64,000 nt of DNA from positions 1 to 64,000 of the forward strand of contig PMBI01000059.1 of NCBI GenBank assembly GCA_003153775.1, written 5' to 3'. The notes beneath the pieces were generated by a model that had not been told where the DNA came from, searched no databases, and saw only the letters and a program-made list of their open reading frames with translations. The translations under genes and the position numbers were made by a program. This stretch comes from Syntrophaceae bacterium. Lineage in GTDB: Bacteria > Desulfobacterota > Syntrophia > Syntrophales > UBA2185. Position 1 is the first letter of the stretch, and every line of letters starts with the position of its first letter. This document shows positions 1 through 64,000 of this stretch, piece by piece.

Positions 1-1
1 C

Positions 2-901
2 GTTGTTGTGCTATTGCTGATCCTGGTGGGCGCTGTATTGATCTCCCGGAAGAGACCCCTCATCTCCTATTGCATCATTTTCTTTTTCGTGAACCATTTA
101 ATTGAAGGCTCGTTTGTTTCCCTTGGCATTATTTACGAGCACCGTAATTACCTTCCTGCGATGCTCTTTTTCGTCCCTTTATCTATCCTCTTCGTTCATG
201 CCCTCGGCTACTTTGAAAAGAGAAAGAAGATTATTTTCGCTCTATCGTCTGCGGTTACGGCAGTCATAATAATCATAGGGGTGAATGTTTATATCTATAA
301 TGGCATTCTTAAGGATGAAATATCCCTGTGGACGGACAATGCCCGCAAAGCACCTGGTCTTGCGATAGCTCACGGTAATCTTGGAGCAGCCCTGTCGAAA
401 GCCGGTCGTTTTCCGGAGGCATATGTCGAATTGACGAAGGCGCTTAATTCCCCTCCGTCATGGGACGTCAGGATGAAATTTAAGATCTATCAACTGCTGG
501 GGGAATATTATCTCTTAAGCGGCGATCACGAAAATGCCATTGTGTATATTGAAAAAGCCTTGGCAGGCCTCCCTGATAATACCGATCTCCACAACAATAA
601 AGCTGCATTACTGATGCTGAAGAAGAAGCCATCTGAGGCTGAGATGGCAATGAAAAAAGCAATATCCCTCAAGCGAGACACCGCCTTTTTCTATGTCAAC
701 CTCGGCTATATCTGCCTTCGCGGAGGAGATCCTGATACAGCCATCAAAGAAGCCCGAAAGGCAATACGCTTGGGCGGAGACACTTTGAAGGCTTATTCGT
801 TGCTGTCAGAAGCCTTCAGGGCGAAAAATGATTACAGGACATCCGATCATTTCAGCAGAGTGGCATCCCGTTCCGGACTCACCAAGAGACGATGTCCGTA
901 G
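2..901 (+). CDS. Membrane/TPR protein, C-terminal part (5' end outside window)
   Basis: The frame is already open at the first base. The GTG at 8 lies inside a hydrophobic segment, so this is the last ~300 residues of a longer gene. About three membrane segments occupy the first ~100 residues, with an YEHRNYLPA motif between them, followed by several 34-residue TPR units to the stop. The same order (membrane part with a D/EHRxYxP-like motif, then TPRs) occurs in the complete protein at 16289-18118, so the two are probably paralogues. That architecture resembles TMTC-like, GT-C type membrane proteins. A role in glycosylating an envelope protein or glycan is inferred only from this and from the neighbouring glycan genes. 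Confidence 0.75.
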   Translation, partial: VVVLLLILVGAVLISRKRPLISYCIIFFFVNHLIEGSFVSLGIIYEHRNYLPAMLFFVPLSILFVHALGYFEKRKKIIFALSSAVTAVIIIIGVNVYIYNGILKDEISLWTDNARKAPGLAIAHGNLGAALSKAGRFPEAYVELTKALNSPPSWDVRMKFKIYQLLGEYYLLSGDHENAIVYIEKALAGLPDNTDLHNNKAALLMLKKKPSEAEMAMKKAISLKRDTAFFYVNLGYICLRGGDPDTAIKEARKAIRLGGDTLKAYSLLSEAFRAKNDYRTSDHFSRVASRSGLTKRRCP

Positions 902-1000
902 TCGAGGCGGGCGGCAAAAATATTTGCGTTCCTGCAGTTCTTACTTTCCTTGCATCATGTTCGAGAAAATATTATGTTGCCGTCTACAGGGTGACCGTCA

Positions 1001-2197
1001 ATGATCGATATCAGGCACATTGAAAAAATTCTTTCCGCCGCTTTAGACCGGGCTCATTTTTTGGGTTACGCGGGTTATTCCAAATTTGACGGTCTTGACA
1101 GTCCTCTGGTTCGCGCTTTATCTTTCAATAGCTGGCTCTTCCGCCTCATCTGGACGCAGGTGATCATGCGGGCGCCCGTGAATCTGCGGCCTGTTCTCCT
1201 TGTTAAAAAGGGCATTAATCCAGAAAGTCCGGCGCTATTTGCCAGGGCCAATTTGGATATGCTTTCCATGAATGCCGTCCAGCCTTTCCGGGAAAGGGCG
1301 GAAAGTTGTCTGCGATGGTTGATGGGAAATACTTCGGCAGACAAAGGAAATTATCACGGCAGCTGCTGGGGTTATCATCATCCCTGGCAGAGCCCGGGCT
1401 TCTTCCAGCCGCCGGGCTATCCCAATTGCTACATTACCGTCATTGCCGGGGTGGCTCTCTTACACGGCTTTCGCTTGCTTGGCAATGAGGCTTACCTCAC
1501 GACTGCCCGGAGCGCCGTTAATTTTATTCTATCTGATTTAGAAGTACTGCACGAAACTGATGAGGAAAAATGCATATCGTACGTGCCGAAGATGAAGGCG
1601 GGATTTGCCGTGATAAATATTAATGCTCAGGCTGCGGCATTTATGGCTCAGGTGGGCGCGTTGACGGGTGAGACTTCCCTTCTGGAGCAGGCGCGAAAGC
1701 TTCTCTCCTTCGTATCCCGTCTGCAAACCTCTTACGGGGCATGGTATTATACGACGGATCCCAGGCAGAGCCTGGTGGCCCATGACAACTATCATACAGG
1801 CATGATTCTGGATGCATATCTGGATTATGAAAATGCGACAGGAGACGGGCGCTTCCGGGACCACTATGAACGCGGCCTGAAATTCTATGGGGAAAACCTG
1901 TTTCTCGCAAACGGCGCTCCTAAGTGGGCGAGCGATAAGGTCATGCCGCATGACGTTCACGGGTCCGCCCAGGGAATTCTGACCTTTGCCGGCGCCGGCG
2001 ACCGGGACATGGCTCTTCACATAGCTTCCTGGGGGCTTCAGAATTTTTATAAAGGCGAAGGAGAATTCGCCTATCAGACAGGCCAATTCCTGAGCAAGCG
2101 GTTCACCCTCCTCCATTGGTGTAACGGCTGGATGGCCCGCGGGCTCGGAGCGTTACTCTCACTGTTAAGAAGAACGGAAGGTACGGGAGGGCATTAA
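1001..2197 (+). CDS. Hypothetical alpha/alpha-toroid protein of a glycan cluster
   Basis: The 398-residue protein has no signal peptide. It shows repeated helical hairpins with Trp/His/Tyr-rich turns (WGYHHPWQSPGFF near residue 123, YHTGMILDAYLDY near 265, LLHWCNGWMARGLG near the end). This pattern is typical of (alpha/alpha)6 barrels such as unsaturated glucuronyl hydrolases and GlcNAc 2-epimerase-like proteins. No catalytic residues can be assigned with certainty. Its stop overlaps the next methyltransferase start by one base (TAATG), so translation is probably coupled. The whole downstream run is glycan-related, which suggests a sugar-processing role. A lantibiotic-cyclase-like or purely structural toroid is also possible. 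Confidence 0.7.
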   Translation: MIDIRHIEKILSAALDRAHFLGYAGYSKFDGLDSPLVRALSFNSWLFRLIWTQVIMRAPVNLRPVLLVKKGINPESPALFARANLDMLSMNAVQPFRERAESCLRWLMGNTSADKGNYHGSCWGYHHPWQSPGFFQPPGYPNCYITVIAGVALLHGFRLLGNEAYLTTARSAVNFILSDLEVLHETDEEKCISYVPKMKAGFAVININAQAAAFMAQVGALTGETSLLEQARKLLSFVSRLQTSYGAWYYTTDPRQSLVAHDNYHTGMILDAYLDYENATGDGRFRDHYERGLKFYGENLFLANGAPKWASDKVMPHDVHGSAQGILTFAGAGDRDMALHIASWGLQNFYKGEGEFAYQTGQFLSKRFTLLHWCNGWMARGLGALLSLLRRTEGTGGH

Positions 2198-2976
2198 TGC
2201 CATTTGGTTCAGAAATAGCGCTGACTCCGGGGTTGTCTTCGCTGGAAAGAATGTATGTGAAGCTTTTTGGCGCCCCTATCTTAGGGCTCCGTGTGCGCGC
2301 TCGCACCATCCTTCCATTTCTGGAACAAATTACCGAGCCCCGCCGGATCGCCGATGCGGGATGCGGCCGGGGAATGATTACGCTTGCCTGTGCCAGACGT
2401 TTTCCCGCCGCTGAAGTTATTGGCGTCGATCTCGATAAAAATCAAAACAGGGTCAATAGCGAAATTGCCGAGAAACTGGGATTCAAGAATATGCGATTTA
2501 TTACCACGGACGCCATGAAACTTCCTGAATTAGGCAGATTTGATTTGGTCATCTCGATGGATATGCTTGAACATCTCGACGACGATCTTGGCGCCGTGAA
2601 GATGTTTTATGAAGCCCTTAAACCAGGCGGGCACCTGCTCGTCCATGTGCCGCATCTGACACGGAACATCTTTGGCTGGAAAAGAGAAAACTGGATGGAT
2701 ATAGAGGGGCATGTGAGAGCGGGTTACACAAAGGATGAATTGACAAGTCTTCTTACCAGAGGAGGGCTTAATGTTAGGACCTGTATCTATAATTATAATA
2801 CAATGGAGACATTGGCTAACGACATAAGCAAGCTGATAACAGGCGCCAGGGAAAGAAATAGGGGTCTTTATGCATTGGTCTTTCCTTTGCTACTGTTATT
2901 GAGCTTTATGGGTTCATTTTACCGATCACAGAAGGGCGGCTCGGGTCTTGTGGCATTGGCTGTGAAGGAGGCGTAG
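2197..2976 (+). CDS. Class I SAM-dependent methyltransferase
   Basis: The 259-residue protein carries the Rossmann SAM-binding glycine motif DAGCGRGMI near residue 50, an acidic ribose-binding turn (GVDLDKNQ) near 75 and a LVISMDMLEHLDDD motif IV near 117. A hydrophobic segment of about 20 residues near 227-247 may anchor it at the inner membrane. It starts inside the stop of the preceding gene and is followed by five bases and the DUF354 gene, so it belongs to the same transcription unit. The substrate cannot be read from sequence. A glycan or lipid-linked intermediate is inferred from context. Confidence 0.85.
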   Translation: MPFGSEIALTPGLSSLERMYVKLFGAPILGLRVRARTILPFLEQITEPRRIADAGCGRGMITLACARRFPAAEVIGVDLDKNQNRVNSEIAEKLGFKNMRFITTDAMKLPELGRFDLVISMDMLEHLDDDLGAVKMFYEALKPGGHLLVHVPHLTRNIFGWKRENWMDIEGHVRAGYTKDELTSLLTRGGLNVRTCIYNYNTMETLANDISKLITGARERNRGLYALVFPLLLLLSFMGSFYRSQKGGSGLVALAVKEA

Positions 2977-2981
2977 CTCCC

Positions 2982-4022
2982 GTGAAATTTCTGATAGACA
3001 TACTGCATCCCAAGCATGTGCATTTCTTCCGGCCGTTGATTAAGAGGTGGCAGGAACACGGCCACGAGCTGAAAATTGTTACCCGTGACAAGGACATTAC
3101 CCATGAGCTCCTTGATCTTTTCAGTATTCCTTATGTATGTCTGTCGAAACAGAAGACAGGCCTTGGCCTTGCACATGAGTTATTAAGACGCTGGTTCAAA
3201 TTTACTATAATACTCCGGGACTATCGCCCCGATATTGTCCTTTCCATCGGCGGTATAACGACATCCCTTCCTTCTCGTGTGCTCGGCATTCCCAACATTG
3301 CCCTGACCGATACGGAAACGGCGGAACTCAGTAACAGGATAGCCTTTCCCTTTGCCGACAGGGTTCTTACGCCGGAATGGTTTGCGAGAGACTTCGGTAG
3401 GCGTCACTACCGCTATCGCAGCTTTCATGAATGGAGCTATCTGCACCCTCATGAATTTACCCCGGATCCTGAACTCGTAAAGAGTGAAGGGATCGATCCT
3501 CAGGAGCCCTATGCGGTGGTGCGCTTTGTCCGCTGGGATGCCGTCCACGATCAGGGAGAAAAAGGATTCAGTGCGGAGGACGCTACTCGATTGATAGAGC
3601 AGCTCTCTTCGAGAATGAAGGTGGTTCTGACTTCAGAGACTCCGCCCCCGGAGGCGCTCAGAAAATTCGCAATGGCCATCAGGATAGACAGGATGCATCA
3701 TGTGATGGCCTTTGCCCGGCTGGTGGTGGGGGAAAGCCCCAGCATGTGTGCCGAGGCGGCGCTCATGGGTGTGCCGTCGGTGCTGGCGTCGACCTGGGCC
3801 GGTGAATGCGGAAACATGAAGGTCCTGTCTGATGAGTTCAGACTGATGCAGGTTTATGATTATGGCTCTGATGCTGTTGCTGCGGCGCTTGCCATGGCCG
3901 ATACGCCCCCGTCCAGGGAACATATGCGAGGGCAAAAGGACAGGCTCGTCGAAAGTTTATCTTATATTCCGGAGATGATTGAGGGTCATATACGGGAATT
4001 GGTGGGGAGAAAGGATGTCTGA
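2982..4022 (+). CDS. DUF354-family glycosyltransferase-like protein
   Basis: The protein has 346 residues and a GTG start behind a GAAGGAGG site. It opens with a beta-strand and an ILHPKHVHFFRPL segment, as DUF354 proteins do. These share the GT-B fold with UDP-GlcNAc 2-epimerase and MurG. Further matches are VLSIGGITTSLPSRVLG near residue 88 and a C-terminal GESPSMCAEAALMGVPSV donor-site-like segment near 250. It is the only GT-B type candidate in the + strand part of the glycan cluster. It overlaps the next start by eight bases. Transfer of a nucleotide sugar onto a glycan is likely but unproven for this family. Confidence 0.8.
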   Translation: MKFLIDILHPKHVHFFRPLIKRWQEHGHELKIVTRDKDITHELLDLFSIPYVCLSKQKTGLGLAHELLRRWFKFTIILRDYRPDIVLSIGGITTSLPSRVLGIPNIALTDTETAELSNRIAFPFADRVLTPEWFARDFGRRHYRYRSFHEWSYLHPHEFTPDPELVKSEGIDPQEPYAVVRFVRWDAVHDQGEKGFSAEDATRLIEQLSSRMKVVLTSETPPPEALRKFAMAIRIDRMHHVMAFARLVVGESPSMCAEAALMGVPSVLASTWAGECGNMKVLSDEFRLMQVYDYGSDAVAAALAMADTPPSREHMRGQKDRLVESLSYIPEMIEGHIRELVGRKDV

Positions 4023-5466
4023 AAGACTGCCGGTGGAAGTGGTTTTCTTGGGAGAGCCATTTGACAGAGAGGCCGTAATTCATACACTGCGCCATCTGGC
4101 CATGCGCGTGGGGTGGACTCTTCGTCCGCGGGCGGAGCGCCGGATCATATACGCTACAACGGAAAATCCGACGGAGATATCGGTCGAGGAAGGTGATCTC
4201 GTCATCTTATCTTCACAGGATGTCAAGAGGCATATGACCGACAGCCGGGCGGGGATTCCCATTAAAGGAGAGCATGGCGGACGATTGCCATTTTATCACC
4301 CAAGGGGAGATGATATCAATAAACGGGGATGGATTAGGGCGGATGTTATTGCGGGGGCGCATGCCCTCCTTAACCTTCTTTTTGAAAGAAAGAACCGTCC
4401 TGAAAAAGAGGACGGCTGGATACGATTTGTAGAAGACTGGTGGATGGAGGCGGGTTTTCACAAACCGGAACCCCTGGCAGATCTCTGGCTCAACAGCATC
4501 GCGCTTGAGGCGGAAAAAATTGGCTGGCCTGGCGTCGAAAAAAAAGGGGAGGATGCACTCTTTCTTCCCCCGGGGACCATCGTTCTCACCCATGACGTCG
4601 ACTACATGCCGACACGTGCTAATCATGGTATGCCGCGGTTTCTTCGGGCAGTGTTAAGACAACTGTGGACGAGGAGAAGCGCGACTCAGGCATGGCAGGT
4701 CATGAGTAAATACAGGAAAGCCTTCTTTCAGTCCGTGCCTTATAATGCAATAGAAACCATTGCAGATACGGAAACCATGCTGGGGGCAATTTCTTCTTTT
4801 CAATTTACCGTCAAGCGAAGGCACAGGAGCGATCCTGTCTATGATCTCTCGAGATATTACAGGGGAGAGGACGATTTGAGAAACCTGCTTCACAGAGGAT
4901 TTGAAATCTGTCTCCATGGAAGCTATAAGGCGGGAAGGATGCAGGGAGGGATAGCCGAGGAAAGATGCGAATTGGAAAAAATTCTGGGGACGAGTATTAC
5001 CGGGCATCGGCAGCATTACCTCAATTTTCATCCTGCGACGTTCTTCCCTGAATTGGAAAGAGCAAAATTGGAATATGACATGTCAGTCGGCTACAATGAC
5101 ATGAGTGGTCCTCGCGCAGGCACATTATTTCCCTTTAGACCTTATGACATCGAGAAGGCTAAGCCCTTTTCTGTGTGGGAAATACCTTTTATCCTGATGG
5201 ACACAACGCTCGCTACAACCTACCGCTTTTCATCCGGTGAAGCATTGGATCATTGTATGGAGCAAATCCGGCCTGTGGAAAAATCGGGAGGCTGCGTTTC
5301 GGTTATATGGCATCAGGAACAGCTAAGCGGCTTGTTAGACCCCGGATTCGACGGGACCTACTGGACTTTGTTGAAAGGGCTCAAGGCGCGCGGGATAAGG
5401 CTGACCAGCGGACAAAGGCTTCTGCCGTCAATGGATGAGTTGTGGAGAATGTCCGTAGAGGAGTAA
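4015..5466 (+). CDS. Polysaccharide deacetylase-like protein
   Basis: The start is ATG 4015, six bases behind GGGGAGAAAGG. A longer frame from 3979 would lack a ribosome site and overlap the previous gene further. The 483-residue product has an N-terminal domain of unknown function (about 1-180), then a deacetylase-type barrel. THDVD (His193, Asp194, Asp196) and CLHGSY (His301) resemble the metal-binding motifs of carbohydrate esterase family 4, and IWHQEQ lies near the end. N-deacetylation of an exported glycan is the family's usual role. There is no signal peptide, so a cytoplasmic substrate, or a non-catalytic protein of the same fold, is possible. Confidence 0.78.
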   Translation: MSERLPVEVVFLGEPFDREAVIHTLRHLAMRVGWTLRPRAERRIIYATTENPTEISVEEGDLVILSSQDVKRHMTDSRAGIPIKGEHGGRLPFYHPRGDDINKRGWIRADVIAGAHALLNLLFERKNRPEKEDGWIRFVEDWWMEAGFHKPEPLADLWLNSIALEAEKIGWPGVEKKGEDALFLPPGTIVLTHDVDYMPTRANHGMPRFLRAVLRQLWTRRSATQAWQVMSKYRKAFFQSVPYNAIETIADTETMLGAISSFQFTVKRRHRSDPVYDLSRYYRGEDDLRNLLHRGFEICLHGSYKAGRMQGGIAEERCELEKILGTSITGHRQHYLNFHPATFFPELERAKLEYDMSVGYNDMSGPRAGTLFPFRPYDIEKAKPFSVWEIPFILMDTTLATTYRFSSGEALDHCMEQIRPVEKSGGCVSVIWHQEQLSGLLDPGFDGTYWTLLKGLKARGIRLTSGQRLLPSMDELWRMSVEE

Positions 5467-5469
5467 TCG

Positions 5470-6171
5470 GTGCAGGAAAAATCGTATTCGGAAAAGGATC
5501 TCGCGTATTTCAACCGGTTCACGTCCGGTTATTCCCCCTATCTGGCAAAGGACCTCGACGCCATGCTCCAACCGATTGATTCCGTGATCGGTCAATTCGG
5601 AAAAGTCCGTATCTGTGAGGTCGGCTGCGCCTCGGGTCAATTCTCTCAGGCGTTGGCGGCAAGGTATGTGCACAATCATATTTCTCTCTTCGGTCTGGAC
5701 ATTGCATCTCAAGTACTCTCTCTTTATCCCTATGAAAAGATATGCGGCAGCGCCTTCGCCATGCCATTGAAAAGTGCAAGCTTTGAGATGATTTGCCTTC
5801 CTGCCACACTGCACCATTTATTCCCTTTTACGGACTCGCTCAGTGAATTGAGTAGAATTATTGTTCCGGGTGGCTATTTCTACTGCATGGAGCCGAATTA
5901 CTATCACCCCCAGAGATATTTCTTCATGAGATATGCCTTCCTGTATCGACGGTATCGAAGCACCAACGACGTCCCCGTCCATCCGTGGAAATTGACAGCC
6001 ATGCTGAAAGAGCTGAATTTCGAAATCAAGTACTTTAGATTTGTAAACATCTACTTCAAAAAGCCGTCAATACTTCAGACGATTCAGAATATCATCGCGG
6101 ACACAATGCCGACGACGAAAATAAATAGATACTGGATGCCCTGGTTTATATTGTTGGCCAAGAAACAGTAA
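5470..6171 (+). CDS. Class I SAM-dependent methyltransferase
   Basis: The protein has 233 residues and a GTG start three bases after the previous stop, behind GAGGAG. The SAM motif is EVGCASGQF near residue 40, followed by GLDIA near 75, and MPLKSASFEMICLPATLHHL marks the motif IV/post-IV region. The fold belongs to the Methyltransf_11 group that modifies sugars, quinones and small molecules. Its position between a deacetylase-like protein and a flippase-like protein points to a glycan or lipid-linked sugar as substrate. The sequence does not identify it further. Confidence 0.85.
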   Translation: MQEKSYSEKDLAYFNRFTSGYSPYLAKDLDAMLQPIDSVIGQFGKVRICEVGCASGQFSQALAARYVHNHISLFGLDIASQVLSLYPYEKICGSAFAMPLKSASFEMICLPATLHHLFPFTDSLSELSRIIVPGGYFYCMEPNYYHPQRYFFMRYAFLYRRYRSTNDVPVHPWKLTAMLKELNFEIKYFRFVNIYFKKPSILQTIQNIIADTMPTTKINRYWMPWFILLAKKQ

Positions 6172-6188
6172 AAACATTATAATGCGAC

Positions 6189-7256
6189 ATGAGCGATTAT
6201 ACAGAATCCAGTGAAGGTCGCAGCCACGACAATAAGGAAGATACCGGGCAGCCTATGAGGCGCGACGGAGGAGCTGAAGACGCGGGCATTGACAGCACAG
6301 AAGGTGAACTGGCCAAGCCCAAGCAGCGAAAAATATTCTCCTTTATCTTTCGCTTCGCGGTCAGCGTTCTTCTTCTCTTATGGATTTTCAAATCTGTCAA
6401 TTTGGGCATTTTTGAGGAAGTCGTTGTATCGCCAAAAATTCTTCCCATCATAGCCATGATCGGCTTCAGTCTGTTTTATGTCTACCTGGGCGGCCTCAAA
6501 TTGTGGGTCCTTTTTCGAGGGTTCAGCCCGATAAGCCTCCGGCTTTTTACGGGCTATTTCTTTCTGGCAGGATCGGTCGGGTCTCTCGCCCCGGCAATCT
6601 TCGGTGATTTTACGATGGTCGGTCTTGCGAGGCGGAATCTGATACCGGTTCATACGAGCGTCTCCGCAATTCTTATGGATAGATTTATTACAATGGTGAT
6701 CGCTCTGTTTATATTTACTCCTTTCACGCTGATCTGCGTTCTGCCTGTAAAGCCTTTGTTCATAGTGGCTCTCATGGGGATACTGGCTTTGCTTCTTGGA
6801 TGTCTGATCTGGGGCGCCGTGCGATTTGCCCCGTCGCTGTTTGACAAATTCTCGGCGACGAAAATGTTCTGGCAGTCTTTCACCCTATATTTCAGGGGAG
6901 ATCGAAAAGACCTTTATACGAATATTCTAATAGGCAGCTTCAGGGGCATCATCTCAGGTCTTACGCTAATCTTCGCCCTCATGGCGGCCAGCGTGAGCCC
7001 GCCTTTTTTTTCCACGATATGTATAACCAACTCCCTTTCCATTCTTACACATATTCCCGTGACCCTAAGCGGCCTGGGCATCTATGAGGGAGGCGGACTG
7101 GTGCTTTTTGAAGCATTGGGTTTGAATCGGGAGCAGGTTCTTGCCGGATTATTTTACCAGCGCGTTTATATCATTATCTGGTCATTATTAACCGCGGCTA
7201 TATGGGGAGTAGTTATTGCAGTCAAGCGATTGAAGAAAGGTGCAGCGCGCCTTTAG
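6189..7256 (+). CDS. Lysylphosphatidylglycerol synthase TM-domain / UPF0104 family membrane protein
   Basis: The 355-residue protein has a charged, hydrophilic N-terminal tail of about 50 residues, then roughly eight membrane segments. The family pattern is visible in GSVGSLAPAIFGDFTMVGLARR near residue 122, which matches the P-x-x-x-G-D core of AglD/MprF-type integral membrane proteins, and in IPVTLSGLGIYEGG near 290. Members act as lipid flippases or as membrane partners of glycosyltransferases. Here it could translocate a lipid-linked glycan, since no Wzx is visible in the window. A TATAAT at 6178-6183 sits directly before the start, and no clear ribosome site is seen. Confidence 0.82.
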   Translation: MSDYTESSEGRSHDNKEDTGQPMRRDGGAEDAGIDSTEGELAKPKQRKIFSFIFRFAVSVLLLLWIFKSVNLGIFEEVVVSPKILPIIAMIGFSLFYVYLGGLKLWVLFRGFSPISLRLFTGYFFLAGSVGSLAPAIFGDFTMVGLARRNLIPVHTSVSAILMDRFITMVIALFIFTPFTLICVLPVKPLFIVALMGILALLLGCLIWGAVRFAPSLFDKFSATKMFWQSFTLYFRGDRKDLYTNILIGSFRGIISGLTLIFALMAASVSPPFFSTICITNSLSILTHIPVTLSGLGIYEGGGLVLFEALGLNREQVLAGLFYQRVYIIIWSLLTAAIWGVVIAVKRLKKGAARL

Positions 7257-7294
7257 ACGTCGCCCTTGATATAAGAAGTTATAGACAAACTGAG

Positions 7295-8518
7295 ATGATT
7301 CCTGCAAGCAGACCAAATTACAGTTACCGTGAGCTCGCGGCATCCGTATTCCACAACGGCGGCGTTGTGGAAGATTTTGAGAGGGAACTGGCTTCACATT
7401 TCGGCCTCCGACATGCAATCACGTTTCCTTATGGCCGGAGCGCCCTGTATGCGGCCCTTAAGGCTATTGACAGACCCGGGGGTGAAGTTGTCCAACCGGC
7501 GTACAATTGCGTAGTGGTTGCCCATGCGACGTTCCTGGCAGGGTGCAATCCCGTCTTTGTCGATGCATTACCTGATTCACCCAATCAGGTCCCCGAGCAG
7601 ATGATTGACAGAACTACGTCTCGGACGGCTGCGGTTATTCCGACGAGTATTTTCGGAATGAATTTTGATGCTGCCGCTTTGTCGGAGGGAATACACCGGC
7701 GCAACAAGAAGGCCATCATCTTTATCGACTGCTGCCAGTGTTTTGATGCGCGATGGAATGGCGAGATGCTTGCCGGATGCGGTGACGGCGCCTTTCTTGC
7801 CTTCGGAATCGGAAAGCCTATGACCTCACTGTACGGCGGCGCATTCCTGACAAACCGGGAAAGCCTGGCACAATCCGTCCTCAGATACCGCAACGCGACA
7901 TTCACGAGACGATCCGGTATGGCGGGAGTAATGCGCTGGTTGTATTTTCTCGCCTCCTGGGGCGCCTTATCCGTTCCTTTTGTCCGGTTCACCGACGCTC
8001 TGGTCAATACCGATACCCCTCTGAAGAGCTACCTGATGACGCTTAGGTCCCGTGAAGCCATACGCCTTCCTGCAGATAGTGAGACAATGATGCTCCCTCT
8101 CGAAGCAGCGATCGGCAAGGAGCAACTCCGCCGGGTTTCCACGTTCATGAGAAGACGGAAGGAGATTGCCGATATTTATGAACGGGAATTTGCGGGATTG
8201 CCGGAAATCGAGCTGCTGCCGTGGACGGAAGGATCGACATATACCATTTACAGTATAAAGCTGAGACGACCGGAAGACCGGGTCCGCATCCTGGCGTCAT
8301 TACGAAAACGTGGTATTCAGGGAAGCACAATACTGAATTATGTGATCCCCGGACTTGAATGTTACAGTGAGAAGGGCTATTCCACCGGTCTCTTTCCCCA
8401 TGCTGGAAACTGGGCGGCGAGTGTCATTAATCTGCCCAATCACCCCTCGATGAATGGAAGACAGGTCCAGACCATTGTTGATGCCGTAAGAGAGGTGGTA
8501 GGAGAGATGTATGCCTGA
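7295..8518 (+). CDS. DegT/DnrJ/EryC1/StrS-family aminotransferase
   Basis: ATG 7295 begins the canonical MIPASRPNYSYREL opening of this PLP family. A longer frame from 7202 would overlap the upstream gene by 55 bases. The protein has about 407 residues. Lys174, in GIGKPMTSLYGG, is the expected Schiff-base lysine, and VVQPAYNCVVVAHA near residue 70 fits the cofactor pocket. The family transaminates keto-sugar nucleotides or, in some members, dehydrates them. It overlaps the next methyltransferase by eight bases. It differs clearly from the second DegT protein at 12205-13308, so the two should act on different intermediates. Confidence 0.85.
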   Translation: MIPASRPNYSYRELAASVFHNGGVVEDFERELASHFGLRHAITFPYGRSALYAALKAIDRPGGEVVQPAYNCVVVAHATFLAGCNPVFVDALPDSPNQVPEQMIDRTTSRTAAVIPTSIFGMNFDAAALSEGIHRRNKKAIIFIDCCQCFDARWNGEMLAGCGDGAFLAFGIGKPMTSLYGGAFLTNRESLAQSVLRYRNATFTRRSGMAGVMRWLYFLASWGALSVPFVRFTDALVNTDTPLKSYLMTLRSREAIRLPADSETMMLPLEAAIGKEQLRRVSTFMRRRKEIADIYEREFAGLPEIELLPWTEGSTYTIYSIKLRRPEDRVRILASLRKRGIQGSTILNYVIPGLECYSEKGYSTGLFPHAGNWAASVINLPNHPSMNGRQVQTIVDAVREVVGEMYA

Positions 8519-9260
8519 TAGATATTTCGAGGAGGACCTGCGCGCCGAATATGATCAGGAATTGATGGATGTTGATCAGCGCAGGAAATTGGCGGGTCGG
8601 CTGCATCAAGCCATGAAGAACGCCGGTGTATGGCCTGCACAGCCGCGGATTCTTGACGTTGGATGCGGCTCAGGCTTAAAATTAGCCTATCTCGGGAATG
8701 ATAACAGCTTGCGGATCGGCTGCGATATCCGATCGGAACTCTATCTCCTGGCGCGCGATCGTACAGGGCCTGTCAGATTCATACAGGCAGAGGCCTCGCA
8801 TCTCCCCTTTTCCGCAGACAGTTTCGATCTTGTCACGTGTCTCAGTGTCATTGAAGAACTGCCTGATTACAGGGCTGCCATAACGGATATGACGAGGTGT
8901 GTAGCTCCGGGGGGTCTATTGTGTATCACCATAACAAACGGGCCGCTTTTGAAAAAGGTCTACGCTCTTGCAGAATTTGCGGGGGGGCATATTCGCAAAA
9001 GTTGGTGGGCATATGCCAGGGCCAGTTCACCTCTCGTCTCGGCTTGGCTTGAGAGAGGCTTTAATATTCCCGCCCTTGCCGGCTGGCGTTATCTTCATCT
9101 CACCCCCTTTGTCATTCGCGGGAAATTTCCATTTTCCGGAGTCCTCCCTTTTGCGGTGTTAAATGCTATTTCTTACCGTCTTTCCCCGACCCACGTCCAT
9201 ATCTGGATCAAACCATCGGGAAACGAAAGGAGCCATGGATGTGCGGCATATGCGGCATAA
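8511..9260 (+). CDS. Class I SAM-dependent methyltransferase
   Basis: The 249-residue protein has SAM-binding motif ILDVGCGSGLKL near residue 47, GCDIRSE near 70, LPFSADSFDLVTCLSVIEEL near 100 and PGGLLCIT near 132. It starts within the end of the aminotransferase gene behind AGGAGAG and overlaps the asparagine synthase start by 22 bases, so all three are translationally coupled. It is the third methyltransferase of this cluster, which suggests a heavily methylated glycan or several distinct methylation steps. The exact acceptor is not visible. Confidence 0.85.
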   Translation: MPDRYFEEDLRAEYDQELMDVDQRRKLAGRLHQAMKNAGVWPAQPRILDVGCGSGLKLAYLGNDNSLRIGCDIRSELYLLARDRTGPVRFIQAEASHLPFSADSFDLVTCLSVIEELPDYRAAITDMTRCVAPGGLLCITITNGPLLKKVYALAEFAGGHIRKSWWAYARASSPLVSAWLERGFNIPALAGWRYLHLTPFVIRGKFPFSGVLPFAVLNAISYRLSPTHVHIWIKPSGNERSHGCAAYAA

Positions 9261-11188
9261 TCGGCCCAGGCGCTGATCCGGATATCATTCAAAGAATGAC
9301 CCTTTCCCTGGCGCACCGCGGGCCGGATGGTGCAGGCATCTATCGGGGAGAAGGCGTTATGCTGGGGCACCGCCGCCTGTCCATCATCGATCTTGTGACC
9401 GGCGAGCAGCCCATGACGAACGAGGATCGGACCGTCTGGGTAGTCTTCAATGGAGAAATATATAATTTTGAGGATCTGCGCAGGGAACTTCAGGAATGCG
9501 GGCACCGCTTTGAAACCAAGAGTGATACGGAGGTCCTTGTTCACGGATACGAGGAGTACGGGCCGGAATTCTTGGTAAGACTGGACGGTATCTTCGCATT
9601 TGCCCTCTGGGACGCAAGGAAGAAAAGAATGCTCCTGGTCAGGGATTATTTCGGCATCAAGCCCCTGCATTATCATTTTGACGGCCGGACGCTCCGCTTT
9701 GCATCCGAAATCAAGGCGATCCTTCAGGACCCCGCAGTATTGCGGGAGCCTGATTACCAGTCCATCCATTATTTCTTTAATCTGCGTTTCATTCCCGGCG
9801 AGGGGACACTGTTTAAGGGCGTCAAGAGGCTCCTTCCTGCCTATTACATGCTGTATGAGAATGGCGCAATTTCGACACATCGATATTTCAATCTCAAAAG
9901 GACGACGAATATTCCCGCAGATGAGAGCCATTGTGTGGCGGGGATCAGATATTATCTTCGCGAAGCAGTCCGGAAGCAAAAGATCAGCGACGTGCCACTC
10001 GGAGTGTATCTTTCAGGGGGGCTTGATTCGAGCGCCCTCGTTAAGTACATGAGCGAACTTTCCGCTGAACCCGTCAGGACCTTCTCTATGGGATTCAACG
10101 AACCTACGGATGAACTGGAGGATGCCCGCATCATAGCAGGGCAATTTCGGACGGATCATCATGAGATAAGCATATCACCTGACCCTCTCCGTCATTTTCC
10201 GGAGGTTATCTGGCATGCGGAAGAACCCAAGGAAAACATCCTGCAGGGCTTTCTCCTTTCCCGATTTGCCAGGAACCACGTCAAGGTCTGTCTCAGCGGG
10301 CTGGGCGGGGACGAGCTCTTTGCGGGCTACGAGCTTCACAGATACATCTACCCTGCAAGCTTTCTCTACCCCGCGGTGCCGGGAGCTCTGGACTCATGGC
10401 TGTTCCGGCCGCTCAGCAGATTCATTTTCTCTGCCGAGAATGCGTGGGGATCATTGTCCCTTGATGAGTACCGTCGGGGCCTGCAGATGCTTCTTTCCCT
10501 TGGCGACCCGGCCCGGTACTATCTGATTCTCCGAAACGTCTGGGATTTCGATGAGAGGGCCTATGAGAATGTCTATGGACCTGTTCTTTTGAGACAGAGC
10601 CTCAAGAAGACCCGTACACAATTCGACCATTTCTTTTCTGCCAATGGTGGAAGCGTTCTCGATAAGGTGCTGTGGGCCGAGTTTAACACCAAGATGCAGG
10701 AAGATTTTCTGATGAATGAAGATCGCACTTCCATGGCAAATGGTCTGGAAGTCCGCGTACCTTTCCTGGACAGAGACCTCGTGCAATTTGCCATGTCCAT
10801 ACCGGCGGAGCTGAAGATGAAAGGAAACCGGCTCAAGGACCTTTTCCGAAAGGCGATGGAGGGGGTCTTGCCGGAATATACATTAAGAAAAAAGAAATGG
10901 GGCTTCAGCTTCAATCCCTACTATCAGTTTCAGAAAGATTTGAAGACCGTTGCAGAGAGAGTCCTGACGAGGAAACGGGTGGAAGAGAGAGGGATACTGA
11001 ATTACGACTACCTGAAGAGGATCATGGATCATCCGCCCCATCCGCGGCTGCGCTGGCACTATTTCTTTCTCTGGCTGGCGCTCGGCATGGAAATATGGTT
11101 CCAGATGTTTATTGAAGGCGACCTCACTGAGCCTGTTTTTGAATTGGAACACTATCTGCAGAACGGCGGGCGGGATAATATCCCCTGA
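9239..11188 (+). CDS. asnB: Glutamine-hydrolysing asparagine synthase (AsnB type)
   Basis: The 649-residue protein begins MCGICG, so Cys2 is the N-terminal nucleophile of the class II glutaminase domain (about 1-200; AHRGPDG and FNGEIYN present). The synthetase domain carries the SGGLDSS pyrophosphate loop near residue 260 and SGLGGDELFAGY near 355. The start has a GAAAGGAG site. The family converts aspartate and glutamine to asparagine. Copies inside glycan clusters, including exosortase-associated ones, are thought to amidate a sugar acid or a peptide. Here a uronic-acid pathway is encoded next door, so amidation of a uronic acid is an attractive inference. Confidence 0.9.
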   Translation: MCGICGIIGPGADPDIIQRMTLSLAHRGPDGAGIYRGEGVMLGHRRLSIIDLVTGEQPMTNEDRTVWVVFNGEIYNFEDLRRELQECGHRFETKSDTEVLVHGYEEYGPEFLVRLDGIFAFALWDARKKRMLLVRDYFGIKPLHYHFDGRTLRFASEIKAILQDPAVLREPDYQSIHYFFNLRFIPGEGTLFKGVKRLLPAYYMLYENGAISTHRYFNLKRTTNIPADESHCVAGIRYYLREAVRKQKISDVPLGVYLSGGLDSSALVKYMSELSAEPVRTFSMGFNEPTDELEDARIIAGQFRTDHHEISISPDPLRHFPEVIWHAEEPKENILQGFLLSRFARNHVKVCLSGLGGDELFAGYELHRYIYPASFLYPAVPGALDSWLFRPLSRFIFSAENAWGSLSLDEYRRGLQMLLSLGDPARYYLILRNVWDFDERAYENVYGPVLLRQSLKKTRTQFDHFFSANGGSVLDKVLWAEFNTKMQEDFLMNEDRTSMANGLEVRVPFLDRDLVQFAMSIPAELKMKGNRLKDLFRKAMEGVLPEYTLRKKKWGFSFNPYYQFQKDLKTVAERVLTRKRVEERGILNYDYLKRIMDHPPHPRLRWHYFFLWLALGMEIWFQMFIEGDLTEPVFELEHYLQNGGRDNIP

Positions 11189-11206
11189 GCAAGCCCACGT
11201 CCGTTC

Positions 11207-12190
11207 TTACGCAGCGAGAATGGCGACGACCTTTTTTGTATGTTCGATGCCGGTGATGCAGGGGATTCCCTTTTTGATACAATCGATGAAGTGATCTATC
11301 TCAACCTTTAATGGTTCCTGAAAATCTATCTTCGGCAGAAGGACGTCTCCGGACCGGTAATTGAAAGCGGGAAAACGCTGGTTATCATAGTCCATGTCCT
11401 TTCCGAGAACTGCCATACGGTCTATCCCTTTGTCATAGATAGCAACCTTGTTGTCGGCAACGTCGTCGTATACCACCATCTTTTTTGAACCTACGACGGT
11501 TATGGAGCGGATCTTATTGGGATCAAGCCAGCTCACATGGATGTTTGCCATGACCTTGTCCGGATAAAGTATGTTCATAAAGACCACGTCGTCGATCCCT
11601 TTCTGTATGAAATCGACGCCGCGCTTTACAACGGAGACAGGCGTTGCATCGTTCAGCCAATACTGGATGATGCTGATGTCGTGGGGTGCAAAGTTCCACA
11701 AGGCATCGACGTCTGTGCGGATGCGGCCAAGGTTCAGCCTGTGGCTGTATATATAGCGGATATCTCCGAGTCCGCCGGAATCGATCAATTCTTTAATGTA
11801 ACGGACGGCCGCATTGAAAAGAAAGGTATGCCCTGCCATAGCCACCCGCTTTTTCTTGCCTGCGATTCTTCCGATTTCTTCGACCTCGGCCACACTTCTT
11901 GCCATCGGCTTCTCCACAAGCACGTGCTTTCCAGCTTCCAATGCCTTCGCGGCAAGATCAAAATGCGAAGCAACCGGTGTGGCAATGACGACGGCGTCTG
12001 TTTCCGGGTCTTTTAGGACATCTTGTATACTGTCGGTGACCTTTATTGCAGGATACAGCCTGTGGACGTAGTCGCGCCTCTCGGGGTCAAGATCTACTGT
12101 AGCTGTCACACGACATCTCTTGTTCTCAACGAGATTTCTGAGAATGTTCGGTCCCCAGTAACCCACACCTATTTGGGCGATCTTCAACAT
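11207..12190 (-). CDS. Gfo/Idh/MocA-family NAD(P)-dependent sugar dehydrogenase
   Basis: The 327-residue protein opens with the Rossmann motif IGVGYWGPNILRN, has VLVEKPMA near residue 94 (catalytic EKP lysine) and APHDISII near 167 (conserved histidine). The start has an AAGGAGAAGG site. It follows the WbpE-like aminotransferase by 14 bases and is the last gene of the - strand glycan operon, convergent with asnB. It resembles the Gfo/Idh half of the fusion protein two genes upstream, so the operon has two such dehydrogenases. One probably oxidises C3 of UDP-GlcNAc uronic acid; the other may act on another sugar. Confidence 0.87.
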   Translation of the reverse strand: MLKIAQIGVGYWGPNILRNLVENKRCRVTATVDLDPERRDYVHRLYPAIKVTDSIQDVLKDPETDAVVIATPVASHFDLAAKALEAGKHVLVEKPMARSVAEVEEIGRIAGKKKRVAMAGHTFLFNAAVRYIKELIDSGGLGDIRYIYSHRLNLGRIRTDVDALWNFAPHDISIIQYWLNDATPVSVVKRGVDFIQKGIDDVVFMNILYPDKVMANIHVSWLDPNKIRSITVVGSKKMVVYDDVADNKVAIYDKGIDRMAVLGKDMDYDNQRFPAFNYRSGDVLLPKIDFQEPLKVEIDHFIDCIKKGIPCITGIEHTKKVVAILAA

Positions 12191-12204
12191 ACAAGTCCTT
12201 CTCC

Positions 12205-13308
12205 TTAGCCGCCTGTAACATGCCTCAGTTGACTGCAGACGTACTCAAGCTGATCTTTGCTGATTTCCGGAAACATGGGGAGGCTGAGGATCTCCTGTGA
12301 GTATTGGGTGGCAACGGGAAAATCCTCCGGCCTGTGCCCCAGATACCGGTAGGCCATAAGGTTGGGCAATGCTATAGGATAATGGATGCCCGTTTCAATT
12401 CCACGGTTCTTTAGTTCCCGCATGACAGCTTCCCGGTTCTTAAGACGGACAACGAAAAGGTGATACACGTGTCTTGCGCCCTCGTTCACAACGGGCGTTA
12501 CGACGGGGCTGTCTTTCAGTAAATCACAGTAGCAGTCTGCTGCGGCCCTGCGCCGCTCCGTCCATGTTTCGAGATGTTTCAGTTTTGCTTTCAGGATCGC
12601 GGCCTGCAGAGTATCGAGCCGGCTGTTAACGCCTTCCTGCTCATGGTCATACTTACTGAGCCGTCCGTGGTTGGCAATCATCCGGCATCTGGTTGCCAAT
12701 GCTTCGTCGCTGGTGACGATCGCGCCTCCATCACCGTATGCCCCTAGATTCTTGGCGGGATAAAAACTGAAGCATCCCGCATTGCCGAGGGCGCCGACGC
12801 GCCGGCCGTTGATTTCCGCCCCGTGGGCCTGGGCGGCGTCCTCGACGATAAATAATCCGTGCCTCCCGGCAAGACTGGTAAGGGACGGCATATCTGCAGG
12901 ACGGCCGTAAAGATGAACAGGTACGATTGCCTTCGTCCGCGGTGACACGAGACGGGATACGTGTTCTGCATCGATGTTGTATGTCTCCGGATTGCAGTCT
13001 GCAAACACGACCTTGGCGCCCGTCATGGTAATAGCCTCCGAGGTGGCTATGAAGGAATTCGCAACAGTGATAACCTCGTCGCCTCGCCCCACACCCAAGG
13101 CGCGAAGAGCGATATACAGAGCGTCCGTGCCGTTTCCCACCCCTATGCAGTACCGGGCGCTGCAGTAGGATGCAAAATCCTCTTCAAATCGATTTACGCA
13201 GGGGCCGCCGATGAATGCCGCCTTGCCGATGACATCGGCTATGGCCAGGTCTATCTCATTCTTAATGGCTGTGTATTGTGCCTGCAAATCTACAAACGGC
13301 ACCTTCAT
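12205..13308 (-). CDS. DegT-family sugar aminotransferase, WbpE-like
   Basis: The start at 13308 (MKVPFVDLQAQY) is the standard opening of this family and has AAAGGTG upstream; a frame extended to 13326 would add six residues. The protein has 367 residues. The PLP lysine is in YPAKNLGAYGDGG near residue 183, GVGNGTDALYIALRALG lies near 54 and FIVEDAAQAHGA near 155. WbpE-like enzymes transaminate the 3-keto group of UDP-GlcNAc uronic acid with glutamate. The flanking WbpB-WbpD-like fusion and second dehydrogenase support that pathway. The precise sugar is inferred. Confidence 0.88.
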   Translation of the reverse strand: MKVPFVDLQAQYTAIKNEIDLAIADVIGKAAFIGGPCVNRFEEDFASYCSARYCIGVGNGTDALYIALRALGVGRGDEVITVANSFIATSEAITMTGAKVVFADCNPETYNIDAEHVSRLVSPRTKAIVPVHLYGRPADMPSLTSLAGRHGLFIVEDAAQAHGAEINGRRVGALGNAGCFSFYPAKNLGAYGDGGAIVTSDEALATRCRMIANHGRLSKYDHEQEGVNSRLDTLQAAILKAKLKHLETWTERRRAAADCYCDLLKDSPVVTPVVNEGARHVYHLFVVRLKNREAVMRELKNRGIETGIHYPIALPNLMAYRYLGHRPEDFPVATQYSQEILSLPMFPEISKDQLEYVCSQLRHVTGG

Positions 13309-13322
13309 CGATGAACACCTTT

Positions 13323-14939
13323 TCACGCGGCCCGCAGTCCTTTTTTCGAGAGCGTATATTTTTTCTTACAGGCCGGGCATTTCAGATTCTTGGGGAGCTT
13401 TTCTCCGCATTCGCACATCCATCCGGTTTGTCTGGCCGGGTTCCCCATCATGAGGGCATAATCAGGCACATCCTTCGTTACGACGGCGCCGGCGCCCACA
13501 AATGCGGATCGACCGACGGTGTGACCGCACACGATAGTACAGTTGGCCCCCAGTGTAGCGCCTCTCTTGATCAGCGTGGGTTTCAATTCACCCATGCGGC
13601 TGATATGGGCGCGGGGGTTAAAGACATTCGTAAAGACCATGCTCGGTCCGCAAAAAACGTTGTCCTCAAGAGTGACGCCTTTGTATATGGAAACATTGTT
13701 CTGGACTTTGCAGGAGTTTCCTATGACCACATCCTGGCCGATGACAACGTTCTGGCCGATGTTGCAATTGCTGCCGATGGCGGCCCCCGGAAGCACATGG
13801 GAGAAGTGCCATACCCTGGTGCCTTCTCCGACAGAGACGTTGTCGTCGATAACAGCAGTGGGGTGGACCTGGTACTTCGCGCTGTCCCCGGCATGGCCGG
13901 ATGACGCAGCACTATCCCCTGAAGATAAAGGTTTGATCTCAATCTTCCTGCCGTAGTCGTTCAAGGACCGCTGGCCGGCATTGAGAACCATGAGAACGCG
14001 CAGTCCTTCCCTGCCGTCCGTGAGAGGCGTCTGGCCCGTCATAATGCAATTGAGAAAGTGCTCGCATTCCAGCTTCAGGGGCTCCATTTCCGTCACATCG
14101 ACATATTCCGGAGTGGCTGTCGACGGCACGGGGATGTAGTTTCGCCATTTAATCTCATGCGGATAGATGAGAAGCTTTTCATTCCAGGGTCTCGTGTCAT
14201 CGAAAACAGCCATTTTCCGCTCGCCAACTACAACGAGCTTCTGCTCCTTGAAAGGATGAAGCCATGATACAAAGATATGGGCCTTTAAGCCGGACGGGAA
14301 TTCAAGGTGGGTCGTGGTTACATCGGCAATTTTTCTGTGAAGGTAGTTTCCGCCGGTTGCCAGGACGCTTTCCGGCTCTTCTCCGGCCAGGGCGAGAATC
14401 ATGGATATGTCATGGGGCGCAAAAGACCAAAGGATGTTTTCCTCCCGCCTGATCTTTCCGAGATTTAAACGGTGGGAATAGATGTAATTGATTCTGCCGA
14501 GCTCCCCTGCCCGGGCAAGCTCTTTTAGTCTGATGAAAGCAGGATGGTACTGGAGAAGATGTCCGACCATCAGTGTGAGTCTCTGCTCCGCCGCGAGATT
14601 GATCAGCTCGACTGCCTGGCTCTCGAGGAGGACGAGGGGCTTTTCCACGTAGACGTGCTTTCCCGCGAGAAGCGCTTCCCTTGCCAGAGTGAAATGCGTT
14701 TCCGCCGGCGTGGCGATTGCGACTCCCGCGATATCTTCCCTGCCGAGGACATCATTGAGAGCGATGCATGTCTCTACTTGAGGATGCCCTTTCCTGAGCT
14801 CAGCAAGAAGTGTTTCGCTCTTGTCACAGATCAGCTTTAGTGCGCCGAGTTCTGCATAATTCCTGACAAGATTTTTCCCCCAGTAACCTGTCCCTATGAC
14901 CGCCACATTTGGAAGAGCAGCATCTTTACGATTCTTCAT
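13323..14939 (-). CDS. Fused Gfo/Idh/MocA dehydrogenase - LbH N-acetyltransferase (WbpB-WbpD-like)
   Basis: ATG 14939 is chosen because it precedes the Rossmann strand and lies four bases after the preceding gene. The 538-residue protein has two enzymes in one chain. Residues ~1-340 are a Gfo/Idh/MocA dehydrogenase ([29 protein letters not shown]). Residues ~365-510 are a left-handed beta-helix acyltransferase with hexapeptide repeats, ending in a Cys4 ribbon (CECG and CPAC). In Pseudomonas and Bordetella, WbpB/WlbA oxidises C3 of UDP-GlcNAcA and WbpD/WlbB acetylates the 3-amino sugar made by WbpE. The fusion joins the first and last of these steps, with the aminotransferase encoded immediately downstream. 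Confidence 0.88.
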
Positions 14940-14943
14940 GGCA

Positions 14944-16041
14944 TCACTTATACAACCTTTCATTATCTTGAATGTCCATCCACATGGCAAAGAGGAGGGA
15001 CTGAAAAGAGCTGATAAAGAGAAAACCGAAGGCAAGCATCGTCAGCGGAGATACGCTTTCTCTGGTAAAGAGGATAATGTTCGCGATTTTAAATGCGTAG
15101 GGAATTGTGATGATGCCGAGCAAAAAGGAAAAATGATACAGCAGGAAAAGCGGGTGAAAATCTTTCAGGAGATACTTGATCCACAGCCGCTTGAAGAATG
15201 ATTTCAGCAGGAGCCAGGAGATTTTCGGAATAACCCTTGAGACCTTCATTTTTGACTGTTCGCCTACGTTGTAGACGGGCTTGATGCCTACCTCTTTGAC
15301 CGTGCAGTGGGCGATATTCAGTTTAACCAGGAGATCATTCGGCACGCCGTAATTGCGATAGATGTCGTGAATCCTGATGGCCTGCAGGGCATTTAACGAA
15401 ATGGCGGTGTATCCGCACTGGGTGTCTGAGACGTGCCAGTATCCCGAGGCTATTTTTGTCAGTATCGAAAGAACGGCGTTTCCGATGTATCTTGTCTTGG
15501 GTACGACCAGCCATGCACTCCGGTGGATGAGGCGATTCCCTTTTACGTAGTCGATGCCTTCCTCAATCACGGGGCGGCAGATGGACTCCAGTTCCGCGGG
15601 ATCCATTTGTCCGTCGCCGGCCATTACGGCTGTACAAAAAATCTGATGGTCAAGACACCATTTGTATCCTCTCGCGATGGCGGCGCCTACGCCCCCATTT
15701 ATTAAATTGTTAATGAGTATGATCCTGTCGGATTCGGATTTGCTGTTTGCCACTTCGGAAGGAATATAATATTCAATCTCTTTTTCCGCCATTTCATGAA
15801 GGACGACCTCCGCCTGGTTATACTTGGTATGCGCGGGTCTGTGTCTCTTAAACACAGTTCCTGCGCCAGTATCATGTTTTGTCATATAATCGGAAACAAC
15901 AGCGGCGGTCTTGTCCGTTGAACAGTCATTGACCACGATGATGCGATCTACGAAATCCGGCATCGTAGATATCACGTGAATGATCTGTTTTTCTTCGTTG
16001 TAGGCAGGGATAACCACGGCAACGGTCTTATTGTTCAGCAT
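14944..16041 (-). CDS. Family 2 glycosyltransferase with C-terminal membrane segments
   Basis: ATG 16041 begins [17 protein letters not shown], and a GAGGATGG site lies upstream; the frame extends further 5' without a convincing start. The 365-residue protein has the GT-A motifs VIPAYNEE near residue 10, [10 protein letters not shown] near 40 and MAGDGQMDP (DXD-like) near 143. Two hydrophobic segments near 300-350 anchor it in the membrane. It resembles DPM1/GtrB-type enzymes that make polyprenyl-phosphate sugars. It is the first gene of the - strand operon. It may load a sugar on undecaprenyl phosphate for the GT-C-like membrane/TPR proteins nearby. Confidence 0.85.
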
Positions 16042-16288
16042 AGTGCAACCATCCTCGCAGGGAGTTCTCTTAGGAATGAATCTGTTATTCAAGAATGGTA
16101 ATTTAATTTGCACACGATATGTAGCATATCCAATCCAGGATTTACAATCGAAATTCATAAGATTATGATGCCTAAACATTGTGCTTACGGTTTTGTTTTC
16201 TGTTGCCGTGGAGGCAGGCGGACAGCAAAAACCCTCGCCATCGCGCCTGTAATTTAGTATAGATGGATGGATCAATAATCGTGGTGGA

Positions 16289-18118
16289 ATGAAGATGCCG
16301 TCAGCCGGGGATAAACACGCAGATGATTATTTCGGAAAATATCGAGACCTCCTGATATGTGTGCTGATTTCAGCCGCCATCATTGTTGCATACTGGCCGG
16401 TGCAGCATTATGACCTCATTTCCCTCGACGACATTGACTATATAACTGGAAACCCTTATGTCAAAGCCGGACTGACGTGGCAAAGTTTTTCATGGGCGCT
16501 GAAAGACGTCCATACGGGCTACTGGCATCCGCTAACATGGGTTTCGCACATGTTGGATTATCAGATCTTCGGATCCAGGGTGGGCGGACATCATTGGACG
16601 AACGTCATCTTTCATATCGCGAATTCCGTACTGCTCTATATAATACTGAAGCGCGTGAGCGGCGCTGCATGGAGGAGCGCGTTCGTGGCGGCGCTCTTCG
16701 CTGTTCATCCCCTGAATGTGGAATCCGTGGCGTGGGTTTCGGAACGGAAGAATGTATTATGTACGTTCTTCTGGTTTGCCGGTATGTGGTCATATGCCTA
16801 TTACTTGGAGCGTCCGACGCGATACAGGTATTTTCTCATCCTCATGGCATTTTCCCTGGGATTAATGTCCAAGCCGATGATTGTCACATTTCCCTTCACC
16901 CTGCTGCTTCTGGATTACTGGCCGTTGGGGCGCCTCACGTCCTGGAAGACATTTCCGCGTCTCGTATTCGAAAAGATACCGCTCTTTATTCTCGCAGCCA
17001 TCGTCGGTGTCGTAACATTTGTCTCGAGCTTTCATGGAGACGTAACTATTTCCATCGATAAGTTGCCTCTCGCGGACCGCACGGCCAATGCTGTTCTTTC
17101 CTATGCAAAATATTTGGGGAAGATGTTCTGGCCCGAGAACCTCGCCGTCTTTTATCCGTATTCGAAGGAGTTTGGTTCGTTTCCAATAATTGGAGCTATC
17201 TTGCTGCTCACAGTTCTATCGTGCCTGGCGGTCTTTTTGGCCCGTAAATACCGGTACGCACTTATGGGATGGCTCTGGTATCTGGGAACCCTTGTGCCCG
17301 TTATCGGGCTCATACAGGTGGGCAAGCAGGCTATGGCCGACCGTTATGCCTATATCCCGATGATCGGCCTTTTCATTATTATTGCCTGGGGCATCCCGGA
17401 TCTCCTCCGGGGATGGCCGCGGCGGAAGATTATCTTCGCCGTATCTTCGGTCGCCGTTATCTCGGGCTTGATGATTTGCAGTCTTCTGCAGGTCCGCCAC
17501 TGGCAAAACGGTGTGACGCTCTTCGAACACGCCCTGCGGGTGACCGATATGAACTCCCGTGCCCATTACAATCTCGGCATCTCCTTAACAGGCCTGGGGA
17601 AATATGAAGAGGCCTTTTATCATTTCCAATATGCTATAAGATTAGAGCCTGAATACTCAGGGCCTTACTCCTACATGGGTGTCGCCTTGGCAGGGCAGGG
17701 GAAGACAGATGAAGCGATAGTTTATTACCAGGAAGCATTGAGAATAAAACAAAATGATGAGACAACGCATAACAACCTGGGCGTAGCTTTGGCCGGCAAA
17801 GGGAGGTTTGACGAGGCAATCCCGCATTTTCAGGAGGCTTTGCGAATCAGACCTGACTATGTATACGCCAACCGCAATATGGGCGGCGCTTTGTCCGGGC
17901 TGGGCAAGATGGAGGAAGCCATAGGTTATTACGAAAACGCCCTGAAGATTGAGAGAGGCAACGCCGTGACCCATAACAGTCTGGGCCTGGCATTGGCGAG
18001 TGTAGGGAGGACGCAGGAGGCAATTGAACATTTTCAAGAGGCCCTGAAAATCAATCCGTCTTATACTGCTGCTGCTGATAATCTGAAGTCCGTTCAGGGG
18101 AAAACTATTTATCACTGA
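16289..18118 (+). CDS. GT-C-like membrane protein with C-terminal TPR repeats (TMTC-like)
   Basis: The 609-residue protein has about ten membrane segments in residues 25-420. The first large loop carries LDDIDYITGNPYV near 52, an acidic motif as in GT-C mannosyltransferases, and ADRYAYIPM lies near 350. About five TPR units fill 420-600, each with the NxLGxxLxxxGxxxEAxxxFxxAL pattern. It is the full-length relative of the fragment at the left edge of the window. TMTC-type proteins of this architecture use lipid-linked sugars to O-glycosylate proteins in animals. Bacterial homologues are mostly uncharacterised, so function is inferred. It is transcribed divergently from the glycosyltransferase at 14944-16041. 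Confidence 0.85.
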   Translation: MKMPSAGDKHADDYFGKYRDLLICVLISAAIIVAYWPVQHYDLISLDDIDYITGNPYVKAGLTWQSFSWALKDVHTGYWHPLTWVSHMLDYQIFGSRVGGHHWTNVIFHIANSVLLYIILKRVSGAAWRSAFVAALFAVHPLNVESVAWVSERKNVLCTFFWFAGMWSYAYYLERPTRYRYFLILMAFSLGLMSKPMIVTFPFTLLLLDYWPLGRLTSWKTFPRLVFEKIPLFILAAIVGVVTFVSSFHGDVTISIDKLPLADRTANAVLSYAKYLGKMFWPENLAVFYPYSKEFGSFPIIGAILLLTVLSCLAVFLARKYRYALMGWLWYLGTLVPVIGLIQVGKQAMADRYAYIPMIGLFIIIAWGIPDLLRGWPRRKIIFAVSSVAVISGLMICSLLQVRHWQNGVTLFEHALRVTDMNSRAHYNLGISLTGLGKYEEAFYHFQYAIRLEPEYSGPYSYMGVALAGQGKTDEAIVYYQEALRIKQNDETTHNNLGVALAGKGRFDEAIPHFQEALRIRPDYVYANRNMGGALSGLGKMEEAIGYYENALKIERGNAVTHNSLGLALASVGRTQEAIEHFQEALKINPSYTAAADNLKSVQGKTIYH

Positions 18119-18231
18119 TATCAAATCGCAGGATATTCTGTGTCTGTTGTTCGTTATGAAGCGGAAGATTCCGGCAGAGAAAGATTGATATTCAGCACAG
18201 CGTGCACAAAATATTAAAGGTGGCCCAGCCA

Positions 18232-18984
18232 ATGTTTAAAGAGAAGAAAGTGATAGTTGTCATGCCCGCATATAATGCGGCGCAGACCCTCCAGAAGACC
18301 TATGATGAAGTAATGGCCCAGGGAATCGTGGATATGATTATACTTGTCGATGATGCCAGCCAGGATGATACCGCCGATATTGCAAAGACCCTCCCGAATG
18401 TGGAGGTATGTGTTCATGATTCTAACCGGGGCTACGGTGCAAATCAGAAGACATGTTACAGACTGGCGCTGGAACGGGGAGGCGATATTATCATCATGGT
18501 GCATCCTGATTATCAATACACGCCGATGCTGATTCCGGCTCTCGCAGCCCTGATCGGGAATGGCCTCTATTCCTGTGTCTTGGGTTCGAGGATCCTTGGA
18601 GGTTATGCCCTGAAGGGCGGGATGCCTCCCTGGAAATATCTTGCGAATCGCTTTTTGACGCTTGCAGAAAACATTCTCATGGGTGCGAAACTTTCTGAAT
18701 ACCATACCGGCTATCGGGCTTTTTCGCGGCAGCTGTTGGAGGAGCTGCCGATAGATGCAAACTCCGACGATTTTGTTTTTGATAATCAGATGCTGGCGCA
18801 GATCATCTGGCTTGGGCATACCATAGCCGAAGTCAGCTGCCCCACAAAATACTTTGCGGAAGCGTCATCAATCAACTTCAGGAGGAGTGTGAAGTACGGC
18901 CTTGAATGCCTTTTGACGGCTCTTACATTCCGTCTCGCAAAGGCCGGGATAACGACTTCAAAATTGTTTCCCCGGAGCCGATGA
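18232..18984 (+). CDS. Family 2 glycosyltransferase (polyprenyl-phosphate sugar synthase-like)
   Basis: ATG 18232 follows AAAGGTGG at a normal distance; the in-frame GTG at 18202 lacks such a site. The 250-residue protein has VMPAYNAAQTL near residue 10, LVDDASQDDT near 37 and MVHPDYQY (DXD-type acidic site) near 87. HTGYRAFSR near 163 is typical of dolichol-phosphate-mannose-synthase-like GT2 enzymes. There is no membrane segment. It could supply the lipid-linked sugar for the membrane/TPR protein encoded 113 bases upstream. Confidence 0.86.
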   Translation: MFKEKKVIVVMPAYNAAQTLQKTYDEVMAQGIVDMIILVDDASQDDTADIAKTLPNVEVCVHDSNRGYGANQKTCYRLALERGGDIIIMVHPDYQYTPMLIPALAALIGNGLYSCVLGSRILGGYALKGGMPPWKYLANRFLTLAENILMGAKLSEYHTGYRAFSRQLLEELPIDANSDDFVFDNQMLAQIIWLGHTIAEVSCPTKYFAEASSINFRRSVKYGLECLLTALTFRLAKAGITTSKLFPRSR

Positions 18985-19340
18985 ATTCACCCGAAGACCA
19001 TCGCTTCTTCCGACAATCTGTCCTACTATTTCCATCTCTCTTTAGTGGCTCTTGGGATCCTCCGCCCGGGTTGTCGCGGGTCGATGCGAGCCGCTTTCCG
19101 TGCCTCCTGTCGCCCCGTCTGTTATTAAATAATGCAAAGAAATAACGGTACTTGCGTATTATCTCTTCATGTATGATGCGGAGTAATTATTCCAGCTTAT
19201 TTTTCTTGACATCATTAGGATTATGGTGTTAGGGTGACCAACGGTCATATAATGACTATGGTTCATTTTGCAAATCAAGGCCTCGGGCAACACGTCATAC
19301 GCAGTTTTCTTTAAGTTTCAAGAGAGAAGGTTCTACCATC
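18985..19340. other. Intergenic region before the TetR gene
   Basis: No gene is visible in these 356 bases. The first ~200 bases hold nothing recognisable. The second half is A+T-rich and carries the palindrome and -10 element annotated separately at 19235-19265, plus a TTGACA at 19206 that is not correctly spaced from it. Confidence 0.6.
19235..19265 (+). promoter_or_regulatory. Probable TetR operator overlapping promoter of the beta-oxidation regulator
   Basis: TGACC-AAC-GGTCA (19235-19247) is a perfect palindrome with a 3-base centre. It abuts TATAAT (19248-19253), and an imperfect second copy TGACTATGGTTCA follows at 19253-19265. The site lies about 75 bases before the TetR gene, the usual place for an autoregulatory operator. 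Binding by that protein is inferred. Confidence 0.55.
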
Positions 19341-19970
19341 TTGGCATTCGAAAAAAGAAGAATTCGGGAAAAAGAAAACAGGAAGAGCGCCATCCTCAAA
19401 GCGGCGAGGAAACTTTTTTTTGAGAAGGGCTTCAAGTCCGTGACCGTCGAAAGCATTGCCAGGAAAGCCGAACTGAGCAAAGGCGCAGTCTACCTTTATT
19501 TCAAGAGCAAGGAGGAGATATACAGTCAGATTCTTCTTAACGACATCGACAAGTTTCACAAAAGGGTAGCCGATCTGTTTGACGACGGGGGCAAGGCGTC
19601 GGATATGCTCCGTCGCCTTTCGTCCACTTATGTGGACTTCTTTCTCCGGGACAGGGAACTCTTCAGGATCCTCATCACCTTTATGCTCCATGCCAACCAC
19701 AGCAACTTGCCGGAGGATCTTCAGAACCATATCATCAAATCCACCAATAAGACCATCTTCATGGAAAAAATATTTCAGTATGGAATTGACAGTGGAGAAT
19801 TTCAACTATCAATAAACGTGCGGCAATGCAGAAATGCCCTCTGGGGGCTGCTCAACGGCATCATCTCATTATATATATTTGTGGGGCCGGAAGCGAAGAG
19901 AGATGACCTGATCAGGTCGACCGTCAGTGCGAGCCTGGATATCTTTATCAAGGGCTTGAAGAATAGTTGA
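19341..19970 (+). CDS. TetR/AcrR-family transcriptional regulator of fatty-acid oxidation
   Basis: The TTG start follows AGAGAAGG by 11 bases. The 209-residue protein has the TetR helix-turn-helix near residues 30-58 (VESIARKAELSKGAVYLYFKSKEEIY) and an all-helical C-terminal ligand domain. Regulators of this type next to acyl-CoA dehydrogenase operons (FadR of Bacillus, PsrA-like) repress beta-oxidation genes and are released by acyl-CoA. The palindrome upstream of its own start and its position as first gene before three beta-oxidation genes support the same job here. The ligand is not determinable. Confidence 0.88.
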   Translation: MAFEKRRIREKENRKSAILKAARKLFFEKGFKSVTVESIARKAELSKGAVYLYFKSKEEIYSQILLNDIDKFHKRVADLFDDGGKASDMLRRLSSTYVDFFLRDRELFRILITFMLHANHSNLPEDLQNHIIKSTNKTIFMEKIFQYGIDSGEFQLSINVRQCRNALWGLLNGIISLYIFVGPEAKRDDLIRSTVSASLDIFIKGLKNS

Positions 19971-19993
19971 CCGCGAGCTCGCAAGCCCGGTCA
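19968..19993. promoter_or_regulatory. Hairpin between regulator and beta-oxidation genes
   Basis: The stop codon of the TetR gene starts an inverted repeat: TGACCG at the 5' side pairs with CGGTCA at the 3' side around the inner palindrome GCGAGCTCGC. No T-run follows, so it is a weak terminator, an RNA processing site or, given the TGACC/GGTCA arms, a spaced operator. A second palindrome GAACTATAGTTC lies at 20017-20028. Confidence 0.4.
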
Positions 19994-20071
19994 TTCTTGC
20001 CGGTATCAGAAGTGCAGAACTATAGTTCTTCGCGGAAAAAATGAACGGACGTAATTGAAGGGAGGTTTAGT

Positions 20072-21937
20072 ATGAGTAACTTGCTCGTTAACGCGAGAGA
20101 TCAGCAGTTTGTTCTCTTTGAGCAGCTTGGCATAGAGAAATTGTTCGAGAATGAGACGTTTGCCGACTTTTCCAAAGAGACGGTTCTTATGATGCAGAGC
20201 GAGGCGGAGAAGATGGCGGTGAATGTATTTCTTCCGGCATACCCCCTTGGGGATAAGGAGGGTTGCACCTTTAAGGACGGGAAAGTATATGCCCCCGCAA
20301 GCTTTCACGAGGTCTTCAAGAAGTACGTCGAAGCTGGATGGCTCTGCTCGACGGAATCCCCCGATGTGGGAGGGCAGGGGCTTCCGCTTGTTGTGAGAGC
20401 AGCCTGCCTGGAGCCAATGTTTGCAGCTAATTACGCCTTTCTGACGTACACGGGGCTCACCCACGGTGCCGCGCATTTGGTTGAAGAGTACGGCACAGAG
20501 GAGCAGAAGAAGAAATACATGTACAATATGTTCGCCGGCAAGTGGACAGGTACGATGTGCCTGACTGAACCAGGGGCGGGCACCGACGTAGGTGCCCTGA
20601 AAACAAGCGCGAAGAGATTGCCTGACGGTACATTCAGCATTACGGGGACGAAGATATTCATCTCCTGCGGCGATCATGACCTTGCGGAAAATATCGTTCA
20701 CCCTGTCCTGGCGAGGATCGAAGGAGATCCTCCGGGGACGAGGGGCATTTCCATTTTTGTCGTTCCCAAGTACAGGGTCAGGGACGACGGCACTCTCGGT
20801 GAATTCAACGACGTGAGGACGGGGAACGTCGAGCATAAGATGGGTATCAAGGGGTCTGCAACCTGTACGCTGAATTTCGGCGACGAGGGGAAGTGCATTG
20901 GTGAACTTCTCGGAAAAGAGCGTCAAGGCATGAGAATAATGTTCCTCATGATGAACGCATCGCGGATGGACGTGGGGATGCAAGGCCTTGGTCATGCAAC
21001 GGCGGCGTACGAGCATGCCGTTCAATATGCAAAGGACAGGATACAGGGGGTCGCTATATGGGACATGAAGAATCCCGATGCCAAAGCCGTTCCTATTATC
21101 CAGCATCCGGACATCAGGAGAAAGCTTCTGTGGATGAAGGCCCACTTAGAAGGCATAAGGGCGCTCCTCTACTTCACCTGGTTCTGCATGGATCTGGTTA
21201 GAGTATCAAAAACGGAAGGAGAGAGAGAGAAATGGCATGGACTGGTCGACCTTCTTACACCTGTGTGCAAGGCATATTCTTCGGAAAAGGCGCAATTGAT
21301 CTGCTCATATGCCATCGACGTCTATGGCGGTTACGGCTACTGCTCCGAATATCCGGTCGAGCAGTATTTCAGGGACTGTAAAATAGCCAGCATCTATGAG
21401 GGGACAAACGGTATCCAGGCTCTCGACCTGGTCGGCAGGAAACTCGGCCAGCGAAAAGGCGCGGACGTCATGAACATGTTCAGTGAGATTAGTACGTCCA
21501 TCGCGAAATTGAAACAGATTGAAGATCTCAAGGGACACGTCGCCTTCCTCGAAGAGGCCTACAGTGCGCTGATCGATCTCACCATGCATTTTGCACAGCT
21601 CGGGAAGAGCGCGGGGTTTCTGATGCCGGTCTTGAATGCGGCCCCATACCTTGATATTCTTGGCGACGTAATAATCGGGCATTTCCTGATGCAGGCCGCC
21701 GGCATTGCCGAAGAGAAGCTGAATGCAATTTACGCCGAAAGAGGCATCGAAGAATCAAAAGCGAAGAAGCGTGCATTGATCCATGAAGATCCTGATGTTG
21801 CGTTCTATTACGGCAAGAATGCGGCGGCCCGGTTTTTTACGGCTGATGTTCTTTCTTCCGTAAAGTCCAGGTGTGAAGCCATCAAATTCGGCGAGAGAGT
21901 TCCCATTGAAATGGCGGAAGAATCTTTTACGTATTAA
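20072..21937 (+). CDS. Acyl-CoA dehydrogenase
   Basis: The 621-residue flavoprotein oxidises acyl-CoA to trans-2-enoyl-CoA. LTEPGAGTDVGALKT near residue 166 is the FAD/substrate signature. ITGTKIFISCGDHD follows, and the catalytic glutamate is Glu443 in IYEGTNGIQ. The extra ~150 C-terminal residues place it in the long acyl-CoA dehydrogenase subgroup, with a C-terminal helical extension, common in deltaproteobacteria. It has a GGGAGG ribosome site and lies 15 bases before the HADH/ECH gene. In syntrophic anaerobes such enzymes pass electrons to electron-transfer flavoprotein. No etf genes are visible in the window. Confidence 0.93.
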   Translation: MSNLLVNARDQQFVLFEQLGIEKLFENETFADFSKETVLMMQSEAEKMAVNVFLPAYPLGDKEGCTFKDGKVYAPASFHEVFKKYVEAGWLCSTESPDVGGQGLPLVVRAACLEPMFAANYAFLTYTGLTHGAAHLVEEYGTEEQKKKYMYNMFAGKWTGTMCLTEPGAGTDVGALKTSAKRLPDGTFSITGTKIFISCGDHDLAENIVHPVLARIEGDPPGTRGISIFVVPKYRVRDDGTLGEFNDVRTGNVEHKMGIKGSATCTLNFGDEGKCIGELLGKERQGMRIMFLMMNASRMDVGMQGLGHATAAYEHAVQYAKDRIQGVAIWDMKNPDAKAVPIIQHPDIRRKLLWMKAHLEGIRALLYFTWFCMDLVRVSKTEGEREKWHGLVDLLTPVCKAYSSEKAQLICSYAIDVYGGYGYCSEYPVEQYFRDCKIASIYEGTNGIQALDLVGRKLGQRKGADVMNMFSEISTSIAKLKQIEDLKGHVAFLEEAYSALIDLTMHFAQLGKSAGFLMPVLNAAPYLDILGDVIIGHFLMQAAGIAEEKLNAIYAERGIEESKAKKRALIHEDPDVAFYYGKNAAARFFTADVLSSVKSRCEAIKFGERVPIEMAEESFTY

Positions 21938-21952
21938 GCAAGGAGGAAAAGT

Positions 21953-24370
21953 ATGTCGTACAATATTAAAAAGGCTGCAGTCTTGGGTGCAGGGGTCATG
22001 GGAGCCTCCATAGCGGCGCATCTGACCAATGCGGGGATCGGGTGTGTACTCCTCGATATCATTCCACCTGAACTTACGGAAGAGGACAAGCGAAAGGGCC
22101 TGACCGAAAAGAGCCCCGAATGGCGAAACAGGTTTGCTGCAAACGGGCTTAATGCCGTTTCGAAATCCAAACCTGCTTCCTTCTACACAAAGAAAAACGC
22201 GTCGATGATCAAGATCGGAAATTTTGAAGACAACCTCACGTGGCTCTCCGACGTGGACTGGGTCATTGAAGTTGTGATCGAGAATCTCAAGATAAAGCAG
22301 GAGCTGTTTGCAAAGGTCGAAAAAGTGATAAAGCCGGACTGCATCGTCACGACAAATACGTCAGGCATACCCATCAAGGACATCTCCGCCAATTTCGGTC
22401 CAAAGCTGAAGGCTAACTTTCTGGGAACGCATTTTTTCAACCCTCCCCGCTATATGCGGCTGCTGGAAGTCATTCCCGGTGCGGCGACGAAAAAAGAGAT
22501 CGTGGATTACATGGTGGAGTTCTGCGAGCGGGTGTTGGGCAAGGGCGTCGTAATCTGCAAGGACGTCCCTAATTTTGTCGGAAACCGAATCGGCGTCTTC
22601 GACATATCGAATGCCGTGCGGCTGATGGCGGAAAAGAAGATGCGGATCGATGAAATAGACGCTGTCATAGGAAAAGCCCTCGGGAGACCTGGTTCCGCGA
22701 TCTTTGGCACCCTTGATCTCGTGGGTCTGGACACAGGCCACCATGTGATGAAGAACCTCTATGAAGCAGTTCCCGACGACGAGATGCGGGATATGTTCAT
22801 TCCTTCGGACGTCATGAACGCGATGATGGAACGCAAATGGCTCGGGAACAAGACAAAGCAGGGTTTCTACAAGCGGGCGCCGGGCGGCAAGGGCAAGAAG
22901 GAAAAACTGGTTCTCGACTATACCACCATGGAGTACATGCCGGCGACCAGACCGAAGTTCGACTCTATTTCGCAGGCAAAGAAGATGGAAGACGACGTTC
23001 CCAAGATGATCAGGACCGTATTTAACGGGACGGACAAAGCGGCGGAACTCGCCCGCGAATATCTCTGCAACAATTTCATTTACGCCGCCAATCGCGTGCC
23101 GGAGATTTGCGACAGCATTGTCGCCATAGACAACGCCATGAAATGGGGCTACAACCACCAGCTTGGCCCGTTCGAGACCTGGGATGCCGTGGGCGTCCGG
23201 GCGGCGGTTGACGTGATGAAGAAACTGGGCAAGCAGGTCCCCAAGAAGATCGACCAAATGCTCGGAGCCGGCTTTGAGTCATTCTACACAAAGAAGAATG
23301 ATGAGCTTTATTACTATGATTTCGAAACGAAGAGTTATGTGAAGCTGAAGGACAACCCTACGATCATAATTCTCCCCGCCCTCAAGGAGAGAAAGAAGAT
23401 CGTGAAGCAGAATCCGGGTGCAAGCTTAATTGACATAGGCGACGGGGTTATCTGCCTTGAATTCCATACGAAGATGAACTCCGTGGATCAGTACATCGTC
23501 CAGATGATGATGGATGGCTGCGACATCGTGGAAAAGGATTTTGCAGGGATGATTGTGGGCAACCACGCTGTGAACTTCTCTGTCGGCGCAAATGTATTCA
23601 TGGTTCTTGTGGGCGCCCAGAAAGGCGACTGGGACGTTCTCGAGAAGATGGTGGAGGACTTCCAGAATGCCAATATGAGAATGAAGTATCTCGCCAAGCC
23701 GGTTGTCACGGCCCCTGCAGGCATGGCCCTCGGCGGCGGCTGCGAGATCGCCATGCATGCCGCGAAATGCCAGCCCTGCGGAGAAACATACATGGGCCTC
23801 GTGGAAGTCGGCGTCGGTGTGATACCTGCAGGAGGCGGCTGCAAAGAATTGATGGTGAGAGTCACCGAAGGAATTCCCGACGGCGCCATTGCAGCGGGCT
23901 TGAACCTTCAGCATTTCTATTCGAAGGCATTCGAAAATATAGCCATGGCAAAGGTCGCGACGAGCGCCGCCGAAGCTATGGAACTGGGGTACGTCAGGAA
24001 GACGGATAACATCAGCATGAACAGGGATCAGCAGATATGGGACGCGAAACAGATTGTCCTCGGTCTCTCAAAGTTTTATAAAAAATCTAAGCCTGCGCTT
24101 ATTCCCGTCATGGGCGAGAACCTGCGGGGCATGTGCAGCTCCGTTGTGTACAACATGAGACAGGGGAATTTCATTTCGGACTATGACGTCCACATTGCCG
24201 GAAAGCTCGCCTATATCCTCTCCGGCGGTGACTGTGCGGAAGGCACCCTGGTTACGGAACAGGAAATCCTGAACCTGGAGAGAGAGGCGTTTTTGAGCCT
24301 CTGCGGCGAGCAGAAGACCCAGGACAGGATCATGCACTTGCTGAACACGGGCAAGCCTTTGCGCAACTGA
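21953..24370 (+). CDS. 3-hydroxyacyl-CoA dehydrogenase / enoyl-CoA hydratase fusion (FadN-type order)
   Basis: The 805-residue bifunctional enzyme performs hydration of enoyl-CoA and NAD-dependent oxidation of 3-hydroxyacyl-CoA. The dehydrogenase comes first: VLGAGVMGASIAAHL near residue 10 binds NAD, and GTHFFNPPRYM near 160 carries the catalytic histidine. The hydratase half starts near 470, with APAGMALGGGCEIAMHA near 585 and VGVGVIPAGGG near 622. This order is that of Bacillus FadN, opposite to E. coli FadB. It starts 15 bases behind the acyl-CoA dehydrogenase with a GGAGG site, and thiolase follows, so the three form one beta-oxidation operon. Confidence 0.93.
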   Translation: MSYNIKKAAVLGAGVMGASIAAHLTNAGIGCVLLDIIPPELTEEDKRKGLTEKSPEWRNRFAANGLNAVSKSKPASFYTKKNASMIKIGNFEDNLTWLSDVDWVIEVVIENLKIKQELFAKVEKVIKPDCIVTTNTSGIPIKDISANFGPKLKANFLGTHFFNPPRYMRLLEVIPGAATKKEIVDYMVEFCERVLGKGVVICKDVPNFVGNRIGVFDISNAVRLMAEKKMRIDEIDAVIGKALGRPGSAIFGTLDLVGLDTGHHVMKNLYEAVPDDEMRDMFIPSDVMNAMMERKWLGNKTKQGFYKRAPGGKGKKEKLVLDYTTMEYMPATRPKFDSISQAKKMEDDVPKMIRTVFNGTDKAAELAREYLCNNFIYAANRVPEICDSIVAIDNAMKWGYNHQLGPFETWDAVGVRAAVDVMKKLGKQVPKKIDQMLGAGFESFYTKKNDELYYYDFETKSYVKLKDNPTIIILPALKERKKIVKQNPGASLIDIGDGVICLEFHTKMNSVDQYIVQMMMDGCDIVEKDFAGMIVGNHAVNFSVGANVFMVLVGAQKGDWDVLEKMVEDFQNANMRMKYLAKPVVTAPAGMALGGGCEIAMHAAKCQPCGETYMGLVEVGVGVIPAGGGCKELMVRVTEGIPDGAIAAGLNLQHFYSKAFENIAMAKVATSAAEAMELGYVRKTDNISMNRDQQIWDAKQIVLGLSKFYKKSKPALIPVMGENLRGMCSSVVYNMRQGNFISDYDVHIAGKLAYILSGGDCAEGTLVTEQEILNLEREAFLSLCGEQKTQDRIMHLLNTGKPLRN

Positions 24371-24441
24371 TGGGAGGAGACATCTTAAATAATCTGAAAC
24401 GGGGTTTAGCTGAACGGCTTCGTTAATGAAGGAGGAATATT

Positions 24442-25629
24442 ATGAGTGATGCTGTTATCGTCGAATCTGTGAGAAGCCCGGGCGGTCGCTACAAGAGAGG
24501 CGGGCTTGCGTATACCCGGGGTGATGAAATAGGTATTCAGGTGATGAAGGGACTGATAGCCCGGGTTCCCCAACTGAAACTGGAAGACGTGGACGACGTA
24601 ATTTGTGGGTGTGCCTTTCCGGAAGCAGAGCAGGGCATGAACCTGGCAATGGTCATAGCGATGGGAGCGGGCATTCCGGTTACCGTCTCCGCCATGACAA
24701 TCAACCGTTTCTGTTCTTCGGGGCTGCAGGCGATTGCCGATGCTACAGCGAAAATCAGGGCGGGCTGGTCGTCCGTGATAATCGCTGGGGGCTGTGAGAG
24801 CATGTCCCACGTCCCTATGGGAGGGAACGTCTACCGTCCTCATCCCGACTGGGGAGACCTGCCGAACGTCTATGTGTCGATGGGCATTACTGCGGAGAAC
24901 GTTGCCGCCAATTATAAGGTGCCGCGCGAGGAGCAGGACAGGTTCGGTCTGGATAGCAACCGCAAGGCTAACGAGGCGATTAAGGCGGGCAAGTTCAAAG
25001 ATGAAATCATTCCCATCAACGCCTATCGCTATGCAAAATCAAAGAGCGGCAAGAGGGTTAGGGAACAGTTCGTATTTGACATGGATGACGGTGTGAGATG
25101 GCCGACGACGATGGAGGATCTCGGACGCTTGAAGTCGCCTTTCAAACAGGGCGGTTCGGTTACTGCGGGTAATTCATCGCAGATGACTGACGGCGCCGGG
25201 TTTACCATGTTGATGAGCGACGAAAAGGCCAGGGCATACGGATTGAAGCCCATCGCGAAGCTGACCCACTTCGCTGTTGCCGGCTGCAAGCCGGAAGAGA
25301 TGGGCATAGGGCCGGCCCTCGCGATACCCAAGGTTCTTAAAATGGCAGAATTGACAACGAAGGACATTGACGTTTACGAAATTAATGAGGCCTTCGCCTC
25401 TCAGGCCCTCTACTCTATAAAGGTTGTAGGCATTGAAGACAGGCTCGCCGCAGGTGATATCAATCCTAACGGCGGCGCCATTGCCCTCGGGCATCCCCTC
25501 GGCGCCACAGGAGGCAAGCTGACGGCGCAGCTCCTCTATGAATTGAAAAGACGCAAGGGAAAAAGAGGCATAGTCTCCATGTGCATCGCGGGAGGAATGG
25601 GCGCGGCGGGCATCTTCGAGATGCTGTAG
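24442..25629 (+). CDS. Acetyl-CoA acyltransferase (thiolase)
   Basis: The 395-residue protein has all thiolase motifs. The acyl-accepting Cys91 sits in NRFCSSGLQA, NEAFASQ lies near 317, GHPLGATGG near 350 holds the active histidine, and CIAGGMGAAG near 382 holds the second cysteine. It cleaves 3-ketoacyl-CoA to acetyl-CoA and a shortened acyl-CoA, completing the beta-oxidation cycle with the two genes upstream. The start has AAGGAGG. A rho-independent terminator follows 25 bases after the stop, closing the operon. Confidence 0.93.
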   Translation: MSDAVIVESVRSPGGRYKRGGLAYTRGDEIGIQVMKGLIARVPQLKLEDVDDVICGCAFPEAEQGMNLAMVIAMGAGIPVTVSAMTINRFCSSGLQAIADATAKIRAGWSSVIIAGGCESMSHVPMGGNVYRPHPDWGDLPNVYVSMGITAENVAANYKVPREEQDRFGLDSNRKANEAIKAGKFKDEIIPINAYRYAKSKSGKRVREQFVFDMDDGVRWPTTMEDLGRLKSPFKQGGSVTAGNSSQMTDGAGFTMLMSDEKARAYGLKPIAKLTHFAVAGCKPEEMGIGPALAIPKVLKMAELTTKDIDVYEINEAFASQALYSIKVVGIEDRLAAGDINPNGGAIALGHPLGATGGKLTAQLLYELKRRKGKRGIVSMCIAGGMGAAGIFEML

Positions 25630-25652
25630 CGTTCCCTATTTGGTCTGTAAAG

Positions 25653-25687
25653 AAAAAGCCGTGGTTCCTGGTGCCACGGCTTTTTTT
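25653..25687. terminator. Rho-independent terminator, probably bidirectional
   Basis: GCCGTGG (25658-25664) and CCACGGC (25674-25680) form a 7-bp G+C-rich stem with a nine-base loop. A run of five A precedes it and seven T follow. It lies between the convergent thiolase and queC genes and can serve both. Confidence 0.9.
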
Positions 25688-25702
25688 ATTCTAAAGTTAT
25701 TC

Positions 25703-26398
25703 TCAGTCGATATAGATCGTGGGGTCGGGAATCCCGGCCTCGGCAAACCCCTTCTTCCGCAGAACGCAGCTGTCGCACCGGCCGCAGGCATGCTCCTCCG
25801 GCGAAGGATCGTAGCAGCTGTGGGTCATGCTGTAGTCGAGGCCCAGTTCGTTCCCGCGCCTGATGATATCGGCTTTTGACATTGCGATAAGGGGCGTCCT
25901 TATTCTTACTCTGGTCTTTCCCTCCACTGTGGCCTTGGTTGCGAGATTGGCCATCTTCTCGAAGGCCGCAATATACTCAGGCCGGCAGTCAGGATAACCG
26001 CTGTAATCGACGGCGGTAACACCGATGAATATGTCCGGAACCTGGAGAACCTCCGCCCACGCCAGCGCGTAGGAAAGGAAGATCGTGTTTCTCGCGGGCA
26101 CGTACGTGACAGGGATGCTTCCCTGCATATCTTTCTCATCGCGGCCTTTGGGAACTTCTATATCGTCGGTGAGGGCCGATCCCCCGAAGGCTCGCAGATC
26201 GATATTGACGACGAGGTGTTTCCTCGCGCCGAGGAAACGGGCAACCCTCTTTGCCGCTTCCATCTCCAGAGAATGGCGCTGGCCATAGAAAAAACTCAGA
26301 CTGTAAATCTCGTAACCTTCCGCTTTGGCCATGGCCATTGCTGTCGTGGAGTCGATGCCGCCGCTGGAAAGAACGACGGCCTTCTTGTGATGGCTCAT
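25703..26398 (-). CDS. queC: 7-cyano-7-deazaguanine synthase QueC
   Basis: The 231-residue protein has the PP-loop SSGGIDSTT near residue 12. Four zinc-binding cysteines in [17 protein letters not shown] lie near the C-terminus, both diagnostic of QueC. It converts 7-carboxy-7-deazaguanine to preQ0 with ATP and ammonia. It is the last gene of an operon in which queE and queD lie directly upstream, with a 10-base gap to queE. QueF is not in the window, so the route from preQ0 to preQ1 must be encoded elsewhere. Confidence 0.95.
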
Positions 26399-26408
26399 AG
26401 AGCTTCTT

Positions 26409-27053
26409 CTAAACCCCCCTGGTTTCAGAGCCCCAGATGACCTTGTGGAGCTGGATCTGCACTCTTACATTGAGATGATCCGCGAGTATCCATCGTGCCA
26501 GAAGTTCCGGATTAATTTTTCCGTAGACAGGTGAAAAGAGAGGCGGCTTGATATTTTCGTTGGCGCTGTTTATGAAAGACAGGATGTTTTTCGCGTAATC
26601 GTAGTCCTCCCTGCTTCCTATGGCAAACTTGATTTCGTCTTTCGTCTGGAGCCTCTTGAGATTCGCAAGTTCGTTCTTCGCTGCCTCTCCGCTTGAGGGG
26701 CATTTAATGTCCACGATCTTCACACAGCGGTCGTCGATTGCGCTTATGTCCATGCTGCCGTTGGTCTCGAGGAGCACCTCGAAGCCCATATCGAGCAGCT
26801 TCCGTATGAGAAGGGGCGTGTCTTTCTGCATCAGGGGTTCGCCGCCCGTGATTTCAACCAGCGCGCATCGGGGGGAGGTTATCCTGTCGATGATATCTCC
26901 CAGCTCGAGATCTTCGCCTTCGTCATATGCATAACGAGTGTCGCAGTACGAACACCTGAGGTTGCATCCGGTAAGCCTGACAAAAACGCAGGGCCTCCCG
27001 GCATAGGAAGACTCGCCCTGGATGCTGTAGAAAATCTCATTTACCTTCAGCAA
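26409..27053 (-). CDS. queE: 7-carboxy-7-deazaguanine synthase QueE (radical SAM)
   Basis: The 214-residue protein opens [19 protein letters not shown] and has the radical-SAM cluster Cys30-x3-Cys34-x2-Cys37 ([11 protein letters not shown]). ITGGEPLMQ near residue 70 binds SAM. It rearranges 6-carboxytetrahydropterin to 7-carboxy-7-deazaguanine. Its start abuts the stop of queD with no gap, so the two are translationally coupled. Confidence 0.95.
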
Positions 27054-27434
27054 CTATTCCTCCCAGTAACAGGCCCCCGTCTTCGGCGTTTCGGAGACCT
27101 TCACTCTAAAAATTTTTACATTCTCCGAATTGATTCTCCCGCCGAGCTCTTTGTATAGGAATCTGGCGATATTCTCGGAAGAGGGATTTGCATGTTCGAA
27201 TGCCGGATGTTCATTCAGGAAGGAGTGGTCAAGATTTTCCATGGATTCTTTTATGGCCAGCTTCACTTCCCGGAAGTCAATGCCGATGCCTATGTCATTC
27301 AACGCCCGGCATCTCACAAAAACTTCCACTGTCCAGTTATGTCCGTGCACCTGGGAGCAGTTGCCCGGATAGCCTCGCAGGGAGTGGGCGGCGGAAAATT
27401 CGGTTGCTACCGAGATTTCAAAAATTCCCGGCAT
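27054..27434 (-). CDS. queD: 6-carboxytetrahydropterin synthase QueD
   Basis: ATG 27434 is chosen: it has GAGGAG nine bases upstream and gives the canonical 126-residue protein, whereas the open frame to 27530 overlaps the GGDEF gene. The zinc ligands are His17 (AAHSLRG), His30 and His32 (QVHGHNW), and Cys26 is the catalytic cysteine. The enzyme converts dihydroneopterin triphosphate to 6-carboxytetrahydropterin, the first committed step to queuosine. It is first of the three que genes here. Confidence 0.94.
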   Translation of the reverse strand: MPGIFEISVATEFSAAHSLRGYPGNCSQVHGHNWTVEVFVRCRALNDIGIGIDFREVKLAIKESMENLDHSFLNEHPAFEHANPSSENIARFLYKELGGRINSENVKIFRVKVSETPKTGACYWEE

Positions 27435-27526
27435 AAATGCTCGCTCCTCTTTGTAATTATTAAGCGGCTCCGACGATGTTCCGATACCGACCGAGAGGGC
27501 AGTTGCCTGAAGAGCCATCAGCATGA

Positions 27527-28459
27527 TCAAGCCGGATTCGTCTTTTTTTCCCGCTGATCCATCTTATAGCAGCTTCCCGCGAATTTCTTCGCGTAGCTCT
27601 TCATCTCTGAAGCCCTCTGCATCAGTTCACCGTGATGGCTGAAAGCACGCCTCTCCGTATCCGTTATGCCTATGGAAATGCTCGTAACCGGCAGTTTTGA
27701 CCAGACGCCCTTCCTGTCAGCGGCGAAGATGTAGCCGGCGTCCCAGTCTGCCGTGTCGTAAAACCCTGCAATCATCGTGTCGAACCGTTCAATGATGTTC
27801 TCTACTGCCTTTCCAATCAGGTCGGGCTTCATGATGATGACAAAATCGTCGCCCCCGATGTGTCCTACAAAAAATCCCTGCGACTGGCTTTCTTTGACGG
27901 TGTTGAGGATGATCCTTCCCGTCATTCTTATCAGCTCGTCGCCGCGGCCGAACCCGTAGCGGTCATTGAAGGGCTTGAAATTATCGAGGTCCGCATAGGC
28001 GAGGGCGAAAATCTCGTTGTTGTCAAGCCGCCCTTGTATCTGCCGCGTGATGGAAAGATTGCCCGGCAGGCGCGTCAGCGGACTGATCTCCACCACTCTT
28101 TCAAAACGCATGATGCCCAGTTTGACCCTCGGGAGAATATCCCTCTCCGCATCCGCCTTCCTGAGATAGTCTTCGCAGAGAATATTTTCCCAGCCCCTGG
28201 GATCGATGTCACCGTCAAAGACGACGAGGATCGGCAGCCGGCTGAAAAGAGGATCTTCTTTGATGAGGTTGATAAAAGAGATAGTTGCGTCATCGCCCTT
28301 GGGAATATCGACCACCACGAGAGAGGGCGTGTCATTGTAGATGTAGTCCGAGGCGGGTTTAAGATCGCTGAATGAGACCGTGCGGAAATGGTCCCGCAGT
28401 ATCCGGCTCGACATCTCCTGAAAGGCAGGGTCTCTGCTGATAATCGTGACCGCTTCCAT
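27527..28459 (-). CDS. GGDEF-domain protein with receiver-like N-terminus
   Basis: In this 310-residue protein, residues ~1-125 look like a receiver fold (SLVVVDIPKGDD near 45) but lack the N-terminal acidic pair, so phosphorylation is doubtful. Residues ~130-300 form a GGDEF domain with DLDNFKPFNDRYG and the signature GGDDF near 203, in which the fourth position is Asp instead of Glu. Diguanylate cyclase activity is possible but may be reduced. The start overlaps the HDOD gene stop (TAATG). The adjacent HDOD and HD-GYP-type N-domain genes suggest a shared c-di-GMP-related signalling role. Confidence 0.86.
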   Translation of the reverse strand: MEAVTIISRDPAFQEMSSRILRDHFRTVSFSDLKPASDYIYNDTPSLVVVDIPKGDDATISFINLIKEDPLFSRLPILVVFDGDIDPRGWENILCEDYLRKADAERDILPRVKLGIMRFERVVEISPLTRLPGNLSITRQIQGRLDNNEIFALAYADLDNFKPFNDRYGFGRGDELIRMTGRIILNTVKESQSQGFFVGHIGGDDFVIIMKPDLIGKAVENIIERFDTMIAGFYDTADWDAGYIFAADRKGVWSKLPVTSISIGITDTERRAFSHHGELMQRASEMKSYAKKFAGSCYKMDQREKKTNPA

Positions 28460-29301
28460 TATTGCTGCAAGACCTCCTGTGTCGCCTCAATAGATCCTTC
28501 CAGCTCCCGGAATACGTCGATAATATCCTCTTCCGAAAGCTCAAGCCTGTCGAAGGCGGCGTCATCCACGATGGGCACTATCTGGTCGCCCGAGAAGCCG
28601 AGCCCCCTTGCCTTTGTCAGGATGTCTGCAAGGTGTACAATGGCGGTTTCGAGAGGGAAAAGCACAGCCGACCGCGGTTGGTGGTGGTAAAGAATCGCTT
28701 CGGTAAGTTTCTTCGGGAAACGCCACTTCTCAGAAAGGACGCCGCCAAGCGCGGCGTGGTTGTCGGCGAAGAATTTCTTTTCCGCCTGCATGATTGCGAT
28801 ATGCTCCGTTTCCGCCAAGGCCAGTGCGCCCTCGTATGCCTTGGTGAATTCCAGCGCCATAACAACTTTGCCTATGTCGTGGATAAGGCCGGCAACATAC
28901 GCTTCCTCGGGCTCTCGCAGCCCTTTTTTCTGGGCTATTATCCTTGCTGCGGCTGCACATCCCATTGAGTGCTCATAGAGACCGGACATCGCCTTTTGCA
29001 TGAGTTCAAAAACCGAGACGCCGAGGAGCAGCCCCTTGACGACATTGAGTCCGAGGAGCATGATCGCGTGGGATACGGAGGCGATGCGTCCGGGAAAACC
29101 GTAGACGGCGGAGTTTACCATCTTGAGGATGCGGAATGTGAGGGCGGGGTCCGATTGCACGAAAGAGGCGACCTCAGTCAGAGAGACGTTAGGCTTTTCC
29201 ATGATGCGGGAGAGCTTCCTCAGGGTATCGGGCACCGTGGGGAGACTGCCTATGTTTTCAATGCGGTGGCGGAGGACCTTGGATTCTATGACTTCACTCA
29301 T
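28459..29301 (-). CDS. HDOD-domain signalling protein
   Basis: The 280-residue protein has an HDOD domain over most of its length. The pattern includes IGSLPTVPDTLRKLSRIM near residue 17, QSDPALTFRILKMVNSA near 49 and a histidine-poor relative of the HD motif in GLIHDIGKVVMA near 140. HDOD proteins lack phosphodiesterase activity in most cases and act as signalling adaptors for motility, DNA uptake or c-di-GMP networks. It overlaps both neighbours by a few bases (eight upstream, one downstream), so all three are co-translated. Confidence 0.87.
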   Translation of the reverse strand: MSEVIESKVLRHRIENIGSLPTVPDTLRKLSRIMEKPNVSLTEVASFVQSDPALTFRILKMVNSAVYGFPGRIASVSHAIMLLGLNVVKGLLLGVSVFELMQKAMSGLYEHSMGCAAAARIIAQKKGLREPEEAYVAGLIHDIGKVVMALEFTKAYEGALALAETEHIAIMQAEKKFFADNHAALGGVLSEKWRFPKKLTEAILYHHQPRSAVLFPLETAIVHLADILTKARGLGFSGDQIVPIVDDAAFDRLELSEEDIIDVFRELEGSIEATQEVLQQ

Positions 29302-29593
29302 AAAGTGTCCTGATGTGTTTTTCGGCGGCTCTCTTAATCATTTCCATTTTTGGATTCCCTTGAGCAGACTGGAAGCGCGTTTCGAGAGCGGCGAGCATCT
29401 CGTCCATGGGAACTTCCATTTCCAGTTTTCCTTCCACGTAGATCGCTCCCTCCATCTCCATATCCTGGATCCTTGCTATCCATGTCTCTGTAAGTTCCGT
29501 GCCCTCGCCAAGGAGGGCCATACCGGCCCTGTTCATGACCGGCTTGGCAAGCCGCATTCCCGGCTGGAGCTTATCAGGCGTAACTTTTATCAT
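29294..29593 (-). CDS. Small protein resembling the N-terminal domain of HD-GYP phosphodiesterases
   Basis: The 99-residue protein begins with a beta-rich segment (KVTPDKLQPGMRLAKPVMNRA, GEGTELTETWIARIQ) like the region preceding HD-GYP domains in many c-di-GMP phosphodiesterases. The catalytic HD-GYP part is absent. The C-terminal third is helical. It overlaps the HDOD gene by eight bases. It may be a stand-alone adaptor that pairs with the HDOD and GGDEF proteins. No separate function is known to me. Confidence 0.72.
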   Translation of the reverse strand: MIKVTPDKLQPGMRLAKPVMNRAGMALLGEGTELTETWIARIQDMEMEGAIYVEGKLEMEVPMDEMLAALETRFQSAQGNPKMEMIKRAAEKHIRTLYE

Positions 29594-29653
29594 TGCTGGC
29601 TCCCATCTTGTAGCGCATAAATTTTCCGTCTTGTTTCAGCGACAGTGAAAGTG

Positions 29654-30625
29654 TCAGGCCTTGCCGTCACTTCCCAGGACATTGATGATCTTATGCTTGT
29701 AGAGTTCCTTCAATGCATCGCGGGCGGGACCAAGATATTTTCTCGGGTCGAATTCGTCCGGTTTTTCATAGAAGACTTTTCTTATCGCCGCTGTTACGGC
29801 CAATCGTCCGTCGGAGTCGATGTTTATCTTGCAGACGGCGGATTTCGCGGCCCGACGCAACTGGTCCTCGGAAATCCCCGCGGTATCATCGAGCTTGCCG
29901 CCGTATTTGTTAATCTCATCGACTATATTTTGCGGTATGGAAGAGGCGCCGTGCAGAACTATCGCGAAACCCGGTATCCGTCTTTCCACTTCCTCGAGTA
30001 TGTCAAACCGCAGCGGCGGCGGGGTCTCGCCGCGCTTGACCTTGAATTTGAATGCGCCGTGGGAGGTTCCGATGGATATGGCGAGCGAATCTACACCCGT
30101 GCGTTTCACAAAGTCTTCCACTTCTTCCGGTTTGGTGTAATGGCTCTGCTGGGATGAAACGTCGTCCTCGACGCCTGCGAGCACGCCCAGCTCCCCTTCA
30201 ACCGTCACATTGTACTTGTGGGAAAATTCAACAACTCGTGTGGTAAGTTTTATGTTCTCTTCGTAAGGCAGATGCGACCCGTCGATCATCACCGAGGAGA
30301 AGCCGGTCTCGATGCAGGATTTCGCGAGGTCAAAGGAATCGCCGTGATCCAGATGGAGGGCTATGGGGATTGCATAACCCATCTGCCCTGCCACTTCCAC
30401 TGCGCCTTTGGCCAGATATTGCAGCAGTGTCTGATTCGCATATTGACGAGCGCCTTTCGAGACCTGCAGTATGACCGGTGATTTCGTTTCGACGCTGGCA
30501 GCTACTATCGCCTGCATTTGCTCGAGGTTGTTGAAGTTGAATGCGGGTATGGCATAGCCGCCGCGCATGGCCTTCTTGAACAAATCCCTGGTATTTACCA
30601 AACCTAATTCTTCGTAATGCACCAT
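29654..30625 (-). CDS. fba: Class II fructose-bisphosphate aldolase
   Basis: In this 323-residue zinc enzyme, AIPAFNFNNLEQ near residue 26 and LHLDHGDS near 90 carry the active-site aspartate and a zinc histidine. IDGSHLPYEENI near 118 and EGELGVLAG near 143 match the class II fold. The family cleaves fructose-1,6-bisphosphate, and related members act on tagatose bisphosphate. The start is six bases after the ferredoxin stop. In a fatty-acid-oxidising anaerobe it would mainly serve gluconeogenesis. Confidence 0.93.
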   Translation of the reverse strand: MVHYEELGLVNTRDLFKKAMRGGYAIPAFNFNNLEQMQAIVAASVETKSPVILQVSKGARQYANQTLLQYLAKGAVEVAGQMGYAIPIALHLDHGDSFDLAKSCIETGFSSVMIDGSHLPYEENIKLTTRVVEFSHKYNVTVEGELGVLAGVEDDVSSQQSHYTKPEEVEDFVKRTGVDSLAISIGTSHGAFKFKVKRGETPPPLRFDILEEVERRIPGFAIVLHGASSIPQNIVDEINKYGGKLDDTAGISEDQLRRAAKSAVCKINIDSDGRLAVTAAIRKVFYEKPDEFDPRKYLGPARDALKELYKHKIINVLGSDGKA

Positions 30626-30631
30626 GGCTTC

Positions 30632-30820
30632 TTACTCTTCTACGATGATTGCTTCCGTGGGGCAATCGTCCGCCGCTTCTCTCACGGCGTCATACAGCGA
30701 TTTCTTCACTGTCGCCACCTTTACGGAGGCCTGCTCATCTACGAGTTCGAAAACGTCCGGGACTGTATCAACACATAATCCGCATCCTGTACAAAGATCC
30801 TTGTCAACGCTCACTTTCAT
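30632..30820 (-). CDS. One-cluster [4Fe-4S] ferredoxin
   Basis: The 62-residue acidic protein has Cys10, Cys13, Cys16 and Cys53, the spacing of single [4Fe-4S] ferredoxins (CTGCGLC and DDCPTEAI). It carries one low-potential electron, for which radical-SAM enzymes such as QueE downstream could be users. The ribosome site is GGTGAGGGG. A near-consensus promoter lies at 30878-30906 on the - strand, so it is the first gene of the operon reaching queC. Confidence 0.94.
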   Translation of the reverse strand: MKVSVDKDLCTGCGLCVDTVPDVFELVDEQASVKVATVKKSLYDAVREAADDCPTEAIIVEE

Positions 30821-30877
30821 AATATGCCCCTCACCTTTCTTGATTTTTTGATCACGACATATGCAATTTTCTGAGTA

Positions 30878-30906
30878 AGTATACGGGAAAGCTGGTTATA
30901 TGTCAA
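30878..30906 (-). promoter_or_regulatory. Sigma-70 promoter of the ferredoxin operon
   Basis: On the - strand, TTGACA (30906-30901) and TATACT (30883-30878) are separated by exactly 17 bases. The ferredoxin start is about 58 bases downstream. Confidence 0.8.
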
Positions 30907-30939
30907 AGGGAAAGCGGTGTTAAGACAAATACAGGGCAG

Positions 30940-30968
30940 TTGACACACGGGCCCATTTCCCCTATAGT
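30940..30968 (+). promoter_or_regulatory. Sigma-70 promoter of the glutamine amidotransferase gene
   Basis: TTGACA (30940-30945) and TATAGT (30963-30968) have a 17-base spacer. The start codon is 50 bases downstream. The -35 boxes of this and the divergent ferredoxin promoter are 33 bases apart. Confidence 0.8.
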
Positions 30969-31018
30969 GGCGCGACGTTGATGGAATATTTCTTAGCGCA
31001 GGAGACAAGAGATAGCGC

Positions 31019-31804
31019 ATGCCGAGACGTCCCATAATCGGGCTCAACATGTCTATGGACATCATAGACAAATATGAAAAATACGGGCTCCTTGTCCCCG
31101 TCAGTTACGTGGATGCCGTGGCAGGTGCGGGTGCAACGCCGCTTTGCCTTCCTCCGTGTGAGGATTTCTCTGCGATGTACGCCCTCATGTCGATTATTGA
31201 CGGGATAGTCCTCATCGGAGGAGATGACTACTGGCCGGAACACTTCGGGGGGCATCCGCAGCCGGAAGATGAACTGATGCCGAAACGCCGTGACCGCTTT
31301 GACCTGGAGCTGGCGAAATGGGCGCTGCATAAGACTACACTTCCGATCCTCGGTATCTGCGGCGGCCATCAGCTTATCAGCATCGCGCAAGGGGGCTCCT
31401 TGATACAGGATATCAGAACGGAATGGGGTGTGCCCGCCGGCACGTCCTACATTCCGCACTCCAAGAAAGAGAGGGGTGATGAAGAGCCGAACTTCCGCCA
31501 TCCCGTGCGCCTTGAAGCGGGAAGCCTCGCTGCACGGGCGGTAAATATGTCCGCGGGCGGCTTGCTCTCGACAAATTCGAGCCACCATCAGGCCGTCGAC
31601 CCTCAGAGGGTCGGCCGATATCTGCGCGCGTCCGCCTGGTCGCAGGATGGCGTGATAGAAGCCATAGAGCCTGCAGAAGGCTCGCCCTGGGCCCTCTCCC
31701 GCAGATTCATCCTCGGCGTTCAATGGCATCCGGAACAGATGCAGGATGAAGAACCGCATCAGAATATCTTTCGCAGCCTGGTTGAGGCGGCGCGGAAAAA
31801 ATAA
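31019..31804 (+). CDS. Peptidase C26 / gamma-glutamyl hydrolase-like class I amidotransferase
   Basis: The 261-residue protein has the class I glutaminase nucleophile Cys114 in LGICGGHQL and the His237/Glu239 pair in QWHPEQ. VLIGGDDYWPEHF near residue 66 matches the gamma-Glu-GABA hydrolase (PuuD) group. These enzymes cleave gamma-glutamyl amide bonds. The downstream AmpG-like transporter is 29 bases away, so the pair may act on an imported gamma-glutamyl compound. Sequence alone does not separate PuuD-like from other C26 functions. Confidence 0.88.
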   Translation: MPRRPIIGLNMSMDIIDKYEKYGLLVPVSYVDAVAGAGATPLCLPPCEDFSAMYALMSIIDGIVLIGGDDYWPEHFGGHPQPEDELMPKRRDRFDLELAKWALHKTTLPILGICGGHQLISIAQGGSLIQDIRTEWGVPAGTSYIPHSKKERGDEEPNFRHPVRLEAGSLAARAVNMSAGGLLSTNSSHHQAVDPQRVGRYLRASAWSQDGVIEAIEPAEGSPWALSRRFILGVQWHPEQMQDEEPHQNIFRSLVEAARKK

Positions 31805-31833
31805 TTCCTTTGACACTTATCAGTGATTGAACG

Positions 31834-33093
31834 ATGGAGCGAAACCCTTTCAACTGGTTCAAGGTTTACCTGAGCGGGAAAATGCTCCTCATGCTGGTCC
31901 TCGGGTTCTCCTCCGGCATGCCTCTCGCACTCACAGGTTCCACTCTTTCCGCGTGGCTGGTGGCGGAGGGGGTGGATATAAAAACCATCGGACTGTATTC
32001 ACTCGTAGGCTTGCCCTACGCATTCAAGTTTCTGTGGTCGCCGCTGATGGATCGCTTCGTGCCGCCCTTCTTGGGGAGGAGGCGTGGCTGGATGATCATC
32101 ACGCAGCTTTTTCTCATCTTCACGATTTCCGCACTGGGGTTTTTCAACCCTGCGTCCATGCCCCTGCTCGTTGCCGCCGCGGCGCTCAGTCTTGCTTTTT
32201 TCAGCGCGAGCCAGGATATTGTCCTCGATGCGTACCGGACGGAGTACCTGAAGCCTGAAGAGCGGGGCGCGGGGGTCGGAGTGTGGATCATGGGCTACAG
32301 GATTGCGCTCCTGGTGGGCGGCGCGGCGGCCCTCATCCTCTCCGATTATGTGTCCTGGAAGATGGTTTATTTGATCATGGGCCTTTTCATGGTCGTCGGA
32401 TGCGTTGCCACGCTGCTTGCTCCCGAGCCTCTCGAGATAAATCCTGCGGGCGAAACGGTCGAGGCTCCGAAAAGTCTCTATGAGGCGGCAGTTGCGCCCT
32501 TTCTGGAATTCTTCAGGAGGCCCGGCTCTCTCGAGATTCTGCTTTTTATTATCCTTTACAAGCTCGGGGATATTGCCGCTGCCCAGATGACAACGCCGTA
32601 CATCCTGAAGTACGTGGGTTTTTCTCGAACAGAGCTCGGGACCATTTACAAGGGCTTCGGCATGGCGGCGACGATCGTAGGCGCCCTCATGGGAGGCGCC
32701 CTCATGTCCAGGTGGCCTCTGAAGAGATCCCTCTGCGTCTTTGGCGTGCTGCAAGGCGTATCAATCCTCGCTTTTATCTTGCTCGAATTTACGGGCCGCG
32801 AGATATGGGCGCTGGCCACAGTCATCGGGATTGAGAATTTCTGCGGCGGCATGGGAACGTCGGCATATACGGCATTCCTCATGGGCCTTTGCAACAGGAA
32901 GTTTACTGCGACCCAGTACGCTTTACTCAGCAGCCTCATGGCCGTGGGCCGTAACGTGACGGGCGCGCCTACAGGCTACCTCGCCGACGCCGTAGGGTGG
33001 GTGATGTTCTTTGTCATCTGCACGGTTCTCGCAGTTCCCGGTTTGCTTCTCCTTCTTCGATACGACAAATGGGCGGTTGAGGTTCAGGATTAA
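31834..33093 (+). CDS. AmpG-like major facilitator transporter
   Basis: The 419-residue protein has about 12 membrane segments. FSSGMPLALTGSTLSAWL near residue 27 and SQDIVLDAYRTE near 128 are characteristic of AmpG permeases. AmpG imports anhydro-muropeptides, while relatives carry acetyl-CoA or other solutes. It follows a gamma-glutamyl hydrolase-like gene in the same direction. Cell-wall recycling is therefore plausible, because muropeptides carry a gamma-D-glutamyl bond. Confidence 0.88.
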   Translation: MERNPFNWFKVYLSGKMLLMLVLGFSSGMPLALTGSTLSAWLVAEGVDIKTIGLYSLVGLPYAFKFLWSPLMDRFVPPFLGRRRGWMIITQLFLIFTISALGFFNPASMPLLVAAAALSLAFFSASQDIVLDAYRTEYLKPEERGAGVGVWIMGYRIALLVGGAAALILSDYVSWKMVYLIMGLFMVVGCVATLLAPEPLEINPAGETVEAPKSLYEAAVAPFLEFFRRPGSLEILLFIILYKLGDIAAAQMTTPYILKYVGFSRTELGTIYKGFGMAATIVGALMGGALMSRWPLKRSLCVFGVLQGVSILAFILLEFTGREIWALATVIGIENFCGGMGTSAYTAFLMGLCNRKFTATQYALLSSLMAVGRNVTGAPTGYLADAVGWVMFFVICTVLAVPGLLLLLRYDKWAVEVQD

Positions 33094-33727
33094 GTCCGGT
33101 TCATCCGGTTGATGCGTACTTCCTGTAAGAAAGCGTGTGGTGATTTTGACGGGCATCCATCCTTTCAATTGGTAATCCTTATTGACTGGTCATCTATAAT
33201 CTAGAGGCAATAAACATTATCCACGCTTTCTTTTGTTAATGATCAACTCTATCGTGACCCTGAATATTCCTGGGATGATAACAGCCAATCATAATGAATC
33301 ATGATCACGGGGCGTATTAGAAGATTCTATCCGGAAGAAAGCGCAATTATGCCTTTTGACTCTTGATAAATCACAAATGTCTATACCGTATACAACAATG
33401 ACATGTCCCCGGTCCATTTTTACAATATCACCGTCCTCCACCATCACACACCGATACAAAATTTTGTGGGGACAAATAATTGACATATAAACATAACTTT
33501 CCTATGTTTTCGTGTCAGAATGCAATATTTTATCGAGAGATATCAAAGAATAATATCGGCCTCAATCCATTTCTCATAAATTAATAAAAGTCCAGTCGTT
33601 CTCACTATTTATGCAATAATCATATATCACGCGACTTTATAAGATATTGTAATGTAACAACATTATGGCACGCTTCTTGAATCTTGAACCACTGCATCAA
33701 TTTTTCTCATACCGGGAACGCAGAGGA
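33094..33727. other. A+T-rich intergenic region with two promoter-like sites
   Basis: No convincing gene lies here. The stretch is visibly richer in A+T than the neighbouring genes. TTGACA (33480) and TATGTT (33503) with a 17-base gap could be a sigma-70 promoter, and a sigma-54-type element follows at 33666. A 65-codon frame on the - strand (33289-33486) lacks a ribosome site and is not called. Confidence 0.5.
33666..33681 (+). promoter_or_regulatory. Sigma-54-type (-24/-12) promoter
   Basis: TGGCACG-CTTC-TTGAA matches the consensus TGGCACG-N4-TTGC(A/T) with a single mismatch, C to A, in the -12 element. It points toward the short frame at 33728 and the gene at 33875. No enhancer-binding site was recognised. 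Confidence 0.6.
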
Positions 33728-33841
33728 ATGATGATTATTTTTTATGCAACATCTTATGGCGAGATAGGTGCACGACTTGTTCGGAATATAGAAACGTTAG
33801 TTTCAAAATACTTTACTAATGAAATAAGTGCGTTCCCATGA
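33728..33841 (+). CDS. 37-codon small ORF, possibly a truncated gene
   Basis: This frame has an AGAGG site just upstream, two tandem ATG codons and 37 residues (MMIIFYATSYGEIGARLVRN...). It lies about 45 bases after a sigma-54-type element. The opening looks like the first strand and helix of a larger alpha/beta domain, so it may be the remnant of a longer protein cut by the TGA at 33839. An 8-base inverted repeat (GGGAACGC 33714-33721 with GCGTTCCC 33830-33837) encloses it. Whether it is translated is unknown. Confidence 0.4.
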   Translation: MMIIFYATSYGEIGARLVRNIETLVSKYFTNEISAFP

Positions 33842-33874
33842 ACAATATAATATTCTGTCATAGGAGGTAAACTT

Positions 33875-34108
33875 ATGGATTCAGTATTTTATTTTCACAA
33901 CGGCCAGACTGCTGACACTGTTCCAGCATTGATTAAAGTTCTCGAAAACCTTGATGAAGACACGTTCAAGTATCACTGCAACAAGGATAAAAATGACTTC
34001 TTCGAGTGGCTGAACACAGGCTTGAACGATGCAAAAGCTGCAGCAACAATAAAAACTGCAGAGGCAAGAAAGACAATGCTTACTAAGCTGAAGCGGATTA
34101 AGCATTAG
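33875..34108 (+). CDS. Small hypothetical protein (DUF5752-like)
   Basis: The protein has 77 residues and a perfect TAGGAGGTAA ribosome site. The sequence FYFHNGQTADTVPALIKVLE, then FKYHCNKDKNDFFEWLN, then a basic helix, resembles small DUF5752-type proteins with an FxYHxxxxxNDFxxWI core. That assignment is from memory of the family pattern and is not certain. No function is known to me. It may be driven by the sigma-54-type element 194 bases upstream. Confidence 0.75.
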   Translation: MDSVFYFHNGQTADTVPALIKVLENLDEDTFKYHCNKDKNDFFEWLNTGLNDAKAAATIKTAEARKTMLTKLKRIKH

Positions 34109-34128
34109 ATTCTTATTTCTTGCAGGGG

Positions 34129-34149
34129 AAATAGGGACAGCGCCTATTT
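34129..34149. repeat. Small palindrome after the DUF5752-like gene
   Basis: AAATAGG (34129-34135) and CCTATTT (34143-34149) flank GACAGCG. The phrase AATAGGGACAGCGCCTATTTA resembles REP-type palindromes that travel with REP-associated transposases in related genomes. No transposase is visible here. It could also act as a transcription stop. Confidence 0.4.
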
Positions 34150-34216
34150 ATTAAGTATGGACCGAAGTGGATAAATAAGAACCGTCTTCAACAATCATCT
34201 GCACAGGGGATGAATT

Positions 34217-34558
34217 ATGAAAGGATGTCTTAAGTTGGGAGGAGATCCTGTTTTAGATCGTGGGAGCATAGAAATTTTTAGAAATATTTCAAAAGATACT
34301 GTAATTAAAATTTTAGAAAAATACAGACTAAAGGAATTCAAGGTTGATTGGCCTCTCATGTCTTGGGGAAGACCTCGATGCGGCGCGTGCGACAATATAT
34401 TGTATTCCGCAGAAACATTTGAGCAGCAAATGTGCTGGACCCATATTCATTCGAGCCTCGTTGTGGAGACAGATGGAGAGGCGAAACAACAAAAGATTTT
34501 CATGCTTTGCCGGGAATGCGCAGACAGGATTAACCGTGACAGGATTAATCAAATGTAA
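34217..34558 (+). CDS. Hypothetical zinc-ribbon-like small protein
   Basis: The 113-residue protein begins at an ATG behind AGGGGATG. Two cysteine pairs, CGACD near residue 55 and CRECAD near 98, with a CWTHIH segment between, suggest one zinc site. The N-terminal 45 residues include a helix with FRNISKDTVIKILEKYRLKEF. I do not recognise the family. It lies in an A+T-rich stretch between a small hypothetical gene and a decayed histidine-kinase fragment, and may itself be a recent arrival. Confidence 0.6.
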   Translation: MKGCLKLGGDPVLDRGSIEIFRNISKDTVIKILEKYRLKEFKVDWPLMSWGRPRCGACDNILYSAETFEQQMCWTHIHSSLVVETDGEAKQQKIFMLCRECADRINRDRINQM

Positions 34559-35032
34559 ATCGATGACTTTATTGCATCCGCCTTTGGCTTCTGTTAGCTT
34601 TTGCCATAAGTACCGCCATGGTGCCGCTAGCGGCATCTGGTTCTATCGCGATCAGGCGAAACGCTTTCGGTAGAGAGCGGAGAGTGAACCGCTGGCCGTC
34701 GAGAGGTCGGTTTCCGTCCGCTGGGGCACGCGAGTTACTGCGCTGGTTCCTATAACCGACCCGTAGACGGCAATGCCCGGCTATTTGAGCCCTTTTATTC
34801 CACAAAAAAGGAGGGCTGGGAATCGGCCTCTTTCAGGCAAAGAACATTGCGAACGCCATGAAAGGGGATATCCGGGTTCTTCCTGAGGTGGCAGGCGTGA
34901 CATTTGAGATCACGCTTCCAAATGGCAAAAGAGAGTAAATTTCTTTTACACTTGACACTTACTGTTCATGGAGTCTTGATGCAACTATATGACTGTAACC
35001 GCCTATTGTGATGACAAAAAAAGGAGGTGAAC
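34559..35032. other. Gap holding a kinase remnant
   Basis: Apart from the histidine-kinase tail at 34766-34938 nothing is supported. The part at 34600-34760 is G+C-richer than its surroundings but yields no recognisable protein in any frame. TTGACA at 34952 has no good -10 partner. Confidence 0.5.
34766..34938 (+). pseudogene. Frameshifted C-terminal fragment of a sensor histidine kinase
   Basis: The first frame reads RLFEPFYSTKK up to the A6 run at 34804-34809. The next frame reads GGLGIGLFQAKNIANAMKG and ends TFEITLPNGKRE-stop at 34938. Together these are the F box, G2 box and last strand of a histidine kinase ATPase domain, resembling the PrsK type. A one-base shift at the homopolymer separates them, and the rest of the kinase is absent upstream. 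It is therefore a decayed remnant. Confidence 0.75.
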
Positions 35033-35671
35033 ATGTTTAATTACGCAACCAAACGTGAAAGAGGTTTTACCCTTGTGGAGTTGGCAATCGTGCTGGTAAT
35101 CATCGGCTTGATTCTTGCCGGCGTCATGAAGGGGCAGGAGCTCATCACGAACGCAAAGATTAAAAGAACGTACAACATGCAGAAGGAGATCGCCGCCGCA
35201 ATCTATACCTACTTTGACAGGTATCAGTATTATCCCGGTGACGACCCACAGGCTGCATCAAGATTTGCAAATCCTGTGGTTACAAATGGCGATGGCAATG
35301 CCCTGATAGGCGTCGGTGCCGCAACTACACCCGCCAATTTCGCCTGCGCGGCGACAGGTACGGAACAGTGTGATCTCTGGGCTGAACTGAGGCAGACAGG
35401 TATTCTTGCAGGCAGCGGCTTCACCAACCCCGTGCATCCCTATGGCGGAGCTATTGCCGTCAGCTATTACAACGCGCCTCTCGCACCTACTCTCCTGACT
35501 CACTGGATACATTTCCAGAATATGCCGTATGACGTCTGCCAGCTCATCGATCAGCAATTTGACGACGGAGAACTTGTGACGCCTTCGGGAGCGGCGACGG
35601 GCACAATAAGGGGGACCACAGATTATATGGCAGCCACCAGTGGTGTTTTCCAGTTTATGTTCAAGCTCTAA
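35033..35671 (+). CDS. Type IV pilin-like / pseudopilin protein
   Basis: ATG 35033 lies five bases behind AAGGAGG; an in-frame GTG at 35027 overlaps the ribosome site. The 212-residue protein has a short basic leader ending RERG|FTLVELAIVLVIIGLILAG, the class III signal recognised by prepilin peptidase, with Glu at +5 of the mature protein. The globular part has CAATGTEQC and other loops typical of prepilin-type N-methylation proteins. No pilus or type II secretion machinery is encoded nearby. It may be a minor pilin or a secreted filament subunit. Confidence 0.85.
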   Translation: MFNYATKRERGFTLVELAIVLVIIGLILAGVMKGQELITNAKIKRTYNMQKEIAAAIYTYFDRYQYYPGDDPQAASRFANPVVTNGDGNALIGVGAATTPANFACAATGTEQCDLWAELRQTGILAGSGFTNPVHPYGGAIAVSYYNAPLAPTLLTHWIHFQNMPYDVCQLIDQQFDDGELVTPSGAATGTIRGTTDYMAATSGVFQFMFKL

Positions 35672-35868
35672 GCGAAATTCACGTAAGGAAGTAAGCGGAT
35701 TGGGCGCATGATATGTTCAGATCTGGAAACAGGGATTGGGGTCGGACCAAGTTAAGCACTTGGTATCATGAAGAGTCGCATCAATAAATGATCTGGCATT
35801 GGCTTTAAACAACCAATTTTGACCCTGGAAATGTATTTCTAAAAATTCAACCCTCTGGTGAAATCAAA

Positions 35869-36393
35869 CTATTCCTGCAGCGCCCTGTCGTATGCTGATG
35901 CGGAAAACCCGCGGACGAAGCGGCCGTTGATAACGGCAAAGGGAACTCCGCCTCTACCGTCCAATTGTCTTTTACGGGCTGCCGCTTCCTTGTCCCTCTC
36001 CACGTCATATTCGGTGAAATCAATCCCCCGTGACCGGAAGTAGTCGCGCGCCTTGCGGCAGTATTGGCACCAGCTGGTAGTATAGAGCACTACGTCAGCC
36101 TTCTTCTTCCTTTCGAGGGACGGTCTTGAATCTCCTTTATTCTTGACTGGCGGCGGCGGCGTGCCGGGGCTGTCTTCCTGTGTGTCTTTGTAGACTTCTA
36201 TTTTACCCGCTGGTTTAGCCGTAGGCGGCGGCGAATCCGAGATGTGCATTTCTCCTTTGTCATCCACCCATTTGTAAATCTCGGCCGCGGCCGTGGAGGC
36301 GAGATAAAGCGCCAAAGCCAAAAGGATGAAGACAAATGTAATTATCTCTTTCCCTGTTCTTATCGGCTTGTTTATTTTAATTTCCCGCTGCAT
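35869..36393 (-). CDS. DUF4124-glutaredoxin fusion, membrane-anchored
   Basis: In this 174-residue protein, a basic N-terminus and one hydrophobic segment near 18-38 anchor or export it. A DUF4124 segment follows (IYKWVDDKGEMHISDSPP), then a Pro-rich linker, then a glutaredoxin domain (about 97-174) with active site CQYC and the cis-proline loop GVPFAVI. The glutaredoxin would therefore face the periplasm, where disulphide exchange on envelope proteins is likely. The stop is 23 bases before the TPP enzyme in the same direction; it lies downstream of that gene. Confidence 0.85.
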   Translation of the reverse strand: MQREIKINKPIRTGKEIITFVFILLALALYLASTAAAEIYKWVDDKGEMHISDSPPPTAKPAGKIEVYKDTQEDSPGTPPPPVKNKGDSRPSLERKKKADVVLYTTSWCQYCRKARDYFRSRGIDFTEYDVERDKEAAARKRQLDGRGGVPFAVINGRFVRGFSASAYDRALQE

Positions 36394-36418
36394 GTCTCTC
36401 CAATGTTGTCTCTATCTG

Positions 36419-38065
36419 TTATTTAAACATGGATTGTGTCATCGTTCCTGAACTGAACACATTCGGGTCCACCATCACATTTATCAAAGACGGCTTTCCG
36501 GATTTGCGTGCCCTCTCCAGGGCAGGGCGGATATGTGCGGGTTCTGTGACCTGCTCGCCGTAGCCTCCCATGGCCTCGACCACGCGGTCATAACGAAGCG
36601 GACTGAGGACATTCGCCACTTCGCCGCGCGCCCGGCCGTATCTTTCCATCTGTCCGTAACGGACCTGATTCCATGCGGCATTGTTCGCCACGATGCCGAT
36701 TACCGGCATATTGAAGCGTATGAGTGTATCATAGTCAAAGCCCGTCAGTCCAAAGGCCCCGTCACCGAAGAGGACGATAACCTCCGTGTCGGGCATGGCC
36801 GCTTTAGCGGCAATGGCAAAGGGCGTCCCCACGCCGAGGGTGCCTAAGGGGCCCGGATCGAGCCAGCGCCCCGGTATGCACGGTGTGACGACGCTTGCGG
36901 ACATTGTTACCACGTCCCCGCCGTCGGCGATAAAGATTGTGTCTTCCCGCATGAATGCCTTAATCTCGCTTGCAAGGCGCAGGGGATGGATGGGCACGGC
37001 ATCGGATTCAAGGCACGGCCTGTCTTTATCGAGCAATTTCTTTTCGAGCTGGCAAAGTTCATCGAGCCATCCTCCGCCCCGCCGAGAAGTCGTGAACGCT
37101 TCCGTGAGCTGTGTGAGCACCGCCTTTATATCGCCCTCGATGCCGATTGAGATTTCCCGGTTGTGTCCTAATTCACCGTAGTCTAAATCGACTTGAATTA
37201 CTTTCGCATCTTTCGCGATGCGGTTGCCGTATGCCAGCCTGAAATCAAAGGGCGTGCCGATAACCATGACCACATCGGCCTTGGAAAGGGCGTGCCTTCG
37301 CGAGCGGACCATGAAAGAGGGACAATCACCGGAAAGACATCCCCTCGCAGCGCCGTTGAGATAGGTGGGTATGCAGGCCTTGTCCACAAATGTCGAAAGC
37401 TCGTCATCGGCGCGGCAATACCAGACCTGCGTGCCCGCGATGATGGCCGGCCTTTGGGCCTTTTCCAGCAGCTCCGCCGCCTCTTTGATGAGAGCGGGGT
37501 CGCCGTATTTGCGGCCCCGTGAACGTATGTATGAAGGGAAGGTGACCGTATCCAGGTCCACAGCGTTATCCAGCACGTCTATGGGGATTTCGATAAAGGA
37601 CGGTCCCGGACGCCCGTTATACGCCTCTCTTAAGGCAGTGGCAATTAATTCGGGAATGCGCTCCGTATCGGAAATAGAGATGGAGATCTTGGTTATGGGC
37701 TTCGTGAGTGCAACATGGTCGAGCTCCTGCAGCCCGCCTTTCAGAAGTTGTTTCCGCGGGGCCTGCCCGCCGATTACAAGCATGGGCACCTGGTTTCGGA
37801 AGGCATTGGCAATGCCGGTGATGGCGTCGGTCACGCCGGGACCGGCAGTCACCACAGCAACGCCGGGAGAGCCAGTAAGCCTGGTCCACGCCTCAGCGGC
37901 ATGGGCCGCGGTCTGTTCATGCCTCACGTTGATGACCCGGATCCCCTCATCCACGAAGCCATTATAGATATCCATAATGTGGCCGCCGGAAAGAGTGAAT
38001 ACGGTTGTAACACCTATTTGTTTGAGTGTTCTCGCTGCCAGTTGCCCGCCCGTAATCTTCGCCAT
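36419..38065 (-). CDS. Thiamine-pyrophosphate enzyme of the acetolactate synthase-like family
   Basis: ATG 38065 has AGGAGGAGGATCTCG directly upstream. The frame continues 5' but without a start signal. The 548-residue protein has the N-terminal pyrimidine-binding domain (FTLSGGHIMDIYNG near 24, RHEQTAAHAAE near 49 with the catalytic Glu), a middle domain and the C-terminal pyrophosphate motif GDG(AF)-to-NN (GDGAFGLTGF to VANNAAWN, near 440-470). The family includes acetolactate synthase, 2-hydroxyacyl-CoA lyase and benzaldehyde lyase. Lack of an adjacent small subunit and FAD-specific features argues against classical IlvB. Confidence 0.87.
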   Translation of the reverse strand: MAKITGGQLAARTLKQIGVTTVFTLSGGHIMDIYNGFVDEGIRVINVRHEQTAAHAAEAWTRLTGSPGVAVVTAGPGVTDAITGIANAFRNQVPMLVIGGQAPRKQLLKGGLQELDHVALTKPITKISISISDTERIPELIATALREAYNGRPGPSFIEIPIDVLDNAVDLDTVTFPSYIRSRGRKYGDPALIKEAAELLEKAQRPAIIAGTQVWYCRADDELSTFVDKACIPTYLNGAARGCLSGDCPSFMVRSRRHALSKADVVMVIGTPFDFRLAYGNRIAKDAKVIQVDLDYGELGHNREISIGIEGDIKAVLTQLTEAFTTSRRGGGWLDELCQLEKKLLDKDRPCLESDAVPIHPLRLASEIKAFMREDTIFIADGGDVVTMSASVVTPCIPGRWLDPGPLGTLGVGTPFAIAAKAAMPDTEVIVLFGDGAFGLTGFDYDTLIRFNMPVIGIVANNAAWNQVRYGQMERYGRARGEVANVLSPLRYDRVVEAMGGYGEQVTEPAHIRPALERARKSGKPSLINVMVDPNVFSSGTMTQSMFK

Positions 38066-38105
38066 CGAGATCCTCCTCCTAACGTAATGAAAATGTTTCA
38101 ATGGG

Positions 38106-38134
38106 ATTATAGGAAAATAGATTCCATGTGTCAA
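38106..38134 (-). promoter_or_regulatory. Perfect-consensus sigma-70 promoter of the TPP enzyme
   Basis: On the - strand TTGACA (38134-38129) and TATAAT (38111-38106) are separated by 17 bases, a full match to the consensus. The start codon of the TPP enzyme is about 40 bases downstream. Confidence 0.88.
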
Positions 38135-38144
38135 ACGATTAACT

Positions 38145-40307
38145 TTAAACAAGGAGAATGGAAAAAGCGGCAAGGAGAAGCATCCCCTGTGTTGTGACAT
38201 CGAGTCCCAGCACCGGAATTAAGAGAAGGCTGCCGAGAAGAGAGCCGGCGCATCCTCCCAGCAGGTCCGCCGCGTAGAGGGGAGAGATTACGCTTCTTTG
38301 GTCTTTTATTTCGTAAAGGGTAGCATATGCAAAAATACCGGCAACAAGAAATCCCGCCGCCATAAGGAGCCATGAGGTTTGCAGCAAACCCGTTGCCGCG
38401 CTCACCGTCAGCCGGGTTGCTGTAACTACGCACAAGAAGCAGAATCCGGCCAGAAGCGCGACGCCATACCATCTGACCAATCTTGGTCGATCGGCGAACC
38501 TGGCCATCAATCTTTCGATGCTTATTGCACCGAGGGCAAGCCCTGCCATGAAGCTCATAAGCAGGAGGCCGATATCCTGATAGAGGACTCCGTACTTAAC
38601 CTGATAATAGAGAATGAGGATTGTTTCGAGAACCATGCCGAGAAAACCTGCGGCAGCGACCAACAGGACGCGACGGCAGGAAGGCGCGAAGCGGGAGAGC
38701 AGAAACAGAAGCGGCATGCTGATCCAAAGCAGAAGCGGCAGGGCAGGCCTTGCTGCGAGCTTGTCCGGAAGGGAAGAAAAATCTATCAGGGAAATGCCGG
38801 AGAAGAATTTTGAGAGCCAGATCGTTAAGGCATACTGGTAGCAGACAGGCCTCACATCCGTGTTTGCAGGTGCAGATTCTGTCCTCAGCATATTTTTGAT
38901 TTCGCCAAATCTGTCGTTCGTAAAAAGGTATCTGATGTAATTCGGGGAAACCAGCCGCGTTGAGATTTTCCGCTCCAGGAGACGCCGGGACATGATCTCC
39001 GGCGTCCGCGGCAATTGCGCGCGGGAGGCCGTGATAATATTCGTTTGTCCCGGAAGAAATAGTATCTCAGGAAAAACAGTTTCGAGGGCGCGGCAGATGC
39101 TCACTGTGCGCCGCATGAGCGGCAGTGTCCAGATGTTCTCTGCCGAGCGGAGCCTGAAGGCGAGAATCCCGCCGGGACTCAGTTTCGCAGCGCAAAGTTC
39201 GAAGAACTCCTTTGTATAAAAACGGTTTGCCTGGCCTGACGCTGGTTCCGGCATGCCGACCAGTATGAGATCGTACCTGCCGCTGTCTTTGAGAAATCGG
39301 CGCGGATCAGCAAGGATAATGCTGACATTCGGTTCCTTGAGAGATTTCTGGATGTCATCCGGAAGATGCCGCATGACCAGATCGAGCATGACAGGATTCA
39401 GTTCGACGTAATCGATTGTCTTCGGTTTGTATTTTTGCATCTCTCTGACGATCCCTTCAATCCCTCCTCCCAGGATCAAGACCTGCTCGGGATTTGCGTG
39501 CTGGAGGGCTGCGAGATTGGTGAAGTATTCGGCTTCCATTCCTTCAGTATCAAAGGCAAGGGCGTCATTTTCGAAAACTGAGATTTGCCCGTACGATTGG
39601 GCAACCGTGATCCTGCCGTATGGAGAGTCTTTACTGGCAATCAGATTCGGATGGTTCCAGGCAACCATCCGCTGATCGAGGGGAGATGCCCTCCAGAAGA
39701 GCAGGAGAAGGATACATGCCATGACTGCCGCCGTCCATTGCAATGGGGATGTCTTCTTTGGTTTTAGAAACACAAGGGGGGTGATCACGGCAGCGAAAGC
39801 GCATGCAAAGGCGATGGCAAAGTTCTGCATTCCCCATTTGAGGAAAAGGGTTGCGGCCAGGCCGCCCATCAACCCGCCGAGACTCTCGATGGCGTAGGCA
39901 ATGGCCACTGTTTTTCCTTTCGCGACGTATAACTTTGCGGTGAACTGGAATAGAATTCCGGACAGTATCCCCGCGGGCATGAGTGAAATGACCGCAATCG
40001 TAAATTGCTGGAGAAAGCTGAGGTATGCACCTGGTACGCCTCCCACGAGGAGACGGCTCGCGCGGATGAATACGATATCAAGGGGAAGAAGGATTCCGAA
40101 GATGATAAAAAGGAGAGCCAGTGTTTTACCTGATGGAAACTCCGTGCGGCGGCCGACAAGCGCCCCTATGGCTGTCCAAAAAAGCCAGACGCCGAGGGCC
40201 AGGAGATAAATAAGCTCGACGCCGTAGAAGGAGACGTTTATTTCCCGGAGCAGTATGACCTGTCCCAGAATGGAAACGAGCCCAATGAAGAAAAGTGAGA
40301 TGATCAT
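38145..40307 (-). CDS. Membrane protein with spermidine synthase-like domain
   Basis: ATG 40307 lies five bases after the MEMO/AMMECR1 gene. The 720-residue protein has about six or seven N-terminal membrane segments (1-215), a soluble domain ~235-490 and about six or more C-terminal segments. The soluble part carries QVLILGGGIEGIVREM and VELNPVM, the nucleotide-binding motifs of the SpeE/methyltransferase fold. Related fused-MFS spermidine synthases are poorly understood. Its coupling to an exported AmmeMemoRadiSam pair suggests a shared process at the membrane; the substrate is unknown. Confidence 0.85.
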   Translation of the reverse strand: MIISLFFIGLVSILGQVILLREINVSFYGVELIYLLALGVWLFWTAIGALVGRRTEFPSGKTLALLFIIFGILLPLDIVFIRASRLLVGGVPGAYLSFLQQFTIAVISLMPAGILSGILFQFTAKLYVAKGKTVAIAYAIESLGGLMGGLAATLFLKWGMQNFAIAFACAFAAVITPLVFLKPKKTSPLQWTAAVMACILLLLFWRASPLDQRMVAWNHPNLIASKDSPYGRITVAQSYGQISVFENDALAFDTEGMEAEYFTNLAALQHANPEQVLILGGGIEGIVREMQKYKPKTIDYVELNPVMLDLVMRHLPDDIQKSLKEPNVSIILADPRRFLKDSGRYDLILVGMPEPASGQANRFYTKEFFELCAAKLSPGGILAFRLRSAENIWTLPLMRRTVSICRALETVFPEILFLPGQTNIITASRAQLPRTPEIMSRRLLERKISTRLVSPNYIRYLFTNDRFGEIKNMLRTESAPANTDVRPVCYQYALTIWLSKFFSGISLIDFSSLPDKLAARPALPLLLWISMPLLFLLSRFAPSCRRVLLVAAAGFLGMVLETILILYYQVKYGVLYQDIGLLLMSFMAGLALGAISIERLMARFADRPRLVRWYGVALLAGFCFLCVVTATRLTVSAATGLLQTSWLLMAAGFLVAGIFAYATLYEIKDQRSVISPLYAADLLGGCAGSLLGSLLLIPVLGLDVTTQGMLLLAAFSILLV

Positions 40308-40312
40308 GGAGA

Positions 40313-41851
40313 TTACTTGAAATCCGCCTCGCTGAACACCACTGCCTGGAAGGTTAACAATTGCGCGCCCTGTTTCCAGCATCCGCGGGGGAGATCCGCT
40401 TTTGCACAGAGGTTATCGAGCGTTTCGTCACGGTTCCATTTCTGTTCTGTAGCGACCTGGGGAAGGAAGACGGCCGAACGTCCCTGTTTGACGAGCAGAA
40501 CACCGTCCCGCCCGACGACTATTTGCTCGGGGCCGGAAACCTCTTTCAAGGGAGTAAGTACCGATATCTCGATTTCGATGTCACGAAGCTCGTCGGCGGT
40601 CACCGGGTTGAAGCGCGGGTCATCAAATGCTGAGTGCCAAGCCATGGCGCCTGTGAGCTTCCCGAGTGGTTCGTCTCCTATTATCCGGCCGATGCAACCG
40701 CGGAGCTCATTTCTTTTCTTGAGGGTTACAAAAACGCCGCGTGGCTGCTGGAGATTCGCACTGAAACCTCTGGCCGGGGGAACTGTATCAGTCGAAAATT
40801 TTCTGGATATGCTTTCCCTCGCAAAGGTAAGCAGGGCCTTCTTGTCGGAGAGGCTGAGCGGTTCGGAAAGAAGAGCAGGGGAGGGGACATCCCCTTTGCT
40901 TATGTTCTTTTCGCCGGCGTTTCTGGTCAGGACGACTGCGCCGTAGCCGACCACCCTCGACTTATCACCGAAAGGGACATCTCCGGAGTTCGCATATTTT
41001 ATAATTTCACCTTGCGTGGCGCCCAAGGCTTTCGCCGCCGCCATGGCCGCCATGACGGGCGCCTCTCCGCAGGCGCAGGTAGCGAGATTGGGAACACGCA
41101 TATTCATCTGCGATTGGGTGACCGAGTGCAGCAGGGCAGGGTCAAGCGTTGTAATCGCCTTGAGGGTCTTCCTGTCCACTACGACTGCATCCTCCGCGGC
41201 AGGATAGTGGGAAAGGTCGGAACTGGCGATTATCAATGCGCGCCTGTTCTTCACAACCTTCGCCAGGGCCTGGCCGAAGCGCGTGCACATGGCCACATCG
41301 GGAGAGCCAACGACAACGGGGACGATCTTCGCCTCAGGAAAGACGACCTGGACAAATGGCACTATCACTTCAACCGAGTGCTCACGCGCGTGGACTGACT
41401 TATCCAATACACAATCGTCGGGATCCGCAGCCAGGATTTCAGAGACGATTTCTCTTTCGATCGGCGCGATGCCGAGCGGCGTGCGGAATCCCGTCCCCGG
41501 ATGGACAGAAATTTTTTCAAACCCCCGCGTCGTGTGATTTGTTCCGAGGATGACGATCACGTCATACTGTTTGTCCTTAACCTGCCCAAATGCGTCGGCG
41601 CATATCTTACCGGAATACACGTAGCCCGCATGGGGCGCAATAATGGCCACAACATCCCTGGTCCTGGCGGGGAGGGCTTCCTCCATGAACTTTTCAATGT
41701 CGAGCTTCAGTTTGGATGCGGAATCCGGGTAGAATGCTCCCGCCACTGCAGGTTCGCGAACGTCAGCCTCCGGCGCTTTCGTAGCCTGACACGCAAGAGC
41801 AAAACCGAGACTAACGACGAATAGTACAGCACACCATCTCAGAACCTTCAT
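40313..41851 (-). CDS. AmmeMemoRadiSam B-A fusion (MEMO1-AMMECR1) with signal peptide
   Basis: ATG 41851 precedes a signal peptide: a basic n-region, a hydrophobic core (residues 7-19) and ALA|C at 18-21, so Cys21 may be lipidated or the site cut by signal peptidase I. Residues ~31-310 are a MEMO domain with the His74 (APHAGYVYSG), His106 (LGTNHT) and Cys261 (CGEAP) positions of the MEMO1 metal site. Residues ~335-512 are an AMMECR1 domain with LRGCIG at 383-388. These two domains plus a radical SAM protein define the AmmeMemoRadiSam system, whose function is unknown. The protein has 512 residues and follows the radical SAM gene by 17 bases. Confidence 0.9.
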   Translation of the reverse strand: MKVLRWCAVLFVVSLGFALACQATKAPEADVREPAVAGAFYPDSASKLKLDIEKFMEEALPARTRDVVAIIAPHAGYVYSGKICADAFGQVKDKQYDVIVILGTNHTTRGFEKISVHPGTGFRTPLGIAPIEREIVSEILAADPDDCVLDKSVHAREHSVEVIVPFVQVVFPEAKIVPVVVGSPDVAMCTRFGQALAKVVKNRRALIIASSDLSHYPAAEDAVVVDRKTLKAITTLDPALLHSVTQSQMNMRVPNLATCACGEAPVMAAMAAAKALGATQGEIIKYANSGDVPFGDKSRVVGYGAVVLTRNAGEKNISKGDVPSPALLSEPLSLSDKKALLTFARESISRKFSTDTVPPARGFSANLQQPRGVFVTLKKRNELRGCIGRIIGDEPLGKLTGAMAWHSAFDDPRFNPVTADELRDIEIEISVLTPLKEVSGPEQIVVGRDGVLLVKQGRSAVFLPQVATEQKWNRDETLDNLCAKADLPRGCWKQGAQLLTFQAVVFSEADFK

Positions 41852-41868
41852 TTTTTGATGACCTCTTT

Positions 41869-43050
41869 CTATACCCAGACTCCTGCGATTTTCCGGCTGC
41901 AGAATTTGCAGCGTCCACTTTTTATATTCATCTCCGTGACGAAAAAGCCCTGCCTTTGTATCAGGGCTTTCTTGCAGCTCGGGCAATAAGTGTTATCCCC
42001 CGGATGACTCGGAACATTTCCCACGTACGGAAAGTGAATGCCTCTGCTGAGAGCCATGTCACGCGCCCGCTCGAGAGTGGCTACAGGCGTGGGCGGAAGA
42101 TTGAGCATCCGGTAGGCGGGATGGAAACGGGAGAAGTGCAGGGGCACGTCGGGGCCGCATTCGCCCAATACCCAGTCTATCAGATCCTGGAGCATTTTGT
42201 CTGAATCGTTCAATGTGGGGACCACGAGGTTAACGATTTCGAGATGGGCGCGGCTCTTTGCTATCTGTTTGATGCCTGCAAGCACTGGCTTCAGCTCCGC
42301 GCCGCACACGCTGCGATAAAAATCTTCGCTGTAGCCCTTCAGGTCTATTTTGATCGCGTCGAGCGCCTTGCACATTTCGGCAAGAGGCGCCTGATTCACG
42401 AATCCGCAGCTTATCAATGCCGAGCGAAGGCCTTGCTTCTTCGCATCCCGGGCTATGTCCAGCATGTATTCGGCAAAGACCGTCGGCTCATTGTAGGTAA
42501 ATGCCACGACGCGCGCCTTGCCGGCGGATGCTGATCTGGCGATCTTCTCTGGTGAAGTATAGGGGATCTGATAATCTTCCGGCCGGGCCTGAGAGATTTC
42601 CCAGTTCTGGCAGCACTTGCACTGAAGGGGACATCCCGCGGTAGCCAGGGAATACGCCTCGGCCCCGGGGAGAAAATGATAAAAGGGTTTCTTCTCTATC
42701 GGGTCGACATGGATGCTGACCGGCCGGCCATAGACGAGGCTCCTCAGCCCTCCCTGAACGTTCACGCGGGCGCGGCATTTGCCCCGCTCGCCGTTTCCGA
42801 TGATACAGTTGTGGGGGCAGAGGAAGCATCTGACGGCGTTGTCTTTGTGCAGAGAAGTCCAGTAACGCGCACGGGGCGCGGACTGCAGCAGCGCATCTAT
42901 CGCATCTGCGGAATTGCCTGCGAGGGCGACGCCCAAATCGCCGCCTGATAAAAGCCCCTGCCAGAAGGGATCGGAGAGAACTATGCCTGCGCCGCCAATG
43001 ATGGGAGCAAGCCTCGCGCAGTTTGTCAAAAAATCACGTCTTGAGATCAT
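41869..43050 (-). CDS. amrS: AmmeMemoRadiSam system radical SAM enzyme with Tat signal
   Basis: In this 393-residue protein, residues 3-8 read SRRDFL, an exact twin-arginine motif, followed by a hydrophobic stretch, so export through Tat is predicted. Cys140-x3-Cys144-x2-Cys147 binds the SAM-cleaving [4Fe-4S] cluster. Cys75, Cys78, Cys82 and Cys92 form an N-terminal cluster, and the C-terminus has a four-cysteine ribbon. The family is that of the AmmeMemoRadiSam enzyme. Radical SAM enzymes are normally cytoplasmic, so folding with clusters before export through Tat would be needed. It is the first gene of a three-gene unit. Confidence 0.9.
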   Translation of the reverse strand: MISRRDFLTNCARLAPIIGGAGIVLSDPFWQGLLSGGDLGVALAGNSADAIDALLQSAPRARYWTSLHKDNAVRCFLCPHNCIIGNGERGKCRARVNVQGGLRSLVYGRPVSIHVDPIEKKPFYHFLPGAEAYSLATAGCPLQCKCCQNWEISQARPEDYQIPYTSPEKIARSASAGKARVVAFTYNEPTVFAEYMLDIARDAKKQGLRSALISCGFVNQAPLAEMCKALDAIKIDLKGYSEDFYRSVCGAELKPVLAGIKQIAKSRAHLEIVNLVVPTLNDSDKMLQDLIDWVLGECGPDVPLHFSRFHPAYRMLNLPPTPVATLERARDMALSRGIHFPYVGNVPSHPGDNTYCPSCKKALIQRQGFFVTEMNIKSGRCKFCSRKIAGVWV

Positions 43051-43108
43051 GACATTATCATTTGGGTCTGCGTACTGTCGTATTTATAGTTGCGATTGTA
43101 AAGCTTGT

Positions 43109-43114
43109 TGTCAA
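43109..43114 (-). promoter_or_regulatory. Possible promoter -35 element of the AmmeMemoRadiSam unit
   Basis: TTGACA on the - strand about 60 bases before the radical SAM start is followed by TATAAA after 20 bases, a wider gap than usual. It is a weak candidate only. Confidence 0.35.
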
Positions 43115-43168
43115 GTATAAGGGAAGTGAGGATGGCAAGTCAATGGGAAGAAACTGCAGCTAATCATA

Positions 43169-43198
43169 TTGACGAAAAGGGCGGGGAGAATGTATAGT
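43169..43198 (+). promoter_or_regulatory. Sigma-70 promoter of the SDR gene
   Basis: TTGACG (43169-43174) and TATAGT (43193-43198) have an 18-base spacer. The start codon is 30 bases downstream. Confidence 0.65.
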
Positions 43199-43227
43199 GC
43201 AAATGATACAAGGGACTCTTATACAAA

Positions 43228-44031
43228 ATGGCAAAATTTTCCGGTAGGGTAACATTTATTACAGGGGCCTCGTCAGGCATAGGGGCAGCGTTGGCTCTCG
43301 AGGTTGCGCGTCAGGGCGGCGATGTGGCACTGGCTGCTCGTCGCGAGGAACGATTGCAGAAACTTGCCCGGGAGATTGAGTCGATGGGACGGCGAGCGCT
43401 CGCGGTTCTCTGTGACGTAAGCAATGATGATGATCTTCAGGCTGCCGCAGAAAAAACAATAAATCAATTTGGCCGTATCGATTATGTTGTTGCCAATGCG
43501 GGTTTCGGTATTGCGGGACGCTTTGAAAAGCTGACAATCGAGGATTTCCGGCGCCAGTTCGAGACGAACGTGTTCGGCGTGCTGAAAACCATTTACGCGA
43601 CGCGGGAATACCTCACCGCCTCTCACGGATGTCTCGTAATCATCGGCAGCATTAACGGATATATTGCAACTCCGCGCCTCTCGGCGTACTCAATGAGTAA
43701 GTTTGCACTTCATGGGCTTGCCGCATCGCTCCGGCACGAATTCCGGCGACAGGGTGTAGCCGTGGTCCTGATTGTTCCCGGGTATGTGCAAACAGAGATC
43801 CGTCAGGTTGATAAATCGGGTGTGCATCATCCTGAAATGAAAGACCGCATTCCTGCGTGGCTGCAGATATCGCGCGAAGAGGCTGCGCGCCAGATCGCAC
43901 GGGCGATGTACAGGCGTGAGCGTGAGAGGATTATTACCGGTCATGGCAGGATCGCCGTCTTCCTTCAGCGTCACTGCCCGAGACTCATGTCCGGGATTAT
44001 CGCCCGGATGGGTGCAAAGGGTCTCGTCTAA
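43228..44031 (+). CDS. Short-chain dehydrogenase/reductase (SDR)
   Basis: The 267-residue protein has the TGASSGIGAAL cofactor motif near residue 11, NAGFG near 90, and the catalytic Ser (IIGSING) and Tyr-x3-Lys (AYSMSKFA) near 138-158. The fold is a classical NAD(P)-dependent SDR that reduces or oxidises carbonyl and hydroxyl groups. Its C-terminal extension with MYRRERERIITGHGR resembles lipid-acting SDRs. It is a single gene with its own promoter and meets the PolX gene tail to tail one base apart. The substrate is not determinable. Confidence 0.9.
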   Translation: MAKFSGRVTFITGASSGIGAALALEVARQGGDVALAARREERLQKLAREIESMGRRALAVLCDVSNDDDLQAAAEKTINQFGRIDYVVANAGFGIAGRFEKLTIEDFRRQFETNVFGVLKTIYATREYLTASHGCLVIIGSINGYIATPRLSAYSMSKFALHGLAASLRHEFRRQGVAVVLIVPGYVQTEIRQVDKSGVHHPEMKDRIPAWLQISREEAARQIARAMYRRERERIITGHGRIAVFLQRHCPRLMSGIIARMGAKGLV

Positions 44032-44032
44032 C

Positions 44033-45751
44033 TCATCTTTTGAAAAAGGCGAGAACTTTTTCAAGAGAGAGACAGTTCAAGATATGCCTGGGCTCGCACC
44101 AGCCGCGGCGCGCGATTCCTATGCCGAAGCGCATCAGTTTCAACTGGCCTGCAATGTGTGAATCCGTTCCGATCGCGAGCATGACACCCAGCTCCCGTGC
44201 GCGGTGGATGTGGATGTCCTTGAGGTCGAGGCGGCTCGGCATGGCGTTAATCTCCAGCGCCTTCTGGTGTTTTACTGCCGCCTTGAAGACTGCTTCCATG
44301 TCGACGGCTGTCGGCTCCCGCTCTCCTATAAGGCGGCTCGTCGGGTGCGCAATGATATCGATGTGAGGGTGTTCAATCGCCTTTATAATGCGCCGGGTGA
44401 CGCGCTCTTCGCTCTGATTGAAAGATGAGTGAACGGCGCCGACGACGCAATCAAGCTCCGCTAATATTTGGTCAGGCATATCGATGGAACCGTCCGCTCT
44501 TATATCAACCTCCATGCCGCAGAGTATACGAAAGCCTTTTAATTTCTGATTGAGCCTGCGAATTTCCAGAATCTGTTCCTTCAGACGCTCTTCCGTCAAG
44601 CCGTGCGCAATGCCCAGCCCTTTGGAATGGTCGGTAATCGCCATGTACTTGTAGCCCGCGTCCTTTGCAGCCAGTGCCATTTCTTCGATGCTATTGTTGC
44701 CGTCGCTCCACTTAGAGTGCGCATGAAAATCTCCCTTGATGTCCCGCAGTTCGACGAGGCGGGGGATCGCGTGGTTTTCCGCAAGTTCGATTTCGCCCTG
44801 ATCTTCTCTGATCTCCGGAGGAATGTATTGCATGCCGAGGCGCTTGTAGAAGGCCTCTTCCGTGGTGAATTTTTCCAGCTTGTCATGCGCGACGTCCGTG
44901 ATTCCGTATTCGCTGAGCTTAAGTCCCTTCTTCTGATACTTCGTTCTGAGGGCGATATTGTGCTCCTTGCTGCCTGTGAAATATTGCAGAAGCGAACCGA
45001 AGGAGTCATGCTCCACCATTCGCAAATCCGCCTGGAGACCGGGCGAGAGAATGACACTCGCCTTGGTCGGCCCTTTGGCCATGACTTCCTTTACAACCGG
45101 GAGCGCGATAAATTTATTGATAACCTTCTCCGGATTGTCTGCGGTCCCCATGATATCTATATCCCCGACTGTTTCACGGAAACGCCGGAGGCTCCCCGCA
45201 GAGATCATGTTCTTCACCCCCGGGAGTTTGCTGAGACTATTTAAGATGTCTTCGACTATAGGCAGGGCCTGACCGATAGGGATGCGCTGATCCTTGCGGC
45301 GCACGGCCTCAATCTTGTGGAGTATGTTCTGCGCGGTCTTGTCCCCCATGCGGAAGAGATCGGCGACCTTTCCCTCCTTGATAGCCTCTTCCAGTTCTTC
45401 TGCCGATGTTATCTTCAGCTCCGACGAAAGGCGGTGCGCCGTCCTGGGGCCGATACCGGGAATCTCCAGGAGACGCGTTATGCCTTCGGGAAATTCGTGC
45501 TTGAGGCTTTCGTAGGCTTCGAGCTTTCCCGTCTCTATCAGTTCGGTGCTCTTCTTTGCTATCGCGTCGCCTACGCCGGGGATTTTTTGAAAGTCCTCTC
45601 CATGTTCCAGCATGACTGCCATCTCTTTGGGGAGGTGTTCGATGACCTGGGCGGCACGCCTGTAGGCGCGTATCTTAAATACGTTCTCCCCCTTCAGTTC
45701 GAGAAGGTCGGCCATATCATGAAATACCCTGGCGATTTCTGAATTCTTCAT
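44033..45751 (-). CDS. polX: DNA polymerase X family protein with PHP domain (PolX)
   Basis: The 572-residue protein has helix-hairpin-helix repeats in residues ~1-140 (PGVGDAIAKK, PGIGPRTAHRL). A nucleotidyltransferase part follows with acidic residues GDIDIMG near 200 and ADLRMVE near 242. A PHP phosphoesterase domain occupies ~330-572 (FHAHSKWSDG, DHSKGLG, IAHPTSR). Bacterial PolX fills short gaps in base-excision repair, and PHP supplies 3' exonuclease or phosphatase activity. All expected motifs look intact. Confidence 0.93.
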   Translation of the reverse strand: MKNSEIARVFHDMADLLELKGENVFKIRAYRRAAQVIEHLPKEMAVMLEHGEDFQKIPGVGDAIAKKSTELIETGKLEAYESLKHEFPEGITRLLEIPGIGPRTAHRLSSELKITSAEELEEAIKEGKVADLFRMGDKTAQNILHKIEAVRRKDQRIPIGQALPIVEDILNSLSKLPGVKNMISAGSLRRFRETVGDIDIMGTADNPEKVINKFIALPVVKEVMAKGPTKASVILSPGLQADLRMVEHDSFGSLLQYFTGSKEHNIALRTKYQKKGLKLSEYGITDVAHDKLEKFTTEEAFYKRLGMQYIPPEIREDQGEIELAENHAIPRLVELRDIKGDFHAHSKWSDGNNSIEEMALAAKDAGYKYMAITDHSKGLGIAHGLTEERLKEQILEIRRLNQKLKGFRILCGMEVDIRADGSIDMPDQILAELDCVVGAVHSSFNQSEERVTRRIIKAIEHPHIDIIAHPTSRLIGEREPTAVDMEAVFKAAVKHQKALEINAMPSRLDLKDIHIHRARELGVMLAIGTDSHIAGQLKLMRFGIGIARRGWCEPRHILNCLSLEKVLAFFKR

Positions 45752-46225
45752 TTCACAAATATCTCGCTATGAAATTCAGACGGTTTTGCATCAGCTGATA
45801 ATTATATTATTTAATATATCCCAATTCCGCAATGCTAAATTGAATAACATATCATTAAGGTGTCATATCGACCCCCTCGGTTCACTCGGGGTAAACTCCG
45901 TGAGATATCTTGTTTTTTAGTTTTTACCCACCTACTAAGATTTCTCGCTGCGCTCGAAATGGCAATAGTACATCGAAATTTCCGAACTGTAGCATAAAAC
46001 TCGTAGTTGGATTTATTAACCAGTGCCTCCTTTACATTGAGATAAATCGCAAGAGATGGTAAATAGAATAATAGTAAATATGAAGATGACATGAATAGTA
46101 AGCCCGTTGGCGACTAAGGATTGGTCGATTTAACGATTAGAAATCATCTGGTCGATAATGAAAAGTACCTTCAGAAATGCTCGGTTCAAATGAATGACCA
46201 CAACCAGCAAATGAGGACTTGACGT
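45752..46225. other. A+T-rich intergenic region with repeat-like palindromes
   Basis: No gene is visible in 474 bases. It separates PolX from the orphan coiled-coil gene. The repeat-like phrases at 45870-45963 are annotated separately. The rest is A+T-rich (for example 45795-45820) without clear promoter elements. Confidence 0.5.
45870..45963. repeat. Dispersed-repeat-like sequence
   Basis: GACCCCCTCGGTTCACTCGG near 45870 and GATTTCTCGCTGCGCTCG near 45939 are phrases that occur as dispersed repeats in many bacterial genomes. Neither is repeated inside this window, so the call rests on recognition alone. Confidence 0.4.
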
Positions 46226-47584
46226 ATGGCAATGAACACAGAGAGACTCACCCAATTTTTTGAACAAGTTAAGACCCTGACCTTCTGGCAACGACTTTTC
46301 AGATGGTCCCAATTTAGAAGTCTGAGTTATGAAGCATATGAGGAATTTAAAACACTTCTCTCTGAGACTGAAAGAACTGTCCAAGAACTGGATACAGCCA
46401 AGACAGATATTTCTATCCTAAAGAACGACAGTGAGCACCTCAGAAAATCGCAGTCCACACTCGAAAATGAGGTCGGTAATCTTAGGAGGGAAGTAAGCGA
46501 GAACCTCCGAAAGATTTCAGAACTGACGTCTTTGGCAGCAACGAAAGACGAAGCACTTAGACAGGCAGAAAGCAAGATTAAAGGGCTTGAAATTGCGGCC
46601 GCAACAGCAGAGGTAAGAATCGGCGATCTCACTCAAGAGAACTCTCAGCTCAAGCAAGAAAATACCATTTTCAAGCAAACTGAAGATGACAGAAGAGCTA
46701 ACTATGAAAAGGCTATGGCAACGGTGAAAGCAATCACGGACAAGATTCAAGCCGACAGGGAGAAAGAAATCGCTGACCGTCAGGAAGAAGAGATAGAGCG
46801 GCTAAACAAAATGAAAGCCACCTGGGTAAATCATGAAGAAAATGTTAAGAATCAAATTAAAATGATCTGTGACAGAAACACTATAGAATATGTTGACAAG
46901 GTTCCCTTCAAGGGTAATCCCGATAACGCGATAACGGTATGCGATGAGTTCATAATCTTCGATGCCAAAAGTCCGGCATCAGATGACCTTACTAACTTTC
47001 CCACCTATATCAAGTTGCAAACGGAATCGGTGAAGAAATACATAAAGGAGGAGAAGGTCAAGAAAGATATCTTTCTAGTAATTCCATCAAACACTTTGGA
47101 TGTCATCGATTGTTTCTTTTACAATGTGGCAGACTATAAAGTTTACGTTGTTGCGCTTGACGCCCTGGAGCCAATTATTTTGAGCCTGAAGAAACTTGAG
47201 GAATATAAATTCGCCGAGCAGCTAAGTCCTGAAGACCGGGATAACATTTGCAGAGTGATCGGTAAGTTTGCTCATGTTACCAAGCGACGAATTCAAATCG
47301 ATCAGTTCTTTGAACGTCAGTTTTTAGAGGCTCTCTCGAAAAGTGAAGCTGACTTGCCGCGAGATATTCAGGAGAAAGTTGTTGAGTACGAACGTTCGGA
47401 GAAATTAAATCCACCGCAGGAAAAAAGGGCAAAGCTCATTTCCAGTACCGAGCTTGAGACTGACAGCAAGAAGATACGCAAAGAGGCGGAGGCAAAGGCA
47501 ATCTCTTTTCCAGCTTCGGTTCAACAGGGAATCACGAGCTTACCTTTATACAGCGATGAATCAGGCAGTGAGGAAAAGGCGTAA
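46226..47584 (+). CDS. Orphan coiled-coil protein with PD-(D/E)XK-like motif
   Basis: The 452-residue protein has no signal peptide. Residues ~40-205 form a long coiled coil rich in Glu, Lys and Leu. The C-terminal globular domain (~210-400) has NPDNAIT (Pro232-Asp233) followed after 12 residues by FDAKSP (Asp246-Ala-Lys248), the layout of PD-(D/E)XK nuclease-like folds. KKDIFLVIPSNT and the long RENICRVIGKFAHVTKRR-like helix follow (ICRVIGKFAHVTKRRIQ near 341). This coiled-coil plus endonuclease-fold arrangement recalls RmuC, although it is not RmuC. The gene is more A+T-rich than its neighbours and repeat-like DNA lies upstream, which suggests acquisition. Function is unknown. Confidence 0.85.
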   Translation: MAMNTERLTQFFEQVKTLTFWQRLFRWSQFRSLSYEAYEEFKTLLSETERTVQELDTAKTDISILKNDSEHLRKSQSTLENEVGNLRREVSENLRKISELTSLAATKDEALRQAESKIKGLEIAAATAEVRIGDLTQENSQLKQENTIFKQTEDDRRANYEKAMATVKAITDKIQADREKEIADRQEEEIERLNKMKATWVNHEENVKNQIKMICDRNTIEYVDKVPFKGNPDNAITVCDEFIIFDAKSPASDDLTNFPTYIKLQTESVKKYIKEEKVKKDIFLVIPSNTLDVIDCFFYNVADYKVYVVALDALEPIILSLKKLEEYKFAEQLSPEDRDNICRVIGKFAHVTKRRIQIDQFFERQFLEALSKSEADLPRDIQEKVVEYERSEKLNPPQEKRAKLISSTELETDSKKIRKEAEAKAISFPASVQQGITSLPLYSDESGSEEKA

Positions 47585-47606
47585 CTTAGGGCGATGCCGA
47601 CGGACC

Positions 47607-47912
47607 CTACGCACTGAATTTGCGGAATAGATGATGTGCCGCGAGTACCGGGTGTTTGAAAGTCATCCTCGGCCCTGCAAATCGCATCACCTCTTTTATT
47701 TGAGATCGCATGTCCGGTTTGAAGCAGTGAACTGTGCAGTCGGCGCAGACGGGCTTGTTCACGCCGAACGTGCATTTTCTTATCCTATCTTGGGCATAAT
47801 CGAATAACTTTTTACATCCTTCACAAAGTTCGCCTCTGCCATGGTGATGTTTGCAAAACATCTCTACCATTATGCGAATCGTCTTAATTTCTCTTTCCAA
47901 ATTCTGCCCCAT
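47607..47912 (-). CDS. YgbA_NO / nitrous oxide-stimulated promoter family protein
   Basis: ATG 47912 is preferred over an in-frame TTG at 47921. The protein has 101 residues with many cysteines: FCKHHHG, LCEGCKKLFDYA, RKCTFG, VCADCTVHCF. It ends in PRMTFKHPVLAAHHLF. This is the pattern of the family named after the nitric-oxide-stimulated E. coli ygbA gene. Its molecular role is unclear; metal or cluster binding is likely. It is tail to tail with the coiled-coil gene, 22 bases apart. Confidence 0.85.
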   Translation of the reverse strand: MGQNLEREIKTIRIMVEMFCKHHHGRGELCEGCKKLFDYAQDRIRKCTFGVNKPVCADCTVHCFKPDMRSQIKEVMRFAGPRMTFKHPVLAAHHLFRKFSA

Positions 47913-47975
47913 AAATAGCAAGAGGTGACATTCATGCTGTCACCCCGCACTCCTTCTTAACAATTCCCTGAGCTT

Positions 47976-48797
47976 CTACACTACGGAAGGCGGCATATTC
48001 TTGAAGACGCGCCCGTCAGGCGAATACTCGACGATCTCGCCGTCTTCCTCGATCATGACGGTGAGAATGGCATCGACTTTCTTCCTCTTCGTGGAGGAGA
48101 TAATTTCCTGTATCGTCTTATGGTGGGAGAGTTCCTCAATTGTCACGAGAGTGGGAACCACCATATCGAACTCTCTCCTGCGGAACCCCTCGAGGATCTT
48201 CTTCGGTGTAAGCCAGACGTGCCTCGTCAGTTCAATGCCATCATGGAGGGCCTCCTGGTTTGCCGGCGCCTCGGTAACAAAGAACCTGACGTCATAACGA
48301 TGCGGCAGGAATTCAGGGGTGATCCAGTGCGAAAAATAGTGAAGGCGATCTGCGGCAAGCGTCAGTCCCTCCGTGAGGAGCATGTTTTGCAGAGTGATTT
48401 CTCCGGTCTGTAATTTTTTGCGATAAGAGCGAAAGCGTCTCCGGACATCTTCCGAATCGAAGGACATCAAAGTCTTGTCCCCGTGATAGGCCATAAGCAG
48501 GCCGACTTCTTCAAACGTCTCCCGGATGCCCGCCACCCAGGCGCCGATGGCCTTTTCCGGTGACGACATATTGTGCATGATGGCCTGCGCCTTCTTCGCA
48601 TCCATGCCAGTGCAGAGGCTCTCTATATCCGGCGAATAATCCGCCTGATCGAGACAGCCTCCGGGGAACACATAGGAGCCGGGGACGAATTTACTGTCCA
48701 TGTGCCTTAAGACCATGAGGACCTCAAATTCTTCCGGGTCTCCCAGTGACTCGCGGAGTATGATTACCGTTGCGGCATCTTTCGGTTTAGCGGCCAT
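47976..48797 (-). CDS. NUDIX hydrolase (NUDT19-like)
   Basis: In this 273-residue protein, VLMVLRHMDSKFVPGSYVFPGG near residues 27-48 and GIRETFEEVGLL near 92 form a Nudix box interrupted by a ~40-residue insertion. This is the layout of NUDT19/RP2-type proteins, which hydrolyse CoA or acyl-CoA diesters. A CoA-pool role would suit a fatty-acid-oxidising cell. Substrate is inferred from the layout only. The gene is single, and its start is 255 bases from the divergent transglycosylase. Confidence 0.85.
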   Translation of the reverse strand: MAAKPKDAATVIILRESLGDPEEFEVLMVLRHMDSKFVPGSYVFPGGCLDQADYSPDIESLCTGMDAKKAQAIMHNMSSPEKAIGAWVAGIRETFEEVGLLMAYHGDKTLMSFDSEDVRRRFRSYRKKLQTGEITLQNMLLTEGLTLAADRLHYFSHWITPEFLPHRYDVRFFVTEAPANQEALHDGIELTRHVWLTPKKILEGFRRREFDMVVPTLVTIEELSHHKTIQEIISSTKRKKVDAILTVMIEEDGEIVEYSPDGRVFKNMPPSVV

Positions 48798-48988
48798 ATT
48801 TCTAAACTCTTGCGATAGTAATATTTTGCAAATCGTCTGAGACGATGTGACTACAGGGCATCACAAGCGCAGGCGCGCAGAAAACGTCCACGATTTATCT
48901 TCTTTTACATTAGAGGAATCATGCCTGTTTGTAAACCTCTTTATCACAGAAGGATGCCACGTTCGCAAGATGCACAAATGAACTCTTC

Positions 48989-49016
48989 TTGACTGGGGGT
49001 GTATATGTAATATACG
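48989..49016 (+). promoter_or_regulatory. Possible promoter of the transglycosylase gene
   Basis: TTGACT (48989-48994) and TATACG (49011-49016) are 16 bases apart, about 38 bases before the start codon. Confidence 0.45.
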
Positions 49017-49053
49017 TTGATTATTAATCCGAAGAAACGACAAGGAGATGAAC

Positions 49054-50205
49054 ATGTCGGAAACTTTTGAACATGCAAACTGTTTTGGAAGAAGCTCAGG
49101 GATCTTTCTTTTAGCCTTGTGCGTGGCATTTCTCACAGCCACGCCTGCCTGGTGCGATCCGCCTCACATGATCGATCCGCCTTCTTCATCGTCGATGATT
49201 GCGCTGATTAAGACCACGGGTCCCTTGGATTTCTGCGGAGAGCGTGTGCCGCTTGATAATCCTGAAGTCCGGGAGCGACTGGAAAAAGAATTTCTGGTTA
49301 GTCTCTGGAATCGTCCCCAGGTTATCCTCTGGATGAAACGCTCCGGACGCTACATGCCCTATATCGAAGAAATGCTGAAACAAAATAATATGCCCATGGA
49401 CCTTAAATATGTGGCTGTCATAGAAAGTTCACTCACGTTCCATATGAGTTCCTCAAAGGGAGCGAAGGGCAGTTGGCAGTTTATGGAAGAGACGGGGAAA
49501 AAGTACGGCCTTAAGATTGACTCCGACGTGGATGAACGGAGAAATTTTCTTTCCTCGACCAGGGCCGCCATCAATTATCTGAAAAAACTTTATGAGAAAT
49601 TCGGGTCGTGGACGCTCGCGGCTGCCGCCTATAATATGGGTGAAGAAGGCCTGAAAACGGAGATGCTCCTTCAGAAAACGAACAATTTTTATTATCTGTA
49701 TCTCCCCACGGAGACGCAGCAATATATATTCCGGGCGGTTTCTGCAAAGGAGATACTGTCCAATCCTGAAAGATATGGATTCAAGTTGTCGAAGGAGGAT
49801 ATCTATCCGCCCCTGCAGTTTGAGCGCGTGGAGCTTGTATGTGATCAGGAAGCGCCTATTTATCTGGTTGCCGAGGCTGCGATGACGTACTACAAGGTGA
49901 TCAAGGATCTGAACCCGGAAATCAAAGGGCATTATCTGCCCAAAGGGAAATGTGACATCCTGGTTCCGAAGGGCGCCGCTGCCGGGTTTCAGGCGCGGTA
50001 TGAAGATCTCGTAAAGAGATGGCAGGGAGAGCGCAAAGAACATGTGTACGTTGTCAAGAAGGGGGAGAACCTTTCTTCGATAGCCGCCGATTTTAACGTG
50101 CCGCTCCCGGCCTTGCTCATCTGGAACCATTTCGGATCCAAGAAGCAGGTGAAACCGGGTGATCGGCTGCTGATTTTTCCCGAGGAGAAAAAACAAGAAA
50201 AATAG
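49054..50205 (+). CDS. MltD-like lytic transglycosylase with LysM domain
   Basis: ATG 49054 is chosen over ATG 49048 because AAGGAG ends directly at 49048, leaving it no spacing. In the 383-residue protein, a signal peptide occupies about 1-35, and a GH23 domain follows (~90-230) with the catalytic Glu in VIESSLTFHM, then GSWQFMEETGKKYGL and AAAYNMGEEG. A LysM repeat (VYVVKKGENLSSIA) lies near 332-378. It cleaves peptidoglycan to 1,6-anhydro products in the periplasm. The AmpG-like transporter at 31834 could recycle such products. Confidence 0.91.
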   Translation: MSETFEHANCFGRSSGIFLLALCVAFLTATPAWCDPPHMIDPPSSSSMIALIKTTGPLDFCGERVPLDNPEVRERLEKEFLVSLWNRPQVILWMKRSGRYMPYIEEMLKQNNMPMDLKYVAVIESSLTFHMSSSKGAKGSWQFMEETGKKYGLKIDSDVDERRNFLSSTRAAINYLKKLYEKFGSWTLAAAAYNMGEEGLKTEMLLQKTNNFYYLYLPTETQQYIFRAVSAKEILSNPERYGFKLSKEDIYPPLQFERVELVCDQEAPIYLVAEAAMTYYKVIKDLNPEIKGHYLPKGKCDILVPKGAAAGFQARYEDLVKRWQGERKEHVYVVKKGENLSSIAADFNVPLPALLIWNHFGSKKQVKPGDRLLIFPEEKKQEK

Positions 50206-50226
50206 TCATAAAACCCGGTCGGTGCC

Positions 50227-50254
50227 TTGACAATTTCGATTTAGTGACTATTAA
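50227..50254 (+). promoter_or_regulatory. Candidate promoter of groESL
   Basis: TTGACA (50227-50232) is followed after 16 bases by TATTAA. It lies ~175 bases before groES, with the inverted-repeat element in between. No CIRCE operator or clear sigma-32 box was seen. Confidence 0.45.
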
Positions 50255-50268
50255 TTATATGACCCTCC

Positions 50269-50379
50269 TAAAAAGTCAGGTTTCGTCTCTATTTGTCATT
50301 CCCGCCAAAGCGGGAATCAGGTAATATTACAGTTCTGGACTCTTGCCTCCGCTGGAGTGACATGGTTTCTGACTTTTTA
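50269..50379. mobile_element. MITE-like element upstream of groES
   Basis: TAAAAAGTCAG (50269-50279) and its exact inverted copy CTGACTTTTTA (50369-50379) bound ~111 bases without coding capacity. Inside, ATTCCCGC/GCGGGAAT (50298-50305 and 50310-50317) form a hairpin in the common phrase GTCATTCCCGCCAAAGCGGG. The terminal inverted repeats and noncoding core fit a miniature transposable element or REP-like repeat. The parent transposase is not in the window. Confidence 0.6.
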
Positions 50380-50429
50380 CGAGTTTATCAACTATAACAC
50401 TTATCATTATCTGAGGAGGTCAAGAAATC

Positions 50430-50717
50430 ATGAAATTCAAACCATTAAATGATTACGTGCTGGTTACCAATGTGAAAGCCGAAGAAAAAACGTCAGGCGG
50501 CATTATCATCCCCGATGCGGCAAAAGAAAAACCGCAGGAAGGAAAGGTAATCGCTGCGGGCCCCGGCAGACGGGATCGTGACGGCAATCGCATCGCCATG
50601 GAAGTGAAGGCGGGAGACAAGATATTATTCGGCAAGTTTGCCGGAACGGAGATCAAGATAAACGGCGTTGAGCAGGTCATTATGAAGGAAGACGATATAT
50701 TTGCCATTATTGGCTGA
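50430..50717 (+). CDS. groES: Co-chaperonin GroES
   Basis: The 95-residue protein opens [18 protein letters not shown], followed by [18 protein letters not shown] (mobile loop) and [18 protein letters not shown]-like and [19 protein letters not shown] close the fold. It caps the GroEL ring. GAGGAGGT precedes the ATG. GroEL follows after 18 bases, the standard groESL pair. Confidence 0.97.
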
Positions 50718-50735
50718 TGAAAGGAGGGTATGAGT

Positions 50736-52376
50736 ATGGCGGCGAAAGAAATCAAATATGACGCGGTCGCCCGTGAAAAGATTATGAAAGGCGTGGTAAC
50801 CCTGGCCGGCGCTGTAAAAGTGACGCTTGGGCCGAAGGGACGGAATGTTGTCATCGCAAAATCCTGGGGCGCCCCGACAATCACCAAAGACGGAGTAACC
50901 GTGGCGAAGGAGATCGAACTGGAAGATAAATTTGAGAACATGGGTGCGCAGATGGTGAAAGAGGTCGCCTCCAAGACCTCTGACGTAGCCGGAGACGGCA
51001 CCACGACTGCCACCATTCTGGCCGAAGCTATATACCGTGAAGGATCGAAACTCGTGGCCGCCGGAATGAATCCCATGGCACTCAAAAGAGGTATCGATAA
51101 GGCGGTGCAGATTGTTGTCAGCGAATTGAAAAAGATGTCCAAGCCGATAAAGGACAAGAAAGAGATCACCCAGGTCGGCACAATCTCCGCCAATAACGAT
51201 GCGACCATCGGTGAGATCATTTCCGAATCAATGGAAAAGGTAGGCAAGGAAGGTGTCATCACGGTGGAAGAAGCGAAATCGATTGAGACAGCCCTGGAAG
51301 TTGTGGAAGGGATGCAGTTTGACCGCGGTTACATCTCGCCCTATTTTGTGACGGACCCCGAAAAGATGGAAGTCAACCTGGAGAGTCCGTATATTCTTCT
51401 TAACGAGAAAAAGATAAGCAACATGAAGGATATGCTTCCCATACTGGAGCAGATCGCCAAGACGGGCAAGCCCCTCGTAATTATCGCGGAGGATGTGGAA
51501 GGCGAGGCCCTGGCAACGCTCGTAGTCAACAAGATCCGCGGCACCCTGAAATGTGTGGCTGTGAAGGCCCCCGGCTTTGGCGACAGAAGAAAAGCCATGC
51601 TGGAGGACGTAGCCATTTTGACAGGGGGGAAGGTCATTTCAGAAGACCTCGGCGTCAAGTTGGAAAGTATTACCTTAAAGGATATGGGAACATGCAAACG
51701 CCTGCACATAGACAAGGATAACACGACCATCATCGACGGAGGCGGGAAGAAGTCCGAGATCGAAGGAAGGGTGAAGCAGATTCGGGCTCAGATTGAGGAA
51801 ACCACATCGACCTACGACAAGGAAAAATTGCGGGAACGCCTAGCGAAACTGGTCGGCGGCGTTGCGGTCATCAAGGTAGGCGCCGCAACGGAATTTGAGA
51901 TGAAGGAAAAAAAGGCACGCGTAGAGGATGCATTGAATGCAACACGCGCCGCTGTTGAGGAAGGCATCGTGCCGGGCGGCGGAGTCGCATATCTGCGGAG
52001 TTTGCCTGCCCTGGCGAAGGCCAAGGTTGCTGACGATGAAAAGTATGGTGTGGATATCGTTAGACGTGCCATCGAAGAACCAGCCCGTCAGATTGCCATA
52101 AATGCGGGGTATGAGGGGTCCATCGTTGCTGAGAAGATCAAGACAGGCAAGGATGATTTTGGATTCGACGCGGATACCGGCAAGTATACGAATATGACGA
52201 AGGCGGGGATTATTGATCCTACGAAGGTATCCCGCTTCGCCCTTCAGAACGCCGCGTCCGTGGCGTCGCTGCTCTTGACGACGGAAGCGATGATTGCCGA
52301 GAAACCCAAGAAGAAGACGGCGATGCCGCCGATGCCTGGAGGAATGCCGCCCGACATGGGAGATTATGACTACTAA
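50736..52376 (+). CDS. groEL: Chaperonin GroEL
   Basis: ATG 50736 ([14 protein letters not shown]) is preferred over ATG 50730 because AAGGAGG at 50721 then has eight bases of spacing. The 546-residue ATPase has [24 protein letters not shown] and [16 protein letters not shown] in order. It ends with the GGM-rich tail ([14 protein letters not shown]), a little shorter than usual. It folds proteins in the cytoplasm with GroES. A strong terminator follows. Confidence 0.98.
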
Positions 52377-52381
52377 AAACA

Positions 52382-52430
52382 AAATCCCCCCTGAGCCCTT
52401 TTTTATAAAGAGTGACGGGGGGATTTTTTT
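52382..52430. terminator. Rho-independent terminator after groEL
   Basis: AAATCCCCCC (52382-52391) pairs perfectly with GGGGGGATTT (52417-52426), followed by T residues. An A-rich stretch precedes it, so it can also end the convergent peptidase gene. Confidence 0.9.
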
Positions 52431-52433
52431 GCA

Positions 52434-53441
52434 CTACGGCAGTGAAGAATCCGTAAGGTCTTTGGCCGCCTGTATCAGGCCTTTTAACAAATCAGTCATC
52501 TTATCAAAGTCCAGCGTGTCAATTGTGTCCGTTGCCGTGTGGTAATTCGGATTTCTGTAAAAAGCGGTATCTGTTATCATAACGGCAGGGTATCCCATTT
52601 TCCAGAAGGATTGGTGGTCGGAAAAATCTATACTGGGAACAAAACTGAATGCAGTCGAGGCTTCGACGGGGATGCGGGAAGTTGCCTTCAGGGAGTTCTT
52701 GACCTTCTCAGCGAGGTCTCTCGAATTTAGATTGCTGACTATGGCGACGAAATTGGGGGTAGATGGATAGATCCGGCTCATCATGGGAAACGGGTACGTC
52801 TGGCCGTCCTTTTCATTTGTATAATATCCGAGCATCTCAAGACAAATCATGGCCGTTACGTTTTCATTCCTCTCTTTAGCCTGCTTTGCGTAGATATAAC
52901 TTCCCATTTGTTCGGATTTGAATATAGGAGGTTCTTCAACTACGAAGAAAATCAACTTCAACGTCCTGTCAGGCGAAAAGTCCTTTAAAGCCCGGGCAAT
53001 CTCGAGAAGGACGGCAACGCTGCTGGCGTTGTCATCAGCGCCTGGCGTTCCGGACGCTGTATCATAATGAGCGCCGAAAATTACGATTTCACCGGGAAGT
53101 TTTGCCCCTTTTATTGAAGCGATGATGTTGCTGTATTTCTTCCTGTTGTAGGTGAAGGTTTGAAATCCGGGCACATAGCCGAAGGCCTCGAGGCAGTCGA
53201 CGATATACTCTTTTGTCTCTTCTATTCTATCATATTCGCGTATGCTCCTTGAACCGATTTCCACCGTCAAGTGCTTTACATGCCTATGTAGCTTACGGGT
53301 ATCGCCGATAAGCGTGGTATCGGGCCTCTTGACTGAGACAGAGGAGCCAGCCCTCACTTTCAACAGGGAGTATGTAAGGTATACCGCGAGAAAAATCATG
53401 AACCATACGGTATAGCGAATCATTTTTTTCTTCATTGCCAT
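52434..53441 (-). CDS. M28-family zinc aminopeptidase, membrane-anchored
   Basis: The 335-residue protein has one N-terminal membrane segment (residues 8-27), so the catalytic domain should face the periplasm. FGAHYDTASGTPGADDNASSVA near residue 118 supplies the first zinc histidine and the bridging aspartate. VVEEPPIF near 168 has the Glu-Glu pair, and FSDHQSF near 285 the last histidine. Family members release N-terminal amino acids or cyclise glutaminyl peptides. It is a single gene facing groEL tail to tail. Confidence 0.9.
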   Translation of the reverse strand: MAMKKKMIRYTVWFMIFLAVYLTYSLLKVRAGSSVSVKRPDTTLIGDTRKLHRHVKHLTVEIGSRSIREYDRIEETKEYIVDCLEAFGYVPGFQTFTYNRKKYSNIIASIKGAKLPGEIVIFGAHYDTASGTPGADDNASSVAVLLEIARALKDFSPDRTLKLIFFVVEEPPIFKSEQMGSYIYAKQAKERNENVTAMICLEMLGYYTNEKDGQTYPFPMMSRIYPSTPNFVAIVSNLNSRDLAEKVKNSLKATSRIPVEASTAFSFVPSIDFSDHQSFWKMGYPAVMITDTAFYRNPNYHTATDTIDTLDFDKMTDLLKGLIQAAKDLTDSSLP

Positions 53442-53599
53442 AAATGAGCACCGGTTATCAGCTAAATGTTATGCGCCACTCCTGCCCCCATTATAACCAA
53501 AATTGGATGGCAAGAGAAATAAAATCTGAAACGTCCGGATGAGATGGCCTGCACGATCCGGAACAGAAGAAATCACGCATTTTCTTGTGGCTTTTTCTC

Positions 53600-53628
53600 T
53601 TGAAAATGACCTTTTTTTAGGATATAGG
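53600..53628 (+). promoter_or_regulatory. Promoter of tRNA-Val
   Basis: TTGAAA (53600-53605) and TATAGG (53623-53628) with a 17-base spacer end 11 bases before the tRNA. Confidence 0.65.
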
Positions 53629-53639
53629 AAGCACTTAAC

Positions 53640-53714
53640 GGGCGGTTAACTCAGGGGGAGAGTGCTACCTTCACACGGTAGAAGTCACTGGTTCAAATCC
53701 AGTACCGCCTACCA
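53640..53714 (+). tRNA. tRNA-Val (anticodon CAC)
   Basis: The 75-base cloverleaf has acceptor stem GGGCGGT/ACCGCCT (one G-T pair), anticodon stem CTACC/GGTAG around loop TTCACAC and T-arm ACTGG-TTCAAAT-CCAGT. A genomically encoded CCA follows discriminator A. The anticodon CAC reads GTG valine codons. Confidence 0.95.
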
Positions 53715-53974
53715 ATGATATCAAACGGTTAACCATATTCGGTTAATCTTTATTCATAAATAAAATCTGACCGGTTCTGTGCGAATTGCACTTTCCGGCT
53801 CCAGAAGCGGCAGTGCGGATTCATGCTTCCTTCAGTTTAAGTAGATTCTATATCCGGGCTGTCTGTAAAGCGTACGGCCGGGCTTTTACGCCCGGGGGCG
53901 TCTTTCTTATTTCGCTTTGTAATTCCGAAAGATATTTTCAAAGCTCCATGCTGAGAGTTTAAGAGGTGTTCATC
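53715..53974. other. Intergenic region between tRNA-Val and response regulator
   Basis: A 7-base direct repeat CGGTTAA flanks CCATATT directly after the tRNA (53726 and 53740 regions). A hairpin CCGGGC/GCCCGG lies at 53878-53895. No T-run follows it, and no riboswitch core could be recognised. No copy of the tRNA 3' end was seen. Confidence 0.4.
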
Positions 53975-54385
53975 ATGGTCGCTGCAGGCGATAAGAAGAT
54001 TCTGGTTGTAGATGATGATGCGTCAATTCTCGCTATGCTGAAGGAGATCCTCAGTGTGGCTGGCTACAAGGTGCGAACCGCCAAAAACGCTGATGAGGCC
54101 CTCAAGATTCTCAAAACAGAGACCATCATGGTCACGTTCTTAGACCTCAGGCTGCCGGGAATGAACGGTATAGACCTCTGCTGGAAGATTCGGGAGAAGG
54201 ATAAAATCTCCATCGTCTATGCCTTTACAGGATACAGTACTTTTTATGGCCTCCTTGAATGCCGTGCTGCCGGGTTCGATGATTTCTTTGTCAAGCCCAT
54301 AGCCGTCAAATTGCTCTTAAAGGCGGCCAAGGACGCATTCGAAAAACTCGGAAGATGGAAAGCCCGCGACTATGACCTGATATGA
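53975..54385 (+). CDS. Single-domain response regulator (CheY-like)
   Basis: ATG 53975 has AAGAGGTG at good distance; the in-frame GTG at 53966 overlaps it. The 136-residue receiver has the acidic pocket Asp13-Asp15 (VVDDDAS), phosphoacceptor Asp57 (TFLDLRLPG), switch Thr (YAFTGYS) and Lys in FVKPIAVK. No output domain is present, so it must act through a partner protein. No kinase is adjacent; the nearest is at 62336. Confidence 0.9.
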   Translation: MVAAGDKKILVVDDDASILAMLKEILSVAGYKVRTAKNADEALKILKTETIMVTFLDLRLPGMNGIDLCWKIREKDKISIVYAFTGYSTFYGLLECRAAGFDDFFVKPIAVKLLLKAAKDAFEKLGRWKARDYDLI

Positions 54386-54459
54386 GCCGCCTGTAGGTTA
54401 TCCTTTATCGCCCTTGATCATTTAGAATTCAAGAGACATCCTAAACATCCACAGGCGGC
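54386..54459. other. Long-range inverted repeat at convergent gene ends
   Basis: GCCGCCTGT (54386-54394) and ACAGGCGGC (54451-54459) are exact inverse copies separated by 56 bases between the response regulator and kdsD stops. It could act as a bidirectional RNA stop or 3' protection element. There is no T-run. Confidence 0.4.
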
Positions 54460-54501
54460 AGTTCTTTGCATGATCGTACGCCTTACTCGGTGGCACCTTC
54501 G

Positions 54502-55491
54502 TCAAGCGACGGAGATTTTCAAAGTTCCCCCTCTGCCCAGGATGTCGTGAAGATGTATATATCCCTTGAGGCGGTTCTTCCCGTTCACAACAGCAAGGGT
54601 AGTTATCTCTTCCTTTTGCATATATTCTATGGTGCGGGCAAGAGATGCGTTTTCCCCGATCGTTTTCGGTGATGAAGTCATTACATCGTCGACAGTCTTT
54701 TTTCTGAAATCCGTACCCCGCCGTACGAGACGTCGCAGATCACCGTCCGTCAAAATTCCCTGCAAAGAATTGTCCTTACCCGTGATAATTACGAATCCCA
54801 GGTTGCCTCTGTCCATTTCTTCGATTGCCGTCACGGCCGATGCTCCGGAACGAACTTTGGGAATCTGTGCGCCTGTTATCATCACATCGCTTACCTTGGC
54901 CCTCAGCCGCTGTCCGAGATTTCCGGCAGGATGAAATCTATGAAAATCCTTCTCGTTAAATTTTCTTTTTTCAATCAGGACAGCCGCAAGAGCGTCTCCC
55001 ATGGCTAAACACGCCGTGGTGCTTGAAGTCGGGGCCAGGCCGAAAGGACAGGCCTCTCTTTCGACACCGACATCGATGACGACATGGCTTGCCCTTGCAA
55101 GCGTTGAGGAGAGGTTGCCGGTGAAGGAAATAAGGTGTGCGCCGATCTTTCTGATGCTGCCGATGATCATATTGAGCTCATCGGTTTCACCGCTGTTTGA
55201 AATTGCCAGCATGACGTCATCCTTTGTGACAATGCCGAGATCGCCATGCATGCCTTCCACGGGGTGGAGGAAGAGGGCAGGTGTGCCCGTGCTCGTGAGG
55301 GTGGCAACAATCTTTTTGCCGATCAATCCGGATTTGCCTATGCCGGTCACGATGACCCGGCCTTTTGATCTGTAAATAATTCGGACTGCTTTATCAAAGC
55401 TGGGGCCCACTTTGTCGACAAGATCCAAGATACTCTCTGCTTCTATCCTCAAAACTTCTTTAGCCCGCTTTATTGATTGACTTTCTTTCAT
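54502..55491 (-). CDS. kdsD: Arabinose-5-phosphate isomerase, KdsD/KpsF type
   Basis: The 329-residue protein has an N-terminal SIS sugar-isomerase domain (GIGKSGLIGKKIVATLTSTG near 51, HPVEGMHGDLG near 75, SNSGETDE near 98). Two CBS domains follow from about 205. It interconverts ribulose 5-phosphate and arabinose 5-phosphate for KDO synthesis in lipopolysaccharide. Length and motif order are as usual. The gene is single, and the rest of the KDO genes are not in the window. Confidence 0.93.
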   Translation of the reverse strand: MKESQSIKRAKEVLRIEAESILDLVDKVGPSFDKAVRIIYRSKGRVIVTGIGKSGLIGKKIVATLTSTGTPALFLHPVEGMHGDLGIVTKDDVMLAISNSGETDELNMIIGSIRKIGAHLISFTGNLSSTLARASHVVIDVGVEREACPFGLAPTSSTTACLAMGDALAAVLIEKRKFNEKDFHRFHPAGNLGQRLRAKVSDVMITGAQIPKVRSGASAVTAIEEMDRGNLGFVIITGKDNSLQGILTDGDLRRLVRRGTDFRKKTVDDVMTSSPKTIGENASLARTIEYMQKEEITTLAVVNGKNRLKGYIHLHDILGRGGTLKISVA

Positions 55492-55617
55492 CGGATGCTG
55501 ATGCCTCGTAAAAAGAGAAGTTGAACGATTTGATATACGGGAGAGAGGCTATCAGAAATTAAAATCCATGACAAGATCGATTTTTGTCCGATGACCAGGA
55601 CCTCCTTGTGAGATTAA

Positions 55618-55646
55618 TTGACATCTCACGACCAGTTAATTATACT
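55618..55646 (+). promoter_or_regulatory. Sigma-70 promoter of the transglutaminase-ABC operon
   Basis: TTGACA (55618-55623) and TATACT (55641-55646) with a 17-base spacer lie ~78 bases before the start codon. Confidence 0.8.
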
Positions 55647-55723
55647 CTGAAAAATTGTATTGTGACCACCGAATTCCCAATGTCAGTGGGCTTGAAAATT
55701 GTGGGGCATGATCGGGACTGAAT

Positions 55724-57217
55724 ATGGCTGTCTTAAGGATAAAACGGAATTGGATTATCGGTGTTGGATTCGTAGCACTGTTCTTGTTGCTCCTCGCAGT
55801 ACGTCTCGATGTTCTTCATTGGGGACCATACCGATTATTTCCGTCAGGAGACGGCAAGTCGTCTTATGTTTCCGGGGTCCAGGGGCTGCAGGAAAAAGAA
55901 TCGTGGATGAATATTACTCAGAACGGGCAAAAAATAGGCTATAGCCACAGACTTTTTTCAAAAACCGAGAAAGGGCATCATCTTTCGGAATCTGTTTTCC
56001 TGCAGATCAATACGATGGGCGTAGTCCAGGAGATGGCTATTAAGACGGACGGAGACCTGAAACCCGATATGACCATGTCATCTTTTGACTTTGACCTCCG
56101 TTCAAGCCTCTTTCGTTTCCATGCCCATGGGGTCGTAAACGGAAAACAGGTTACACTTTATACGGAAACGCCGGGCTCCGAGAAGAAGACGGTGCTTAAT
56201 CTGAAAGACGCGCCCCAGCTTGCGAACGGCATTCTCGATTCCGCCGGCATTGCGGAAATGAAAGAGGGTGAGAGCAGAAGCGTAAATGTCTTTGATCCGG
56301 CAACGATGGGTCAGAGACCTATAAAGCTGACTATGCTGGGCGATGATGCCATCACGATTATGGGTCAAGAAAGAAAGGCCAGGAAAATATCTGTCGATTT
56401 TATGGGAGCGAAGCAGCTGGCATGGATCGGGGAGGCCGGTGATATTTTAAGAGAACAGGGTATTCTGGGAATTACCATGGAGAGGGTTACAAAAAGTCAA
56501 GCCTTGGAGGGACTGACTCTCGCTGCCGGTGCCGACCTGACACAGATTGCTTCTGTTCCCTCAAATGTGGTCATGGACGATACAGCGGCGTTGTCTATGC
56601 TGAAGGTCAAGCTGACCAATATAGATAAGGCAAACCTCAAATTAAACGGAGGCAGACAAACGTTAAGAAAGGATACACTGGTCGTTCAGAAAGAAACAAT
56701 TCCGACGCGTCCCTTCCGGGCCGCAGATATTGCAGGGAATGAAGACTTTCTGAAACCAAGTCCATTTATCCAATCCGACGATCCGAAGATCGTGAGCAAA
56801 GCCATGGAAATTGTCTCTCCTGATGATCCCCTCTCTGTGAGGGCTGCAAAGATTCTATCGTGGGTCTATAAGAACGTGGAGAAAAGGCCTGTACTATCCG
56901 TACCAAATGCCCTTGAGACGCTGAACAATCTCGTCGGTGATTGTAATGAACATGCAGTTCTGCTTGCGGCGCTGGCACGGGCTGCGGGCATTCCGGCACA
57001 GCTGGAAGTCGGACTCGTCTATCAGAGGGGAAGATTTTATTATCATGCGTGGAATGTACTTTTCATCGGAACGTGGGTGACTGCAGACGCCGTCATGGAC
57101 CAGATGCCGGCGGATGTCACACACATTCGCTTTGCCCGAGGAGAGGCGGATCAGCAGATCGACCTGATCGGTGTTATCGGCAAGGTGCGGCTTACTATCC
57201 TCGATAAATCCAGATGA
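55724..57217 (+). CDS. Transglutaminase-like domain protein, membrane-anchored
   Basis: The 497-residue protein has one hydrophobic segment near residues 10-27. A large beta-rich extracytoplasmic part follows (SWMNITQNGQKIGYSH near 65). The transglutaminase-like core lies at ~365-475 with the triad Cys407 (GDCNEHAVL), His441 (YYHAWN) and Asp455 (TADAVMD). Bacterial members are usually proteases or peptide-modifying enzymes rather than true cross-linkers. It lies 28 bases before an ABC exporter, so it may process something the exporter handles. Confidence 0.88.
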   Translation: MAVLRIKRNWIIGVGFVALFLLLLAVRLDVLHWGPYRLFPSGDGKSSYVSGVQGLQEKESWMNITQNGQKIGYSHRLFSKTEKGHHLSESVFLQINTMGVVQEMAIKTDGDLKPDMTMSSFDFDLRSSLFRFHAHGVVNGKQVTLYTETPGSEKKTVLNLKDAPQLANGILDSAGIAEMKEGESRSVNVFDPATMGQRPIKLTMLGDDAITIMGQERKARKISVDFMGAKQLAWIGEAGDILREQGILGITMERVTKSQALEGLTLAAGADLTQIASVPSNVVMDDTAALSMLKVKLTNIDKANLKLNGGRQTLRKDTLVVQKETIPTRPFRAADIAGNEDFLKPSPFIQSDDPKIVSKAMEIVSPDDPLSVRAAKILSWVYKNVEKRPVLSVPNALETLNNLVGDCNEHAVLLAALARAAGIPAQLEVGLVYQRGRFYYHAWNVLFIGTWVTADAVMDQMPADVTHIRFARGEADQQIDLIGVIGKVRLTILDKSR

Positions 57218-57245
57218 CTGTCTCATTGATTGAGTAAAGGTTGAT

Positions 57246-58001
57246 ATGAATGATCCAAGAGACCACAATATGATAGAGTTGAAGAATCTTACCAAACGCT
57301 ATGGCAAGACTCTGGCTGTAAATAATCTCAATCTTTCCGTAGCGAGGGGCGAAATATATGGATTCATAGGTCCTAACGGCGCCGGCAAGACAACGACGAT
57401 ACGTATTATGGGCGGAGTCCTTGCACCCACCGAAGGTCTGGTTACGATCGACGGGATAAACATGGCCGATGATCCCGAGGGCGTGAAGCGAAGGATAGGC
57501 TTCATACCTGACAGGCCTTTCATCTACGAAAAGCTGACAGGGATGGAATTCATGAGGTTTTCAGCAGACCTGTATGGCGTGGACGAGCGGGTATTCCGGG
57601 ATAAGGCGGAGGAGCTATTGAAAAAATTTGCCATTTTTAACTGGGCGGATGAGCTCATCGAATCTTATTCCCACGGAATGAAACAGCGTCTCATTATTTC
57701 TTCAGCCCTCCTTCATGACCCTACGGTGATTATTGTCGATGAACCGATGGTAGGTCTCGATCCGGCGGCGATAAAAATGGTTAAGAATATGTTCCGGGAA
57801 CTTTCGCGCGGGGGCATGACCATCTTCATGTCGACACATACCTTAGCGGTTGCGGAGGACATCTGCGACCGCATCGGCGTTATTCACAGAGGCGCCCTTA
57901 TCGCCACCGGTACTACGGGGGATCTCAAGAGGGACGCAGGGGTGGAAGAGGCGGACCTGGAAGAAGTGTTCTTAATTCTGACAGAGGGGCAGCAGATTTA
58001 A
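57246..58001 (+). CDS. ABC transporter ATP-binding protein
   Basis: The 251-residue ATPase has Walker A GPNGAGKTT near residue 42, signature YSHGMKQRL near 139 and Walker B VIIVDEPMVGLDP near 157, followed by STHTLAVAE. It belongs to the CcmA/drug-exporter type that pairs with a separate ABC-2 permease. Its stop overlaps the permease start (TAATG), so the two are co-translated. Direction is inferred as export from the subfamily. Confidence 0.92.
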   Translation: MNDPRDHNMIELKNLTKRYGKTLAVNNLNLSVARGEIYGFIGPNGAGKTTTIRIMGGVLAPTEGLVTIDGINMADDPEGVKRRIGFIPDRPFIYEKLTGMEFMRFSADLYGVDERVFRDKAEELLKKFAIFNWADELIESYSHGMKQRLIISSALLHDPTVIIVDEPMVGLDPAAIKMVKNMFRELSRGGMTIFMSTHTLAVAEDICDRIGVIHRGALIATGTTGDLKRDAGVEEADLEEVFLILTEGQQI

Positions 58002-59698
58002 TGAGAGAGATACTTGCCCTCTTGAAACCGCGCCTTTGGTCTTTCAAGAATGGAAGTTACTCGAGGGATGCAAAAAACCGCAAATTGAAGGGGCTCCTTT
58101 TCGGTACGGTCGGCTTGCTATTCTGGGCGGGCATCTTCGCCATTTTTTATCGCGTGCTCGTTTATTTTCAAGGTATCGAGGGTTTTGGGGACGTCCTGGC
58201 ACGTAAGCTCATGTCCATGGTGCTTGTGACGCTGTTTTCACTGCTAATATTCAGCAGTATAATAACTTCTCTCACGAAGCTGTATCTCAGCAAAGATCTG
58301 ATTCTCGTCCACTCCATGCCCGTGTCCACGGCGAAGATATTTCTTGCACGCTGGTTCGAGAGCACCATCGACAGTTCCTGGATGGTCGTCGTGTACATGC
58401 TGCCCGTATTTCTCTCTTACGGCATCGTTTACAAGGCAGGATTATTTTTTTATACGATGGTGGGCCTGTCAATCATCCCGCTGTGCCTCATTGCCTCAGG
58501 CATCAGCGCGGTTGCCGTAGTTCTGGTCGCTGTGATACTGCCTGCGGGCCGCCTCAGGTCCTTCTTCATCTTCCTCGGCTTTGTACTATTCTTGATTCTG
58601 CTTATGGCATTTCGCCTGATGAGGCCCGAGAGGCTCGTCAATCCTGATACCTTCGCCTCTCTCATTCTCTACTTCAAATCCCTCGAGGCGCCGGGCTCAC
58701 CTTTTCTTCCGACAACGTGGATCTTCGACGGCATACAGGCCGCCCTTCAAGGACAGGTCGGCAGTGCGGTCTTCGATCTCATCCTTACCTGGAGTTTTGC
58801 CGTTGCCGCGATATTTGTCATAACCTGGATTTCGGGGGCGACGTATTTCACCGGTTATTCGAAGGCGCAGACTACGGCCGGGCGCCTGTTTCCAGCTCGC
58901 GGCCGGAAGAAGCGGGAACGGACATATCTCTTGAATCATCTATCAGGCGCCGTGAGGGCCTTTGCCGTGAAGGAAATCAAGACTTTTTTCCGGGATCAGA
59001 CCCAGTGGCCGCAGATATTTCTTATTATTGCCTTGATTGTCATCTATCTCTACAACTTTTCCGTTCTGCCCCTCGACAAGTCTCCTATAAAAACCGTTTA
59101 TCTTCAGAATATCTTTTCCTTCTTGAACATGGGGCTTGCGACATTTGTTCTCACTGCAGTGGCGGCGCGATTTGTCTATCCGGCCGTGAGCATGGAGGGA
59201 GAGGCCTTCTGGATTGTGCGATCCTCGCCTGTCAGGATACGAACGCTTCTCTGGATTAAATTTTGCGTGTACTATGCGCCCCTCCTCATACTTACGGAAA
59301 TCCTCATTGTCGTCTCCAATCTACTCCTTCACGTAACGCCGTTCATGATGGTTCTCTCGGTCACGACGGTGTTTCTCATGGTTCCGGGGATTGTATCCAT
59401 GGGTGTCGGTTTCGGCGCGGCCTATCCTGACTTTCAGTCTGAAAATCCGGCCCAGTCTGTAACAAGCTTCGGCGGCCTTCTTTTCATGATTCTCTGTGCC
59501 GGATTCATTGCTACAGTTATTGTTCTCGAAGCAGGACCTGTCTATACGGTCTTTATGGCGGGCTTTCGCGGAGGGAGCCTATCCACCCTTCAGTGGATGT
59601 GGCTTGTTGTTTCTTTTTCGCTGGTCCTCCTGCTTTGCATTCTTGCCGTTATCGTGCCCATGCGCTGGGGAGAGCGTTGCCTGAGCAGAAATGATTAG
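58001..59698 (+). CDS. ABC exporter permease
   Basis: The 565-residue protein has at least twelve hydrophobic segments in two blocks (about 30-215 and 330-560), with a basic cytoplasmic loop (RLFPARGRKKRERTYL) near 295. It resembles the putative ABC exporter/YtrC-like permeases that work with a CcmA-type ATPase. It is the third gene of the transglutaminase operon. Substrate unknown. Confidence 0.86.
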   Translation: MREILALLKPRLWSFKNGSYSRDAKNRKLKGLLFGTVGLLFWAGIFAIFYRVLVYFQGIEGFGDVLARKLMSMVLVTLFSLLIFSSIITSLTKLYLSKDLILVHSMPVSTAKIFLARWFESTIDSSWMVVVYMLPVFLSYGIVYKAGLFFYTMVGLSIIPLCLIASGISAVAVVLVAVILPAGRLRSFFIFLGFVLFLILLMAFRLMRPERLVNPDTFASLILYFKSLEAPGSPFLPTTWIFDGIQAALQGQVGSAVFDLILTWSFAVAAIFVITWISGATYFTGYSKAQTTAGRLFPARGRKKRERTYLLNHLSGAVRAFAVKEIKTFFRDQTQWPQIFLIIALIVIYLYNFSVLPLDKSPIKTVYLQNIFSFLNMGLATFVLTAVAARFVYPAVSMEGEAFWIVRSSPVRIRTLLWIKFCVYYAPLLILTEILIVVSNLLLHVTPFMMVLSVTTVFLMVPGIVSMGVGFGAAYPDFQSENPAQSVTSFGGLLFMILCAGFIATVIVLEAGPVYTVFMAGFRGGSLSTLQWMWLVVSFSLVLLLCILAVIVPMRWGERCLSRND

Positions 59699-59710
59699 CC
59701 CCTCTATCGC

Positions 59711-60385
59711 TTAGGTAAATACTGTCCAGAGAATGGCATAAAGAAGGGCGGGGATGAAGTTTCCGATCCGGATCTTTGTGAGTCCGAGTATGTTGGTTCC
59801 GATGCCTATGATGAGGAGACCGCCGGAAGCAGTGACTGCTTCGATAACAGCGGGGTTTTGCATAAATAGAAGCTTTGAGGATAAAAGAGTGATGGAACCC
59901 TGGACGACAAGAACGGAGAGTGCGGAAAATGCCACGCCGATCCCGAGGGTGGACGCGAAGGCAATTGAGGCTACGCCGTCAAGCAATGACTTGATATAGA
60001 GTATGCTCGCGTCTCCGGACGAGCCGTCCTGGATGGAGCCGACGATCATCATGGCGCCGGTGAGGTAAAGAACGGAAGCTGAAACGAAACCCTGCACGAA
60101 TGTTGAAGAGTCGGAGCGGGCGCGTGCCTTAAGCCATCTCCCCAGGTATTCAACACCCTGCTCGATTCTCATCAACTCCCCGGTAATTGCGCCCAACAAT
60201 ACGCATCCGATGATGACTATCGGCTCTTTTCCGGAAAGCGACATTTTGAGGCCCATGAATATGACGGAAAGGCCCAGGGCCTGTACGACAATCGTCTTGA
60301 TCCTTTCCGAAAGGAACCGGCCGGCGGAAATCCCGATGACGCTTCCGGCGATGATGGCTCCCGTATTTACAATCGTTCCCGTCAA
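59711..60385 (-). CDS. DUF554 membrane protein
   Basis: The TTG start is preceded by AAAGGGG. The 224-residue protein has about six or seven membrane segments. GTIVNTGAIIAGSVIG at the start, GLKMSLSGKEPIVIIGCVLLGAITGE near 45 and SILYIKSLLDGVASIAFAS near 127 match DUF554. The function of the family is unknown; a small-solute channel or transporter has been assumed. A near-consensus promoter lies at 60459-60487. Confidence 0.9.
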   Translation of the reverse strand: MTGTIVNTGAIIAGSVIGISAGRFLSERIKTIVVQALGLSVIFMGLKMSLSGKEPIVIIGCVLLGAITGELMRIEQGVEYLGRWLKARARSDSSTFVQGFVSASVLYLTGAMMIVGSIQDGSSGDASILYIKSLLDGVASIAFASTLGIGVAFSALSVLVVQGSITLLSSKLLFMQNPAVIEAVTASGGLLIIGIGTNILGLTKIRIGNFIPALLYAILWTVFT

Positions 60386-60458
60386 CAGTAAACCCCTTTG
60401 ATATGTCTATGCTTCAATATTCATATACGCGGCTGATATCCTCTCACGTAGACTGTGT

Positions 60459-60487
60459 TTTATAAGGACAACGGGCCTGTTTGTCAA
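60459..60487 (-). promoter_or_regulatory. Sigma-70 promoter of the DUF554 gene
   Basis: On the - strand TTGACA (60487-60482) and TATAAA (60464-60459) are 17 bases apart, ~74 bases before the start codon. Confidence 0.8.
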
Positions 60488-60631
60488 CGGATTTTGAGAA
60501 AAGCATTTCTCATGCTTCATATTATCTTGCAAGACGGGAGCAAAAAATAGACTTTTGATGCCTCAATATTTATGTTAATTGAAACGGCAAAAGTATGGTC
60601 ATATCTTATTGACGCAGGAAGAGGGTAGGGG

Positions 60632-61360
60632 ATGACAAAAGCGGTATTCCTGTCCGATGCCCATTTGAAAAATCAGCGTGATGACGGCTATCGTCAAATC
60701 ATGAAGTTCCTGGATTTCCCGGAGGAGCATATCGACGATCTCTTTATCCTCGGGGACCTGTTCGATTTCTGGTTCTGCCGGGATGGTCACATCTATCCCG
60801 GGTTTAGGACTGTTGTTGAAAAGCTTGCCGATCTTAAGCAGAGAGGCATGCGCATTCACCTCTTCGAGGGTAACCACGATTTCTTCCTCGGAGATTATTT
60901 CACGAAAACGCTGGGCATAAAAGTTTTTACCGAATGGGCCAATATCGATTTAGATGGAAGGAAGGTACTCATATCCCATGGGGATACCATAGACAGGACA
61001 AACAAGAAGTACATTCTTTTGAGGAAGCTCCTGAGGAGCGGATTATTTTACAGGATGCAGAGGAGCATCCCTCCCTCTATCCTGTGGAAAATCGCCCGCG
61101 CAAGCTCCGCTGTGAGCAAGGAACTTACAATCGAGTCTGAAACTATTATTGCAAAGAAGATGGAGGCGTTTGCCCTGAATAAGTTTCATGAAGGTATTGA
61201 TGCAGTAATCATCGGTCACTCCCATATCCCGCTGTTGAAGGAATATGAGATCGGAGGACGCAGAAAAACGTTTGTTACACTTGGCGACTGGATCAAACAC
61301 TATTCCTATCTCTGCTATGAAGACGGCCGCTTCACATTGTCGTTTTACAAGTCTGCCTGA
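60632..61360 (+). CDS. lpxH: UDP-2,3-diacylglucosamine diphosphatase-like metallophosphoesterase (LpxH type)
   Basis: The 242-residue protein has the calcineurin-type metal motifs in order: SDAHLKN near residue 7, LGDLFDFWF near 40, GNHDFFLG near 78, SHGDTIDR near 115 and GHSHIPL near 193. LpxH removes UMP from UDP-2,3-diacylglucosamine in lipid A synthesis at the inner membrane. FDFWF and the dimetal pattern favour LpxH over generic phosphoesterases. Agmatinase follows 85 bases downstream in the same direction. Confidence 0.88.
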   Translation: MTKAVFLSDAHLKNQRDDGYRQIMKFLDFPEEHIDDLFILGDLFDFWFCRDGHIYPGFRTVVEKLADLKQRGMRIHLFEGNHDFFLGDYFTKTLGIKVFTEWANIDLDGRKVLISHGDTIDRTNKKYILLRKLLRSGLFYRMQRSIPPSILWKIARASSAVSKELTIESETIIAKKMEAFALNKFHEGIDAVIIGHSHIPLLKEYEIGGRRKTFVTLGDWIKHYSYLCYEDGRFTLSFYKSA

Positions 61361-61445
61361 CGCGTTTCCGGAAGCGAGCGCGCAAGACTGGACACGCTGC
61401 GCCATATATGCTAAGCATAAAGCCTATTTTTCAAAGGAGCCAGCC

Positions 61446-62303
61446 ATGATGAATTTCGGCGGAGTAGACCCTGCATTTCCATCTTTCGAAGACTCCACAT
61501 TCATAGTCCTGCCGATTCCTTATGACCTGACATCAACGTATCAGTCCGGGTCGCGGAGAGGGCCTCATGCCATTCTGGAGGCTTCGGGCCAGATGGAGCT
61601 TTACGATGAGGAGCTTTGCAAAGAGACTTATCTGGCCGGCATTTATACCCTGCCGCCGCTGGAGTCCGATGCGCGCGGCCCGGGAGAGATGGTAAATGCC
61701 GTAAGACACGCGGTCGCTGATATTCTCTCCGCCGACAAGGTTCCGGTCTTGCTGGGAGGGGAGCATAGCATTTCTTTTGGCGCCGTTCAGGCGTTCAAGG
61801 AAAAGTACCCCGGGATATCCGTTCTTCAACTCGATGCGCACGCTGACCTCAGAAATTATTATCAATGCAGTCCATACAGCCATGCATCTGTCGGCCGCCG
61901 CATATCGGAAATCTGCCCCCTCGTCCAGGCCGGTATCAGGAGCATGAGTGCGGAAGAAGCCGCCTTTATGAAGGAGGGCAAGATAAAAACCTTTTCCGCG
62001 GATTTCATACTTGAAACACACAACTGGTGGGAAGAAATATGTGAAAACCTAAGCGGTGACGTCTACGTCTCAATAGACATAGATGTTCTTGATCCATCCG
62101 TCATGCCTGCAACCGGCACCCCTGAGCCGGCGGGCATTTACTGGAAAGACGTCTTGCGTATCATGAAAGAGGTATCAAAACGCTGCCGGGTACGGGGCTT
62201 TGATGTAGTTGAGCTTTCGCCCATTCCCGGCATGGTTGCCCCCGATTTCATTACCGCGAAATTGATCTATAGAATAATGGGTTATTTGACTGAGGCGAAG
62301 TAG
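61446..62303 (+). CDS. speB: Agmatinase
   Basis: The start is ATG 61446 with AAGGAG six bases upstream; the frame is open further 5' but overlaps lpxH there. The 285-residue manganese enzyme has His107 (GGEHSIS), Asp130-His132-Asp134 (LDAHADL) and Asp211-Asp213 (SIDIDVLDP), the ureohydrolase ligands. It hydrolyses agmatine to putrescine and urea. GTPEPAG near 222 fits agmatinase better than arginase. Putrescine could feed a spermidine synthase; only the distant membrane SpeE-like gene at 38145 is visible. Confidence 0.93.
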   Translation: MMNFGGVDPAFPSFEDSTFIVLPIPYDLTSTYQSGSRRGPHAILEASGQMELYDEELCKETYLAGIYTLPPLESDARGPGEMVNAVRHAVADILSADKVPVLLGGEHSISFGAVQAFKEKYPGISVLQLDAHADLRNYYQCSPYSHASVGRRISEICPLVQAGIRSMSAEEAAFMKEGKIKTFSADFILETHNWWEEICENLSGDVYVSIDIDVLDPSVMPATGTPEPAGIYWKDVLRIMKEVSKRCRVRGFDVVELSPIPGMVAPDFITAKLIYRIMGYLTEAK

Positions 62304-62335
62304 GCGGGAAAATTGTAAATACAGGGAGCAGGCAA

Positions 62336-64000
62336 ATGCTTACGGACTACCTGCAGACGTCAGGTGCCTATGCGATTCCCCCGATTCTCGGCTTTCTTGT
62401 TCTCATATCTCTTACCCTGATTGCCATTCTGAGGGGTGGGAAGAATCCCACAAATAAGTTGTTTGCCGGCATCTGTCTTACAGGCGCATTGGTCAACGCC
62501 GACATTGTGCTGGTTTCAACCATTCCGGATAAAACCCTTGCCCTTACAATAGATAGGACACTCCATTTTTTATTTGTCCTTGCCTTACCGGTCTATATCC
62601 AGTTCATTCATTCGTTCGTCGGTATTTCGGGACGGAGATGGCTTGTATATGCCGCCTTTTTTATCAGTTTCATTCTTGTCTCTTTTGTCCCCTCAGATCT
62701 TTTTATAAGCGGATTTCAGCATTATAATTTTGGAGTGATCGCCAAAGCCGGACCGGCCTACTATGCATTCTCACTCATTGCCGGTTTGATTGTCTTTTAC
62801 TGCCTTGCCGTTCTGTTTGTGAGGATGCGGAAGGCCAAAGACAATCAAGAGAAAAACCGGATAAAATATATATTGGGCGGCATGGGGGTCGGCGCATTGT
62901 TCGTTGCATCGAACATACTTACGATATGCGGCGTTAAGATTTACCCCCTCGGGAGTGCAAGCTGCATCCCGGCCGTCGTCCTGGCCTTCGGGGTGCTGAA
63001 GTATGATCTTCTCGACTTGGGCGTCGTCATAAGGAAGGGGACGATCTATTTCATCCTGACAGGCATCCTGACGGTTTTTTATATAGCCGTCATTTATCTC
63101 TTTCACGCATCGTTCGTGTTATCAGACGAGGAAGGATCCCTGATCTTGTCGCTGGTATTGGCGGCGCTGATCGTGGTTCTGTTCAACCCCGTGCGGGAGA
63201 AGGTCCAAGGGTGGATCGATAATCTATTTTTCCGGGGCAGGTACAATTACCCAAAGCTTCTGAGAGAGATAAGCGGGGCAATGGCGGGGCTCTTGAAATT
63301 TGAGCAGATAAAGGATTTGATACTCCAGTCGGTCTCAGCGGCCTTGCAGGTCACACATGTAGGCCTTGTCGTCTATGCCGATGATAAGGGATATTTTCAG
63401 CTTTTTTCTGATGACGCAGAGCTGTCGAGAGAGACGGATAACGGTCTTTTTGATGGGATGCATCCCATCGTTGCCTATCTCGAAAAGACAAGAAGGCCCT
63501 TGAGCAAATATATTGTTGAAAAAGAGGCGTCTGACTCGGGTGAAGGGGCGCGGATATTTTCCGTGTTCGATTCCCTGGGGGCATCCTTGGTAGTTCCTAT
63601 GATTTCAAATTCCAGGCTGATCGGCATGATTGCCCTCGGACAGAAGAAGTCAGGGGAACTTTTTGTTCATGAGGATCTGGAGCTCCTGACAACTATCGCG
63701 AACCAGGGCGTTACGAGCCTGGAAAATGCCAAATCATACGAAGAGATCGAAAAGCTGAACCGTGATCTGGAAAAAAAAGTTGAAGAGAGAACCACGGCCC
63801 TGCGTAAGGCCATGGTGGAGATGGAGAGGGCGCAGAAGCAGTTGATCCAATCGGAGAGCCTTGCCGCTATCGGGCAATTGGTTGCGGGCACGGCACATGA
63901 ACTTAACAACCCTCTTGCGAGTGCATCAAGCCTCATTCAGACCAGCGTAGAATCAGTCGAGGAGTGGGAGGTCAAAGACGGGAACCGGGATGAGGTTATA
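62336..64000 (+). CDS. Membrane sensor histidine kinase (3' end outside window)
   Basis: The frame starts at ATG 62336 behind CAGGGAGCAGG and is still open at the last base, with 555 residues visible. About eight or nine membrane segments fill residues 10-300. A GAF-like domain follows (~330-475), then a coiled coil (EEIEKLNRDLEKKVEERTTAL near 475-500) and the HisKA phosphoacceptor His521 in AGTAHELNNPL. The ATPase domain lies beyond the edge. The layout resembles PrsK and 7TM-type sensor kinases that control envelope polysaccharide genes. The response regulator partner is not adjacent. Confidence 0.9.
   Translation, partial: MLTDYLQTSGAYAIPPILGFLVLISLTLIAILRGGKNPTNKLFAGICLTGALVNADIVLVSTIPDKTLALTIDRTLHFLFVLALPVYIQFIHSFVGISGRRWLVYAAFFISFILVSFVPSDLFISGFQHYNFGVIAKAGPAYYAFSLIAGLIVFYCLAVLFVRMRKAKDNQEKNRIKYILGGMGVGALFVASNILTICGVKIYPLGSASCIPAVVLAFGVLKYDLLDLGVVIRKGTIYFILTGILTVFYIAVIYLFHASFVLSDEEGSLILSLVLAALIVVLFNPVREKVQGWIDNLFFRGRYNYPKLLREISGAMAGLLKFEQIKDLILQSVSAALQVTHVGLVVYADDKGYFQLFSDDAELSRETDNGLFDGMHPIVAYLEKTRRPLSKYIVEKEASDSGEGARIFSVFDSLGASLVVPMISNSRLIGMIALGQKKSGELFVHEDLELLTTIANQGVTSLENAKSYEEIEKLNRDLEKKVEERTTALRKAMVEMERAQKQLIQSESLAAIGQLVAGTAHELNNPLASASSLIQTSVESVEEWEVKDGNRDEVI

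Follow-up and report, generated by a model that had tools for sequence, protein, structure and literature searches.

Members of the AmmeMemoRadiSam family, a trio that consists of a radical SAM enzyme, a MEMO protein and an AMMECR1 protein, are known. To our knowledge, the function of the trio has not been established, though MEMO1 and AMMECR1 have human members. Radical SAM enzymes are viewed as cytoplasmic, as it is in this compartment that the cell handles SAM, electrons of low potential and oxygen-sensitive clusters. Human MEMO1 uses H49, H81 and C244 as iron ligands (PMC11081632). Moreover, the fungal enzyme NHMT, which is composed of seven transmembrane (TM) helices and a SpeE-like domain that lacks the D/E of the nucleotide motif (I322), acts as a SAM methyltransferase on secreted proteins, and a limited supply of SAM in the ER has been regarded as a possible constraint on it (PMC10349129). 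A survey of flavinylated electron-transfer systems names no radical SAM, MEMO or AMMECR1 partner (PMC8238504), and a radical SAM or MEMO partner is also not named in a second paper on flavinylation. In a study of Tat tail-anchored proteins, radical SAM is mentioned only as an unrelated neighbour (PMC10924467). In the literature that was searched, which was confined to open-licence papers, neither a Tat-exported AmmeMemoRadiSam member nor a SpeE-like partner has been reported.

Here, we describe a locus in the window, i.e. the whole stretch of 64,000 nucleotides of a Syntrophaceae bacterium (contig PMBI01000059.1) that was analysed. The best explanation for this locus, to which we assign a probability of roughly 0.65, is a branch of AmmeMemoRadiSam that is predicted to act outside the cytoplasm and includes an additional membrane component. 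The locus consists of three closely packed genes on the minus strand (43050 to 38145) with gaps of 17 and 5 bp. They encode the AmmeMemoRadiSam radical SAM enzyme with an N-terminal export signal (TIGR04337; 41869..43050, 393 aa; profile match and AF2 model), a MEMO-AMMECR1 fusion with a signal peptide (40313..41851, 512 aa; profile matches, relatives and a ribosome site) and a protein with 14 TM helices and a central spermidine-synthase-like Rossmann domain, which is predicted to lie outside (38145..40307; starting 5 nt past the stop codon of the fusion gene). The operon of the initial annotation comprised the first two genes, which are indeed present, and omitted the third. An intergenic region (43051..43227) separates the operon from a divergent SDR gene on the opposite strand, and no Rfam elements were detected across positions 34000-50000. 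The genes for a TPP enzyme (36419-38065) and a DUF4124-glutaredoxin protein (35869-36393) were considered as operon members but not included because the TPP gene is not kept in L161 and L166, the loci of the nearest relatives. The latter gene, also on the minus strand, codes for a predicted exported protein whose glutaredoxin domain carries a WCQYC motif.

The genome of this bacterium encodes TatC (259.7 bits). It also contains a second TIGR04337 enzyme without the N-terminal extension (L002) and, on another contig (L006), unfused and signal-free MEMO and AMMECR1 proteins that are encoded side by side. Thus, judged by these signals, the same genome encodes a cytoplasmic trio in addition to the exported one. 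The C23 region that carries the cytoplasmic radical SAM gene (L002) is present as a slightly diverged copy on C98 (L003), which suggests a mixture of strains in the assembly. A further class of signal-free MEMO proteins with about 120 extra N-terminal residues is represented in the same genome (L008; C6:107313-108182) and in L223-L228.

The radical SAM enzyme starts with MISRRDFLTNCARLAPIIGGAGIVL (open reading frame 43050..41869, minus strand; first residues MISRRDFL) and scores 373 bits against TIGR04337 (cut-off 220) and 61.5 bits against PF04055. As position 1 of the TIGR04337 profile corresponds to residue 61, the first 60 residues are extra to the family domain. They harbour a putative twin-arginine signal region (42919..43050), in which SRRDFLT is followed by a moderately hydrophobic stretch (h-region score of 1.67 by our own rule), and a possible cleavage site, VALA/GN, is located around residue 44. 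The AF2 model shows a helix from residue 4 to 25 and then a linker of low confidence. The SRRDF/L segment is kept in L161 and L166, and R5 does not vary among the 13 homologues that were aligned. Downstream of the extension, the enzyme contains an N-terminal CxxCxxxC...C motif (C75-C92; 42775..42828), which is invariant in both exported and cytoplasmic enzymes, the CxxxCxxC cluster motif (C140-PLQ-C144-KC-C147; 42610..42633) and the C-terminal pairs C356/C359 and C381/C384 (41899..41985). E188 aligns with the glutamate at the GGE position of the pyruvate formate-lyase (PFL)-activating enzyme, and K238 occupies the DLK position. The cysteines of the CxxxCxxC and CxxCxxxC...C motifs as well as E188 and K238 are identical in all 112 signal-bearing enzymes. 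The residues of the 4Fe-4S cluster and these SAM contacts are hence unaltered, and conservation at most of the remaining mapped positions is as high as among enzymes of the cytoplasmic branch. Moreover, the AF2 model (pLDDT 94.3) has the PFL-activating enzyme 3cb8 as its top match in the PDB. The identity of the catalytic residues and this structural match argue against a degenerate protein.

The fusion begins at ATG 41851, which is preceded by the ribosome site GAAAGAGG. A start at TTG 41986 was rejected because the ATG has both this site and a signal peptide. The signal peptide, MKVLRWCAVLFVVSLGFALA (41789..41851, minus strand), ends FALA/C with a lipobox-like Cys21. This sequence differs from the canonical L-A/S-G/A-C at position -3, but the cysteine is retained in close relatives though the surrounding letters change (SAVAC in L161, AAAC in L166 and STSC in L043). 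The fusion is a putative lipoprotein. It scores above the cut-offs of both TIGR04336 (255.7 bits) and TIGR04335 (169.8 bits). In the MEMO domain (40925..41758), the ligands of human MEMO1 (7KQ8) map by profile alignment to H74, H106 and C261, of which the two histidines are invariant across 40 fusions and the cysteine is conserved in at least 90% of them. The AMMECR1 domain (40331..40837) carries LRGCIG. Thus, the features that the initial annotation had listed, namely SRRDFL plus a hydrophobic stretch as a Tat signal on the enzyme, a signal peptide ending ALA/C on the fusion, the CxxxCxxC cluster, the two His and one Cys of the MEMO site and LRGCIG, are all borne out, and the Tat signal belongs to a 60-residue extension with a conserved SRRDF/L segment.

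Homologues of the enzyme are common in the phylum, in which 236 of 247 genomes gave a match, and the open frames form a short (~340 aa) and a long (~380-430 aa) group. For the comparison, 80 named loci and 80 loci from the phylum were sampled and 162 radical SAM proteins were analysed; long ORFs and exported queries are over-represented among them, and the counts do not represent prevalence. Signals were called by our own rules and by reading borderline cases, not by SignalP. The automatic rule assigned a twin-arginine-type signal to 90 of the 162 proteins and Sec-like segments to more. After the borderline cases had been read, there were 96 Tat signals, 16 Sec-like signals, 48 proteins without a signal, among which L131 looks like a missed Tat case, and two that were cut off. 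In a tree of the catalytic domain, a well-supported branch splits 36 enzymes without an extension from 126 others, and all signal-bearing enzymes belong to the latter (112/126 vs 0/36), with seven changes between exported and not exported on the tree. The initial annotation had proposed to align homologues for the RR motif; the invariance of R5 together with this distribution indicates that the signal did not arise by chance. The carriers are labelled Latescibacterota, Acidobacteriota, Chloroflexota, Planctomycetota, Bacteroidota, Desulfobacterota, Verrucomicrobiota, Lentisphaerota and, with Sec-like signals, Omnitrophota. Hence, AmmeMemoRadiSam with predicted export is a widespread variant across many bacterial phyla and not a quirk of one genome. 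A Tat-signal radical SAM enzyme was also observed in L077 and L086, which are labelled Altiarchaeota and Aenigmatarchaeota; these are archaeal bins that were not checked for binning errors.

The partner proteins show a related pattern. If a MEMO/AMMECR1 protein is encoded no more than 3.5 kb away from a signal-bearing enzyme, it has a signal peptide of its own in 45 of 49 loci by our rule, compared with four of seven loci (L055, L092, L108 and L185) for those near a signal-less enzyme. Since a neighbouring MEMO is rare among signal-less enzymes, this difference does not go beyond p=0.035, and therefore a test at the level of genomes was added. Where the enzyme has no adjacent partner, a search of whole genomes revealed a signal-bearing fusion in 11 of 19 genomes with an exported enzyme and in one of 16 without it (p=0.0016; G173 counted as a control). 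Related genomes are not independent, and the p-values for the partners serve as guides. Six genomes from families f10 and f54 encode a Tat enzyme but yielded no signal-bearing MEMO, and none was detected in the genomes of several loci of the exported type, those with NapH neighbours among them.

The third gene encodes a membrane protein whose AF2 model (pLDDT 89.8) consists of seven N-terminal membrane helices, a SpeE-like domain (38880..39644, minus strand) and a second helical half. The domain matches SpeE structures with a TM-score of about 0.75 by target (Foldseek) and meets the criteria for a seven-strand SAM-dependent transferase fold (Rossmann fold with ribose and adenine acids). Its GGGIEG segment lacks the D/E of GxG(D/E)G, as do all 42 homologues, and YVEL and ADPRRF keep the nucleoside-binding acids; the ribose-type Glu is found in 38 of the 42 homologues and the adenine-type Asp in 41. 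The catalytic Asp of spermidine synthase is retained in nine of 42 homologues and replaced by Gly in the window protein. An active spermidine synthase was thus rejected, as both signature acids are lost. An outside position of the domain would assign to the cytoplasm those loops whose K+R density is 0.179, compared with 0.048 in the opposite loops, and by the positive-inside rule this position is favoured in 42/42 sequences, by each half separately. Among loci with enough flanking sequence, 40 of 87 in the exported branch have a homologue no more than 3.5 kb away, compared with one of 28 in the cytoplasmic branch. Looser clustering recovers the 14-TM cluster at 81 loci, where the median distance is 4 bp and the strand is mostly shared. 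We infer that the protein very probably belongs to the predicted exported system. It is possible but doubtful that it supplies or handles SAM or its products. In L046 (6119-7243), the MEMO-AMMECR1 and 14-TM genes of an exported operon flank a gene for a SagB-type nitroreductase that is joined to a cytochrome b561-like membrane segment.

Several exported-branch loci also encode putative electron carriers. Membrane proteins with NapH-like Fer4_5, FMN_bind or DsbD_2 domains are encoded on the strand of the enzyme gene and no more than 3 kb from it in 22 of 126 exported-branch loci, compared with none of the other 36 (p=0.004), and such domains are sometimes fused (L049). None of the NapH/NosR-like, FMN_bind or DsbD genes adjoins the window operon itself. 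Moreover, six of nine full-length close relatives (L042, L044, L045, L046, L127 and L142) possess a haem-c-type CxxCH motif between the signal and the catalytic domain, along with a similarly placed later His. The motif is absent from the window enzyme, L161 and L166. A haem, if attached, would need extracytoplasmic attachment; a zinc site is not excluded. Other genes were also observed next to exported enzymes. For instance, members of another radical SAM family, which have a Tat-type N-terminus (METTRRDFIKRTLLLGG...), are encoded next to the enzyme of L160 (3913-4962) and those of L124, L128, L129, L136, L137, L148 and L153; this family is not TIGR04337 (18.6 bits for the protein beside the L160 enzyme). 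DUF362 proteins, mostly with a Tat-like N-terminus, are encoded directly 5' of the exported radical SAM gene in seven loci (e.g. L074:6895-7896, L154:6288-7280 and L048:6749-7759).

In the reading that we favour, the radical SAM enzyme would probably acquire its iron-sulfur clusters in the cytoplasm before its export in the folded state via Tat. The fusion would be exported separately and held by a lipid anchor facing the periplasm, and the 14-TM protein would display a nucleoside-binding SpeE-like domain to the same compartment. Together, the three products could use SAM-dependent radical chemistry to modify a substrate in the periplasm or envelope, with electrons that may be delivered by membrane flavin, iron-sulfur or DsbD-type carriers and, in close relatives, by a c-type haem on the enzyme. 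The joint export of the enzyme and its metal-binding partner, as put forward in the initial annotation, is supported by the branch-wide signals and by the partner signals at both adjacent and genome level, and further by the predicted outside position of the SAM-type domain, the electron-transfer neighbours and the CxxCH motifs. The export signals, their conservation, the intact catalytic residues, the operon association and the predicted outward topology can be read from the sequences. An actual extracytoplasmic localisation is inferred from them without a localisation experiment, and we consider it likely. Catalysis with SAM outside the cytoplasm is a further inference whose chances fall slightly short of even. 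Tentative at best is the idea that such chemistry is widespread in bacteria and possibly some archaea, with SAM crossing the membrane, possibly via the 14-TM protein, and electrons coming from flavin, iron-sulfur, DsbD-type or haem-c carriers. It speaks against the favoured reading that radical SAM enzymes use SAM and that its route to the periplasm is unknown here. The missing ribosome site at ATG 43050 together with the downstream TTG, the lack of CxxCH in the window enzyme, the exported-type loci without a detected signal-bearing MEMO and the four loci that combine a signal-less enzyme with a signal-bearing MEMO also count against it.

The alternative of the initial annotation, a signal retained as a membrane anchor, cannot be excluded for the radical SAM protein itself. 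An uncleaved anchor would keep the radical SAM domain on the cytoplasmic face, where SAM, a cytoplasmic metabolite, and ferredoxin are found, and only the MEMO-AMMECR1 fusion would be outside. This would agree with the isolated helix in the AF2 model and with the long hydrophobic N-termini of some Omnitrophota relatives, which could be anchors. However, a plain anchor needs no twin-arginine motif, and these motifs are conserved across phyla; many relatives contain A-x-A cleavage-like sites (e.g. AFAQ and ARAQ), the haem-c-type motifs are located between signal and catalytic domain, and the partners, the SpeE-like domain and the electron carriers are all predicted to face outwards. We therefore regard an anchor as unlikely. 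It is similarly improbable that the enzyme is exported but has lost radical SAM chemistry and serves with MEMO as an iron-sulfur redox or metal-handling protein. Such a role would require no SAM outside and would fit the redox neighbour genes and the binding of iron by MEMO (PMC11081632). However, if SAM had fallen out of use, one would expect the residues of its pocket to have drifted, and so the conservation of E188, K238, the cluster cysteines and most mapped positions counts against this role, as do the nucleoside-binding acids that the SpeE-like partner keeps. Finally, a downstream start at TTG 42936 (residue 39), which follows AGGCGG and would omit the signal to leave a soluble, cytoplasmic enzyme, is very improbable even though ATG 43050 has no Shine-Dalgarno sequence (duplex +0.3 kcal/mol), since the SRRDF/L segment in the nearest relatives and the confinement of signals to one branch argue for the ATG, R5 is invariant, the adjacent partner is predicted to be exported, and relatives that start downstream without the signal segment, which would have refuted the initial annotation, were not what the comparison revealed.

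If the extracytoplasmic reading is true, the system would be a complete radical SAM pathway outside the cytoplasm, of a kind that is not known to have been described. The intact exported branch, the outward partners and the electron carriers make radical SAM chemistry outside the cytoplasm, and the arrival of SAM there, directly testable. Moreover, they open two new approaches to AmmeMemoRadiSam, via a fourth component and via the compartment where its substrate can be sought. An internal comparison is possible in genomes that, like the one from which the window comes, encode the cytoplasmic as well as the exported trio.

Compared with described systems, the locus is closest to AmmeMemoRadiSam (TIGR04335, TIGR04336 and TIGR04337), as all three components score above the cut-offs and the cysteines, MEMO ligands and LRGCIG are kept. 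It differs in that the AMMECR1 and MEMO components are fused and bear a secretion signal, the enzyme has a Tat signal, and the operon contains the 14-TM SpeE-like gene; the TIGR models leave the signal extension uncovered. The enzyme resembles the PFL-activating enzyme 3cb8, its best fold match (TM-score 0.79 by target, E 7e-14), in the CxxxCxxC motif and the GGE- and DLK-type SAM contacts. However, the latter is cytoplasmic, only ~245 aa long and ~18% identical, and it lacks a Tat signal and the extra N- and C-terminal Cys motifs. The 14-TM protein shares with fungal NHMT the order of seven N-terminal TM helices and a SpeE-like domain, in which a hydrophobic residue replaces the D/E of GxG(D/E)G. 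Unlike NHMT, it is bacterial, has an extra C-terminal TM half and is encoded in a radical SAM operon, and we do not claim homology of the TM domains. Human MEMO1 (7KQ8) is cytosolic and has a single domain, whereas the MEMO of the window is predicted to be secreted and is fused to AMMECR1; both belong to the same fold family, and all three ligands map to conserved residues. Finally, the NapH/NosR-like, FMN_bind and DsbD families of the flavinylated electron-transfer systems (PMC8238504) are the same as those found beside exported enzymes in 22 loci.
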